From positions 1 to 41,926 of the forward strand of contig SCEJ01000026.1 in the NCBI GenBank assembly GCA_004102785.1: a DNA stretch of 41,926 nucleotides. The letters run 5' to 3'. Shown here piece by piece: positions 1-41,926 of this stretch (position 1 is its first letter; the number at the start of each line of letters is the position of its first letter). The stretch comes from Muribaculaceae bacterium Isolate-013 (NCI). Lineage in GTDB: Bacteria; Bacteroidota; Bacteroidia; Bacteroidales; Muribaculaceae. The notes beneath the pieces are model-generated. The model was not told where the DNA came from. It saw nothing but the letters and a program-made list of their open reading frames with translations, and made no database searches. The translations under genes were made by a program, and so were the position numbers.

Positions 1-103
1 GCAGCTTGTCCTCTGGGATTAACAACACCAAACTGTACAAATAAATCAGGCGACCTTGAAAGGCCGCCCAATACTCTATGTCTTTTGCTTGGTTGAAAAT
101 CAT
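1..103 (-). CDS. Partial protein, 5' end only (possible transposase)
   Basis: An open frame on the minus strand starts with ATG at 103 and runs off the left edge after 34 codons (it begins MIFNQAKDIEYW and ends near LLIPEDKL). I do not recognise the family from this fragment. Its start lies only a few bases inside the 19-bp motif at 110-128, which recurs in opposite orientation at the right edge of the window. A gene starting right behind a terminal motif is what an insertion-sequence transposase looks like, so a transposase is the best guess, by position only. It could also be a chance frame, since the sequence is short. Confidence 0.35.
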   Translation of the reverse strand, partial: MIFNQAKDIEYWAAFQGRLIYLYSLVLLIPEDKL

Positions 104-109
104 AAAGTT

Positions 110-128
110 CTTATCCCGAACTCGCGTT
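110..128 (-). repeat. 19-bp motif, putative IS terminal repeat (left copy)
   Basis: On the minus strand this reads AACGCGAGTTCGGGATAAG, identical over 19 bases to plus-strand 41620-41638. The two copies are therefore inverted relative to each other across the window. After the motif both continue with a similar GAAC-type extension and then diverge. The right copy sits exactly where a recognisable gene loses homology, which supports reading the motif as the end of an insertion element. In that reading the element here occupies positions below about 128. Confidence 0.5.
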
Positions 129-471
129 GATAGATTAAAGAAAGTTAAATATTGGAAGATGATAAGTATTTTGGTGCGATTGCATGAAAAGCTTAATCGT
201 TTGGAAGTGTTGCGCACGATTAAATGGCGTTATGGACGCTATATATTGATAAATATAAATCATTTAAATAATTATTTGACCATGTGGTTAGTTAACTTTG
301 ACAGCGATGGCCTTATTATAGAAAAAAGTCGTAACTTTGTATTCTAAATTGCGCTTACGCTGACAACGGCCAATCTTTGTAAGTAATACTTATAAGCATA
401 TTAAGGACCTTTCTTGTAGTTGCAATGGCTTGGTCGCTTGTCAGCCCTTCTCAAAAATTTTTTGCTTTTCT
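129..471 (+). promoter_or_regulatory. AT-rich leader of the restriction-modification genes
   Basis: No convincing gene is seen here. An apparent small frame (78-347) crosses the putative element boundary and is probably chance. Two TAACTTTG boxes fit the Bacteroidetes -7 consensus TAnnTTTG, at 293-300 and 332-339, in the right orientation to drive the restriction gene. Neither has a well-spaced TTTG -33 box. The composition is much richer in A and T than the region right of 3.4 kb. Confidence 0.4.
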
Positions 472-1932
472 ATGGGAGAAATATCATTCAAGGAGGCCGT
501 TTTTGATGCAAACGATCCTCATTCAATATATGATTATAGCCGATTTATTATCGGCCAGTCTCTTCATTCTCTTTTAGGAAATGTCGCAGTTGAACAGAAA
601 CGAAAAGGCAAAGGCGGTTTAGGTCAAATGGTCGAGGAATTGTTTTTTAATTATAAAATCAATTCTAATCGAGAAGCAGACTTTGGAGAAGCTAAGGTGG
701 AATTAAAGTGTACTCCGCTGCTTAAATCAAAATCAGACGATTCTTTTAGAATTAAGGAAAGGCTCGTTTGTACAATGATTGATTATTATGAACTCGCTGA
801 TACCAAATTTGAAGACTCGCATCTTTTGGCCAAATGTCAGTTGATGCTCTTGTTATTCTACCTTCACATAAGCGGTACACCAGTTTACGACTATGAATTT
901 CTTTTTCGTATTTTATGGCAAATACCCGAAAAAGATTTGATTTTGATAAAAAACGATTATGAAACGATTGCTAATCGAGTTCGTAAAGGGGAGGCTCATC
1001 TTATTTCTGAAGGAGATACTATGTATCTAGGGGCATGTAGCAAAGGACAAAAAGGAGATTCTCCACAACGTCAACCATTCTCTAATATCAGGGCCAATAA
1101 GCGGGCGTTCTGTCTTAAGCCGGCTTACATGCGTTACATTCTTCAACATGTAATTGGTTCAGGAAATAGTTATTTTACCAATTACCAAACTGCTGAGAAG
1201 TCTAATTACGAACTTGTCAGTACTCTTGAATTGAAAAATTCCTCTTTTGAGAATATTATAATAAATCGGTTCTCTAAATTCTATGGATTAAATTATCTTG
1301 AAATATGCACAAAACTTGGTATTACCCCATATCAGGCTAAGAATAAATATGCTGATATATCCGGACTGATTGCTTCAAATTCAAAATGCAAACGCATTTC
1401 CGATGCAGATGAATTTGTCAAATCTGGCATTGCGTTGAAAACAATTAGATTACGTAAGAATGGTATGCCAAAAGAGGCGATGTCGTTTAAGAATATCGAC
1501 TATCAGGAGGTATTTGACAATGATAATTGGCTTGAGTCAGAAGCTTACGAAATTTTCACTAATCGCTTTCTCTTTGTAATATTCAAACCCAAGCAGGGTG
1601 AAACCGTTACAGTTTATAATAACAAGACGAGGCGAAATGTTACAGAACAGTCCTATGTGCTTGACCATGTATTTTTCTAGACTATGTCTCATGACGATCT
1701 CGAATCGGCTCAAAAGTATTGGGAGCACATCAGAGAGAATGTTATAGCTAATAAGATAGGGCTGCAATATTTTTGGAATATATCTGACGATAAGGATTTT
1801 CATGTCAGACCAAAAGCCTCAAAAAAGGTTCAGCTTACTGCTAATCCACATGGAGGTGAAGTTGAGAAATACTCTTATTGGTTAAACGCCTCTTTTGTTA
1901 AACGAATTATTGATGAAAATACAAATGTATAA
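472..1932 (+). pseudogene. Sau3AI/MutH-type restriction endonuclease, interrupted by an in-frame amber codon
   Basis: The N-terminal half carries the MutH/Sau3AI catalytic pattern: a KGKGGLGQMVEELFF segment, then D70 and E77-L-K79 within EADFGEAKVELKC (numbered from ATG 472; the frame is also open to a TTG at 430). The family cleaves GATC, so GATC is the likely target by homology. The first part stops at TAG 1678-1680 after residue 402. The same frame resumes at once with TMSHDDLESAQKYWEHIR and ends with HVRPKASKK and YWLNAS, the usual C-terminal block of Sau3AI-like enzymes. Members commonly have F-W before this point, so TAG most simply replaces a TGG Trp codon. Read through, the product would be about 486 residues, close to the roughly 489 of Sau3AI. 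The truncated product keeps the catalytic residues but lacks the end of the C-terminal domain. The downstream piece (1684-1932) could start from its own ATG. Sequencing error is the main alternative. Confidence 0.8.
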
Positions 1933-3268
1933 TTCAGATACTTCCATTCATTCTGATTTTCTTTGTGAGCCATTGGCTGCATATAGTTCCTGCTGCAAAC
2001 AGAGAGCTCTGTTTGAGGATGAACTAATTTCCACCAGTCCTGATGACATACGAGTGATTGAACTTTTTGCAGGTGTCGGTGGGTTCAGGGTTGGTCTTGA
2101 GAGAGCATCAAGTCTTTTTAAGACTATTTGGAGCAATCAATGGGAACCATCGACCAAAAGGCAAGATGCCTCGTCGATTTATTGTGAACGATTCGGGTAT
2201 CTCGGTCATTCCAACGTTGATATTAATTTGGTGGATGTTGCCGACATACCAAATGCTGATCTTCTTGTTGGAGGCTTCCCTTGCCAGGATTATTCTGTGG
2301 CGACAACGCTAAAAAACTCCGGAGGTATTGAAGGGAAGAAAGGCGTTTTATGGTGGCAGATACATCGAATCTTAAGCACACATCGGACTCCACCTAAATA
2401 TTTAATGCTTGAAAATGTCGACCGACTTCTCGGTTCACCTGCATCCCAACGCGGGCGTGATTTTGCAATCATACTCGCATCGCTCTCTGATCTCGGATAT
2501 ATGGTTGAATGGAGAGTAATAAATGCCGCAGACTATGGAATGCCTCAACGGCGTAGACGAACCTATATGTTTGCATATAAGAACGATAGTAATATTGCCA
2601 GATCATTTACCAATGGTAAGAATTGGCTATTGCAAGATGGCTTCATGGCTGGTGCATTCAAAGTTAAAAACAGCGATTGTGTACCATCAACATTTATAAT
2701 AAAAGGCTCTCTCTCTGAAATTTCGACATCTTTTAATAAGGGTAAATCATTGTCTCCGTTTAAGAATAGCGGGGTTATGATTGAAAGAGAGGTACATACA
2801 GTTACAATAGAACCTAATTATTCGGGGCCGTTTGTTACTCTTGGAGATTTGCTATTGCCGGATTCCGATGTTCCCGACGAGTTTTTTATCCAAGATGAGG
2901 ATGTTCCGAAATGGCAATATGCAAAAGGCCGCAAATCGGAGAAGCGAATCAATAAAATTACCGGTTACGAATACAATTACTCTGAGGGAGCAATGGCTTT
3001 CCCTGATAGCATCGAAAAACCGTCACGTACTATTATTACTGGAGAAGGAGGAGCTTCTCCATCCCGCTTTAAACACGTTATTCTTACTGAAAGTGGTAAA
3101 TATCGCCGACTGACTCCTATTGAACTAGAACGCCTTAATATGTTTCCCGATAACCATACTTTGGGCGCTTCAAATATGCGTCGGGCATTTCTGATGGGGA
3201 ACGCGCTTGTGACAGGTATAGTTGAGCGCCTTGGTATAGAATTGCTTAATCGATTGTCTTATGAATAA
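1913..3268 (+). CDS. DNA (cytosine-5-)-methyltransferase of the Sau3AI-type system
   Basis: Transfers a methyl group from S-adenosylmethionine to C5 of cytosine in a short target, probably GATC given its partner. Motifs are in canonical order: motif I ELFAGVGGFR near residue 50, motif IV GGFPCQ with catalytic C124, motif VI ENV at 167-169, motif VIII QRRRRTYMF near 212, a target-recognition region of about 150 residues, and the C-terminal motif X GNALVTGIVERLG. The first 45 residues are a less conserved extension. ATG 1913 gives 451 residues; TTG 1895 and ATG 1925 are alternatives. The start overlaps the 3' end of the broken restriction gene by 20 bases, suggesting translational coupling. All catalytic motifs look intact, so it may now act as an orphan methylase. 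Its AT-rich composition differs from the downstream chromosome, consistent with horizontal acquisition. Confidence 0.93.
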   Translation: MKIQMYNSDTSIHSDFLCEPLAAYSSCCKQRALFEDELISTSPDDIRVIELFAGVGGFRVGLERASSLFKTIWSNQWEPSTKRQDASSIYCERFGYLGHSNVDINLVDVADIPNADLLVGGFPCQDYSVATTLKNSGGIEGKKGVLWWQIHRILSTHRTPPKYLMLENVDRLLGSPASQRGRDFAIILASLSDLGYMVEWRVINAADYGMPQRRRRTYMFAYKNDSNIARSFTNGKNWLLQDGFMAGAFKVKNSDCVPSTFIIKGSLSEISTSFNKGKSLSPFKNSGVMIEREVHTVTIEPNYSGPFVTLGDLLLPDSDVPDEFFIQDEDVPKWQYAKGRKSEKRINKITGYEYNYSEGAMAFPDSIEKPSRTIITGEGGASPSRFKHVILTESGKYRRLTPIELERLNMFPDNHTLGASNMRRAFLMGNALVTGIVERLGIELLNRLSYE

Positions 3269-3393
3269 TATTGTAGGGCGTTGTTGCGCAAATGTTCTTA
3301 AATTAGTGAATAATAGAATGTGCTGTGAAAAAATTGGATGTGATTTTAACAGAAGGTTGAGTCGTGGTTAATTAAAGATGGAGCACGGGCCGC

Positions 3394-4809
3394 TCAGAGG
3401 TTGCGGATGCGCCAGGGGGCGGGGTAGAGGTTGTTGGCGCGTGAGCCGAGGTTCTTGACGAAGCCGAGGGGATGGCCGGCGTGGGTGAGGAGCACGTAGC
3501 CGCGCGGGGTGCCGGCTTCAAGGGTTATGGCTTCGCGGCGGAGGTAGGAGAGGGTGTCGGCAAGTGAGATTTCGGCTGTCGGGAAGGCTGCGGGAGAGAG
3601 GATGCGCGACATTGCCAGGGTGTGGGAGGGGATGGCGTCGCGCCCTTTGATGGTGGCGAGTTCCACGCCGGCATGGATGGTCTGGAGCTCTTTCTCAAGG
3701 GTGTGGATGAAGTTGGCGTGTGATGCGGGGAGGGCGCGCACGCTGTCGCCGGAGGCTTCGACAATCGCCGTCGGGTCGGTTATTTGCGCGGCATAGGAGC
3801 GCAGGTCGGTGCGTGGGGCGTTCTGGCGCCGGTCCTTCCTGGAGGTGCGGTGTGTGGCGGGGAGGTCGTTGACCGATGGGATATGTATGCCCGGTTTGCG
3901 CAATATGCTTACGAATATCCCTTCGCCGCGCAGGCGCGAGGGGAGGAAGCGTGCGGCTATAATGCCCGGATAATCTTTCAGGGTCGGAAGCACGCCGGGA
4001 AATTCCGTGAGTCCGGTATCGATGGATTCAGCACCGTTGTCGGCGGCGAAATGCGAGATAAGCTGCTCGTTCTCAACGGCGTTGAAGGTGCATGTGGAGT
4101 AGACCAGATAGCCGCCCGGGCGCAGTGCTTCCCATATGTTGCCTAAAATATCATCCTGGCGGGCGGCGCACTCGCGCACCAGTGCCGGTGACCACTGGCT
4201 GCGCGCGGTGTCGTCCTTGCGCATCATCCCCTCGCCGGAGCATGGGGCGTCGACGCATACAATGTCGAATGCTTCGGGGAGGCGTCGGAAGCGTGCAGTG
4301 TCGCCGCGGCTCACCACGGCGGAGGGAAGCCCCCATTTTATCACATTCTCGCGGAGGATTTCGGCGCGGCGGAAGTCATATTCGTTGGCTACCACGAGCG
4401 AGCCGGCGGGGAGGGCGTCGGCGGCGCAGAGGGTTTTGCCGCCGGGGGCTGCGCAGGCGTCGAGCAGGCGCAGGGCGCCCCCGCCGAGTTGTGCGGCCAG
4501 GGCGGCGATAATGTGGCTGACGCACATCGACGAGGCATCCTGCACGTAGAGCAGTCCCTGGTGGAGTGCAGGCAATAGCGTGAAGTTGGGGCGACGGCAG
4601 AGGTAAAATCCGGAGCCGGAGCTCCAGGGCACGGTACCATCGGCTATGTCGGGGGCGCCGCACAGTGAGGCTATATCGGCTCCGGGGGCTTTGCCGTGAT
4701 TGAGGCGCACGGAGGTTTCGGGCGCTGTGGCGGTGAGGGCTTCGGGCAGTCCGTCGAACACCGTGGCGTCGGTGAGCCGCAGCATCTCGGTGAATTCGGG
4801 GTTGAGCAT
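3394..4809 (-). CDS. rsmF: RsmF/NOL1-NOP2-Sun family rRNA cytosine-C5 methyltransferase
   Basis: A SAM-dependent RNA m5C methyltransferase, expected to modify 16S rRNA in the cytoplasm. The SAM-binding motif DACAAPGGKT lies at 117-126. The two family cysteines are present: C190 in DAPCSGEG (release) and C240 in STCTFN (nucleophile). A C-terminal RsmF-type domain of roughly 180 residues follows, giving 471 residues, normal for the RsmF branch. The gene is last in a leftward operon and starts only 4 bases after the pgpH-like stop codon. The exact rRNA position cannot be read from sequence. Its 3' end faces the AT-rich restriction-modification segment, whose boundary lies between 3269 and 3393. 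Confidence 0.88.
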   Translation of the reverse strand: MLNPEFTEMLRLTDATVFDGLPEALTATAPETSVRLNHGKAPGADIASLCGAPDIADGTVPWSSGSGFYLCRRPNFTLLPALHQGLLYVQDASSMCVSHIIAALAAQLGGGALRLLDACAAPGGKTLCAADALPAGSLVVANEYDFRRAEILRENVIKWGLPSAVVSRGDTARFRRLPEAFDIVCVDAPCSGEGMMRKDDTARSQWSPALVRECAARQDDILGNIWEALRPGGYLVYSTCTFNAVENEQLISHFAADNGAESIDTGLTEFPGVLPTLKDYPGIIAARFLPSRLRGEGIFVSILRKPGIHIPSVNDLPATHRTSRKDRRQNAPRTDLRSYAAQITDPTAIVEASGDSVRALPASHANFIHTLEKELQTIHAGVELATIKGRDAIPSHTLAMSRILSPAAFPTAEISLADTLSYLRREAITLEAGTPRGYVLLTHAGHPLGFVKNLGSRANNLYPAPWRIRNL

Positions 4810-4813
4810 GGCG

Positions 4814-6847
4814 TCAGGGCTGTGCGGGTGTTTTTTTCTTTATTTCGTCGGGGTATTTTATGCGGGCGTGATACATCGACCGGAGGCGCTTGATGAAGGT
4901 CTCTTTTATCAGCGATATATCCTTGAACGACAGCGGCGAATCGTTGTGCAGCCCGTCGTGTACCTGCGAGTCGATGAGGCGGTCCACAAGGTTGCGTATA
5001 GCCTCGTCGGAGTGGTCGGTCATGGAGCGCGATGCCGCCTCCACGGCGTCGGCCATCATCAGCAGCGATGCCTCGCGGGTCTGCGGGTTCGGCCCGGGGT
5101 AGGTGAAGGGTGCCGGGTCAACCTCTTCGCCGGGATGGGCGCGCTGCTCCATGGTGTAGAAATATTTCGCTTTTCCGGCACCGTGGTGCTGGAGTATGAA
5201 GTCGATGATGGCTTGGGGCAGTTTGGCTTTCTCGGCGCTTCTGACGCCGTCGGTTACGTGGCCTATCACGATGCGTGCGCTCTGCGCCGGGGTGAGGGCG
5301 TCGTGGGGGTTCACTCCGTGCTGGTTCTCGGTGAAGAATGCCGGGTTGCGTATTTTGCCGATGTCGTGGTACAGCGCTCCGGCACGCACGAGCTGCACGT
5401 TGGCTCCGATGCGGTGTGCGGCCTCCGAGGCCAGGTTGCTCACGGCCATGGAGTGCTGGAATGTGCCGGGGCATTCTTCGGAAAGCTGGCGCAGCAGGGG
5501 GGTGTTGATGTCGGAGAGCTCCACGAGGGTAACCACCGACACCAGTCCGAACATCTTCTCGAACACGAATATCAGGATATAGCCGAACGAAATCAGCACC
5601 GAGCTGACTGCGAAGTAGCCTATCAGGCGCGGTGTGGAGGAGGTGAGGGTGCCGGTGCTCATAAGCTCTACCCCGAGGTAGGCCAGGCAGTAGACCGCGA
5701 AGGCTATCACAGCCGAGCGCAGTAGCTGCGAGCGTCGGGAGAGTTCTTTGAGCGAGAATATCACGGCGGTGCCGGCCACGGTCTGCACCACGAAGTATTC
5801 AAACTGAAACGAAGCCCACACCGAGCACAGCATCACTTCGAGCACGTAGATGAAGAATGCCGTGCGCGAGTCGAAGAACACCAGCACTATCACCGGCAGC
5901 ATTGCCAGCGGCACGAGGTATATGCCCGACATGAAGGTGCCCGACATGGCGGTGGTGAACACGAAGAAGCCGGTCATCAGCAGCAGGATGGCGCCCACAG
6001 GGCGCACTTTCAGCCGCTGCGGCGAGTAAAGCGCCAGGTAGACCGGCAGGGCGCCGAAAATCAGCCCGGCGAAGAGGAAGCGCCCCAGAAAGATTATCAG
6101 CCTCGATGAGCGTGAGTAGTCGGACTGTTTGTCGAGGGTGGCCTCATAGGTTTTCAGCACCTGGTAGAGCTGCGGGGTGACGATGTCGCCGCGGTCGATG
6201 ATGCGCTCCCCTTTCTGTATCACGCCGATGCCGGCGCGCACCGGCTGCTCCAGACTCTCTCGGTAGGCGTTGGTGGCTTCGGTGTCCTCCACGATGTTGG
6301 GCATAAGCAGCCTGGCCAGCTCCATGCGGTGGATGTTATGCCGCTCGGGGTTGTTGCGGAATATGGAGTCGATCATGGCGTAGGCGTCGCGCTGCGACAG
6401 GAACTCGGCCGTGGGGTAAGCCACATTTGTGTTGTTCTCGCGGAATTTCACTTCGGTCAGACTCCCGGCAGTTATGGCCGAGGTGGCGGTCTGGTCGGTG
6501 ATGCCGCGTTCGTAGAGCTGCCGCACCAGTTCGGAGAGGCTTCCGCGAGTGGGTGCCGACAGGGAGCGTGCCGCGGAGATGGCGGCGAGCACCCGCGCCG
6601 GGGTCTCGTTGTCGCGTCTGAAGATCGGCACCATGTTGCGGTGTATGGAGTCGAGCATGGCGTTTACGGTGGCAGAGTCGCGGTAAACGGTGATGTCGAA
6701 GGGGGCGGTAAGGAGCGAGTAGCCCCAGGGGCGGTTCTCCTCGTAGTTGTATTTGTGTTTGTTGGGCCGGGGCATGAGCCACAGCACAACGGCCAATGCC
6801 GCCGCGAAAACGGCAATCAGCAGTGCGGTGTCGCGTTTGATTTTCAT
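4814..6847 (-). CDS. pgpH: PgpH-like 7TM-HD cyclic-di-AMP phosphodiesterase
   Basis: An integral membrane phosphodiesterase expected to hydrolyse c-di-AMP, by homology to PgpH. One membrane helix lies at residues 8-26, then a large extracytoplasmic domain to about 248, then a block of membrane helices from about 250 to 435. The cytoplasmic HD domain begins near 460 with H465, H494-D495 in YHDIGK, H530 and H554-H555, so the metal ligands appear complete. Length 677 is close to PgpH proteins (about 700). The ATG overlaps the rel stop by 4 bases (ATGA), and rsmF follows after 4 bases, so the three genes are almost certainly co-transcribed. In Firmicutes ppGpp inhibits PgpH; whether this holds here is unknown, but the gene pairing is suggestive. 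Confidence 0.88.
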   Translation of the reverse strand: MKIKRDTALLIAVFAAALAVVLWLMPRPNKHKYNYEENRPWGYSLLTAPFDITVYRDSATVNAMLDSIHRNMVPIFRRDNETPARVLAAISAARSLSAPTRGSLSELVRQLYERGITDQTATSAITAGSLTEVKFRENNTNVAYPTAEFLSQRDAYAMIDSIFRNNPERHNIHRMELARLLMPNIVEDTEATNAYRESLEQPVRAGIGVIQKGERIIDRGDIVTPQLYQVLKTYEATLDKQSDYSRSSRLIIFLGRFLFAGLIFGALPVYLALYSPQRLKVRPVGAILLLMTGFFVFTTAMSGTFMSGIYLVPLAMLPVIVLVFFDSRTAFFIYVLEVMLCSVWASFQFEYFVVQTVAGTAVIFSLKELSRRSQLLRSAVIAFAVYCLAYLGVELMSTGTLTSSTPRLIGYFAVSSVLISFGYILIFVFEKMFGLVSVVTLVELSDINTPLLRQLSEECPGTFQHSMAVSNLASEAAHRIGANVQLVRAGALYHDIGKIRNPAFFTENQHGVNPHDALTPAQSARIVIGHVTDGVRSAEKAKLPQAIIDFILQHHGAGKAKYFYTMEQRAHPGEEVDPAPFTYPGPNPQTREASLLMMADAVEAASRSMTDHSDEAIRNLVDRLIDSQVHDGLHNDSPLSFKDISLIKETFIKRLRSMYHARIKYPDEIKKKTPAQP

Positions 6848-9099
6848 ATTCTTGCTGCTTTCTCAATGCCTGGTATGCGGCGAATCTTGGAGCAGAGGTC
6901 CTCAACGGAGTCGGCGGTGGTGACCATAAGCTGCAGGTCGGCGTGGAACACTTCTTTTTCGGCGCGGATGTCGAGGGCGCGGATGTCGAGCGACAGATGG
7001 GTTGAAATCAGCGAAATGAGCTGGTGCAGTATGCCGTGGCGGTCGATGCCCTCGATGCGTATGTGGGCCGGGAAGCGTGCGTCGGTCACCTCCCAGCGGC
7101 AGCTCAGCAGCCTGGGGCCGTATGAAGCTTTGAGCATCGAGGCTCGCGGGCAGTCGAGGGTGTGCACCTCCACCGAGCCGTCGTCGGCGATGAATCCCAG
7201 CACATCGTCGCCGGGTATGGGGCAGCAGCAGCCGGCGAAGCGGAAGTTTGTGGTGCCGTCATCGTCGTAGCGCAGGGTGTAGGTTTCCTTTGTGTTGATT
7301 TTAGGCCTGGCGTCTGCACCGGCGCCGGCGGGTGGCGCCGGTTTCTCCTTCTCGCCCATGCCGATGAGCTTCAGCAGCAGGCGCTTGGTCTTTGAACTTT
7401 CCTTGGTGAGGGTTTTCACCACATACTCGTTGAGCATAATCTCCTGGTTGCCGAGCATGTAGTAGAAATCATCGTGAGAGGCGGCCTTGTAGAGACCCAT
7501 CACTTTGGTTATGGCGATATTGTCGTCCTTGATGTTGTTCTCGGCCAGGAAGCGGGTGAAAATCTCGCGGCCTTTCTGCACTGTGGGCTGCTGCATCTTG
7601 CGCAGGGCCTGGCGTAGGCGTGTCTTCCCTTTGGCGGTGTGGAGAAAGTCGAACCACTCGGGTTTGGGTGTCTGCGACTGTGAGGTGAGCACTTCCACCT
7701 GGTCGCCTGAGTTGAGTTTCTCGCTCAGCGGCACGAGCTTGTGGTTGACCTTTCCGGCGATGCAGCGTGTGCCTATCTGCGAGTGGAGGTTGAAAGCCAC
7801 ATCGAGCACAGTGGAGTTTGCCGGCAGTGTGAGCAGCTCCCCTTTTGGTGTGAACACCACGATTTCGGAGGCGAAGAGGTTGAGTTTGAGGGTATCGAGA
7901 AAGTCCAGGGCGTTGGGCTCGGGGTCGTTGAGTATATCCTTGATGGTGGAGAGCCACACGTTGAGCTCCGACTCCTCGTCGCCTTCGCCCACTTTGTATT
8001 TCCAGTGTGCGGCGAACCCTTTTTCGGCTTTTTCGTCCATGCGGCGCGAGCGAATCTGCACTTCCACCCAGTTGCCGTCGGGGCCCATCACGGTGAGGTG
8101 GAGGGCCTGGTATCCGTTGGCCTTGGGGTTTGATATCCAGTCGCGGGTGCGGTCGGGGTGTAGGCGGTAAATGTCGGTTATGGCCGAATAAATCTGCCAG
8201 CAGATGCTCTTCTCCATGGCGGGGTTGTCGCAGTCGAAGATGATGCGGGCGGCATAGAGGTCGTAGACCTCCTCGAAAGGTATGCGTTTTTTCTCCATCT
8301 TGTTCCAGATGGAGTAGATTGATTTCACGCGGGCCTTTGCGGTGAAGTTGAGCCCCATCTCTGTGAGGCGTTTTACTATCGGGGCCGAGAAGTGCTCGAA
8401 GATTCCGGCGCGTTTTTCGGCCGACGCCTCGATTTTCTCGGCTATCCGCCGGTAGGCTTCGGGGTGCTCGTATTTGAAGGAGAGGTCCTCGAGTTCGGTC
8501 TTTATGGCGAAGAGCCCCAGGCGGTGTGCCAGCGGGGCATATATATAGAGTGTCTCGCCGGCGATTTTATACTGCTTGTTGGGGGCCATTGAGCCGAGAG
8601 TGCGCATATTGTGGAGCCGGTCGGCCATCTTTATGAGCACCACCCGGATATCCTCCGACATTGTGAGCAGCAGCTTTCTGAAATTTTCGGCCTGCGCCGA
8701 GGCCTTGTCGCCGAAGATGCCGCCCGAAATCTTGGTGAGCCCGGCCACAAGCTGGGCAATTTTTTTGCCGAAATTAAGCTCGATATCCTCCACTGTGTAG
8801 TCGGTATCCTCCACCACGTCGTGCAGCAGCGCGGCGCAAATCGAAGTTGACCCCAGGCCGATTTCCTGCGATGCTATTTTCGCCACAGCTATCGGGTGGA
8901 GTATATAAGGCTCACCCGAGCGGCGGCGCACCCCGCGGTGCGCCTCTTTTGCAAAGGCGAAAGCACGCTCTATAATCTCCACCTTCTTTCGGTGGTTCGA
9001 CGCCAGGTATCCGTCAAGCACCTCACGGAAAGCCTCTTCGATAATCCGGTCCTCTTCAGGGGTGGTGAAGTTGTTCTTTTTGGTGGAGTTCATTGTCAT
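6844..9099 (-). CDS. rel: Bifunctional (p)ppGpp synthetase/hydrolase Rel
   Basis: Makes and degrades the stringent-response alarmone. Order of domains: HD hydrolase (H54, H68, H93-D94 followed by E97-D98), synthetase domain with YSIWNKM and the NGYQALHLTV segment, TGS domain near 400-460 (EIVVFTPKGE), then a cysteine-containing segment with FRFAGCCCPIPGD and a C-terminal ACT domain. The intact HD motif indicates that hydrolysis is retained, so this is a bifunctional Rel rather than a RelA-type synthetase. Length is 751 residues, normal for the family. ATG 9099 is used; ATG 9093 is equally possible. It is first in the operon rel-pgpH-rsmF and overlaps pgpH by 4 bases. Confidence 0.95.
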   Translation of the reverse strand: MTMNSTKKNNFTTPEEDRIIEEAFREVLDGYLASNHRKKVEIIERAFAFAKEAHRGVRRRSGEPYILHPIAVAKIASQEIGLGSTSICAALLHDVVEDTDYTVEDIELNFGKKIAQLVAGLTKISGGIFGDKASAQAENFRKLLLTMSEDIRVVLIKMADRLHNMRTLGSMAPNKQYKIAGETLYIYAPLAHRLGLFAIKTELEDLSFKYEHPEAYRRIAEKIEASAEKRAGIFEHFSAPIVKRLTEMGLNFTAKARVKSIYSIWNKMEKKRIPFEEVYDLYAARIIFDCDNPAMEKSICWQIYSAITDIYRLHPDRTRDWISNPKANGYQALHLTVMGPDGNWVEVQIRSRRMDEKAEKGFAAHWKYKVGEGDEESELNVWLSTIKDILNDPEPNALDFLDTLKLNLFASEIVVFTPKGELLTLPANSTVLDVAFNLHSQIGTRCIAGKVNHKLVPLSEKLNSGDQVEVLTSQSQTPKPEWFDFLHTAKGKTRLRQALRKMQQPTVQKGREIFTRFLAENNIKDDNIAITKVMGLYKAASHDDFYYMLGNQEIMLNEYVVKTLTKESSKTKRLLLKLIGMGEKEKPAPPAGAGADARPKINTKETYTLRYDDDGTTNFRFAGCCCPIPGDDVLGFIADDGSVEVHTLDCPRASMLKASYGPRLLSCRWEVTDARFPAHIRIEGIDRHGILHQLISLISTHLSLDIRALDIRAEKEVFHADLQLMVTTADSVEDLCSKIRRIPGIEKAARI

Positions 9100-9136
9100 T
9101 TTTCGGGTTCAGAGATTTTCATTTCAGCGGATTTTA

Positions 9137-9144
9137 CAAAAGTA
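9137..9144 (-). promoter_or_regulatory. -7 box for the rel operon
   Basis: The minus strand reads TACTTTTG, matching the Bacteroidetes -7 consensus TAnnTTTG, 37 bases before the rel ATG. No clear TTTG -33 box is seen at 19-21 bases upstream. Confidence 0.5.
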
Positions 9145-9270
9145 CTGACTTTTTGCCGATTCTCCACTTTTAATAACCTAAAATCTTCGCAAAAAGTTAA
9201 AAATGAATGTAGGCATATATGTTTTGTCGTGACCTGACCGAGATTGCGGCGATGAGGCTGTGGCAGAATG

Positions 9271-9315
9271 AACCGCCCCCCGGAAGTCAGTTGTATGACT
9301 TCCGGGGGGGCGGTT
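9271..9315 (-). terminator. Stem-loop terminator after the thioredoxin gene
   Basis: A near-perfect inverted repeat (arms 9271-9289 and 9296-9315, AACCGCCCCCCGGAAGTCA against its complement with one extra G) encloses a 6-base loop. It lies 20 bases beyond the thioredoxin stop on the leftward transcript. There is no clear U-tract, so it may instead be a transcript-stabilising or bidirectional structure. Confidence 0.7.
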
Positions 9316-9335
9316 CAGGAGTGGTGTGAATCTTC

Positions 9336-9806
9336 TTATTTCAGGAAGGCGTTGAGGGCGGCGGTGAAGTCCTCTTTGGTCTGGAGGCCTACGAGCGAGG
9401 TGTTGGCCGCGGGGTCGGCGGGGTTGATGAACTGGATGTGGGGTATGCCCTGCACGCCGTATTCGGCGGCCAGTTCGGGATGCACGTCAACGTCCACGCT
9501 GTAAAAGAGGGCTTTGCCTGCGTATTCGCCGGCAATTTCCTCGAATGTGGGGGCGAATTTCTTGCAGGGGCCGCACCATGTGGCGTTGAAATCGACGATT
9601 ACGGGTTTGCCCTGGGCAAGGTCGAATGTCTCACCCTGTGCGAGTTCGATTACGGCCGCTGTTTTCTCGGCGGCTTCGGTCTGCACGGTGCTGTCGGTGG
9701 CTTCGGCGGCGGTGTCGGTGGCTTCGGCACCTTTGTTGGAGCATGCTGAGGCGAGTGCCATCATGGCGCATACGGCGCCGGTGAAGAATAGTTTTGTAAA
9801 TTTCAT
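9336..9806 (-). CDS. Thioredoxin-fold lipoprotein
   Basis: An exported thiol-disulfide oxidoreductase. It begins with a lipoprotein signal ending in LASAC (lipidated C22), followed by an Ala/Thr/Glu-rich linker to about residue 50, then a thioredoxin domain with W77-C-G-P-C81 and a GIPHIQF segment carrying the expected cis-proline. At 156 residues it is one domain plus linker. It probably sits in the periplasmic face of a membrane and reduces or exchanges disulfides; the specific partner is unknown. The gene is monocistronic between two hairpins, downstream of malate dehydrogenase. Confidence 0.88.
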   Translation of the reverse strand: MKFTKLFFTGAVCAMMALASACSNKGAEATDTAAEATDSTVQTEAAEKTAAVIELAQGETFDLAQGKPVIVDFNATWCGPCKKFAPTFEEIAGEYAGKALFYSVDVDVHPELAAEYGVQGIPHIQFINPADPAANTSLVGLQTKEDFTAALNAFLK

Positions 9807-9849
9807 GATTATGGTCTGGATTATTGAGATTTTCTACATCCTTTTGATT

Positions 9850-9881
9850 GAAGGGGCCGCTCCGTTGCGGGCGACCCCTTC
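9850..9881 (-). terminator. Stem-loop after malate dehydrogenase
   Basis: GAAGGGG pairs with CCCCTTC, with an inner CCGC/GCGG stem. It lies between the mdh stop and the thioredoxin start, on the leftward transcript. No U-tract follows, so termination strength is uncertain. Confidence 0.55.
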
Positions 9882-9924
9882 AGTTATATAACAGATATGT
9901 TATGCGGATGTTGTGAATCCTCTC

Positions 9925-10860
9925 TTAGAGAGCTGCCTTGAGGGCTTCGTTGGTTTTGTGAACGGCGGCTGCGGAAGCTGCGAAGAGGGCTTTTTCCTCG
10001 TCGTTGAGGTTGAATTCAACGATTTTCTCGATACCGTTGCGGCCGATGATGGCGGGCACGCCGATGCAGAGGTCTTTCTCGCCGTATTCACCTTCGAGGA
10101 GGCAGGAGCAGGAGATCATGCGCTTCTGGTCGCCGAGCACTGCGGCTACCATCTGTGCCGAAGCTGCGCCGGGGGCATACCATGCGGAGGTGCCCAGGAG
10201 CTTGGTGAGGGTGGCTCCGCCTACCATGGTGTCGGCGGCTACCTTGTCGAGCTGTTCGGCGGGCATGAGTTCCGAAACGGGGATGCCGCGGTATGCGGCA
10301 TAGCGCTTGAGGGGAATCATGGTGGTGTCGCCGTGGCCGCCGATCACGATGCCTTCAACCTCGGTGGCGTTGGCTTCGAGGGCCTGCGAGAGGAAGTATT
10401 TGAAGCGGGCGCTGTCGAGTGCGCCGCCCATGCCGATGATACGGTTTTTGGGGAGACCTGAGATTTTGTGGATGAGGTAGGTCATGGTGTCCATCGGGTT
10501 TGCCACGCAGATGATGATGGCGTTGGGCGAGTGGGCGAGCACGTTCTCGGTTACGGACTTCACGATTTTGGCGTTGACGCCGATGAGCTCCTCGCGGGTC
10601 ATGCCGGGCTTGCGGGGCACACCTGAGGTGATAACCACAACGTCGGAGTTGGCGGTCTTGGTATAGTCGTTTGTCACACCGGTGAGGCGGCTCTGCAGAT
10701 GCAGGATGTTGGCGGTCTGCATGATGTCCATGGCTTTGCCTTCCGATACGCCCTCTTTGATGTCGATGAGGACTACTTCGTCGGCAACCTGGGTGGTTAC
10801 CAGTACGTTAGCTGCGGTTGCGCCTACATTGCCGGCGCCTACTACTGTAACTTTTGACAT
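9925..10860 (-). CDS. mdh: Malate dehydrogenase (NAD-dependent)
   Basis: Interconverts malate and oxaloacetate in the cytoplasm, in the reductive succinate branch typical of Bacteroidales. The Rossmann motif VGAGNVGATAA is at the N-terminus, IDIKEG follows at the end of strand beta-2, RKPGMTR is the substrate-binding mobile loop, ANPMD the next active-site segment, and GGHGDTTMIP carries the catalytic histidine. Start chosen at ATG 10860 (MSKVTVVGAG, 311 residues), because the frame upstream lacks homology and the -7 box lies 52 bases before this codon. The length and the LDH-like MDH type match other Bacteroidetes enzymes. Confidence 0.96.
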   Translation of the reverse strand: MSKVTVVGAGNVGATAANVLVTTQVADEVVLIDIKEGVSEGKAMDIMQTANILHLQSRLTGVTNDYTKTANSDVVVITSGVPRKPGMTREELIGVNAKIVKSVTENVLAHSPNAIIICVANPMDTMTYLIHKISGLPKNRIIGMGGALDSARFKYFLSQALEANATEVEGIVIGGHGDTTMIPLKRYAAYRGIPVSELMPAEQLDKVAADTMVGGATLTKLLGTSAWYAPGAASAQMVAAVLGDQKRMISCSCLLEGEYGEKDLCIGVPAIIGRNGIEKIVEFNLNDEEKALFAASAAAVHKTNEALKAAL

Positions 10861-10911
10861 AGTGTTTTCGGGTATTTTAGTTGTTATGTGATGAGTCTCT
10901 GTTAAGTGATG

Positions 10912-10919
10912 CAAATATA
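10912..10919 (-). promoter_or_regulatory. -7 box for mdh
   Basis: The minus strand reads TATATTTG, a match to TAnnTTTG, 52 bases before the mdh start. A -33 TTTG was not found at the right spacing. Because this box lies inside the longer open frame that begins at 10914, it also argues for the shorter mdh start. Confidence 0.5.
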
Positions 10920-10986
10920 CGTATTTATTTTGAATTGTGGGAATCCGGAATAAAAATCATTTTGCATCCGCCCGTTTTGCATCGGC

Positions 10987-13245
10987 TTATCTGAGGGTGA
11001 ATGTGACCGACTGGCCTTTTGCGCCGGAGGAGGGAGCCGCGGTGGCGGTGAAGGCTCCGGGCTCGGCTACCCACGAGGAGGTTGCGGGGTCGTAGAAGGA
11101 GAGGGCCGAGGCGTCGACGGTGAAGGTCACATCCTTGGTCTCGCCGGGGGCGAGGGTCACTTTGCTGAAGCCTTTGAGCTCTTTGGCGGGGCGGGCCACT
11201 GAAGCCTTGCGGTCGGAGATGTAGAGCTGCACGGTCTCGGCGCCGGAGCGTGAGCCGGTGTTTGTGACGGGGAGGGTGAGGGTGATGGTGCCGTCGGCGC
11301 TCATCTCTTTTGCGGAGGCCTTGAGGGGGCCGTAGGCGAAGGTGGTGTAGCTCAGGCCGTAGCCGAAGGGGAAGAGGGGGCGGATTTTGCGGGTGTCGTA
11401 CCAGCGGTAGCCCACCAGGAGCCCTTCGGTGTAGTCGATATCGAAGATTTTCTCATCCTCGCGCTTGATGCCGGGGTAGGCTTTTTCGCCGTAGAAGGCC
11501 GCGGGGGTGTCTTCAAGCCGTGCCGGGAAGGTGAATGGTAGTTTGCCCGAGGGGTTTACGGCGCCGAAGAGCACGTCGGCCATTGAGTTGCCGGCTTCCG
11601 AGCCGAGGTACCATGCCTGCATCACGGCGGGCACCTCTTTGAGCCACGGCATGGCCACGGCGTTGCCCGACACGTTGACCATCACCACATTGGGGTTCAC
11701 ACGGGCAATCTCGGCGATGAGGCTGTCCTGGCCGTAGGGGAGTGAGAGGGTGGTGCGGTCGGCGTCCTCGCAGTCCTGGCCGGGATTCTTGTTGAGTCCG
11801 CCCACGAATATCACCACATCGGCGTCGGCCGCCATACGCACGGCTTCGGCTGCGAGTTCGGCCTCGGAGCGGTTGTCGGTGATGTCCTGCGGCGGGGTCA
11901 TGCCGTCCTGCGGCGGGAGCACTTCCGATTTATAGCCTCGGGCGTAGGCCACGGTGTTTGTGCCGGCGGCGGCGCGTATGCCGTCGAGTGGCGACACCTC
12001 GCGCTGCACTTTTAGCTGCGATGAGCCGCCGCCGATGGTCTGCATCTTGATGGCGTTCTCGCCCACCACGAGTATCTTCTTGCCTGCCGCGGGGTCGAGG
12101 GGGAGGATGCCGCCGTCGTTTTTGAGCAGCACGATTGATTCGGCGCCGATGCGTCGGGCCGTGGCATAGTGTCCGGGGGTGAGCATCGAGCCGTAGCCGC
12201 CGTCGGGGTTCATCGAGGAGCGGAACATGGTGCGGAGCACACGGCGCACTTTGTCGTCAAGCTCGTCGGTGCCGACTTTCCCCTCCTTTATCAGCCGGAG
12301 GTAGGGGTAGGCGAGGTAATAGTTGTCGTAGGCGTTGGAAAGGCCGGAGGTCAGGCCGTTTGTCCATGAACCCATTTCGAGGTCCATGCCGTTGCGGATG
12401 GCCTGGTCGGTGTCGTGCACGCCGCCCCAGTCGGAAATCACGGCGCCGTCAAAACCCCATTCCCCTTTGAGGATGTCCATCAGGAAGCGGTGGTTGTGGC
12501 AGAGGTGTTCGTTTCCGGAGAGGTTATAGGCGCCCATGATGGTCCATGCGCCGGAGTCGACGGCGGCCTTGAAGGCCGGCAGGTAGATTTCGCGGAGCGC
12601 GCGCTCGTCGACCGACACGTTGGAGGTGTGGCGGTTGAGTTCGTTGTTGTTGAGGGCATAGTGCTTGACGCAGGCGGCCACGCCGTTGCTCTGCACCCCT
12701 TTCACGTAGGGAACGACAAGCACCGAGGCCAGGTAGGGGTCCTCGCCCATGTATTCAAAGTTGCGGCCGTTGAGGGGGGTGCGGTAGATGTTCACGCCGG
12801 GTCCCAGGAGCACATGTTTGTTGCGGTAGCGTGCTTCCTCGCCGATGGCGTTGCCGTATTCGAGCGCGAGGGAGGGGTTCCATGTGGCGGCCAGGGCTGT
12901 GAGCGCCGGGAATGCCACGCATGAGTCGTTGGTGGCGCCGGCCTGGTTCCAGTCGTCCCAGAACACGTCGGGGCGCACTCCGTGGGGGCCGTCGGATGTC
13001 CATAACTCGGGGATGCCGAGGCGCCTGACGCCCGGCGAGGAGAATTTCGACTGCGCGTGAATCACCGCCACTTTCTCTTCGGTGGTCATGCGGCGCAGAG
13101 CGTCCTCCACGCGTTGCTCCAGCGGAGCCGAGTTGTCAAGATAAACCGGTTTCTGCTCGGCAGTGGCGTTTCCGCATGCCGCGGCTGCCGCCACCGCAAC
13201 TGCCAGCGCAGTAGCCGGCCGTGCCAATAAGTCGCATAATTTCAT
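10987..13245 (-). CDS. bglX: Glycoside hydrolase family 3 beta-glucosidase-like enzyme
   Basis: An exported GH3 exo-acting glycosidase, probably releasing glucose or a similar sugar from beta-linked oligosaccharides. The N-terminus is a signal peptide with a possible lipobox AAAC (C24). The catalytic (beta/alpha)8 domain contains K194-H195, and the nucleophile D272 lies in VISDWGG. The alpha/beta sandwich domain follows (about 380-590), then a C-terminal fibronectin type III-like domain that includes GAETVQLYISD. Length 752 is typical of periplasmic BglX-type enzymes. It stands alone, without a SusC/SusD pair, so its substrate cannot be inferred from context. Confidence 0.92.
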   Translation of the reverse strand: MKLCDLLARPATALAVAVAAAAACGNATAEQKPVYLDNSAPLEQRVEDALRRMTTEEKVAVIHAQSKFSSPGVRRLGIPELWTSDGPHGVRPDVFWDDWNQAGATNDSCVAFPALTALAATWNPSLALEYGNAIGEEARYRNKHVLLGPGVNIYRTPLNGRNFEYMGEDPYLASVLVVPYVKGVQSNGVAACVKHYALNNNELNRHTSNVSVDERALREIYLPAFKAAVDSGAWTIMGAYNLSGNEHLCHNHRFLMDILKGEWGFDGAVISDWGGVHDTDQAIRNGMDLEMGSWTNGLTSGLSNAYDNYYLAYPYLRLIKEGKVGTDELDDKVRRVLRTMFRSSMNPDGGYGSMLTPGHYATARRIGAESIVLLKNDGGILPLDPAAGKKILVVGENAIKMQTIGGGSSQLKVQREVSPLDGIRAAAGTNTVAYARGYKSEVLPPQDGMTPPQDITDNRSEAELAAEAVRMAADADVVIFVGGLNKNPGQDCEDADRTTLSLPYGQDSLIAEIARVNPNVVMVNVSGNAVAMPWLKEVPAVMQAWYLGSEAGNSMADVLFGAVNPSGKLPFTFPARLEDTPAAFYGEKAYPGIKREDEKIFDIDYTEGLLVGYRWYDTRKIRPLFPFGYGLSYTTFAYGPLKASAKEMSADGTITLTLPVTNTGSRSGAETVQLYISDRKASVARPAKELKGFSKVTLAPGETKDVTFTVDASALSFYDPATSSWVAEPGAFTATAAPSSGAKGQSVTFTLR

Positions 13246-13294
13246 TCTGAGGAATATTTACGATGGAATATGTTTTCAGGTATAAGTAACTGTT

Positions 13295-13322
13295 CAAAAT
13301 TATTTCAATTACCACAAATTTA
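13295..13322 (-). promoter_or_regulatory. Candidate -7 boxes for the GH3 gene
   Basis: Two minus-strand matches to TAnnTTTG: TAATTTTG at 13295-13302 and TAAATTTG at 13315-13322. They lie 50-70 bases before the GH3 ATG. No clear -33 box, so which one is used is undecided. Confidence 0.4.
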
Positions 13323-13404
13323 CAACTTTTCCACCGATAAGCCTCGGTTACACTGCCGGATTCCTCTTTTTTAACTGATTTTTACATCGTTCGGAATGCA
13401 TTTT

Positions 13405-15234
13405 TTAGAATTTTTGCATATCGACCAGATGGCGGTAGTAGCCGTCGAGAGCCATGAGCTGTTGGTGGGTGCCCTGCTCCACAATGCGCCCTTCGTGGAG
13501 CACGCAGATGAGGTCGGCGTTGCGGATTGTGGAGAGGCGGTGGGCGATTACAAGGGTGGTGCGCCCTTTCATGAGGCGGTCGAGGGCCTCCTGCACGAGT
13601 TTCTCGCTTTCGGTGTCGAGGGCCGAGGTGGCTTCGTCGAGAATCAGCACCGGGGGGTTCTTGAGTATGGCGCGGGCAATTGATATGCGCTGCCGCTGGC
13701 CGCCGGAGAGGCGGCAGCCGCGGTCGCCGATGTTGGTTTCGTAGCCCTGCTCGGTCTCCATGATGAAGTCGTCGGCGTTGGCGATGCGGGCGGCGGCGCG
13801 CACCTCTTCGAGGGTGGCGTTGTCGACGCCGAACGATATGTTGTTGAAAAACGAGTCGTTGAATAGTATCGCCTCCTGGTTCACGTTGCCCATCATGGCG
13901 CGGAGGTCATGCACTCGCATTTGGCGGATGTCGATGCCGTCGATGGCTATCGAGCCGGAGGTCACGTCGTAGAAGCGCGGCAGCAGGTCGGCCATTGTGG
14001 ATTTTCCGGAGCCGGACTGCCCTACCAGAGCCACGGTGGCGCCGGCGGGGATGTCGAGGCTTACGTTGCGCAGCACATCGGTGTCGCCGTTGTAGGAGAA
14101 GGTCACGTCGCGGTAGGTGATGTTGCCCCTGAGGTCGGCGATTTTCCGGGGCTCGGCGGGGTCGGTGATGGGATTTTCGGCGGAGAGGATTTTGTCGACG
14201 CGCACCATCGCCGCCAGCCCTTTCTGTATGGAGTACATGGCTTTGGAGAGGTCCTTGGCGGGGTTGATGATGGAGTAGAATATCACCATGTAGTAGATGA
14301 ATGCGGCGGCGTTCATCGACGATGCTCCGGTGAGAATCAGCGAGCCGCCGAACCACAGCACGATGGCGATGGCCGTTGTGCCGAGAAACTCGCTCATGGG
14401 GTGGGCGAGGTTCTGGCGGCGTGTGATGCGGTTGGAGAGGCGGAAATACACCTCGTTCTCTGCCTTGAAGCGTCCGCGCACCTTGTCCTCGGCGTTGAAG
14501 GCCTTGATGATGCGCAGGCCGCCGAGACACTCCTCGATGTTTGACATCAGGCCTCCCCAGCGGTTCTGCTGCTCGAGCGATTTGCGTTTCAGGGCTTTGC
14601 CCACGCGCCCCATCACGAGGCCGGCCATCGGCAGGAGCACCATCACGAAGAGTGTGAGCTGCCATGATATTGCAATCATCGTGCCGAGGCACACGAGTAT
14701 CATCACGGGGTTTTTGAAAATCATGTCGAGCGACGACATTATGGAGTTCTCGATTTCGGCCACGTCGCCGCTCATGCGGGCCATTATGTCGCCTTTGCGT
14801 TCGGTGGTGAAGAAGCCCATGGGGAGCGACACCATTTTGTTGAACATGGTGTTGCGGATGTCGCGCACTATGCCGTTGCGCATCGGCACCACGACGTACA
14901 TTGCCAGATAGGTGACGCCGGTCTTGAGTGCGGTCATCACTACCAGCAAGCCGGCGAGCGCCGCCAGCGCCGCACCTGCGCCGTAGTAGCTGATAATCTC
15001 CTGGGTGTAGTAGTAGAAGTTGTTGATAGCCACATCCTTCAGCGAGCCGCTTCCGGCGGGCATGAAGGTGTAGACTTGCTCTTTTACCTTGAACAGCATC
15101 TCCAGGATGGGGATAATCACTGCAAACGAGAATAGTGTCAATATCGCCGAAAGGATATTGAAGATTATCGACAGGATAAGGTATTTTTTGTAGGGGGGCA
15201 CGAAGCGGCGAAGAATCCCCAGAAACTGATTCAT
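13405..15234 (-). CDS. MsbA-like ABC exporter (fused permease-ATPase)
   Basis: A half-transporter that should homodimerise in the inner membrane and export a lipid, lipid-linked or hydrophobic substrate. Six membrane helices occupy roughly residues 15-320. The nucleotide-binding domain contains Walker A GQSGSGKST, signature LSGGQRQR, Walker B VLILDEATSALD and the H-loop histidine in IAHRLS. Start chosen at ATG 15234 (MNQFLGILRRF, 609 residues): the longer frame to 15444 translates the 9-bp repeat array and a promoter. No dedicated neighbour reveals the substrate. MsbA-type lipid A flippase is possible but not provable here. Confidence 0.9.
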   Translation of the reverse strand: MNQFLGILRRFVPPYKKYLILSIIFNILSAILTLFSFAVIIPILEMLFKVKEQVYTFMPAGSGSLKDVAINNFYYYTQEIISYYGAGAALAALAGLLVVMTALKTGVTYLAMYVVVPMRNGIVRDIRNTMFNKMVSLPMGFFTTERKGDIMARMSGDVAEIENSIMSSLDMIFKNPVMILVCLGTMIAISWQLTLFVMVLLPMAGLVMGRVGKALKRKSLEQQNRWGGLMSNIEECLGGLRIIKAFNAEDKVRGRFKAENEVYFRLSNRITRRQNLAHPMSEFLGTTAIAIVLWFGGSLILTGASSMNAAAFIYYMVIFYSIINPAKDLSKAMYSIQKGLAAMVRVDKILSAENPITDPAEPRKIADLRGNITYRDVTFSYNGDTDVLRNVSLDIPAGATVALVGQSGSGKSTMADLLPRFYDVTSGSIAIDGIDIRQMRVHDLRAMMGNVNQEAILFNDSFFNNISFGVDNATLEEVRAAARIANADDFIMETEQGYETNIGDRGCRLSGGQRQRISIARAILKNPPVLILDEATSALDTESEKLVQEALDRLMKGRTTLVIAHRLSTIRNADLICVLHEGRIVEQGTHQQLMALDGYYRHLVDMQKF

Positions 15235-15290
15235 GCAGAAAAAGCGATAATCGGGCGCCTGATGCCGGCGCTCCGGGTGATTGTATGCCG

Positions 15291-15322
15291 CAAAGTTACG
15301 GCTTTTTGGCAGAACTGCCAAA
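15291..15322 (-). promoter_or_regulatory. Full Bacteroidetes promoter for the ABC exporter
   Basis: On the minus strand TTTG (15319-15322), 20 bases, then TAACTTTG (15291-15298): an exact fit to TTTG-N19-21-TAnnTTTG. The start codon is 57 bases downstream of the -7 box. The -33 element and the spacer fall inside a perfect palindrome (15299-15328). Confidence 0.8.
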
Positions 15323-15328
15323 AAGCCG
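15299..15328. repeat. Perfect palindrome overlapping the ABC exporter promoter
   Basis: CGGCTTTTTGGCAG, two bases, then its exact reverse complement: 14-base arms. It covers the promoter spacer and -33 box, so it may be an operator. It could also act as a transcript-level stem-loop ending the leftward ferredoxin-oxidoreductase operon. Confidence 0.75.
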
Positions 15329-15351
15329 TGGCTGAATGGGGGGGGAATCGG

Positions 15352-15463
15352 TGGGACTTGTAGGACTTGTGGGACTTGTGGGACTTGTAGGACTTGTGGG
15401 AATCCGGATGGCCTCCTACAAGTCCTACAAGTCCTACCGGTCATACAAGTCCTACCGGTTCTG
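15352..15463. repeat. 9-bp minisatellite in inverted arrangement
   Basis: Five tandem 9-mers of the form T(A/G)GGACTTG occupy 15352-15396. After a short centre (about 15397-15409) the complementary 9-mers CAAGTCCTA follow, interspersed with variants such as CCGGTCATA, up to about 15463. The whole can fold into one long hairpin in the leftward transcript just after the oxidoreductase gamma gene. There are no spacers, so it is not a CRISPR array. Confidence 0.85.
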
Positions 15464-15477
15464 CCGGCAGGCGGGTT

Positions 15478-16026
15478 TTACTTGCGGAGCTCGGCAACCA
15501 GCTCCATCCCTTTGCGGATGGCCTGCTCGTTGACGGGGATGAGGTGGTGGTGACGTTCGGGGAGGGCTTTCTTGAGTCCTCGCACCACTGCCTCCACGGG
15601 CACGTCGGGGCGCATTGCCAGCAGCGCGCCAAGGAGAATCATGTTGTAGGCTTTTGACTGGCCCATGGCGATTGTGGCTTCCATGGCGTTGACGGGCACA
15701 ACGGTGATGTCGGTGCGTGTCGGTGCGCGGCGGATGTCGTAGGGGTCATATATCAGCACTCCGCCCGGCTTTACGTGGCTCTCGAATTTGTCGAGACTCT
15801 GCTGGTTTAGAATCACGGCGGTGTCGTATGAGTCGAGCACCGGCGACGATATAGGGTCGGTGGAGAGTATCACCGTCACGTTGGCGGTGCCACCGCGCTG
15901 TTCGGGTCCGTAGGAAGGCATCCATGTCACCTCCTGGTCGTTCTCGAGAGCGGCGTAAGCGAGAATCTTGCCCATAGAGAGCACGCCCTGTCCGCCGAAA
16001 CCGGCAATGATTATTTCGTCTTTCAT
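15478..16026 (-). CDS. 2-oxoacid:ferredoxin oxidoreductase, gamma subunit
   Basis: The catalytic-gamma-domain subunit of a four-subunit ferredoxin-dependent 2-oxoacid oxidoreductase. It opens with IIIAGFGGQGVLSMGK and contains PSYGPEQRGGTANV, both hallmarks of the gamma family. At 182 residues it is a complete single-domain subunit. It is last in the leftward operon, five bases after the beta-subunit stop. The complex oxidatively decarboxylates a 2-oxoacid to an acyl-CoA and reduces ferredoxin; in anaerobes it may also run in reverse. Substrate (2-oxoglutarate or branched-chain oxoacid) is not resolved by sequence. Confidence 0.92.
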   Translation of the reverse strand: MKDEIIIAGFGGQGVLSMGKILAYAALENDQEVTWMPSYGPEQRGGTANVTVILSTDPISSPVLDSYDTAVILNQQSLDKFESHVKPGGVLIYDPYDIRRAPTRTDITVVPVNAMEATIAMGQSKAYNMILLGALLAMRPDVPVEAVVRGLKKALPERHHHLIPVNEQAIRKGMELVAELRK

Positions 16027-16031
16027 GCTGT

Positions 16032-16835
16032 TTACTTCTTTTCGGGTTCAACGGTGTTTTTCAGGTCGCCCAGGGGGTAGTGGGCGAACATGTTCTCTTC
16101 CATCCATTTGTTGGATTTGGCGGGCGACATCTTCCATCCGGAGTTGCAGGTCGACACTACTTCCACGAATGAGGTGCCCTTCTTTTCGATTGCGTTTTTG
16201 AACGCTTTCTTCAGGGCTGCCTTTGCTTTGCGCACGGCGCCGGTGGTGTGCACGGCCTGGCGTGTCACGAAGCAGGTGCCGTCGAGCAGGGCCACGACGT
16301 CGGCCACGCGCAGGGGGAAGCCGTTGAGGTCGGTGCGGCGGCCGTAGGGTGTGGTGGCGGTCTTTGCTCCTTCGAGGGTGCAGGGCGACATCTGTCCGCC
16401 GGTCATGCCGTAGATGCCGTTGTTGATCATGATAATCACGATGTTCTCGCCGCGGGTGCAGGCGTGGATAGTCTCGGCCGAGCCGATGGCTGCGAGGTCG
16501 CCGTCGCCCTGGTATGTGAATGCCACGCGGTCGGGGCGCAGGCGCGATATCGCGGTGGCCACGGCGGGAGCGCGTCCGTGGGCGGCTTCCACCCAGTCGA
16601 TGTCGAGGTAGTTGTAGGCGAATACGGCGCATCCTACCGGAGCCACGCCCACTGCCTTGTCGTCAAGGCCGAGCTCGTCGAGCACTTCGGCCACGAGTTT
16701 GTGAACCACACCGTGGGAGCATCCCGGGCAGTAGTGCATGGTGTTGCGGTTGAGGAGCCGCGGGCGCGTATAGACTTTGTTTTCAGGCTTGATTATTTCT
16801 TCTCTTGTCATGGCACAGGTGTACTTCAGGTTCAT
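16032..16835 (-). CDS. 2-oxoacid:ferredoxin oxidoreductase, beta subunit (TPP-binding)
   Basis: Binds thiamine diphosphate. Visible motifs are YCPGCSHG near the N-terminus (cofactor-side cysteines), GVAPVGCAVF, the TPP motif YQGDGDLAAIG and NNGIYGMTGGQMSP. ATG 16835 overlaps the alpha-subunit stop as ATGA, which supports it, although ATG 16811 (MTREEIIK) gives a form more like many homologues. 267 or 259 residues, normal for the family. It pairs with the alpha subunit to form the catalytic core. Confidence 0.93.
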   Translation of the reverse strand: MNLKYTCAMTREEIIKPENKVYTRPRLLNRNTMHYCPGCSHGVVHKLVAEVLDELGLDDKAVGVAPVGCAVFAYNYLDIDWVEAAHGRAPAVATAISRLRPDRVAFTYQGDGDLAAIGSAETIHACTRGENIVIIMINNGIYGMTGGQMSPCTLEGAKTATTPYGRRTDLNGFPLRVADVVALLDGTCFVTRQAVHTTGAVRKAKAALKKAFKNAIEKKGTSFVEVVSTCNSGWKMSPAKSNKWMEENMFAHYPLGDLKNTVEPEKK

Positions 16836-17917
16836 TTAATGTTAAAGTCACTCTCCAGGGCGTCGAGCACCTCCTGGGGGTTGGGCACGATGCCGCCCAT
16901 GCGGCCGAAATGGCGTACGGGCACGCCGTCGCCTACTGCCAGGCGTACGTCCTCGATCATCTGTCCGGCATTGAGCTCCACGCAGAGAACGCCTTTGGTG
17001 TGCTTTGCCACGGCGGCTATCTCTTTGTAGGGGAAGGGCCAGAGGGTGATGGGGCGGATAAGGCCGACTTTGATGCCTTTGGCGCGGGCGTCGTCGATGG
17101 CTTTCTGGCATATGCGCGCCACCGAGCCGAAGGCCACGATGAGGTATTCGGCATCGTCGGTGTGGCGGGCCTCATAGCGCACTTCGTTCTCTTCGATGCG
17201 GCGGTATGTGGCCTGGAAGCGCTCGTTGTTTTTCTCCATTATTGCGGAGTCGAGTTCGAGCGAGGTGATTATGTTGGGCTTGCGCGAGGCGGGGCGTCCG
17301 GTCACGGCCCAGGGGCACTGTGCGGCCAGCTCCTCGTCGGTGCGGCGCGGGCGCTGGGGGGGGAGCACCACTTTCTCCATCATCTGCCCTACCACGCCGT
17401 CGGCCAGAATCATTGAAGGTGTGCGGTATTTGAAAGCGAGGTCGAAGCCCAGCCCTACGAAGTCGGCCATCTCCTGCACGGTGGAGGGAGCGAGCACTAT
17501 CAGGTGGTAGTCGCCGTGGCCGCCCCCTTTTGTGGCCTGGAAGTAGTCGGCCTGCGAGGGCTGTATGGTGCCGAGGCCGGGGCCGCCGCGCATCACGTTG
17601 ACAATCAGAGCCGGAAGCTCTGATGCTGCAAGGTAGGAAATCCCTTCCTGCATGAGGCTCACGCCTGGCGACGATGATGATGTCATCACGGCCTTGCCTG
17701 CCGCCGCACCGCCGTATACCATGTTGATCGATGCCACTTCACTTTCGGCCTGGAGCACTACCATGCCTGTTGTTTCCCAGGGCATTTCAGCCTCAAGGGT
17801 CTCAAGAACTTCTGACTGGGGGGTGATAGGGTATCCGAAATAGCCGTCGGCGCCGTAGCGGATGGCAGCGTGGGCTATGGCTTCGTTGCCCTTCATCAGT
17901 TTAACTTCTTCTTTCAT
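16832..17917 (-). CDS. vorB: 2-oxoacid:ferredoxin oxidoreductase, alpha subunit (VorB-type)
   Basis: The alpha subunit of the TPP-dependent oxidoreductase, of the kind annotated VorB in Bacteroides. It starts with KGNEAIAHAAIRYGADGYFGYPITPQSE-type sequence, with the family's GYPITP segment and the conserved ESE in LQAESEVASINM. It then has the GGPGLGT motif and a C-terminal transketolase-like domain from about 225. 361 residues. It lies 21 bases after the ferredoxin subunit and overlaps the beta gene by 4 bases. Assignment to 3-methyl-2-oxobutanoate rather than 2-oxoglutarate is by naming convention in relatives, not by visible residues. Confidence 0.9.
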   Translation of the reverse strand: MKEEVKLMKGNEAIAHAAIRYGADGYFGYPITPQSEVLETLEAEMPWETTGMVVLQAESEVASINMVYGGAAAGKAVMTSSSSPGVSLMQEGISYLAASELPALIVNVMRGGPGLGTIQPSQADYFQATKGGGHGDYHLIVLAPSTVQEMADFVGLGFDLAFKYRTPSMILADGVVGQMMEKVVLPPQRPRRTDEELAAQCPWAVTGRPASRKPNIITSLELDSAIMEKNNERFQATYRRIEENEVRYEARHTDDAEYLIVAFGSVARICQKAIDDARAKGIKVGLIRPITLWPFPYKEIAAVAKHTKGVLCVELNAGQMIEDVRLAVGDGVPVRHFGRMGGIVPNPQEVLDALESDFNIK

Positions 17918-17938
17918 TGGTTTTTTGGTTTGAAGGGT

Positions 17939-18169
17939 TTACTTTTCTACCACACGGTAAACTTCAATGCAGGCATCGGGGCACACCATAGCGCAGGCGG
18001 CGCAGCCGATGCAGGCCTGTTCGTTGACGGGATAGGCAAAATGATAACCGCGATCGTTCACCTCCTTGGGTTGAAGGGCGAGCACAGAGCAAGGGCAGGC
18101 GACAACGCAGAGGTCGCATCCTTTGCAGCGTTCGCTTTCGATCGTCACAGCACCGTGGATTTGAGCCAT
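17939..18169 (-). CDS. Ferredoxin-like delta subunit (2x 4Fe-4S) of the oxidoreductase
   Basis: A 76-residue polyferredoxin with two CxxCxxCxxxCP clusters: ERCKGCDLCVVACP and QACIGCAACAMVCP. It should carry electrons from the TPP site to free ferredoxin. Start at ATG 18169 (MAQIHGAVTIE): the longer frame to 18352 translates a strong hairpin and part of a promoter and has no homology. First gene of the four-gene operon. Confidence 0.92.
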   Translation of the reverse strand: MAQIHGAVTIESERCKGCDLCVVACPCSVLALQPKEVNDRGYHFAYPVNEQACIGCAACAMVCPDACIEVYRVVEK

Positions 18170-18290
18170 AGTAAAACGTAAGCGTGATAAAAAGGGATTA
18201 AAAAAAATAATCGGCCGGGGGCAAAAAATGCCATATTTAAAGCACAGCCTTGCTGGAGCTCCCTCCGATTTAAGGTTAACATGAATGGCG

Positions 18291-18334
18291 AAGGGCTTCG
18301 CTTTGGAGCGTTTGTGGCGCTCCGGCGAAGCCCT
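18291..18334 (-). other. Strong hairpin in the oxidoreductase operon leader
   Basis: Arms AAGGGCTTCGC...GGAGCG and CGCTCC...GCGAAGCCCT pair around a TTTGTGG loop with a short internal asymmetry. It lies between the candidate promoter (18350-18380) and the ferredoxin start (18169), so it would be transcribed into the leader. It may be a protective 5' structure or the terminator of the upstream fragment. No U-tract follows. Confidence 0.6.
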
Positions 18335-18349
18335 CCGGTTTCCAAAAGG

Positions 18350-18380
18350 CAAATTTAGCGATTCTTTTTAGATTCGCAAC
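18350..18380 (-). promoter_or_regulatory. Candidate promoter of the oxidoreductase operon
   Basis: On the minus strand GTTG (18377-18380), 19 bases, TAAATTTG (18350-18357): a full -7 box and a -33 box with one mismatch to TTTG at allowed spacing. It predicts a leader of about 175 bases that contains the hairpin at 18291-18334. Confidence 0.5.
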
Positions 18381-18461
18381 ATTTTTTCATATTCTTAACA
18401 TTTGAAAGCAAAGCGGGGTGTGGCTGCCCGGCTGTGCCGCCGATGAAAGAATCGGGGGATG

Positions 18462-18716
18462 TCAGAACACAACTTTGGTGGCATCGGCTCCCTGGCGGCG
18501 GATAACAACCTGGCCTGCCGCGGGTCGGGTCACGCGTACGCCCTGGAGGCTGAAGTATTCCACGGGGGCGTTGGCTGCATCGGCTGATACGCTGTTGATG
18601 GCAGAGTCGTCGGAGGGGAATACGATGCGCGCGTGCATGTTTTTGCTGGCTTTGTTTTCGTCGGTTGGTATGCATCTGCCGAATGCAAGCGGTGCGGCGC
18701 CGCCCTTCCGGGGCAA
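18462..18716 (-). pseudogene. Orphan C-terminal tail of a secreted Bacteroidales protein
   Basis: The frame ends EYFSLQGVRVTRPAAGQ, then VVIRRQGADATKVVF: the typical closing segment of many secreted Prevotella/Muribaculaceae proteins, where it follows a large catalytic or binding domain. Here nothing precedes it. The frame runs upstream into the rng terminus without a convincing start; the only ATG (18638) leaves 58 residues, and 18716 is a TTG. It is best read as the remnant of a deleted gene. A short real gene cannot be excluded. Confidence 0.55.
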
Positions 18717-18765
18717 TGCGTCGCACCGCTTTATCGGGGTAGGACGGGCGGCATGCCCGGCCTCT

Positions 18766-20394
18766 TTATTCCTGGTTTACACGGTTCTTGGCTTTGGTTT
18801 TTGTTTTGGTGGAGGAGGATTTGTCGAGGTCGCGTTCCTCCTTGAGATCGATTTCGTTGCGGTCGGCGTCGAGCACGCGGTACTGCAGGTAGGCGAGTTC
18901 CTGCGAGGGGAGGATTTTGAATTTTCCGCCCAGCTCCATGCGCCAGCGGCGGTAGATGGAGATGATGCCTTTTTTGAGATAAGCGTCGACGAAGGGGTGT
19001 ACGTACATCACGAAGTCGCGCGTGCGGAGGTCGTGCACAAGGTATTCGAGCTTCTGGTGCAGCGTGTCGGTGAAGAGCAGCGACGGCTGCACTTCCCCTT
19101 TTCCGTAGCACGACGGGCAGGTTTCGGCGGTGATGATGTCGAGAGCCGGGCGCACGCGCTGGCGCGTGATCTGCATGAGGCCGAATTTGCTCAGCGGCAG
19201 TATGTTGTGGCGTGCACGGTCGTTGGCCATCACTTCGCGCATGTGTTCGTAGAGCGCCTGCCGGTGCTCAGGTTTGTTCATGTCGATGAAGTCGACCACG
19301 ATGATGCCGCCCATGTCGCGCAGGCGCAGTTGGCGGGCTATTTCGTCGGCGGCCCTGAGGTTGACCTCCAGGGCGTTGTTCTCCTGGTCTGTGCCGGCTT
19401 TTGCGCGGTTGCCAGAGTTTACGTCGATAACGTGCAGCGCTTCGGTGTGCTCGATGATGATGTATGCTCCCGACTTGAATGAGACTGTTTTTCCGAACGA
19501 TGATTTGATCTGCCTTGTGATAGAGAAGTGGTCGAAAATCGGCTCGTCTTTTTTGTAGCCTTTGACAATGTCTTTCTTGTCGGGGGCTATGAGGCTGACG
19601 TATTTCTGTATCTGGGCGAGAATCTCGGGGTCGTTGACGTATATGTTCTCGAATTCGGGGGAGAATACGTCGCGGAGCACGCCTACGATGCGGCTTTCCT
19701 CTTCAAAGATGAGCTGGGGCACGGTGCCGCGTCGGGCGTTCTCAAGGGTGTCGGTCCAGCATTTGAGGAGGGTTTTGAGCTCGTGGTTGAGTTCGGCCAC
19801 GGATTTGCCTTCGGCCGATGTGCGCACGATTATGCCGAAGTTTTTGGGGCGTATCGATTCGATGAGGTGGCGCAGGCGTGATTTTTCGCCGGGGGTGCGG
19901 ATTTTCTGCGATATGGAGATTTTGTCGGAGAAAGGTATCAGCACCATGTAGCGGCCGGTGAATGATATTTCGGTGGAAAGCCTCGGGCCTTTTGTAGAGA
20001 TCGGCTCTTTGACAATCTGCACCATCAGCTCCTGGTCTTTTTCGAGCTGGTCGGTGATGGTGCCGTGCTTGTCGATGTCGGGGAGGAGTTCGGTTTTCTG
20101 CACCTGCGGCAGCGGCGCTTTCTTGTCGCCGAGCAGGCCGGCGAGGAATTTCGAGAATGTTGAAAACCGGGGGCCAAGATCCAGGTAATGCAGGAATGCG
20201 TCTTTCTCATAGCCGACGTTCACAAACGCAGCGTTAAGGCCCGGCATGAGCTTTTTGACCTTAGCGAGGTATATGTCGCCTACGGCATAGGCCAGGGTGC
20301 GGTTCTCCTTCTGGAGCGACACCAGGCGGCCGTCCTCGAGAAGCGCTATCGACACTTCGCGGGGCTGTACGTCAACGATAAGTTCGCTTTTCAT
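18766..20394 (-). CDS. rng: Ribonuclease G (RNase E/G family)
   Basis: An endoribonuclease for rRNA maturation and mRNA decay. It starts with the family segment (ELIVDVQPREVSIALLEDGRL), then an S1 RNA-binding domain (about 38-125) with GLNAAFVNVGYEKDAFLH. Catalytic aspartates lie in VIDVNSGN and GGIIVVDFIDM, and the zinc-link tetramer motif is CPSCYGKG. The C-terminal small domain is present, and the acidic degradosome scaffold of RNase E is absent. 542 residues, typical of Bacteroidetes Rng. The 189 bases between this gene and the small ribosomal protein gene are GC-rich and hold no gene I can support. Confidence 0.94.
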   Translation of the reverse strand: MKSELIVDVQPREVSIALLEDGRLVSLQKENRTLAYAVGDIYLAKVKKLMPGLNAAFVNVGYEKDAFLHYLDLGPRFSTFSKFLAGLLGDKKAPLPQVQKTELLPDIDKHGTITDQLEKDQELMVQIVKEPISTKGPRLSTEISFTGRYMVLIPFSDKISISQKIRTPGEKSRLRHLIESIRPKNFGIIVRTSAEGKSVAELNHELKTLLKCWTDTLENARRGTVPQLIFEEESRIVGVLRDVFSPEFENIYVNDPEILAQIQKYVSLIAPDKKDIVKGYKKDEPIFDHFSITRQIKSSFGKTVSFKSGAYIIIEHTEALHVIDVNSGNRAKAGTDQENNALEVNLRAADEIARQLRLRDMGGIIVVDFIDMNKPEHRQALYEHMREVMANDRARHNILPLSKFGLMQITRQRVRPALDIITAETCPSCYGKGEVQPSLLFTDTLHQKLEYLVHDLRTRDFVMYVHPFVDAYLKKGIISIYRRWRMELGGKFKILPSQELAYLQYRVLDADRNEIDLKEERDLDKSSSTKTKTKAKNRVNQE

Positions 20395-20583
20395 TATTAC
20401 TTGGGATAGGGTGGGGGATTAAGGGTTTGTTCAGATGTATGTCACACCCTCAGAAAACCGCAACGCCGGCGTCCGGAGCCAGCCGTGTAGGGCTTGCCCG
20501 GCGACGGCGTCGTGCGGAAGATCCCGTGCGGTAACGCCTCCGGAACGGGGCTTTTGGCCACGTCCGCCCGGCGTCAGGCACGA

Positions 20584-20673
20584 TTATTTCTTCTTATGGC
20601 GGTTTTTGCGCAGACGTTTTTTACGTTTGTGTGTGGCCATCTTGTGGCCTTTTCTTTTCTTTCCGCTTGGCAT
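20584..20673 (-). CDS. 29-residue AURKAIP1/COX24-type small ribosomal protein
   Basis: The complete product begins MPSGKKRKGHKMATHKRKK and ends RLRKNRHKKK, extremely basic, with an internal MATHKRKKR. It matches the tiny AURKAIP1/COX24-domain protein found across Bacteroidetes, related to mitochondrial mS38 and mycobacterial bS22, which lodges in the small ribosomal subunit near the decoding region. ATG 20673 gives 29 codons and a TAA stop. It sits 32 bases after the HU stop and probably shares its transcript. Confidence 0.9.
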   Translation of the reverse strand: MPSGKKRKGHKMATHKRKKRLRKNRHKKK

Positions 20674-20705
20674 AATATTGGAAGTTAATGGTTAGAAGTA
20701 GAGTT

Positions 20706-20981
20706 TCAGGCTTTTACATCCTCCATGAAGCACTTTGCGGGCTTGAAAGCGGGGATTTTGTGCTCGGGGATGATGATGGTGGTGTTCTTGGAAATGTTGC
20801 GGGCGGTCTTCTGCGAGCGGGTCTTGATGATGAAGCTGCCGAAGCCACGGAGGTAGACAGGTTCGCCGTGAGCCATAGAGTCTTTCACCACTTCCATGAA
20901 CTTTTCGATGGTTTCGAGAACTGCGGCTTTTTCGATGCCGGTGGTTTTCGAGATCTCGTTTACGATTTCTGCTTTTGTCAT
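20706..20981 (-). CDS. HU-family DNA-binding protein
   Basis: A nucleoid-associated protein of 91 residues that bends DNA as a dimer. It has the N-terminal helical dimerisation part (MTKAEIVNEISKTTG) and the signature GEPVYLRGFGSF. The beta-arm is R-S-Q-K-T-A-R-N with the usual proline of the arm replaced (ISKNTTIIIPEHK), and the C-terminal segment is HKIPAFKPAK. Upstream of the small ribosomal protein gene in the same direction. Specific name (HU-alpha, HU-beta or other) is not decidable. Confidence 0.95.
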   Translation of the reverse strand: MTKAEIVNEISKTTGIEKAAVLETIEKFMEVVKDSMAHGEPVYLRGFGSFIIKTRSQKTARNISKNTTIIIPEHKIPAFKPAKCFMEDVKA

Positions 20982-21041
20982 AGCTGATGTAAATATATAT
21001 TTTTGTAAATGTCGTATAACTGTTGTAAATCAGCATAATAA

Positions 21042-21064
21042 CGCACGCCGGAGAAGGGCGTGCG
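21042..21064 (-). terminator. Stem-loop after the yhhQ-type gene
   Basis: CGCACGCC and GGCGTGCG, 8-base perfect arms around a 7-base loop, between the transporter stop and the HU gene. On the leftward transcript only a weak U-rich stretch follows. Confidence 0.55.
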
Positions 21065-21164
21065 GAATTACAGGTGCAAATATCGCACTTTTTTTTGAAT
21101 CATGCGCTATTTCGAGCCAAAAATCGGCAAAAAAAATTAAATTAAACTACTCAACCTTGCGGTT

Positions 21165-21851
21165 TTACGCTTGCCGGCTGCTACGGGAGGCGCCGTCGGG
21201 GTGCCTGCTCTCGAGCTTTTTCACAAGGCGCACCACCCGGATGGTCAGTGGCAGAATCACGATTTCGTAGAGGGTTTTGAGCAGGGTCTGTGTAACAATC
21301 AGCGACAGAATCACATCCCATGGCAGCTCGCCGCCGAAGGCGCAGGGGAAGAATATCACCGAGTCGGCACCTTCGCCTGCCACGGTCGATGCTATGGCGC
21401 GGAGCGAGAAGCTCGCCGAGCCGTCGGTGCCGCGCAGGGTGGCGGCGAGTTTCATGCGGTGCATCACCCAGGCGTTGAGCAGCGAGCCGCACACGAAGGC
21501 GGCGAAGCTGGCTGCCATGATGCGCGGCACCGATGAAAATATCTCCTCCATGGCTTTCTGCGAGGTCCATTGCTCCCCTCCGGGGAGGGCTATGGCTACG
21601 TTGAGCATTATGGCGGTGAAAAGGCTCATGGCGAACCCGATCCATATCACCAGGCGTGCGGTGCGGAAGCCGTAGACCTCGGCCACGCAGTCGTTGATTA
21701 TATACGACAGCGGGAATATGGCCATGCCGGCGGTGACGGTGAGCCCCAGCGGGAGGTCCACAGTCTTGATTTCAACAAGATTGGCTATTATTATGCAGAC
21801 AACAAACACTACCGTCATCAGCAGCAGCGGCAGCGAAAAACGTTTTTCCAA
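21165..21851 (-). CDS. yhhQ: YhhQ/VUT-family queuosine precursor transporter
   Basis: An inner-membrane ECF-like transporter expected to import preQ0/preQ1 or a related queuosine precursor. Six or so hydrophobic segments. Family landmarks: ANLVEIKTVDLPLG near the N-terminus, PLSYIINDCVAEVYGF, and GEGADSVIFFPCAFGG. 228 residues, a normal length. The start codon lies only 16 bases from a 320-bp terminal-repeat element, so the transcript leader or promoter must be inside or formed by that element. I looked for a preQ1 riboswitch upstream and saw none. Confidence 0.88.
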   Translation of the reverse strand: MEKRFSLPLLLMTVVFVVCIIIANLVEIKTVDLPLGLTVTAGMAIFPLSYIINDCVAEVYGFRTARLVIWIGFAMSLFTAIMLNVAIALPGGEQWTSQKAMEEIFSSVPRIMAASFAAFVCGSLLNAWVMHRMKLAATLRGTDGSASFSLRAIASTVAGEGADSVIFFPCAFGGELPWDVILSLIVTQTLLKTLYEIVILPLTIRVVRLVKKLESRHPDGASRSSRQA

Positions 21852-21866
21852 ATTTCTCAGTTTTTG

Positions 21867-22186
21867 AGAGGTTGTTTAATAATAAATGTAAATACCCGGT
21901 GGCGTATCTTTTAGTTAATGCGCATTGAATGAAGAGGGAGCGTAGCGGGCTACGTGACCGATGAATTCAATCGCATTAACAAAAGAGACGCCAAGGCGTG
22001 GGTAACTTTAAATAATTTCATAGTCTGAAACAAAGCATGATACGGAAATTACCATACAGTCCGAAAATTTCGGGCATCTTTCACTCTTTAGCTCAGTCAC
22101 ATAGCCCGCTATGCTCCTTCGCTTCAGAGCGAAAGCTGCCTCGAACTTTTCGGCCGGGTATTCACATTTATTTTTAAACAACCTCT
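21867..22186. mobile_element. 320-bp element with 33-bp terminal inverted repeats (MITE-like)
   Basis: Left end 21867-21899 and right end 22154-22186 are inverted copies matching at 31 of 33 positions (outer sequence AGAGGTTGTTTAA, inner end AATACCCGG). Inside, 21901-21992 forms a second long imperfect palindrome with apex CGTAGC-GG-GCTACG at 21941-21954. A related apex CATAGC-CC-GCTATG lies at 22100-22113, next to a TTCGCT/AGCGAA hairpin at 22118-22131. No transposase frame is present; a 63-residue frame on the minus strand (22008-22199) is probably incidental. No clear target-site duplication. The design fits a non-autonomous element or an extragenic structured repeat. Confidence 0.7.
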
Positions 22187-22227
22187 GAATATTACTCATC
22201 AGGCAGCGGGTGTGTGCCGCGCTGCTC

Positions 22228-22623
22228 CTACCAGTTTACCAGGGTGTAGCTCTGCGAAGTGTAGCCGAAGCCGTTGCCAGGGGGGTATGTGATGATAATC
22301 GAGCGGCGGCCGGAGGTGGTTATGCCGCAGTTGAGCGAGTAGGCCGGTCCGTTGTAGGGGTAGAAGGTGAAATAGATGCTTCCGCCGGTGCAGTAGTAGT
22401 CGAAATCCATGTCGCCGTAATAGTCGGAGTAGATTCCGGTTCCGTCGGCATAGAAAGTATATGTCTCGGAGTAGTCGTTGTCATTGGCATAGACACCGCT
22501 GAGGTACCAGTCGTCGGGGTTGCCGTAAGGGTCGTCGTAGCAGGATGAAAGCCCGGTGGCGATTACGGCGGCCATCAGTAGCGCCAGGAGCCCTGACGTT
22601 GCTCTTTTTAGATTTCTGCTCAT
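22228..22623 (-). CDS. Small Tyr/Gly/Asp-rich lipoprotein of unknown function
   Basis: A 131-residue protein with a lipoprotein signal ending in GLSSC (C28). The mature part is rich in Tyr, Asp and Gly (for example the run of DYYGDMDFDYYC), ends in NW, and is probably a small beta-sheet domain on the periplasmic or surface side. I do not recognise the family. It stands alone between the terminal-repeat element and the divergent porT gene. Confidence 0.8.
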   Translation of the reverse strand: MSRNLKRATSGLLALLMAAVIATGLSSCYDDPYGNPDDWYLSGVYANDNDYSETYTFYADGTGIYSDYYGDMDFDYYCTGGSIYFTFYPYNGPAYSLNCGITTSGRRSIIITYPPGNGFGYTSQSYTLVNW

Positions 22624-22643
22624 ATGGAATCGGTTTTAGGTTG

Positions 22644-22651
22644 CAAAATTA
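22644..22651 (-). promoter_or_regulatory. -7 box for the small lipoprotein gene
   Basis: Minus strand TAATTTTG matches TAnnTTTG, 20 bases before the ATG at 22623. No -33 box at standard spacing. The remaining divergent gap to porT (22652-22773) shows no clear plus-strand -7 box. Confidence 0.45.
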
Positions 22652-22773
22652 ATAACACCCTGCGTGATTACATGATGAAGAGACTCTCCTTTAATCTTTA
22701 TTAACAATCCGGCGCCCCGGAATGTTCCCTGCCCGCAGGGCAATAATCGGGGTGTAGCTCCGTTAATTGAGTA

Positions 22774-23529
22774 ATGAATCATCTCGCTGAAATATTCCGT
22801 GCAAGGGTCGCCGCTGCGGCAGTGTTTTTTGCGGCGCTTATCGCAGTGATGCCTGTCGCCGGGGCCAACCGCCTCAACGACAAGCTGCTCAACCGTCCGT
22901 ATACCGACCAGAGGCGTTTTCATCTCGGCTTCTCGGTGGGAATGAACGCCCTCGGCATGGGGTTTCACCACAACGGGTTCGTGACCGACGGCGGCCAGAC
23001 GTGGTTCATGTCGCAGCCGTCGTATTCGCCGGGGTTCTGCGTCAACGGCCTGATGAGTCTGCGGCTCAACGACTACTTTTCGGTGCGCGTGTCGCCCGGA
23101 GTGTGGTTCGGCAACCGCGTGGTGAAGTTCCTCGACACCTCGGCGCTGGCCGATCCCGCGGAATACACCCAGGATATCAAGTCGGCCTATGTGGTGGTGC
23201 CGGTCGACCTCAAGTTTGCAGCGCAACGCATGCGCAACCTTCGCCCCTACATAGTGGGGGGAGTGATGCCGGCCTTCGATGTGGCCAAGAAGCGCACCGA
23301 TATACTCAAGACCAAAAGCTCGGAGTTCTTTATCTCCGCAGGCTTCGGCTGCGATTTCTATCTGCCGTATTTCAAATTTATTCCGGAGGTCAAATTCTGC
23401 TTCGGTCTTTCTGATGCCCTCCAGCACAAACGGCCTGACCTGGCCGAGGACCCCATAAAGCAGAATATCTCAAACTCCGTGAAGCGCGCCACCACAAAGA
23501 TGATAGTGTTCACCTTCTATTTCGAGTAA
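22774..23529 (+). CDS. porT: PorT-family outer-membrane protein of the type IX secretion system
   Basis: A 251-residue beta-barrel protein required for T9SS in Porphyromonas (PorT/SprT). A signal peptide occupies about residues 1-31 (hydrophobic AAAAVFFAALIAVMPVAGA). The barrel follows, with FHLGFSVGMNALG, a LRLNDYFSVRVSPG strand pair and the characteristic end ISNSVKRATTKMIVFTFYFE. Length matches P. gingivalis PorT. It starts the plus-strand T9SS block and ends four bases before porP, so they are probably co-transcribed. PorT's exact role in the translocon remains unsettled in the literature as I know it. Confidence 0.85.
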   Translation: MNHLAEIFRARVAAAAVFFAALIAVMPVAGANRLNDKLLNRPYTDQRRFHLGFSVGMNALGMGFHHNGFVTDGGQTWFMSQPSYSPGFCVNGLMSLRLNDYFSVRVSPGVWFGNRVVKFLDTSALADPAEYTQDIKSAYVVVPVDLKFAAQRMRNLRPYIVGGVMPAFDVAKKRTDILKTKSSEFFISAGFGCDFYLPYFKFIPEVKFCFGLSDALQHKRPDLAEDPIKQNISNSVKRATTKMIVFTFYFE

Positions 23530-23533
23530 AGCA

Positions 23534-24544
23534 ATGGCAGTCAAGTTCACAGCCTACATATATAATAAGGTGTCGGCACGGCTGCTGGCGCTGCTGGTGC
23601 CGGCGGCGGTATGTCTGGCGGCATCGGCCCAGACCGACGCCCAGTTGTCGCAGTACTACGAGCTGCCGAATTTCTACAATCCCGCGGCCACCGGCACTAC
23701 CGATTTTCTGAAACTGCGGGCCGACGCGCGCCTGCAGTGGCTCGGCGTCGACAATGCGCCGCAGACCTTTACCGTGGCCGCCGACATGCCTTTCAAATTT
23801 ATCGGCAAACGGTTCGGCACGGGGCTTGTGATGCAGCAGGAGAGCTACGGCCTTTACAAGCATCTGGATGTAGCTGCCCAGTTGTCGTATAAACTGAAGC
23901 TTTTCAAGGGGGAGCTTTCGATAGGTGTGCAGCCGGGGTTCGTCAACCAGTCGTTCAAGGGTACCGACGTGTTCATCCCCGACCAGGACGACTACCATCA
24001 GGGCACCGACGACGCCATTCCGCAGCAGGATATATCGGGCAACGCCTTTGACCTTGCCGCCGGGTTGTTCTATACCCACCGCCTCTTCTGGCTGGGTGTG
24101 TCGGGGCGTCATCTCACCCAGCCTTCCATCAGACTCAACGCCGAGTCGGGGGAGGATACCAACGAAAAGAACTATGAGTTTCCGTTGCGCCGCACCTTAT
24201 ATTTCATGGCCGGAAGCAATATTCCGATAAAAAACACGTTATTTGAATTGCAGCCCTCGGCCCTGGTGCGCAGCGATTTCACCTTCACCTCATGGGAGGC
24301 GACCCTCCGCTGCCGCTACAACAAATTCATCAGTGCCGGCGTGGGCTACCGGTGGAAAGATGCCGTCTATGCCGTTGTCGCCGCCGAAATCAAGGGGTTC
24401 TACATCGGCTTCACCTATGATTACCCCACCGGAGCGATAGTGCGCGCCACCTCCGGCAGTTACGAGATTATGGCCGGTTATCAGCTCAAACTCGATTTCT
24501 CGGAGCGCAACCGCCATCGCCACAAGAGCGTGCGAATAATGTAA
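23534..24544 (+). CDS. porP: PorP/SprF-family type IX secretion outer-membrane protein
   Basis: A 336-residue outer-membrane beta-barrel with signal peptide (cleavage after ASAQ near residue 33). The PorP/SprF signature is present: QLSQYYELPNFYNPAATG directly after the signal, followed by alternating strands such as QWLGVDNAPQTFTVAADMPF and FGTGLVMQQESYGLY, ending in a C-terminal barrel part (YEIMAGYQLKLDF). PorP works with the PorK/PorN ring. The gene lies just before gldK, the usual order for the porPKLMN operon. Confidence 0.93.
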   Translation: MAVKFTAYIYNKVSARLLALLVPAAVCLAASAQTDAQLSQYYELPNFYNPAATGTTDFLKLRADARLQWLGVDNAPQTFTVAADMPFKFIGKRFGTGLVMQQESYGLYKHLDVAAQLSYKLKLFKGELSIGVQPGFVNQSFKGTDVFIPDQDDYHQGTDDAIPQQDISGNAFDLAAGLFYTHRLFWLGVSGRHLTQPSIRLNAESGEDTNEKNYEFPLRRTLYFMAGSNIPIKNTLFELQPSALVRSDFTFTSWEATLRCRYNKFISAGVGYRWKDAVYAVVAAEIKGFYIGFTYDYPTGAIVRATSGSYEIMAGYQLKLDFSERNRHRHKSVRIM

Positions 24545-24577
24545 AATCCCTCCCCTCAACACTCTATATCCTTGAAA

Positions 24578-26023
24578 ATGAAGAAACTTTCGTTATATCT
24601 GTTACCGGCACTGATAGTGGCCACCCTGGCAAGCTGCGCCTCCGGGCGACGCTCCTCGGCCGGGGGGGAAGTCACCGGCGTGGGCGGCTCGTCGTTTGCC
24701 GAGCCCACACCCTACGGCATGGTGCTGGTGTCGCGCGGCTCAATGGAAATGGGCCCGCAGAAAGCCGACAGCGCCTGGAATATCGAACCCGACACCAAAG
24801 GGATGTCGGTTGATGCCTTCTGGATGGATGAAACCGAGGTGACGAACTCGAAGTACAAGCAGTTCGTGTTCTGGGTACGCGACTCAATTATCCGCGAGCG
24901 CCTGGCCGACCCTGCCTACGGCGGCAACGAAGCCTACAAAATAGAGGAGGACAAGCAGGGCAACCCTGTGACTCCCCACCTCAACTGGTCGAAGCCCATA
25001 CCCTGGCGCAATCCGGGCGAGGATGAGGCGCGCGCCATAGAGAGCGTGTACCGCACCAACCCCATCACCGGCGCGCGCGAACTCGACCCCGCCCAGCTCA
25101 ACTACCGCTACGAAGTGTTCAACCACACCGAGGCCGCCAAGCGCCGCAACCGCCTCGACCCGCGCCGCCGCGTGTACAACACCGACCTGCCCGTGCCGAT
25201 GGAAATCCCCGTGATATCGAAGGATACCGCCTGGATCAACGACGAGGGGGAGATTGTGCGCGAGACGATACAGCGCGGACTCACCGGCGACTACGACTTC
25301 CTCAACACCTATATCGTAAACGTATATCCCGACACCACCTGCTGGGTGAACGATTTCGAGAACGCCTACAACGAACCTTACGTGCGCATGTATTTCAGCC
25401 ACGGCGGTTACAGCGAATACCCCGTGGTGGGTGTGAGCTGGGAGCAGGCCAACGCTTTCTGCAACTGGCGCACCGACTACCTCAAGCGCGCCCTCGGCCG
25501 CGAAGGGGTGTACGTGGAGCCTTACCGCCTCCCCACCGAGGCAGAGTGGGAGTTTGCCGCACGTGCCGGCGAGAACGACAACATGTACCCCTGGGAGGGT
25601 GACCTCCCCATCTCGGAGGACAAAGGCTGCTTCTACGCCAACTTCAAGCCCAACGACGGCAACTACGTAAAGGACGGCCACCTTATCACCTCGCGCGTGG
25701 GCACCTATTCGCCCAACGATTTCGGTCTGTTTGATATGGCCGGCAACGTCAGTGAGTGGACCTCCACCGCCTTCACCGAGGGCGTGGCGTCGCTCACCAG
25801 CGACCTCAACCCCGAGTACCGCTACGATGCCGCCCAGGAGGACCCTTACCGCATGAAGCGCAAGATTGTGCGCGGCGGTTCGTGGAAAGATGTGGCCCAC
25901 AACATCCGCTCCGACCTGCGCATGTGGGAATTCCAGAACGAGCAGCGCTCCTACATCGGTTTCCGCTGCGTGCGCTCGCAGATCGGCTTTGCCAAAGGGC
26001 AGAAACTCAACAACAATAAATAA
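24578..26023 (+). CDS. gldK: GldK/PorK lipoprotein, T9SS outer-membrane ring component
   Basis: With GldN it forms the large periplasmic ring attached to the outer membrane. Lipobox TLASC with C20. The body is an FGE-sulfatase (SUMF1-like) fold, visible in GMVLVSRGSMEMG, FWMDETEVTNSKYKQFV, PVVGVSWEQANAFCNWR, LPTEAEWEFAARAG, GLFDMAGNVSEWT and IVRGGSWKD. The fold is used structurally here. Start at ATG 24578 (481 residues); the TTG two codons earlier is less likely. PorK in P. gingivalis is about 490 residues. Confidence 0.95.
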   Translation: MKKLSLYLLPALIVATLASCASGRRSSAGGEVTGVGGSSFAEPTPYGMVLVSRGSMEMGPQKADSAWNIEPDTKGMSVDAFWMDETEVTNSKYKQFVFWVRDSIIRERLADPAYGGNEAYKIEEDKQGNPVTPHLNWSKPIPWRNPGEDEARAIESVYRTNPITGARELDPAQLNYRYEVFNHTEAAKRRNRLDPRRRVYNTDLPVPMEIPVISKDTAWINDEGEIVRETIQRGLTGDYDFLNTYIVNVYPDTTCWVNDFENAYNEPYVRMYFSHGGYSEYPVVGVSWEQANAFCNWRTDYLKRALGREGVYVEPYRLPTEAEWEFAARAGENDNMYPWEGDLPISEDKGCFYANFKPNDGNYVKDGHLITSRVGTYSPNDFGLFDMAGNVSEWTSTAFTEGVASLTSDLNPEYRYDAAQEDPYRMKRKIVRGGSWKDVAHNIRSDLRMWEFQNEQRSYIGFRCVRSQIGFAKGQKLNNNK

Positions 26024-26113
26024 ACCCTCCCCCGCCATCACAGCCTCTCCTTCACCCCCGGGCCATAGCGCTGCCGCAGTGAGCAGCCCCCGGCCCCCTA
26101 CTCCGGATGGCCA

Positions 26114-26169
26114 CTCTAACCTCTAACCCCTAACCTCTAACCCCTAACCTCTAACCTCTAACCTATAAC
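26114..26169 (+). repeat. Eight tandem 7-bp repeats abutting the gldL start codon
   Basis: Eight back-to-back heptamers of consensus C(T/C)CTAAC occupy exactly 56 bases: five or six are CTCTAAC, two are CCCTAAC, and the last is CTATAAC. A single A then precedes the gldL ATG at 26171. They lie in the 147-base gap between gldK and gldL, the only sizeable gap in the gldKLMN block. The array resembles a degenerate telomeric repeat but sits in a bacterial leader, where unit number could change by slippage. Confidence 0.95.
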
Positions 26170-26170
26170 A

Positions 26171-27139
26171 ATGGTACAGAATATAAAGAAATATAAGCGC
26201 GGCATCGGTGCCTGGATGTCCTCCGAGAAGGGGCAGCGGTTCTTCAACTTCGCTTATTCTATCGGCGCCGCTATCGTGATCTGGGGTGCGCTGTTTAAAA
26301 TCCTCCACCTCCCGGGCGGCAACCTGCTGCTCTGTATCGGCATGGGCACGGAGGTGCTGATGTTCACCCTCACAGCTTTCGACCGTCCGCCCCGCGAATA
26401 CAAATGGGAGAATGTCTTCCCGGTGTTCGATTCCAACAATCCCGATGACCGCCCCGATTTCAGCTCCGGCTCAGGAGTGGTGATTAACGGCGGCGTGTCT
26501 TCCGGTGCCGCCGCAGGGCAGTCCGCAGGCACCCCGCCGGCCCATCAGCCACTGGTGGCCCCCGACCTTACCGGAGCCTCGCCCGGGGTGATAATGGGCG
26601 AGATTACCAATGCCTCGCAGCTTTATGTGAACCAGATAACAGAGATGACCGAGCAACTGCGCCATCTTCAGGAAACCACGCAGGCGCTCAACACCGTCAG
26701 TGACGTGCTCCTGGAATCGTACCGCGCCATCACAGAGAACTCCGAGAGCATCACGCGCTCCTCGGGCGGATACGTAGAGCAGATGCAGAGCCTCAACCGC
26801 AACATCGCCGGACTCAACACCATATATGAGATACAGCTCAAGAGTGTGTCGTCGCAGCTCGACGCCATCGACCGGGTGAACCACGGCATCAAGGATATAT
26901 CGGAGATGTATACCCGCTCGGCCGGCTCGTCGGCCCGCTACTGCGAGGAGACCGAGCGCATGGCCCAGTACATGCAGCAGCTCAATGCAGTGTACGCCAA
27001 GATGATTTCGGCCATGACAATCAACATGTACAACCCCATGGCTGCCGCAGCGGCTGCCGCAGCCCCGGCTCCAGCCGCCCCGGCACAAGCCCCCGAAACC
27101 GAATCAGCCCCACTCACCGAAGCTCCCGAAGATAAATGA
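26171..27139 (+). CDS. gldL: GldL/PorL inner-membrane motor protein of the T9SS
   Basis: With GldM it makes the proton-driven motor that powers secretion and, in gliding species, movement. Two membrane helices lie at about residues 27-46 and 51-69. The second carries E61 in GMGTEVLMF, matching the conserved membrane glutamate implicated in proton use, and H46 sits in the connecting KILHLPGGN. A long cytoplasmic part includes predicted helices (about 135-270) and ends in an Ala/Pro-rich tail (from about 290). 322 residues, near PorL. The stop overlaps the gldM start by 4 bases. Confidence 0.95.
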   Translation: MVQNIKKYKRGIGAWMSSEKGQRFFNFAYSIGAAIVIWGALFKILHLPGGNLLLCIGMGTEVLMFTLTAFDRPPREYKWENVFPVFDSNNPDDRPDFSSGSGVVINGGVSSGAAAGQSAGTPPAHQPLVAPDLTGASPGVIMGEITNASQLYVNQITEMTEQLRHLQETTQALNTVSDVLLESYRAITENSESITRSSGGYVEQMQSLNRNIAGLNTIYEIQLKSVSSQLDAIDRVNHGIKDISEMYTRSAGSSARYCEETERMAQYMQQLNAVYAKMISAMTINMYNPMAAAAAAAAPAPAAPAQAPETESAPLTEAPEDK

Positions 27140-28701
27140 GTACAAGCAACAACAGGCTCTCGCCGCGTCAGAAGATGATCAACCTGATGTACATCGTGCT
27201 GACCGCCATGCTCGCCCTGAACGTGTCATCCGATGTGCTCAACGGCTTCACGCAGGTGGAGGAGGGTCTGACGCGCACCAACACCAACGTGGAGCAGCGC
27301 AACCAGGCTATCCTCAACACCCTCGAGGCCTTTGCCATGCAGAATCCCGACAAAGGGCAGCGATGGTATGACAAGGCGCTTGAAGTGCGCCGCAACACCG
27401 GAGCGCTATATCATAAAATCGACTCTCTGAAACTCCTCATAGTCAAGGAAGCCGACGGCGCCGGAGCCGATGTCGACAATATCCTGAACCGCGACAATCT
27501 CGACGCCGCCGCCGTGGTGATGCTCAACGCTCCGGCCTACCGTGGACGCGAACTGCGCGGCGACGTGGAGAATTTCCGCTCCTACATCGCGGCCCTGATG
27601 CCCGACACGGTGAAACGCAACAACATACTGAAGGCGCTCTCCACCGACCCCGTGGCCCGGAAAGGCACGCTGGTGAAGCAGTCGTGGGAGGAGTCGAAGT
27701 TCGACACCCAGCCCGTGGTGGCCGCAGTCACCCTGCTGACAAAACTCCAGAACGACCTGAAATACGCCGAAGGCGAGGCGCTCCAGACCCTCCTGGGCAA
27801 CGTTGACGCCGGCGATGTGCGCGTGAACGAACTCAACGCCTTTGTGATACCGCAGAGCCGCATCGTGATGCGCGGCGGCAAATATTCGGCCAACATAGTG
27901 CTGGCGGCGGTCGACACCACGGCCCGCCCGGCGGTCTACGTCAACGGCAACCGCCTCAACTCCGCCAAGGGACTTTATGAGTTCACTCCCGGCTCGACCG
28001 GCAAGTTCGACTACAAAGGCTACCTCGAGGTGCCTCATGCCGACGGCTCGGTGACGAAGCTCCCCTTCCAGTCGTCGTACACTGTAATCGAACCGGCCGC
28101 CACCGTTTCGGCCACGATGATGAACGTGCTTTACGCCGGCATCGACAACCCCATCGAGATTTCGGTGCCCGGTGTGCCGATGAGCGATGTGTCGGCCTCC
28201 ATGACCGGCGGCTCGCTGGTGAAGAACGGCAACGGATGGGTGGCGCGCCCCACGGCCGTAGGCTCTGACGCCACCGTCACGGTCAACGCCCAGATGGACG
28301 GCCGCTCCCTCACGGTGGGCACATCGAAATTCCGTGTGCGCAAGCTTCCCGACCCCTCCCCCTATATCGCATATAAGGATGCCAACGGCGCCGAATCGCG
28401 CTTCAAAGGTGGCCGCGGGTTCCCCAAGGCCTCGCTGCTCGCCGCTCCCGGCATCTCCGCCGCAATCGACGACGGTCTGCTCAATATCCAGTTCAAGGTG
28501 CTGAGCTTCGAGACGGTGTTCTTCGACTCCATGGGCAACGCCATACCCGAGGTGAGCGACGGAGCCAGCTTCTCACAGCGCCAGAAGGATTCTTTCCGAC
28601 GCCTCTCGCGTGGCAAGCGCTTCTACATCTCGCGTGTAAAGGCTGTGGGCCCCGACGGCATCACCCGCGACCTGGCTCCAATCGAGGTAATCGTTAACTG
28701 A
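27136..28701 (+). CDS. gldM: GldM/PorM inner-membrane motor and periplasmic shaft of the T9SS
   Basis: Begins SPRQKMINLMYIVLTAMLALNVSSDVL: a single membrane helix at about 13-30 preceded by the family's NxLSPRQKMINLMY pattern. A long periplasmic region with D1-D4-like domains follows: helical D1 to about 220, then beta domains. It transmits motor rotation to the GldK/GldN ring. 521 residues, like PorM (about 516). It overlaps gldL by 4 bases (ATGA), so stoichiometric coupling is likely. Confidence 0.96.
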   Translation: MSTSNNRLSPRQKMINLMYIVLTAMLALNVSSDVLNGFTQVEEGLTRTNTNVEQRNQAILNTLEAFAMQNPDKGQRWYDKALEVRRNTGALYHKIDSLKLLIVKEADGAGADVDNILNRDNLDAAAVVMLNAPAYRGRELRGDVENFRSYIAALMPDTVKRNNILKALSTDPVARKGTLVKQSWEESKFDTQPVVAAVTLLTKLQNDLKYAEGEALQTLLGNVDAGDVRVNELNAFVIPQSRIVMRGGKYSANIVLAAVDTTARPAVYVNGNRLNSAKGLYEFTPGSTGKFDYKGYLEVPHADGSVTKLPFQSSYTVIEPAATVSATMMNVLYAGIDNPIEISVPGVPMSDVSASMTGGSLVKNGNGWVARPTAVGSDATVTVNAQMDGRSLTVGTSKFRVRKLPDPSPYIAYKDANGAESRFKGGRGFPKASLLAAPGISAAIDDGLLNIQFKVLSFETVFFDSMGNAIPEVSDGASFSQRQKDSFRRLSRGKRFYISRVKAVGPDGITRDLAPIEVIVN

Positions 28702-28730
28702 TAATCCCCCCCTTCCATCATAAAAGATAT

Positions 28731-29945
28731 ATGAAACTCGTTGCTAAATATATATTGGCGTCGGTGCTCGCCCTGGGCGCCGTGGCGCCGGCCGTGGCCC
28801 AGGACAACGGCTCCTCGTCATCCACGGTGATGCGTCGCCGCGGCAACACCGACCGCGCGCGCCGCGGCCAGCAGGAGCAGTCGCAGCCGGGTGTCACTCC
28901 GCGTATGCAGCAGCGCCTTGCCGGCGAGTCGAACGTAAGCGACGCCGACCGCCAGTGGATGCGCGTCATCTACCGCGACCTGGAGGTGAAGAATCCGAAG
29001 AACGCCTCACTCTATTTCCCGGAGGATGTGGTCGACGGCCAGGAGAACCTTTTCCGCATTATCATGCGTCTGCTTGCCGAGGGGCGCATCCCGGCCTACG
29101 AATATCTTGACGGAAAGGAGATTTTCACCGACCAGTACCGCCTGAAGGTGGGCGACATGCTCGACCGTTTCCATGTGATGTACACCCCCGCCAAGGGCTC
29201 CACCGAGAAGGCGCCTAAATATACTATCGAGGAGGCCGATGTGCCCTCCAACGAAGTGCTCTCATACTACATGCTCGAGCGCTGGGAGTTCGATTCGCGC
29301 ACAAACAAGACGCGCCGTGTGGCCGAGGCCATCTGCCCGGTGCTGCACCGCACCGACGATTTCGGAGGCGAGGCCGTGCGCTACCCGATGTTCTGGGTGA
29401 AGATGACCGACCTGCGTCCCTACCTGGCCCAGCAGTATATCTTTATTGACGATGACAACAATCTGCCTAAGTACACCTATGCCGACTTCTTCAACATGGC
29501 GATGTACGACGGCGACATCTACAAGACCCGCAACCTTACCAACAAGTCGATGATGCAGCTCTTCCCCGACCCTGACGACCGCAAGCGCGCGCAGGATTCC
29601 ATTCAGGAGCGCCTCGACAACTTCGACAAAAAACTCTGGGTGCCCTCGCGCGAGGAGGTGATTGCCGCGCGTGAGGCCCGCGAGGCCGCCGAAGAAGCTG
29701 CCGAAGCCGCCAAGGCCGAGGCCGAAGCCATCCCCTCGCGCGACGGCGACTCCGGCGAAGGGGTAGCGGAGTCGGCCGCCGAGACAAAGAAGTCGGTGCG
29801 CTCGTCGCGTTCGCGCCGCTCTTCAGCCGCAAAAAAAGAGAATGCAAAGAAGGAAACAAAGAAAAAACAGCCCAAGGCATCGAAGCCGAAGGCAGCCAAG
29901 TCGTCATCCTCGTCGGCTGTGCGCTCGGTGCGCCGCCGTAAATAG
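28731..29945 (+). CDS. gldN: GldN/PorN T9SS ring component with a basic C-terminal tail
   Basis: Signal peptide cleaved near AVAQD (residue 24). The GldN core runs from about 60 to 310, with WMRVIYRDLEVKNPKNASLYFPE, NLFRIIMRLLAEG and PMFWVKMTDLRPYLAQQY. The remaining 90 residues form a low-complexity tail: first Ala/Glu-rich (AREAREAAEEAAEAAKAEAE), then Lys/Ser/Ala-rich ending VRSVRRRK. PorN is about 360 residues, so the tail accounts for much of the extra length in this 404-residue protein. GldN binds GldK in the periplasm; the tail could reach peptidoglycan or another anionic partner. Last gene of the T9SS block, followed by a hairpin at 30020-30065. Confidence 0.93.
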   Translation: MKLVAKYILASVLALGAVAPAVAQDNGSSSSTVMRRRGNTDRARRGQQEQSQPGVTPRMQQRLAGESNVSDADRQWMRVIYRDLEVKNPKNASLYFPEDVVDGQENLFRIIMRLLAEGRIPAYEYLDGKEIFTDQYRLKVGDMLDRFHVMYTPAKGSTEKAPKYTIEEADVPSNEVLSYYMLERWEFDSRTNKTRRVAEAICPVLHRTDDFGGEAVRYPMFWVKMTDLRPYLAQQYIFIDDDNNLPKYTYADFFNMAMYDGDIYKTRNLTNKSMMQLFPDPDDRKRAQDSIQERLDNFDKKLWVPSREEVIAAREAREAAEEAAEAAKAEAEAIPSRDGDSGEGVAESAAETKKSVRSSRSRRSSAAKKENAKKETKKKQPKASKPKAAKSSSSSAVRSVRRRK

Positions 29946-30019
29946 GAGTCGCACGGCGAAAGCCTGTAAGGACCGTAATAAACCTCTTTCCATCATCACA
30001 TTGCCCCTTGCAGGGGCGT

Positions 30020-30065
30020 AACCGCGGATTGTCAGTGAGCTTATCAACGCCGGCAATCCGCGGTT
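30020..30065 (+). terminator. Stem-loop after gldN
   Basis: AACCGCGGATTG and its exact complement (12-base arms) enclose a 22-base loop, 75 bases past the gldN stop. No U-tract follows, but it is the only strong structure before the next promoter. Confidence 0.6.
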
Positions 30066-30166
30066 GCTGTATGGGCCGGAACCGTAAATCCCGGGAGGAG
30101 AATTGCACAGATTCCGGTTTTTGGGGCAGTTTTTTCGGTAATCGGCCAAAAAAACTTTTCGGGGTG

Positions 30167-30196
30167 TAACTTTGTTAGGTTTTTTAACTACTTTTG
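30167..30196 (+). promoter_or_regulatory. Two -7 boxes upstream of the secreted endonuclease gene
   Basis: TAACTTTG at 30167-30174 and TACTTTTG at 30189-30196 both match TAnnTTTG; the second is 75 bases before the ATG. A correctly spaced TTTG -33 box was not found for either. Confidence 0.5.
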
Positions 30197-30270
30197 TGCG
30201 GCCTACGGCAGGCGGTGGCATTAGCCGGCCGTGGCCTGCGCACTTCTTTCAATATAGTGCCTTTGACTAC

Positions 30271-31974
30271 ATGATGGAAAACAGATTTATATGTAAGGAA
30301 TTACGGCGCGGAATCGTGGCTGTGGCTCTTGCCGCGGCCTTCGGCGCCGCTGCCGATGTGCCGGCAGGCTATTATTCGTCGCTTTCGGGCAAGAGCGGCG
30401 CCGAGCTTAAAAATGCGCTCCATACGTTGCTTTATAACCACACGGAGGTGTCGAGCTATTCGGCGCTTCCCGAATATTTCAGGAAGACTGACGTATATCC
30501 GCGCACTGACCCGAAGTACGGCCAGTGGTGGGAAATGTACTCTGACATCCCTCTGTACACCAACACGTTCTGGGGGCTGAACCGCGAACATGCCTTCCCG
30601 AAGAGCTGGTGGGGCGGCTCGCAGAACACTCCGGCATACGTAGATCTCAACCACCTCTACCCCTCGGAGCAGGCAGCCAACATGGCCAAGAGCAACTATC
30701 CGCTGGGCGAAGTGCAGACCACTTCGTTTGACAACGGCATAACCCGCGTGGGCACTCCGGTGGCCGGCCAGGGGGGCGGCGCGAAGGCCGTGTTCGAGCC
30801 GGCCGACGAATACAAGGGTGATTTTGCCCGCACATACTTCTATATGGTGTGCTGCTACCAGAATCTCACCTGGAAGTACACTTACATGATGAACAACAAC
30901 ACATATCCCACGCTCAACACCTGGAGTATCGACCTGCTGATGAAATGGCACCGCGATGACCCCCCGAGCCAAAAGGAGTTCGACCGCAACGAGGAGGTCT
31001 ACAAGGTGCAGGCCAACCGCAACCCCTTTATCGACTACAAGGATCTTGCCGAATACCTCTGGGGCAACCGCAAGGGGCAGCCGTTCAATCTGGGTGCCGC
31101 ATCGGACCCCGGAGGGGTGCCTGTGCTGGTCACTCCCGTGCAGGATATGTCCCTTGACTTCGGCCAGGTGGCCCAGGGGTGTCAGGGTGAGTCGTCGCTG
31201 CAGTTCCGCGGCGAGAATATACGCTACAACGTGCAGCTAACAGTCACCGGCACCGACGCGGCCATGTTCACCCCGGAGGTGACACAGGTCTCCCCCTCTG
31301 CCATCAATGCTCCGGAAGGGGTGTGGGTGAAGATCAAATATACCCCCGCATCGCTCGGCGCGCACTCGGCGCGCCTGATAGTTTCGGACTACAAGGACGG
31401 CGGCTCGCGCGGCGTGGCTCTCCGCGGCGAATGCCTGGAGCAGCCTGTGCTCCATGATTTCCGTGCGCTTCCGGCCACCGGCGTCACCTCGTCGGGTTAT
31501 ACAGCAAACTGGGAGATACCCGCCCAGGGCGCCCAGCAGGATGTGGTTGACTATTATGTGGTGACGCGTACCATCGTTACCCCCGGCGGCGAGCCGCGTC
31601 AGGTTGACCATGTGGCCGAATACAACTGGCTCGAGGTCGACGACCATACCGACGGCGATGCCGAGAGCTATCATGTGCGTTCCTGCCGCCTGGGTTTCTA
31701 TTCGGCGCAGACCAATGAGGTGAGCGTTGATTTCTCCACGGGGCTGGGCGCTGTGTCGGCCGATATGCCCCTCGGTGTCGTGTATGAGCCGGGAGGTCTG
31801 CGTGTGGTGTGCGGAGGCAGCCACACCGCCCTGCGTGTCTACGATGCCGCCGGGCGCCTTGCCCTGGAGCAGGCCGTTGTGGATGACGGCGAGGTGCTGC
31901 ATCTGCCGTGCGGTGTGTACCTGCTGGTTACGGCCGAGCATCCGCAGCCGGTGAAGGTAATAGTGCGCGATTGA
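30271..31974 (+). CDS. Secreted endonuclease I-family nuclease with T9SS sorting tail
   Basis: A predicted extracellular DNase (Pfam endonuclease_1 type). Signal peptide to about residue 29 (AFGAAADV). Catalytic domain: YYSSLSGKSGAELKNALH, WGLNREHAFPKSWW with H107 of the beta-beta-alpha metal site, and VDLNHLYPSEQAANMAKSNYPLG with the metal-binding asparagine. After about residue 290 come an abnormal-spindle-like beta domain (DFGQVAQG...), a fibronectin-like segment, and a C-terminal LRVYDAAGRLALEQ...LPCGVYLLVT...VKVIVRD, the type A T9SS sorting domain. Start at ATG 30271 (or 30274), because the longer frame to 30172 lies over the promoter. It should leave the cell through the T9SS encoded just upstream and degrade DNA at or beyond the surface. 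It precedes the receptor-lipoprotein genes in the same direction. Confidence 0.9.
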   Translation: MMENRFICKELRRGIVAVALAAAFGAAADVPAGYYSSLSGKSGAELKNALHTLLYNHTEVSSYSALPEYFRKTDVYPRTDPKYGQWWEMYSDIPLYTNTFWGLNREHAFPKSWWGGSQNTPAYVDLNHLYPSEQAANMAKSNYPLGEVQTTSFDNGITRVGTPVAGQGGGAKAVFEPADEYKGDFARTYFYMVCCYQNLTWKYTYMMNNNTYPTLNTWSIDLLMKWHRDDPPSQKEFDRNEEVYKVQANRNPFIDYKDLAEYLWGNRKGQPFNLGAASDPGGVPVLVTPVQDMSLDFGQVAQGCQGESSLQFRGENIRYNVQLTVTGTDAAMFTPEVTQVSPSAINAPEGVWVKIKYTPASLGAHSARLIVSDYKDGGSRGVALRGECLEQPVLHDFRALPATGVTSSGYTANWEIPAQGAQQDVVDYYVVTRTIVTPGGEPRQVDHVAEYNWLEVDDHTDGDAESYHVRSCRLGFYSAQTNEVSVDFSTGLGAVSADMPLGVVYEPGGLRVVCGGSHTALRVYDAAGRLALEQAVVDDGEVLHLPCGVYLLVTAEHPQPVKVIVRD

Positions 31975-32016
31975 AAAATTTTGGGAATGAATCACCGTTT
32001 TTTCACAAAAATTATC

Positions 32017-32024
32017 TATCTTTG
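32017..32024 (+). promoter_or_regulatory. -7 box of the receptor-lipoprotein operon
   Basis: TATCTTTG fits TAnnTTTG, 134 bases before the TonB-dependent receptor start. The leader also holds a 7-base stem (ATCCGTT, loop, AACGGAT, 32092-32110). No good -33 box. Confidence 0.5.
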
Positions 32025-32158
32025 ACCCCCTGACCATTTTGCGGGCGGAGCGCGGGACTGTGTGCCGTTTCCAGGTTTTCCGGCTTCCGTGATCCGTTCC
32101 GCTAACGGATTGTTATCCAATCCGCCAATACCTGAAAAAACATCAAAACAAGTCTAAT

Positions 32159-34942
32159 ATGAGATTAAAAGTGTTTCTACCGCTGCTGATGTCGGCCGCC
32201 GCAACCGGTGTGTCGGCCCAGACCGCCGTAGTGACCGGCTCTGTTGTCGATGCCGACACCGGAGCTCCCGTGGCAGGCGCCACGGTCACTATACCGGGCC
32301 AGAACATCACAGTCGTTACCGGCGCTGCCGGTGATTTCCGCATCTCCAATGCTCTCCCAGGCGAGGCAGTGTTGAAAATCTCTGCTGCCGGATACGGCGA
32401 CGACGCCCTGCAGTTGCGTCTTTACAACGGGCAGTCGGTGCCGATGAGCGTGGCTCTGGCTTCCGACCGCAATGCTGCCGAAGCCATTGTCGACGAATAT
32501 GCCATGGATATGGCTTTCGACGAATCGATGCTCGAGGATGAAGAGGGCAACTCCCAGGCCATTACGGCTCTGAGCGGCTCGTCGGACAATATCTATTACA
32601 AATTCGTGCGCTACGGACTTTCCCCTCTTTACAGCAATTACCGCGGTTACCGCCAGGAGCAGCAGGAGACGTACATCAACGGCATGCCGATGAACGACAT
32701 AGTGCGCGGCGGATTCACCTTCTCGCAGCTCGGCGGCATGACCTCGCGCGCTTTCCGCAACAGCACCGCCACGCAGGGGCTCGGAGCCGCTGCCTACGGC
32801 TTTTCGGCCATCGGCGGCTCGCAGAATTTCAACACCATTACCGAAACCTATTCGCCGGGCTTCAACGGCTCGCTGAGCTACACCAACGCCAACTATTACG
32901 CCCGCGCCATGGCGCAGTATTCCACCGGCATATCTGCCGGCGGATGGGGGCTGACACTGGGCGCCATCGGACGTTATTCCGACGAGGGCGTTGTTGACGG
33001 CACATACTACAACGCCGGCGGCTACTTCCTATCGGCCGAGAAGGTAATCAACCCCAACCACTCGATTACCCTCACCACATGGGGCGCCCCCATGGAGTAT
33101 GCCAACGCCCGCGCCACCGTGCAGGAGGCATACGACCTGGTCGGCTCCAACCTCTACAACCCCTCGTGGGGCTGGCAGGACGGCAAGAAGCGCTCTGACA
33201 ATATCCGCCGCAAGTTCGACCCCACGGTGATGCTCAACTGGATCTTCAAGGATGAGAAAACCACTCTCAACACCGGTGTGGCTTTCCGCTGGATCAACTT
33301 CGCACGCACCCGTCTGAACTACTTCAAAGGCAACGACCCCAAGCCCGACTACTACAAGAATCTCCCATCCTACTGGGAATTCAACCAGGAGGTGCCAGGC
33401 ATGGCCGAGTACTATACCGACATGTGGGAAAACAACACAGGCGGCATACGCCAGATGGACTGGGATTTCTTCTACCGGACCAACTACCTCAACAATGTGG
33501 CCAACCAGGGGCTTCCCGCCGACGAGCAGACCGGCTCCACCTACATGCAGCAGTGGGAGCACTCCAACCAGTTCAACTTCATCGTGAACTCGCTGCTCAA
33601 CCGGCGCCTCAACGACAACCTCACCCTCCAGGCCGGCGTGACCTTCAACTACACAAAGACCGCCGACTACATGACCGTCAAGGACCTTCTCGGCGGCGCA
33701 TACTGGCTTGACGTCGACCCCTTCTCTGACCGCGATGTCAACAACCCGCTGGCCTCGGCCGACATCATGCAGAACGACCTCAACAACCCCAACCGCCGTG
33801 TAGGGGTGGGCGAGCGCTTCGGATATGATTACAATATCCATGCCATGAAAGCTTCGGGCTTCATCCAGAACCAGTTCAATTCCGCCCACTGGGACGCCCA
33901 CTGGGGTGTGCAGCTTAGCTACGAGCAGTTCTACCGCTTCGGCCACATGCGCAACGGCCGCGCTCCCGAGAACTCCTACGGCAAATCCAAGACCTACCGT
34001 TTCGACGACGCTGCCGTGAAGGCCGGCGCCACCTACAAACTCGACGGACGAAACTATTTTACGGTCAACGCCGAATACGGCACACAGGCGCCCCTCATCA
34101 AGGATGTCTACATCTCGCCCCGCATCAAAGACAAGACTGTCGAGAACCTCCACTCGCAGCGTGTGTTCTCGGCCGACGCCGCCTATAACTGGAACTACCG
34201 CCGTTTCCGCGGTTCGGTAGGGGTGTTCTTCACCAATATCACCGGTGCAATCGAGCGCATGGGCTTCTACGACGAGTCGCTCAACACTTTCGTGAACTTC
34301 GCCCTAAGCGATGTGCACCGCCAGTACAAGGGTGTGGAGCTGGGCATGGCCTACAAGATTCTTCCCTCGCTCACAGCATCGGTAGCCGGCACATATTCAC
34401 GTTACCAGTACAAGAACAATCCCATGGGCACACGCTCGGCCGAGAACGAGCTCACTGACCCCCAGGACAAGCGCGTTTACCTAAAGAACTATTTCTGCAC
34501 CTCCACGCCGCAGGCTGCCATGAACATCGCTCTTGACTATGCCGCTCCCAAAAACTGGTACTTCAACGTAAACGCCACATGGATGGGCGACTACTACGTG
34601 CAGCTCGCATACCCCTACCATGAAGAGATGCCCGACATCTGGACCGTGGCCAGCACATACGAAGAGGCTGAGGCTATCGTCGACGCTTTCGCCACCCAGG
34701 AGAAACTCCCCTGCAACTGGGTGCTCAATGCCTCCATAGGCAAAAGCATCTATTTCAACCGCAAGGTGGGACTCAACTTCAACCTCTCCGTGTCGAATAT
34801 CCTCAACAACACCAACCTGGTAACCAACGCTTTCCAGCAGAGCCGCGTCGATACTAAAAAGTACAACCCCAAGGCATATCCCACCAAATACCAGTACGCA
34901 CAGGGCGTGAAGGTGTATTTCAACGTGGGCGTCCGCTTCTAA
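32159..34942 (+). CDS. TonB-dependent outer-membrane receptor with carboxypeptidase-regulatory-like domain
   Basis: A 927-residue outer-membrane receptor. Signal peptide cleaved after GVSAQ (residue 21). An N-terminal carboxypeptidase-D-regulatory-like beta domain (about 24-100, VVTGSVVDADTGAPVAGATV) is followed by a plug-like region with TYINGMPMNDIVRGG and GAAAYGFSAIGGSQNF, then a 22-strand-type barrel ending in a C-terminal phenylalanine (VGVRF). It is not accompanied by SusD; its partners are two DUF5689-type lipoproteins directly downstream (15-base and 12-base gaps). Substrate unknown; nucleic-acid fragments are a reasonable guess because of the nuclease gene just upstream. Confidence 0.88.
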   Translation: MRLKVFLPLLMSAAATGVSAQTAVVTGSVVDADTGAPVAGATVTIPGQNITVVTGAAGDFRISNALPGEAVLKISAAGYGDDALQLRLYNGQSVPMSVALASDRNAAEAIVDEYAMDMAFDESMLEDEEGNSQAITALSGSSDNIYYKFVRYGLSPLYSNYRGYRQEQQETYINGMPMNDIVRGGFTFSQLGGMTSRAFRNSTATQGLGAAAYGFSAIGGSQNFNTITETYSPGFNGSLSYTNANYYARAMAQYSTGISAGGWGLTLGAIGRYSDEGVVDGTYYNAGGYFLSAEKVINPNHSITLTTWGAPMEYANARATVQEAYDLVGSNLYNPSWGWQDGKKRSDNIRRKFDPTVMLNWIFKDEKTTLNTGVAFRWINFARTRLNYFKGNDPKPDYYKNLPSYWEFNQEVPGMAEYYTDMWENNTGGIRQMDWDFFYRTNYLNNVANQGLPADEQTGSTYMQQWEHSNQFNFIVNSLLNRRLNDNLTLQAGVTFNYTKTADYMTVKDLLGGAYWLDVDPFSDRDVNNPLASADIMQNDLNNPNRRVGVGERFGYDYNIHAMKASGFIQNQFNSAHWDAHWGVQLSYEQFYRFGHMRNGRAPENSYGKSKTYRFDDAAVKAGATYKLDGRNYFTVNAEYGTQAPLIKDVYISPRIKDKTVENLHSQRVFSADAAYNWNYRRFRGSVGVFFTNITGAIERMGFYDESLNTFVNFALSDVHRQYKGVELGMAYKILPSLTASVAGTYSRYQYKNNPMGTRSAENELTDPQDKRVYLKNYFCTSTPQAAMNIALDYAAPKNWYFNVNATWMGDYYVQLAYPYHEEMPDIWTVASTYEEAEAIVDAFATQEKLPCNWVLNASIGKSIYFNRKVGLNFNLSVSNILNNTNLVTNAFQQSRVDTKKYNPKAYPTKYQYAQGVKVYFNVGVRF

Positions 34943-34957
34943 TCATTACGGTAAATC

Positions 34958-36727
34958 ATGAAAAAGACATTATTATATATAGCTCTGGCCGTGGCTTCGG
35001 CCGCGGGGTTCGCTTCGTGCGACGACGACTTCGAGCGTCCGCCGATCACACGCCCGGGCGACGCCGAGCAGATCGAGGCCAATATCACCCTGCTCGAACT
35101 CAAGGAGGCTTTCTATAATGCCTCCGCATCGAACTACGCCACTGAAATCGGCACAAATGCCGACGGCGAGCACTACATTGTGCGCGGCCGCATTGTGTCG
35201 AACGATGAGTCGGGCAATGTCTACAAGTCGCTTGTTATCGAGGACGGCACTTCAGGCATGGCATTCTCGGTGAATATCTCCAAGCTTTACCAGTACTATA
35301 AGTTCGGGCAGGAAGTGGCTGTTGACGTCACCGGCCTCTACATCGGTGCCTACGGCAACAACATGCAGATCGGCGCTGCCCCCACAACCAACGATTATCC
35401 CTCGCGTATCGAAGAGGAGGACTTCAAGGCTGTGGCCATAGTGCAGAGCGACCCCGAACCCGACAAAGTAGTGCCTTACGAGGTGACTCTTGACGAACTC
35501 AGCACCCTCAAACAGAATCCTTCGGAGCTCCTTGCCTGGCAGAACCGCTTCATCGTGCTTAAGGATATGCGTTTCGAGAAGCCCGGACAGCCTTTCGGCG
35601 AGTCAGGCTCGACTGTGAACCGCACTCTGATTGCCCCCGACGGCAAGACTATAATTATGCGCAACAGCGGTTACTCTACCTGGTGGGCGCAGCTTCAGCC
35701 CGCCGGCACCGGTTCCGTAAAGGCTGTGCTTTCCTTCTTCAGCCGCGACTGGCAGCTTATGCTCAACTCTCCGGCCGACCTTGAGGGCTTCACCGATGCC
35801 GAGCCTGAAAAACCGATTGTCGGCGGCGATGGCACCCAGGCTTCGCCCTACACCGTGGCCCAGCTCCTGAGTCAGGGCGCTCCCTCCGTGGCCGAACCCG
35901 ACAAATGGGTCAAAGGCGTTATCGTGGGCTTTATCCCCGACAAGTCGCTCTCCGAGGCTGTGTTCTCCGCTTCCGGAGCCGTAGCTACCAACATTGTGCT
36001 TGGCGCCACCGCCGAGACGGCATCGGCTTCCGATGTACTTCCCGTGCAGCTCCCCGCAGGCGTCATCCGCTCGGCTCTCAACCTTTCCGACAACCCCTCG
36101 CTCCTTGGCAAAGAGGTGCTTCTGAAGGGTTCGGTAGAGAAATATTTCGGAGCCTGCGGTCTCAAGTCGGTCAGCGCCGCCATTGTCGACGGCAAGGAAA
36201 TAGGCTCGGCCGGCGGCGACACCCCCGCTCCCCCCACAGGCACCGTTGTGTTTACCGAAACATTCGCTTCTGGTCAGGGCAGTTTCACCATAGACAACAT
36301 CAAGCTCCCCTCTGAGCTTACATATGTATGGAATTACGATTCGCGCTATTCGTGCATGAAAGCGTCGGCGTTCCTCAACAATACCAACTATGACGCCGAC
36401 GCCCGTCTGGTGTCGCCTGAAATCGACCTCAGCGGCTACACTTCGGCTTCGGCCTCGTTCGAGCAAGCACTCAACTTCTTCTCGACAACCGACCAGGCAA
36501 AGAAGGAGGCCCTCTTCGAGGTGAGCACCGACGGCGGCTCGACATGGACTCCCGTTGCCATCCCCAATTATCCCGACTCCATGAGCTGGACATTCGTGTC
36601 GACCGGAGCCATCGACCTCTCGGCCTATGCCGGCAAGAAAATCAAGGTGGCTTTCCACTATATCGGCACCGCTGCCAAGAGCGGCACATGGGAGCTTAAC
36701 AAACTTAATGTGTACGGCACCAAATAA
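34958..36727 (+). CDS. DUF5689/DUF6359-type surface lipoprotein 1
   Basis: Lipobox FASC with C21 followed by DDDF, an acidic +2 to +4 region that favours surface export in Bacteroidetes. Domain order as I read it: DUF5689 OB-fold-like region (about 43-270, with EHYIVRGRIVSNDESGNVYKSLVIED and VAVDVTGLYIGAYG); a DUF6359-like domain (about 280-415, GDGTQASPYTVAQLL and VKGVIVGFIPDKS); and a jelly-roll, choice-of-anchor-J-like C-terminus (about 425-589, ETFASGQGSFTIDN, FHYIGTAAKSGTWELNKLNV). It lies in the middle of the receptor operon. OB-folds often bind nucleic acids or oligosaccharides; ligand not shown. Confidence 0.85.
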   Translation: MKKTLLYIALAVASAAGFASCDDDFERPPITRPGDAEQIEANITLLELKEAFYNASASNYATEIGTNADGEHYIVRGRIVSNDESGNVYKSLVIEDGTSGMAFSVNISKLYQYYKFGQEVAVDVTGLYIGAYGNNMQIGAAPTTNDYPSRIEEEDFKAVAIVQSDPEPDKVVPYEVTLDELSTLKQNPSELLAWQNRFIVLKDMRFEKPGQPFGESGSTVNRTLIAPDGKTIIMRNSGYSTWWAQLQPAGTGSVKAVLSFFSRDWQLMLNSPADLEGFTDAEPEKPIVGGDGTQASPYTVAQLLSQGAPSVAEPDKWVKGVIVGFIPDKSLSEAVFSASGAVATNIVLGATAETASASDVLPVQLPAGVIRSALNLSDNPSLLGKEVLLKGSVEKYFGACGLKSVSAAIVDGKEIGSAGGDTPAPPTGTVVFTETFASGQGSFTIDNIKLPSELTYVWNYDSRYSCMKASAFLNNTNYDADARLVSPEIDLSGYTSASASFEQALNFFSTTDQAKKEALFEVSTDGGSTWTPVAIPNYPDSMSWTFVSTGAIDLSAYAGKKIKVAFHYIGTAAKSGTWELNKLNVYGTK

Positions 36728-36739
36728 TCTGATAACATT

Positions 36740-38980
36740 ATGATTCTCAAAAAACTATTATACGGAGCTGTGGCCTTTGCCGCCGCCATGGGGGTTGCCT
36801 CGTGCCAGGACGACATCGCCAAGCCCGCATCGGCTTACGAGGTGCCCAAGGCCACCCTCCAGGCCAACACCACCATCATGGAGGTGAAGGAGAAATTCTG
36901 GAAAAACGAGACTCCCTATTGCGAGGAGATTCCGGCGAAGGAAAACGGCGAGCACTATATCATCTCGGGACGCGTGATTTCGGCCGACCGCGAGGGTAAT
37001 GTGTTCAAATGCCTCTACCTGCGCGACGAGACAGCCGCTATACCCATCTCTATCAACACCTATAATCTCTGGCTCACCTACCGCGTGGGGCAGGAGATTG
37101 TGCTCGACCTCACCGGCATGTACATCGGCCGCTATGCGGGCCTGCTGCAGCTCGGCTTCCCGAAATGGAAGGACTCTGCCAATAACTTCGAGCCTACATT
37201 CATGGCTCCTGAATTCTTTGACGAGCACCGCCAGCTCAACGGGCTGCCCGAGCCATCGAAGGTGGAGCCGCTGCTGATCGAGTCGATCGATATGCTCAAC
37301 ACCAATGCCGCGCTCACCAACGGCGAGTTCCTGCGCCAGTGGCAGGGGCAGCTTGTGCGCATCAACAACGTGCATTTCAAGAATGCCGACGGCACTGCCA
37401 CTCTCTGCGCCGAATATCACTCCTCGGGCGAGAACCAGCCTATCGTCGACGCCAACGGCTCGGAGCTGAATATCCGCACCTCGGGCTACGCCTCGTTCTG
37501 GAACACCGTGCTCCCCTCAGGCAGCGGCGATGTGGTCGGTATACTGGGCTACTATTATTCAAGCGCCTCGGCCTCTCCCTGGCAGCTTGTGCTGATTGAT
37601 GCCGACGGCCTGATGAATTTCGGCAACCCCACTCTCCCCAACGGCTCGGAGGCCAACCCCTGGAGCGTTGACGAGGGTATAGAGAAAATCAATGCCGGCG
37701 AAACCCCGATGGGCTGGACTGAAGGCTTTATCGTAGGCACCGTGGCTCCCGAGGTAGAGACCGTCACCTCGCCCGACCAGATCGAGTGGGGCGCGACGGC
37801 CACACTGCGCAACACTGTGGTTATCGGCGCCACACCCGACACCCGCGACCTCGCGGCCTGCCTGATTGTGCCTCTGCCCCAGGGCTCGCGTATGCGTGAG
37901 TATGTGGCTTTGGCCGACCATCCCGAGAACCTTGGCAAGAAGCTCAACGTATTCGGCACACTCGACAAGGTGATGGGCGTGTTCGGAATCACCGGCAACA
38001 ACGGCTCCTCCACCGAATTCCACCTTGAAGGTGTCGATGTGCCCGGCGATGATTCCAATCCCGGCGTGCCCTCCACCGGTATTCCCGAAGGCAGCGGTAC
38101 CGAGGCTTCGCCCTGGAATCCCTCGCAGATGCTTGCCGCCGGCGCTCCCTCGGCCGCGGTGGCCAACACCTATGTCAAGGGCTACATTGTGGGCTTCATC
38201 CCCGACAAGTCTATATCTGAAGCCAAGTTCGAGCTTCCCGCCACTTCGGCTACCAACATTCTGATTGCCACCGAGCCGTCGGGCAACACTTCATCTACCG
38301 TGGTGCCCGTGCAGCTCCCCGCCGGAGCCATCCGTTCGGCTCTCAACCTCCAGGATAACCCGGATAATTTCGGCAAGGTGGTTACGCTCTGCGGCTCGTT
38401 CGAGAAGTATTTCGGCACCGCCGGCCTCAAGTCAGTGTCCACTTATAAGTTCGAGGATGGCGAAGGTGGCGGCAACACCCCCACACAGCCCTCCGGCGCC
38501 ACACTCTTCTCCGAAACTTTCGCATCGGGACAGGGGGCGTTCACAATCGATAATATCCTTCTCGGATCAGGTATGAGCTATGTATGGAACTTCGACGAGC
38601 GCTATTCTTGCATGAAGGCTTCGGCCTTTGTCGGAGGCTCAAACCATGCCTCTGAGGCCCGTCTGATTTCGCCCGAGATTGACCTTACCGGTGTTACCGG
38701 CGCACAGCTCACCTACGACCAGGCATGCAAGTTCTTCGGCTCGCTCGACAACTGCGCCAAGTCGGCCGCCTGCGAAATCTCTGCCGACGGCGGCTCGACA
38801 TGGACAGCCCTCACCGCTCCCGGTCTTTCGGAGTATGACTCCTGGACTTTCATGAGCTCGGGCGCCATCGACCTTTCGGCCTATGTGGGCAAAAAGGTGA
38901 AACTCGCCTTCCACTACACTTCCACCGATGCCATCGCCGGCACCTGGGAGCTTAAAAACGTGCTTGTGACCTCAAAATAA
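36740..38980 (+). CDS. DUF5689/DUF6359-type surface lipoprotein 2
   Basis: A 746-residue paralogue of the preceding protein. Lipobox VASC (C22) followed by QDD. DUF5689-like region at about 40-290 (EHYIISGRVISADREGNVFKCLYLRDE, IVLDLTGMYIGRYAG). It then has two tandem DUF6359-like copies: a diverged one at about 295-430 (GSEANPWSVDEGIEKI, TEGFIVGTVAPE) and a close match to the paralogue at about 450-570 (GTEASPWNPSQML, VKGYIVGFIPDKSISE). The same jelly-roll-like C-terminus ends in FHYTSTDAIAGTWELKNVLVTSK. The extra copy explains the larger size. Last gene of the operon, followed by a strong terminator. Confidence 0.85.
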   Translation: MILKKLLYGAVAFAAAMGVASCQDDIAKPASAYEVPKATLQANTTIMEVKEKFWKNETPYCEEIPAKENGEHYIISGRVISADREGNVFKCLYLRDETAAIPISINTYNLWLTYRVGQEIVLDLTGMYIGRYAGLLQLGFPKWKDSANNFEPTFMAPEFFDEHRQLNGLPEPSKVEPLLIESIDMLNTNAALTNGEFLRQWQGQLVRINNVHFKNADGTATLCAEYHSSGENQPIVDANGSELNIRTSGYASFWNTVLPSGSGDVVGILGYYYSSASASPWQLVLIDADGLMNFGNPTLPNGSEANPWSVDEGIEKINAGETPMGWTEGFIVGTVAPEVETVTSPDQIEWGATATLRNTVVIGATPDTRDLAACLIVPLPQGSRMREYVALADHPENLGKKLNVFGTLDKVMGVFGITGNNGSSTEFHLEGVDVPGDDSNPGVPSTGIPEGSGTEASPWNPSQMLAAGAPSAAVANTYVKGYIVGFIPDKSISEAKFELPATSATNILIATEPSGNTSSTVVPVQLPAGAIRSALNLQDNPDNFGKVVTLCGSFEKYFGTAGLKSVSTYKFEDGEGGGNTPTQPSGATLFSETFASGQGAFTIDNILLGSGMSYVWNFDERYSCMKASAFVGGSNHASEARLISPEIDLTGVTGAQLTYDQACKFFGSLDNCAKSAACEISADGGSTWTALTAPGLSEYDSWTFMSSGAIDLSAYVGKKVKLAFHYTSTDAIAGTWELKNVLVTSK

Positions 38981-39005
38981 TTCCGGCTGTAAAGAGCCTC
39001 GACAG

Positions 39006-39039
39006 AAAAAGCCATCCGGTGTGTGCCGGGTGGCTTTTT
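39006..39039 (+). terminator. Rho-independent terminator of the receptor-lipoprotein operon
   Basis: AAAAAGCCATCCGG, loop TGTGTG, CCGGGTGGCTTTTT: a 14-base stem with one wobble pair, ending in a T-tract, 25 bases after the last stop. Confidence 0.92.
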
Positions 39040-39075
39040 CTATGTCGGCGTGTTATGAAATAGATTATAATTTCG

Positions 39076-39083
39076 TACATTTG
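39076..39083 (+). promoter_or_regulatory. -7 box of the kinase gene
   Basis: TACATTTG, an exact TAnnTTTG match, 41 bases before the kinase ATG. Only a weak -33 (TTATG) is seen. Confidence 0.5.
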
Positions 39084-39123
39084 TGTCAGTAAGTTGAGTT
39101 CACTTTGATTGCGATAATAGCGG

Positions 39124-40653
39124 ATGGATTCAGAATTCACCCTTGGCACGGATGCGGCAGAGTATGATGCAGCCCCGTTTCATAACATGCAGCTCCTTCA
39201 TGAGTCGAAGGAGGGGCACTGCCGTGTGTTTCTCTGCGAGCATTACGGCCGGAAGGTTGTGGTGAAGGCTCTGCGCGAGAAGTACCGCGATTCGGAGGTT
39301 TACCGCCGTATGCTCCGGAAGGAGTTCACTATCGCGGCGTCGATGACTCATGAAAACATAGTGTCGGCGCTCTTTTTCAATGAGGTGCCGGGGTTCGGGT
39401 TGTGCATTGTGATGGAGTATTTCGACGGTGTGACGCTTACGGAATATATGCACGGGCATCCGCACCTGAGGCGTAGTGAGGCGCTCGCGTTGCTTCAGCA
39501 GATCTGCAGCGCCGTTGACTATATACATTCCCGCCGCATTGTGCACCGCGACCTAAAGCCGGGCAATATCCTGGTTACTTCCGACGGCCGTTATGTCAAA
39601 ATCATAGATTTCGGGCTCAGTCACGGCCCGGCATTCCTGCAGTTCGACCTGCCGGGAGGCACTCCCGGATATATCGCTCCTGAGGTCATGGAGACGTCGG
39701 TCGGCGCTGAATCCGGATTCAATGTCGACATTTATTCACTCGGGAGTATAATATGCAAACTTGGCTGCGGCCATGAAGCTATGGCCGCCGTGGGGCGCCG
39801 ATGCCTCGCAGAGTCGCCGCAGAGCAGGCCTAAGTCGGCGGCGCTGATAGTGCCGATGATCAGGCGGCGCTACCGCGTGCGCCGCTGGCTGGCGGCGGGA
39901 ATTGCGGCCGGATTGGCCGTGGTGTCGGCAGTGCTTATGTTGGCTCCGGAGGGTGCACGCAAGGCTTCCGGCCGGGGTGAGATGAATAAGGCGCGCATGG
40001 AGCAGGCCGCGGATGTGCCGTCGGCCGTAGTCGATTCTATGGCAGAGCCTGTCGCCGCGCAGGCAGCAGCGGCAAATCCCGGCGTTGTGACCGCTATGCC
40101 GGAGATGCCGGCGACAACAGTGTCAAACGATAATGAGGCCGCCCCGTCTGACTACTCCTCCTTGCCGCTGGAGGAGCAGGTTTACCGTTATGCCAAAGTG
40201 GTGGCGGCGCAACGTTTCGCCGAGCATCTGCATATGTGGGATACACTGACAACAACGCGTTCGATGGAACTTTGCATGGTGAAGCACTGGCGCTGGAAAG
40301 CTCGCGAGGATGTGCGCCGCTGGCTGGCGACACGCATCGATGCCCATTCGCCCTATATGGATGATCTGATGGAGATCGCGGCCAAAACGGTTGTGCGCTA
40401 TGGCGACGAGCACCAGGGAGAGGAATATGCGGTGGCACAGCGGGCGGCCAGGCGCACACCGAAAGCTACCGGAGCCACTTTGCGGTGGACGGAGAACCTC
40501 GGCGACGGAAAATTCAAGACCTGCTGGCTGCAGGAGGACGGCACGTGGGCTTATAAGATAGAGGACGTCAGATCAAAGTGGATCCGCACGCATCCGGATG
40601 CCACCACATTCCCTGATTTCGATACAATGTGGCCTGATGACGAGGAGCAGTAA
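39124..40653 (+). CDS. Membrane-anchored Hanks-type Ser/Thr protein kinase
   Basis: A 509-residue kinase. Catalytic residues look intact: K48 in VVVKAL, E67, H141-R142-D143 in IVHRDLKPGNILV, D162-F-G in KIIDFGLS, APE at 185-187, and the DIYSLGSII helix. The glycine-rich loop is degenerate (ESKEGHCRVF, a single glycine), and the C-lobe ends early, near residue 250. A membrane helix follows at about 255-274, then an Ala/Pro-rich linker and a unique C-terminal domain (about 345-509) with Trp-rich segments such as KHWRWKAREDVRRWLATR. That domain would be outside the cytoplasm if topology is the usual N-in. It reads as a sensor kinase with unknown ligand. No phosphatase gene is adjacent. Confidence 0.88.
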   Translation: MDSEFTLGTDAAEYDAAPFHNMQLLHESKEGHCRVFLCEHYGRKVVVKALREKYRDSEVYRRMLRKEFTIAASMTHENIVSALFFNEVPGFGLCIVMEYFDGVTLTEYMHGHPHLRRSEALALLQQICSAVDYIHSRRIVHRDLKPGNILVTSDGRYVKIIDFGLSHGPAFLQFDLPGGTPGYIAPEVMETSVGAESGFNVDIYSLGSIICKLGCGHEAMAAVGRRCLAESPQSRPKSAALIVPMIRRRYRVRRWLAAGIAAGLAVVSAVLMLAPEGARKASGRGEMNKARMEQAADVPSAVVDSMAEPVAAQAAAANPGVVTAMPEMPATTVSNDNEAAPSDYSSLPLEEQVYRYAKVVAAQRFAEHLHMWDTLTTTRSMELCMVKHWRWKAREDVRRWLATRIDAHSPYMDDLMEIAAKTVVRYGDEHQGEEYAVAQRAARRTPKATGATLRWTENLGDGKFKTCWLQEDGTWAYKIEDVRSKWIRTHPDATTFPDFDTMWPDDEEQ

Positions 40654-40676
40654 TCCTCCGGGCAACATGCCGAAAA

Positions 40677-40740
40677 GCCGCAGGGGGCTGTGTCAAATTA
40701 GCCGGATTCCATCAGGCATTTTGACACACCCTCCTGCGGC
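40677..40740. terminator. Bidirectional terminator between convergent genes
   Basis: GCCGCAGGGGGCTGTGTCAAA pairs, with small mismatches, with the complementary arm ending CCTCCTGCGGC. The 21-base arms surround a loop holding GCC/GGC pairing. It lies between the kinase (plus) and the small membrane protein (minus). Confidence 0.75.
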
Positions 40741-40812
40741 AAGGTTGTTTCCGGCGGTTATTAAGCACCGGCTTGCTTTTGTGTGTTGTTCAGGATAAGA
40801 AGATATTGTCGT

Positions 40813-41241
40813 TCAGTCAACGAGCGAGAGCACGTAGCCGCAGGCTCCCACGGTTGCTATTTCAAATTTGCCGCGGCGTTTCACATAGGTCCATGAGCAT
40901 ATGCCCAGCGAGCCGTATTTGAGGCGTGAGAGGGTGCGGGTGTCGAGTGTGTATCCCTGCATGGCCGCATCTACATATGCTTCCGCAAGGTCTTGACTGA
41001 GCACCTCGCGATGTTTTTCTTCCGAAGGGTTGAAGTGGATCAGCGCCCAGAGGGCAGCTCCGATAACAGCCAGGAAAAGAAGTCCTCCTACCCAGGAGCC
41101 TTCTTCCTCCTCCTCTTTATCTTTATCCGGTTTTTCAGCGCTGGTGTTTGTTTCAGATGGTGTGGCTTCAGGTGAGACGTTTTTTTTCATGGTGTCGGCC
41201 TCGGTCACGGCTGTGGAGCCTGCAAGGTTGTTTTCTTCCAT
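40813..41241 (-). CDS. Single-pass membrane protein, possibly DUF4359-like
   Basis: A 142-residue protein: a Ser/Thr/Glu-rich N-terminus (to about 47, with KDKEEEEEGS), one membrane helix at about 50-68 (VGGLLFLAVIGAALWALI), and a C-terminal domain with HREVLSQDLAEAYVDAAM and a final YGSLGICSWTYVKRRGKFE, ending in a hydrophobic strand. The end resembles the DUF4359 pattern (short periplasmic beta domain), but I would not insist. It is convergent with the kinase and shares its terminator; a functional link is speculation. Confidence 0.75.
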   Translation of the reverse strand: MEENNLAGSTAVTEADTMKKNVSPEATPSETNTSAEKPDKDKEEEEEGSWVGGLLFLAVIGAALWALIHFNPSEEKHREVLSQDLAEAYVDAAMQGYTLDTRTLSRLKYGSLGICSWTYVKRRGKFEIATVGACGYVLSLVD

Positions 41242-41304
41242 AAGTAGTGATAAATCGGTTTTGTGAAAAGTGGTTATTTATTTAAATAATTTCTCTTGTT
41301 CAGG

Positions 41305-41312
41305 CAAAGTTA
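41305..41312 (-). promoter_or_regulatory. -7 box of the small membrane protein
   Basis: Minus strand TAACTTTG, exact TAnnTTTG match, 63 bases before the ATG at 41241. No standard -33. Confidence 0.5.
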
Positions 41313-41410
41313 TAGTTAATAAATGAGTGTGTTTAAGTTCAGGGTGGTTCAAGTTGGTTCAAATTTAAATATTTTAACTCCATAGCGTTACTTAACATCT
41401 TTTAAGGATG

Positions 41411-41418
41411 TAACTTTG
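41411..41418 (+). promoter_or_regulatory. -7 box of the truncated gene
   Basis: TAACTTTG on the plus strand, 52 bases before ATG 41471. Its position argues against the ATG at 41423, which would lie at or before the transcription start. Confidence 0.5.
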
Positions 41419-41470
41419 CAGCATGACAGCCTGCCTGTCGGTGTGGGCGGCCATAGAATTGAAACGATAT

Positions 41471-41671
41471 ATGAAGATAGACCCCGAAAAAGTGAAATTA
41501 CTCCGTATCGCCGTCGAGCATAAGTTTGGCTCGTCGCCCGGTTCTCCATCCGATTTCGACCGTTTGGCCGACGAGATAGATGCGGTGGTAGGGCAGCGTA
41601 TCGGAGTCTCCACTCTAAAAACGCGAGTTCGGGATAAGGAACACCATAAAAAAGCTGAATCGGCAGCTTGA
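41471..41671 (+). pseudogene. N-terminal fragment of a Bacteroidales regulator-like protein, cut by an insertion
   Basis: Residues 1-50 (MKIDPEKVKLLRIAVEHKFG, SPSDFDRLADEI, GQRIGVSTLK) match a common N-terminal domain in Bacteroidales proteins that normally continues after STLK as R-L-W-G-Y and a longer body. Here the likeness stops exactly at K50 (41618-41620), where the 19-bp motif begins, and the frame ends by chance 16 codons later inside a terminator hairpin. I therefore read it as a gene interrupted by an insertion element rather than a 66-residue protein. Deleting one A in the A-run at 41617-41621 would give K-R-E-F-G, so a simple frameshift is a second explanation. Confidence 0.6.
41620..41638 (+). 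repeat. 19-bp motif, putative IS terminal repeat (right copy)
   Basis: AACGCGAGTTCGGGATAAG, identical to the minus strand at 110-128. It starts immediately after codon 50 of the broken gene. The putative element would extend rightward from here and out of the window. Confidence 0.55.
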
Positions 41672-41690
41672 AAAAGCTGCCGATTCTTTT
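41657..41690 (+). terminator. Perfect hairpin with GAAA loop and T-tract, beside the intron
   Basis: GAATCGGCAGCTT, loop GAAA, AAGCTGCCGATTC, then TTTT. A 13-base perfect stem. On the minus strand an AGC and six Ts follow the stem, so it may be the terminator of the IS transposase read leftward. It lies 4 bases before the intron's 5' end, the kind of site that class C group II introns choose. Confidence 0.85.
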
Positions 41691-41694
41691 GGTA

Positions 41695-41926
41695 GTTCGC
41701 CCGACATGGGCATAATCTAACGGGTGAAAGTCCCGAGCGCGCCCCGATAGCGGGAAGCACATAGTCCGAGGCAACGGTGTCTACCGTGAGGAGAATCGAA
41801 AGGAAGCTAAGGACAAAAGTCTGGCTCCACGCACAGAAACTTGATATAAGGCTCAAAGTCAGGGGTAAGGTTGCTACACAAACCAAAGCCCGATAGCTAT
41901 CCGGACTGACGAGAGTAAATCAAGGG
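41695..41926 (+). ncRNA. Group II (IIC-like) intron, 5' part of domain I
   Basis: The sequence from GTTCGCCCGACATGGGC onward has the conserved start of bacterial group II introns. It includes GGGTGAAAGTCCCGA, GGAAGCTAAGGACAAA, GATATAAGGCTC, CTACACAAACCAAAG and GAGTAAATCAAGGG, and follows the same order as the well-known class C (Oceanobacillus-type) domain I. The 5' end would be GUUCG, whereas GUGYG is the norm, so the exact first base is tentative. The rest of the ribozyme and any reverse-transcriptase/maturase gene lie beyond the window. Class C is supported by the terminator hairpin directly upstream. Confidence 0.85.

What the first reader, a model, noticed from the sequence alone, without database searches (positions are those of the whole stretch)
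30167..39039. Candidate extracellular DNA-scavenging system: T9SS-exported nuclease, TonB receptor and two OB-fold-type lipoproteins
Seen: four genes in one direction between a T9SS cluster and a strong terminator. They encode an endonuclease I with a T9SS tail, a TonB-dependent receptor without SusD, and two DUF5689/DUF6359/jelly-roll surface lipoproteins. Known: endonuclease I enzymes cut DNA, OB-folds often bind nucleic acids, and TonB receptors import. Inference: the nuclease cuts DNA outside, the lipoproteins capture fragments in place of SusD, and the receptor imports them for phosphorus, carbon or nucleobases. I know of no characterised system of this make-up.
Basis: inference. Interest (0 to 1): 0.78.

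Follow-up and report, generated by a model that had tools for sequence, protein, structure and literature searches.

The report
Outer-membrane DNA-uptake module beside a nuclease
Three of the four genes look like a Bacteroidales version of an outer-membrane device that a related bacterium needs to take up DNA from outside, a step whose machinery in this group is still unexplained, while the secreted nuclease next to them is probably only a neighbour.

Summary
The four genes are there, but not as one system. The receptor (32159-34942) and the two DUF5689 lipoproteins form a tight conserved unit. Over 296 Bacteroidota genomes, receptor and DUF5689 gene occur in the same 46 (all of the window's class) and in none of the other 250; adjacent in 45 of 46. 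Their Riemerella anatipestifer counterparts sit where Huang et al. 2021 (PMC8459023) place RA0C_RS04915/RS04920, two genes essential for natural transformation. Best reading: an outer-membrane DNA-import module related to a transformation apparatus, in a Bacteroidales variant with two lipoproteins. Endonuclease I lies within 10 kb of the receptor in only 2 of 38 genomes that have both; the recurrent nuclease neighbour is a secreted PF19580 enzyme (29 of 60 mapped loci), elsewhere in this genome. "DNA is imported" is supported by homology; "the nuclease belongs to it" is not; "for food" is open. Against transformation here: no multi-HhH (ComEA-like) match in any of 37 genomes of this family, and one nearly complete module-positive relative without ComEC.

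The parts
32159..34942 (+). TonB-dependent-receptor-like outer-membrane barrel with N-terminal CarboxypepD_reg domain; orthologue of R. anatipestifer RA0C_RS04915
   Evidence: 27% identity end to end, E 3e-89; one clade, SH-aLRT 99
34958..36727 (+). surface lipoprotein 1: DUF5689 + DUF6359 + choice-of-anchor J; homologue of RA0C_RS04920
   Evidence: 27%, E 8e-18; Cys followed by acidic residues (surface-export signal, recalled)
36740..38980 (+). surface lipoprotein 2: DUF5689 + two DUF6359 + choice-of-anchor J; tandem relative of lipoprotein 1
   Evidence: 29%, E 4e-20; 47% identical to lipoprotein 1
32017..32024 (+). TATCTTTG, Bacteroidota-type -7 promoter element ahead of the receptor (motif recalled)
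39004..39041 (+). intrinsic terminator hairpin with T-run ending the receptor/lipoprotein operon
30271..31974 (+). secreted endonuclease I with T9SS-tail-shaped C-terminus; adjacent but probably a separate unit, not part of the module
24572..29945 (+). GldK, GldL, GldM, GldN (type IX secretion); context only

Best explanation
The receptor and the two lipoproteins are the Bacteroidales form of the outer-membrane DNA-uptake module that R. anatipestifer needs for natural transformation. The surface lipoproteins bind extracellular double-stranded DNA and hand it to the receptor barrel, which moves it into the periplasm with TonB energy (binding, hand-over and transport are inferred). There a secreted PF19580 DNase-I-like nuclease, encoded beside the module in 29 of 60 mapped loci but at C32 in this genome, would process it, and ComEC (C350 here) would take one strand inward (inferred). 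Shown here: homology, gene order, co-inheritance, recurrent nuclease neighbour. Published for R. anatipestifer only: loss of transformation when either gene is deleted, and reduced transformation in two tonB mutants. The adjacent endonuclease I is a separate gene.
For: R. anatipestifer locus L092 reads recA, dinB, sdhB, sdhA, sdhC, comEC, a 145-aa gene, a carboxylase, PF19580 nuclease (divergent), receptor, DUF5689 lipoprotein (comEC fixed by a published primer; last three by Pfam; the other names recalled from the sequences). Counting tags by fives from recA = RS04870 gives comEC = RS04895, receptor = RS04915, lipoprotein = RS04920, as in PMC8459023. Unmarked deletions of RS04915 and RS04920 left no detectable transformation. 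The receptor scores 669 bits in R. anatipestifer against 136 for the next barrel, and forms one clade with P0002 apart from paralogues of the same genomes (39 of 63 rows used). Receptor and DUF5689 occur in 46 of 46 against 0 of 250 genomes, adjacent in 45 of 46. The PF19580 gene is adjacent in 11 of 39 mapped relatives, 17 of 20 further loci (20 of 45 available fetched) and R. anatipestifer. tonB mutants transform less (PMC8383284, passages).
Against: No multi-HhH match in the 37 genomes of this family searched, nor in G057, although an HhH protein is essential in R. anatipestifer and ComEA in P. gingivalis. The module is kept anyway, so its use here may not be transformation. ComEC is in 59 of 61 relatives whether or not the module is present, and both genomes without it (G011, 71% complete; G038, 99%) carry the module. 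Huang et al. state that F. johnsoniae has all the homologues yet was not competent under their conditions. P0002 is only 27% identical to RS04915. The PF19580 gene is not at this locus. The R. anatipestifer phenotype could be indirect, and the authors of PMC8383284 link the tonB effects to iron or nutrients. DprA, ComF and DUF1343 were not searched.
Confidence: 0.6

Rival explanations
1. DNA feeding: the same import step serves phosphorus, carbon or nucleobase supply, with secreted nucleases cutting DNA outside.
For: No ComEA-like HhH match in this family, and G038 keeps the module without a ComEC match. Endonuclease I is commoner where the receptor is: 38 of 40 against 6 of 21 genomes, although unlinked. 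Bacteroidota carry many secreted nucleases and Lutibacter takes carbon from DNA (PMC8289736, passages; PMC11495043, passages).
Against: No recurrent nucleotidase, phosphatase or nucleoside-transporter cluster beside the module among the neighbour clusters printed for the mapped loci (products recalled from sequence, rarer neighbours not identified). The only tested homologues act in transformation. The endonuclease I correlation partly follows family membership and was not corrected for descent.
Confidence: 0.22
2. Not DNA at all: the pair imports or anchors another surface ligand, and the R. anatipestifer transformation loss is an indirect surface effect.
For: The R. anatipestifer lipoprotein belongs to the M949_1556 family (591 bits, cut-off 475), named for a gene reported to affect antigenicity and virulence and grouped with LPS genes (PMC6142336, passages; PMC12566107, passages; the 2015 paper itself not seen). 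No solved structure matches DUF5689 by sequence (best E 0.22).
Against: Deleting either gene of the pair leaves no detectable transformation, as with comEC. A nuclease gene is the recurrent neighbour. Weak OB-fold similarity.
Confidence: 0.14
3. The four window genes are one functional unit, with the T9SS endonuclease I as its dedicated cutter.
For: Adjacent and co-directional in the window; G005 has an endonuclease I about 5 kb upstream of its receptor; co-occurrence of the two families.
Against: In 36 of 38 genomes with both, they lie more than 10 kb apart or on different contigs. In 20 relatives' nuclease loci of up to 11 kb (G005 not among them) tblastn at E 1e-15 found no gldKLMN, receptor, lipoprotein 1 or kinase. 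The nuclease has its own promoter-like elements.
Confidence: 0.04

Closest known systems
R. anatipestifer RA0C_RS04915-RS04920 natural-transformation pair (Huang et al. 2021, PMC8459023)
   Same: Orthologous receptor, directly downstream DUF5689 + choice-of-anchor J lipoprotein, ComEC in the genome.
   Different: Two lipoproteins with added DUF6359 domains; 27-29% identity; PF19580 nuclease not at the locus; no ComEA-like HhH match found in the family.
P. gingivalis natural competence (PMC11532111)
   Same: Same order by recall; ComEC present in both.
   Different: ComEA is essential there; its outer-membrane step is stated to be unclear; whether it has this module was not tested.
SusC/SusD nutrient importers
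   Same: TonB-linked barrel paired with a surface lipoprotein.
   Different: No SusD; DUF5689/DUF6359 lipoproteins instead.
Type IV pilus / PilQ secretin DNA uptake (review PMC12236230, passages)
   Same: Brings DNA across the outer membrane before ComEC.
   Different: No pilus or secretin gene in the module; receptor-type barrel; the review has no occurrence of Bacteroid-, Riemerella, Porphyromonas or Flavobacter- (term search).

Membership tests
R. anatipestifer-type outer-membrane transformation pair | orthologous receptor with CarboxypepD_reg domain, full length | tested here: met
R. anatipestifer-type outer-membrane transformation pair | DUF5689 + choice-of-anchor J lipoprotein directly downstream, same direction | tested here: met
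   15 bp gap
R. anatipestifer-type outer-membrane transformation pair | co-inheritance of receptor and lipoprotein | tested here: met
   46/46 versus 0/250; cut-offs chosen after seeing the score gap, shared descent not corrected
R. anatipestifer-type outer-membrane transformation pair | PF19580 nuclease next to the receptor (seen here, not a published criterion) | tested here: not met
   absent at this locus; homologue at G000:C32:47696-48775
complete natural-transformation machinery of Bacteroidota | ComEC inner-membrane channel | tested here: met
   G000:C350, DUF4131 + Competence
complete natural-transformation machinery of Bacteroidota | periplasmic HhH / ComEA-like DNA-binding protein | tested here: not met
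   in 37 family genomes only one HhH stretch of a 700-800 aa, Tex-like (recalled) frame, or nothing, plus one weak 99-aa match in G034 (E <= 0.001); that profile A3 is the RS02645 family is assumed
complete natural-transformation machinery of Bacteroidota | DprA, ComF, DUF1343 protein | not tested
complete natural-transformation machinery of Bacteroidota | transformation phenotype | not testable with these tools
   needs a cultured strain
SusC/SusD importer | SusD-family lipoprotein | tested here: not met
TonB-dependent receptor | plug domain | tested here: inconclusive
   P0002 E 0.022, below cut-off; 11 of 15 members of A1 hit PF07715 at E <= 1, best 5.8e-7
T9SS cargo (nuclease only) | recognised C-terminal sorting domain | tested here: inconclusive
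   no model hit; similar tail in 18 of 19 printed relatives, by eye

The most novel reading that the evidence does not exclude
A TonB-driven machine without a pilus, made of a dedicated barrel, DUF5689 surface lipoproteins and a PF19580 nuclease, is a widespread outer-membrane route for DNA into this class of Bacteroidota, well beyond Flavobacteriaceae. In the family of this window it runs without a ComEA-like protein, its second, DUF6359-rich lipoprotein having taken over DNA capture, or the module having been turned to DNA feeding.
Probability: 0.4. Interest if true: 0.85.

Novelty: new variant of a known kind. Interest (0 to 1): 0.64.

Why it matters
How Bacteroidota bring DNA through the outer membrane is open: PMC11532111 (passages read) says the import of DNA into the periplasm of P. 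gingivalis remains unclear and that its type-IV-like pilus is not involved. Tying a conserved receptor/lipoprotein/nuclease module to the two R. anatipestifer genes whose deletion abolishes transformation gives a concrete candidate in at least two orders, and a direct test. It bears on gene exchange in a large bacterial group and corrects the first-stage idea of a feeding operon built around the endonuclease I.

Tried and rejected
SusC/D-like nutrient locus: rejected, no SusD. Endonuclease I as core part: rejected on linkage. ComEC or HhH presence as a marker of the module: uninformative (ComEC 59 of 61, the two without it being module-positive; outside family f1, HhH in 8 of 9 module-positive and 12 of 15 module-negative genomes). 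Inside f1 the PF19580 nuclease does not track the receptor significantly (29 of 31 versus 4 of 6, p 0.12); outside f1 it does at >= 400 bits (8 of 9 versus 0 of 15). Viral contigs held no relative. PDB sequence searches gave no relative of DUF5689, the PF19580 profile, the nuclease or the barrel beyond the CarboxypepD_reg domain. My ORF caller missed the receptor of G005 (overlapping reverse frames), so its map row is empty; G009 was not fetched. Fisher p values ignore shared descent.

Full report
OBSERVATION. The window holds, on one strand, endonuclease I (30271-31974), a receptor-like barrel (32159-34942) and two lipoproteins (34958-36727, 36740-38980), between gldKLMN and a strong terminator. 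Spacing and promoter-like elements split them into two units: the nuclease alone, and receptor-LP1-LP2 (motif recalled).

LINKAGE. In 61 genomes of the own genus, family and order (own included), receptor orthologues occur in 40 (a few cut by contig ends) and strong DUF5689 genes in 39 of these; two more genomes have only weaker DUF5689 matches (G009, whose receptor is at a contig end, and G055, 70 bits, no receptor). On the same contig within 2 kb by match coordinates: 37 of 40. The exceptions are G009 (contig end), G037 (other contig) and G015, where the map shows a lipoprotein next to the receptor. Endonuclease I is in 38 of the 40, but within 10 kb of the receptor only in G000 and G005. 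In 20 relatives' nuclease loci (G005 not among them) tblastn found no gldKLMN, receptor, lipoprotein 1 or kinase.

CO-INHERITANCE. Over 296 Bacteroidota genomes, 84 match the receptor profile at E <= 1e-40. In 46 the best match scores at least 405 bits (in G282 the frame is split in two); in the other 38 the best scores at most 220 bits and mostly covers only the N-terminal part. DUF5689 reaches E <= 1e-15 in 53 genomes, of which 46 score over 100 bits and seven 60 to 74 bits. The two sets of 46 are identical. All 46 belong to the window's own class; the class also has members without the module in the sample (20 without any receptor match are listed). Cut-offs were set after seeing the gaps, and shared descent is not corrected. 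Adjacent in 45 of 46 (G077 has them on different contigs).

NUCLEASE PARTNER. I mapped 39 of the 40 order-level loci (G009 not fetched) and 20 of the 45 other module-positive genomes of the phylum sample (18 class-level, two order-level). One neighbour recurs in distant members: a secreted PF19580 nuclease, with active-site-type residues invariant in 11 members (residue roles recalled). It sits next to the receptor, mostly divergent, in 11 of 39 and 17 of 20. In six of the 39 and in G325 of the 20 the contig ends too close upstream to tell. It is next to the receptor in R. anatipestifer too, 29 of 60 in all. It is absent from this spot in the mapped members of the window's genus. This genome has it at C32, unlinked.

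LINK TO A TESTED SYSTEM. A published comEC primer led to R. anatipestifer CCUG25054. Its receptor lies nine genes from recA, in the order that the published locus tags of strain ATCC 11845 require. P0002 is 27% identical to the R. anatipestifer receptor over its whole length, P0003 and P0004 27% and 29% to its lipoprotein over the DUF5689 part. A quick ML tree of 39 of the 63 collected barrels puts P0002 and RS04915 in one clade of 34 (SH-aLRT 99), apart from paralogues of both genomes. Huang et al. (outline, passages, section 15 part 1, sections 20 and 21 read) report no detectable transformation in unmarked deletions of either gene. Section 20 says both that homologues of these proteins are widespread in the phylum and that RS04915 homologues were found only in Flavobacteriaceae; here orthologues are found in the window's order too. 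tonB mutants transform less (PMC8383284, passages), which its authors link to iron or nutrients.

MECHANISM. Lipoprotein capture, receptor passage and nuclease processing are inferred. The strongest results against a transformation role here are (no multi-HhH match in 37 genomes of this family, nor in G057, while 20 of the 24 genomes of other families of the order have one, with or without the module; both genomes without ComEC, one of them 99% complete, carry the module) and the published statement that F. johnsoniae has all homologues but was not competent under the conditions tried. Hence I claim the outer-membrane module, not a complete transformation apparatus. Feeding on DNA remains the main rival, followed by a non-DNA role, which the M949_1556 antigenicity reports keep alive.

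LITERATURE. Searches (open-access PMC only; no bioRxiv collection, most subscription journals missing; the lists were not shown in full) returned one paper naming DUF5689, and among the titles and abstracts listed none that links this module to Bacteroidales. PMC6142336, PMC6557517, PMC12566107, PMC11532111, PMC12236230, PMC8289736 and PMC11495043 were seen as passages; all others as listings only.

VERDICT. A real, class-wide, co-inherited outer-membrane module with a tested relative; a new variant of a known kind. The nuclease of the finding is a neighbour.

Noticed in passing
L092:14386-15795: The R. anatipestifer transformation lipoprotein falls in NCBIfam NF052645, named for M949_1556, a gene published separately as an antigenicity/virulence gene; in the passages I saw, neither line of work cites the other for it.
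   Followed up: partly
L092:10106-11299; L043, L044, L045, L047, L048, L053-L056, L058, L062; 17 of L067-L086: A secreted PF19580 (DNase-I-like) nuclease is the recurrent, mostly divergent neighbour of the receptor; by tag counting it is RS04910 in R. anatipestifer, and I saw no report of its deletion.
   Followed up: yes
L028:12899-14578: In G005 (same genus) an endonuclease I lies about 5 kb upstream of the receptor with two ORFs between, the only other near-linkage found.
   Followed up: partly
G038 (L053): A 99% complete, module-positive genome without a ComEC (PF03772) match.
   Followed up: no
G282:C19:401309-404102: The receptor orthologue is split over two matches in separate frames, a possible frameshift or sequencing error.
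   Followed up: no
L077:1174 onward; L086:15566 onward: G242 has a second, paralogous barrel upstream of the module; G298 has a second PF19580 gene nearby.
   Followed up: no
window 39124-40653: A Ser/Thr protein kinase (PF00069) with its own -7-like element (39076) follows the terminator.
   Followed up: no
window 13405-15444: An ORF that looks like an ABC transporter (recalled from sequence) begins with a low-complexity repeat (LQVPQV), which suggests that its true start lies further in.
   Followed up: no
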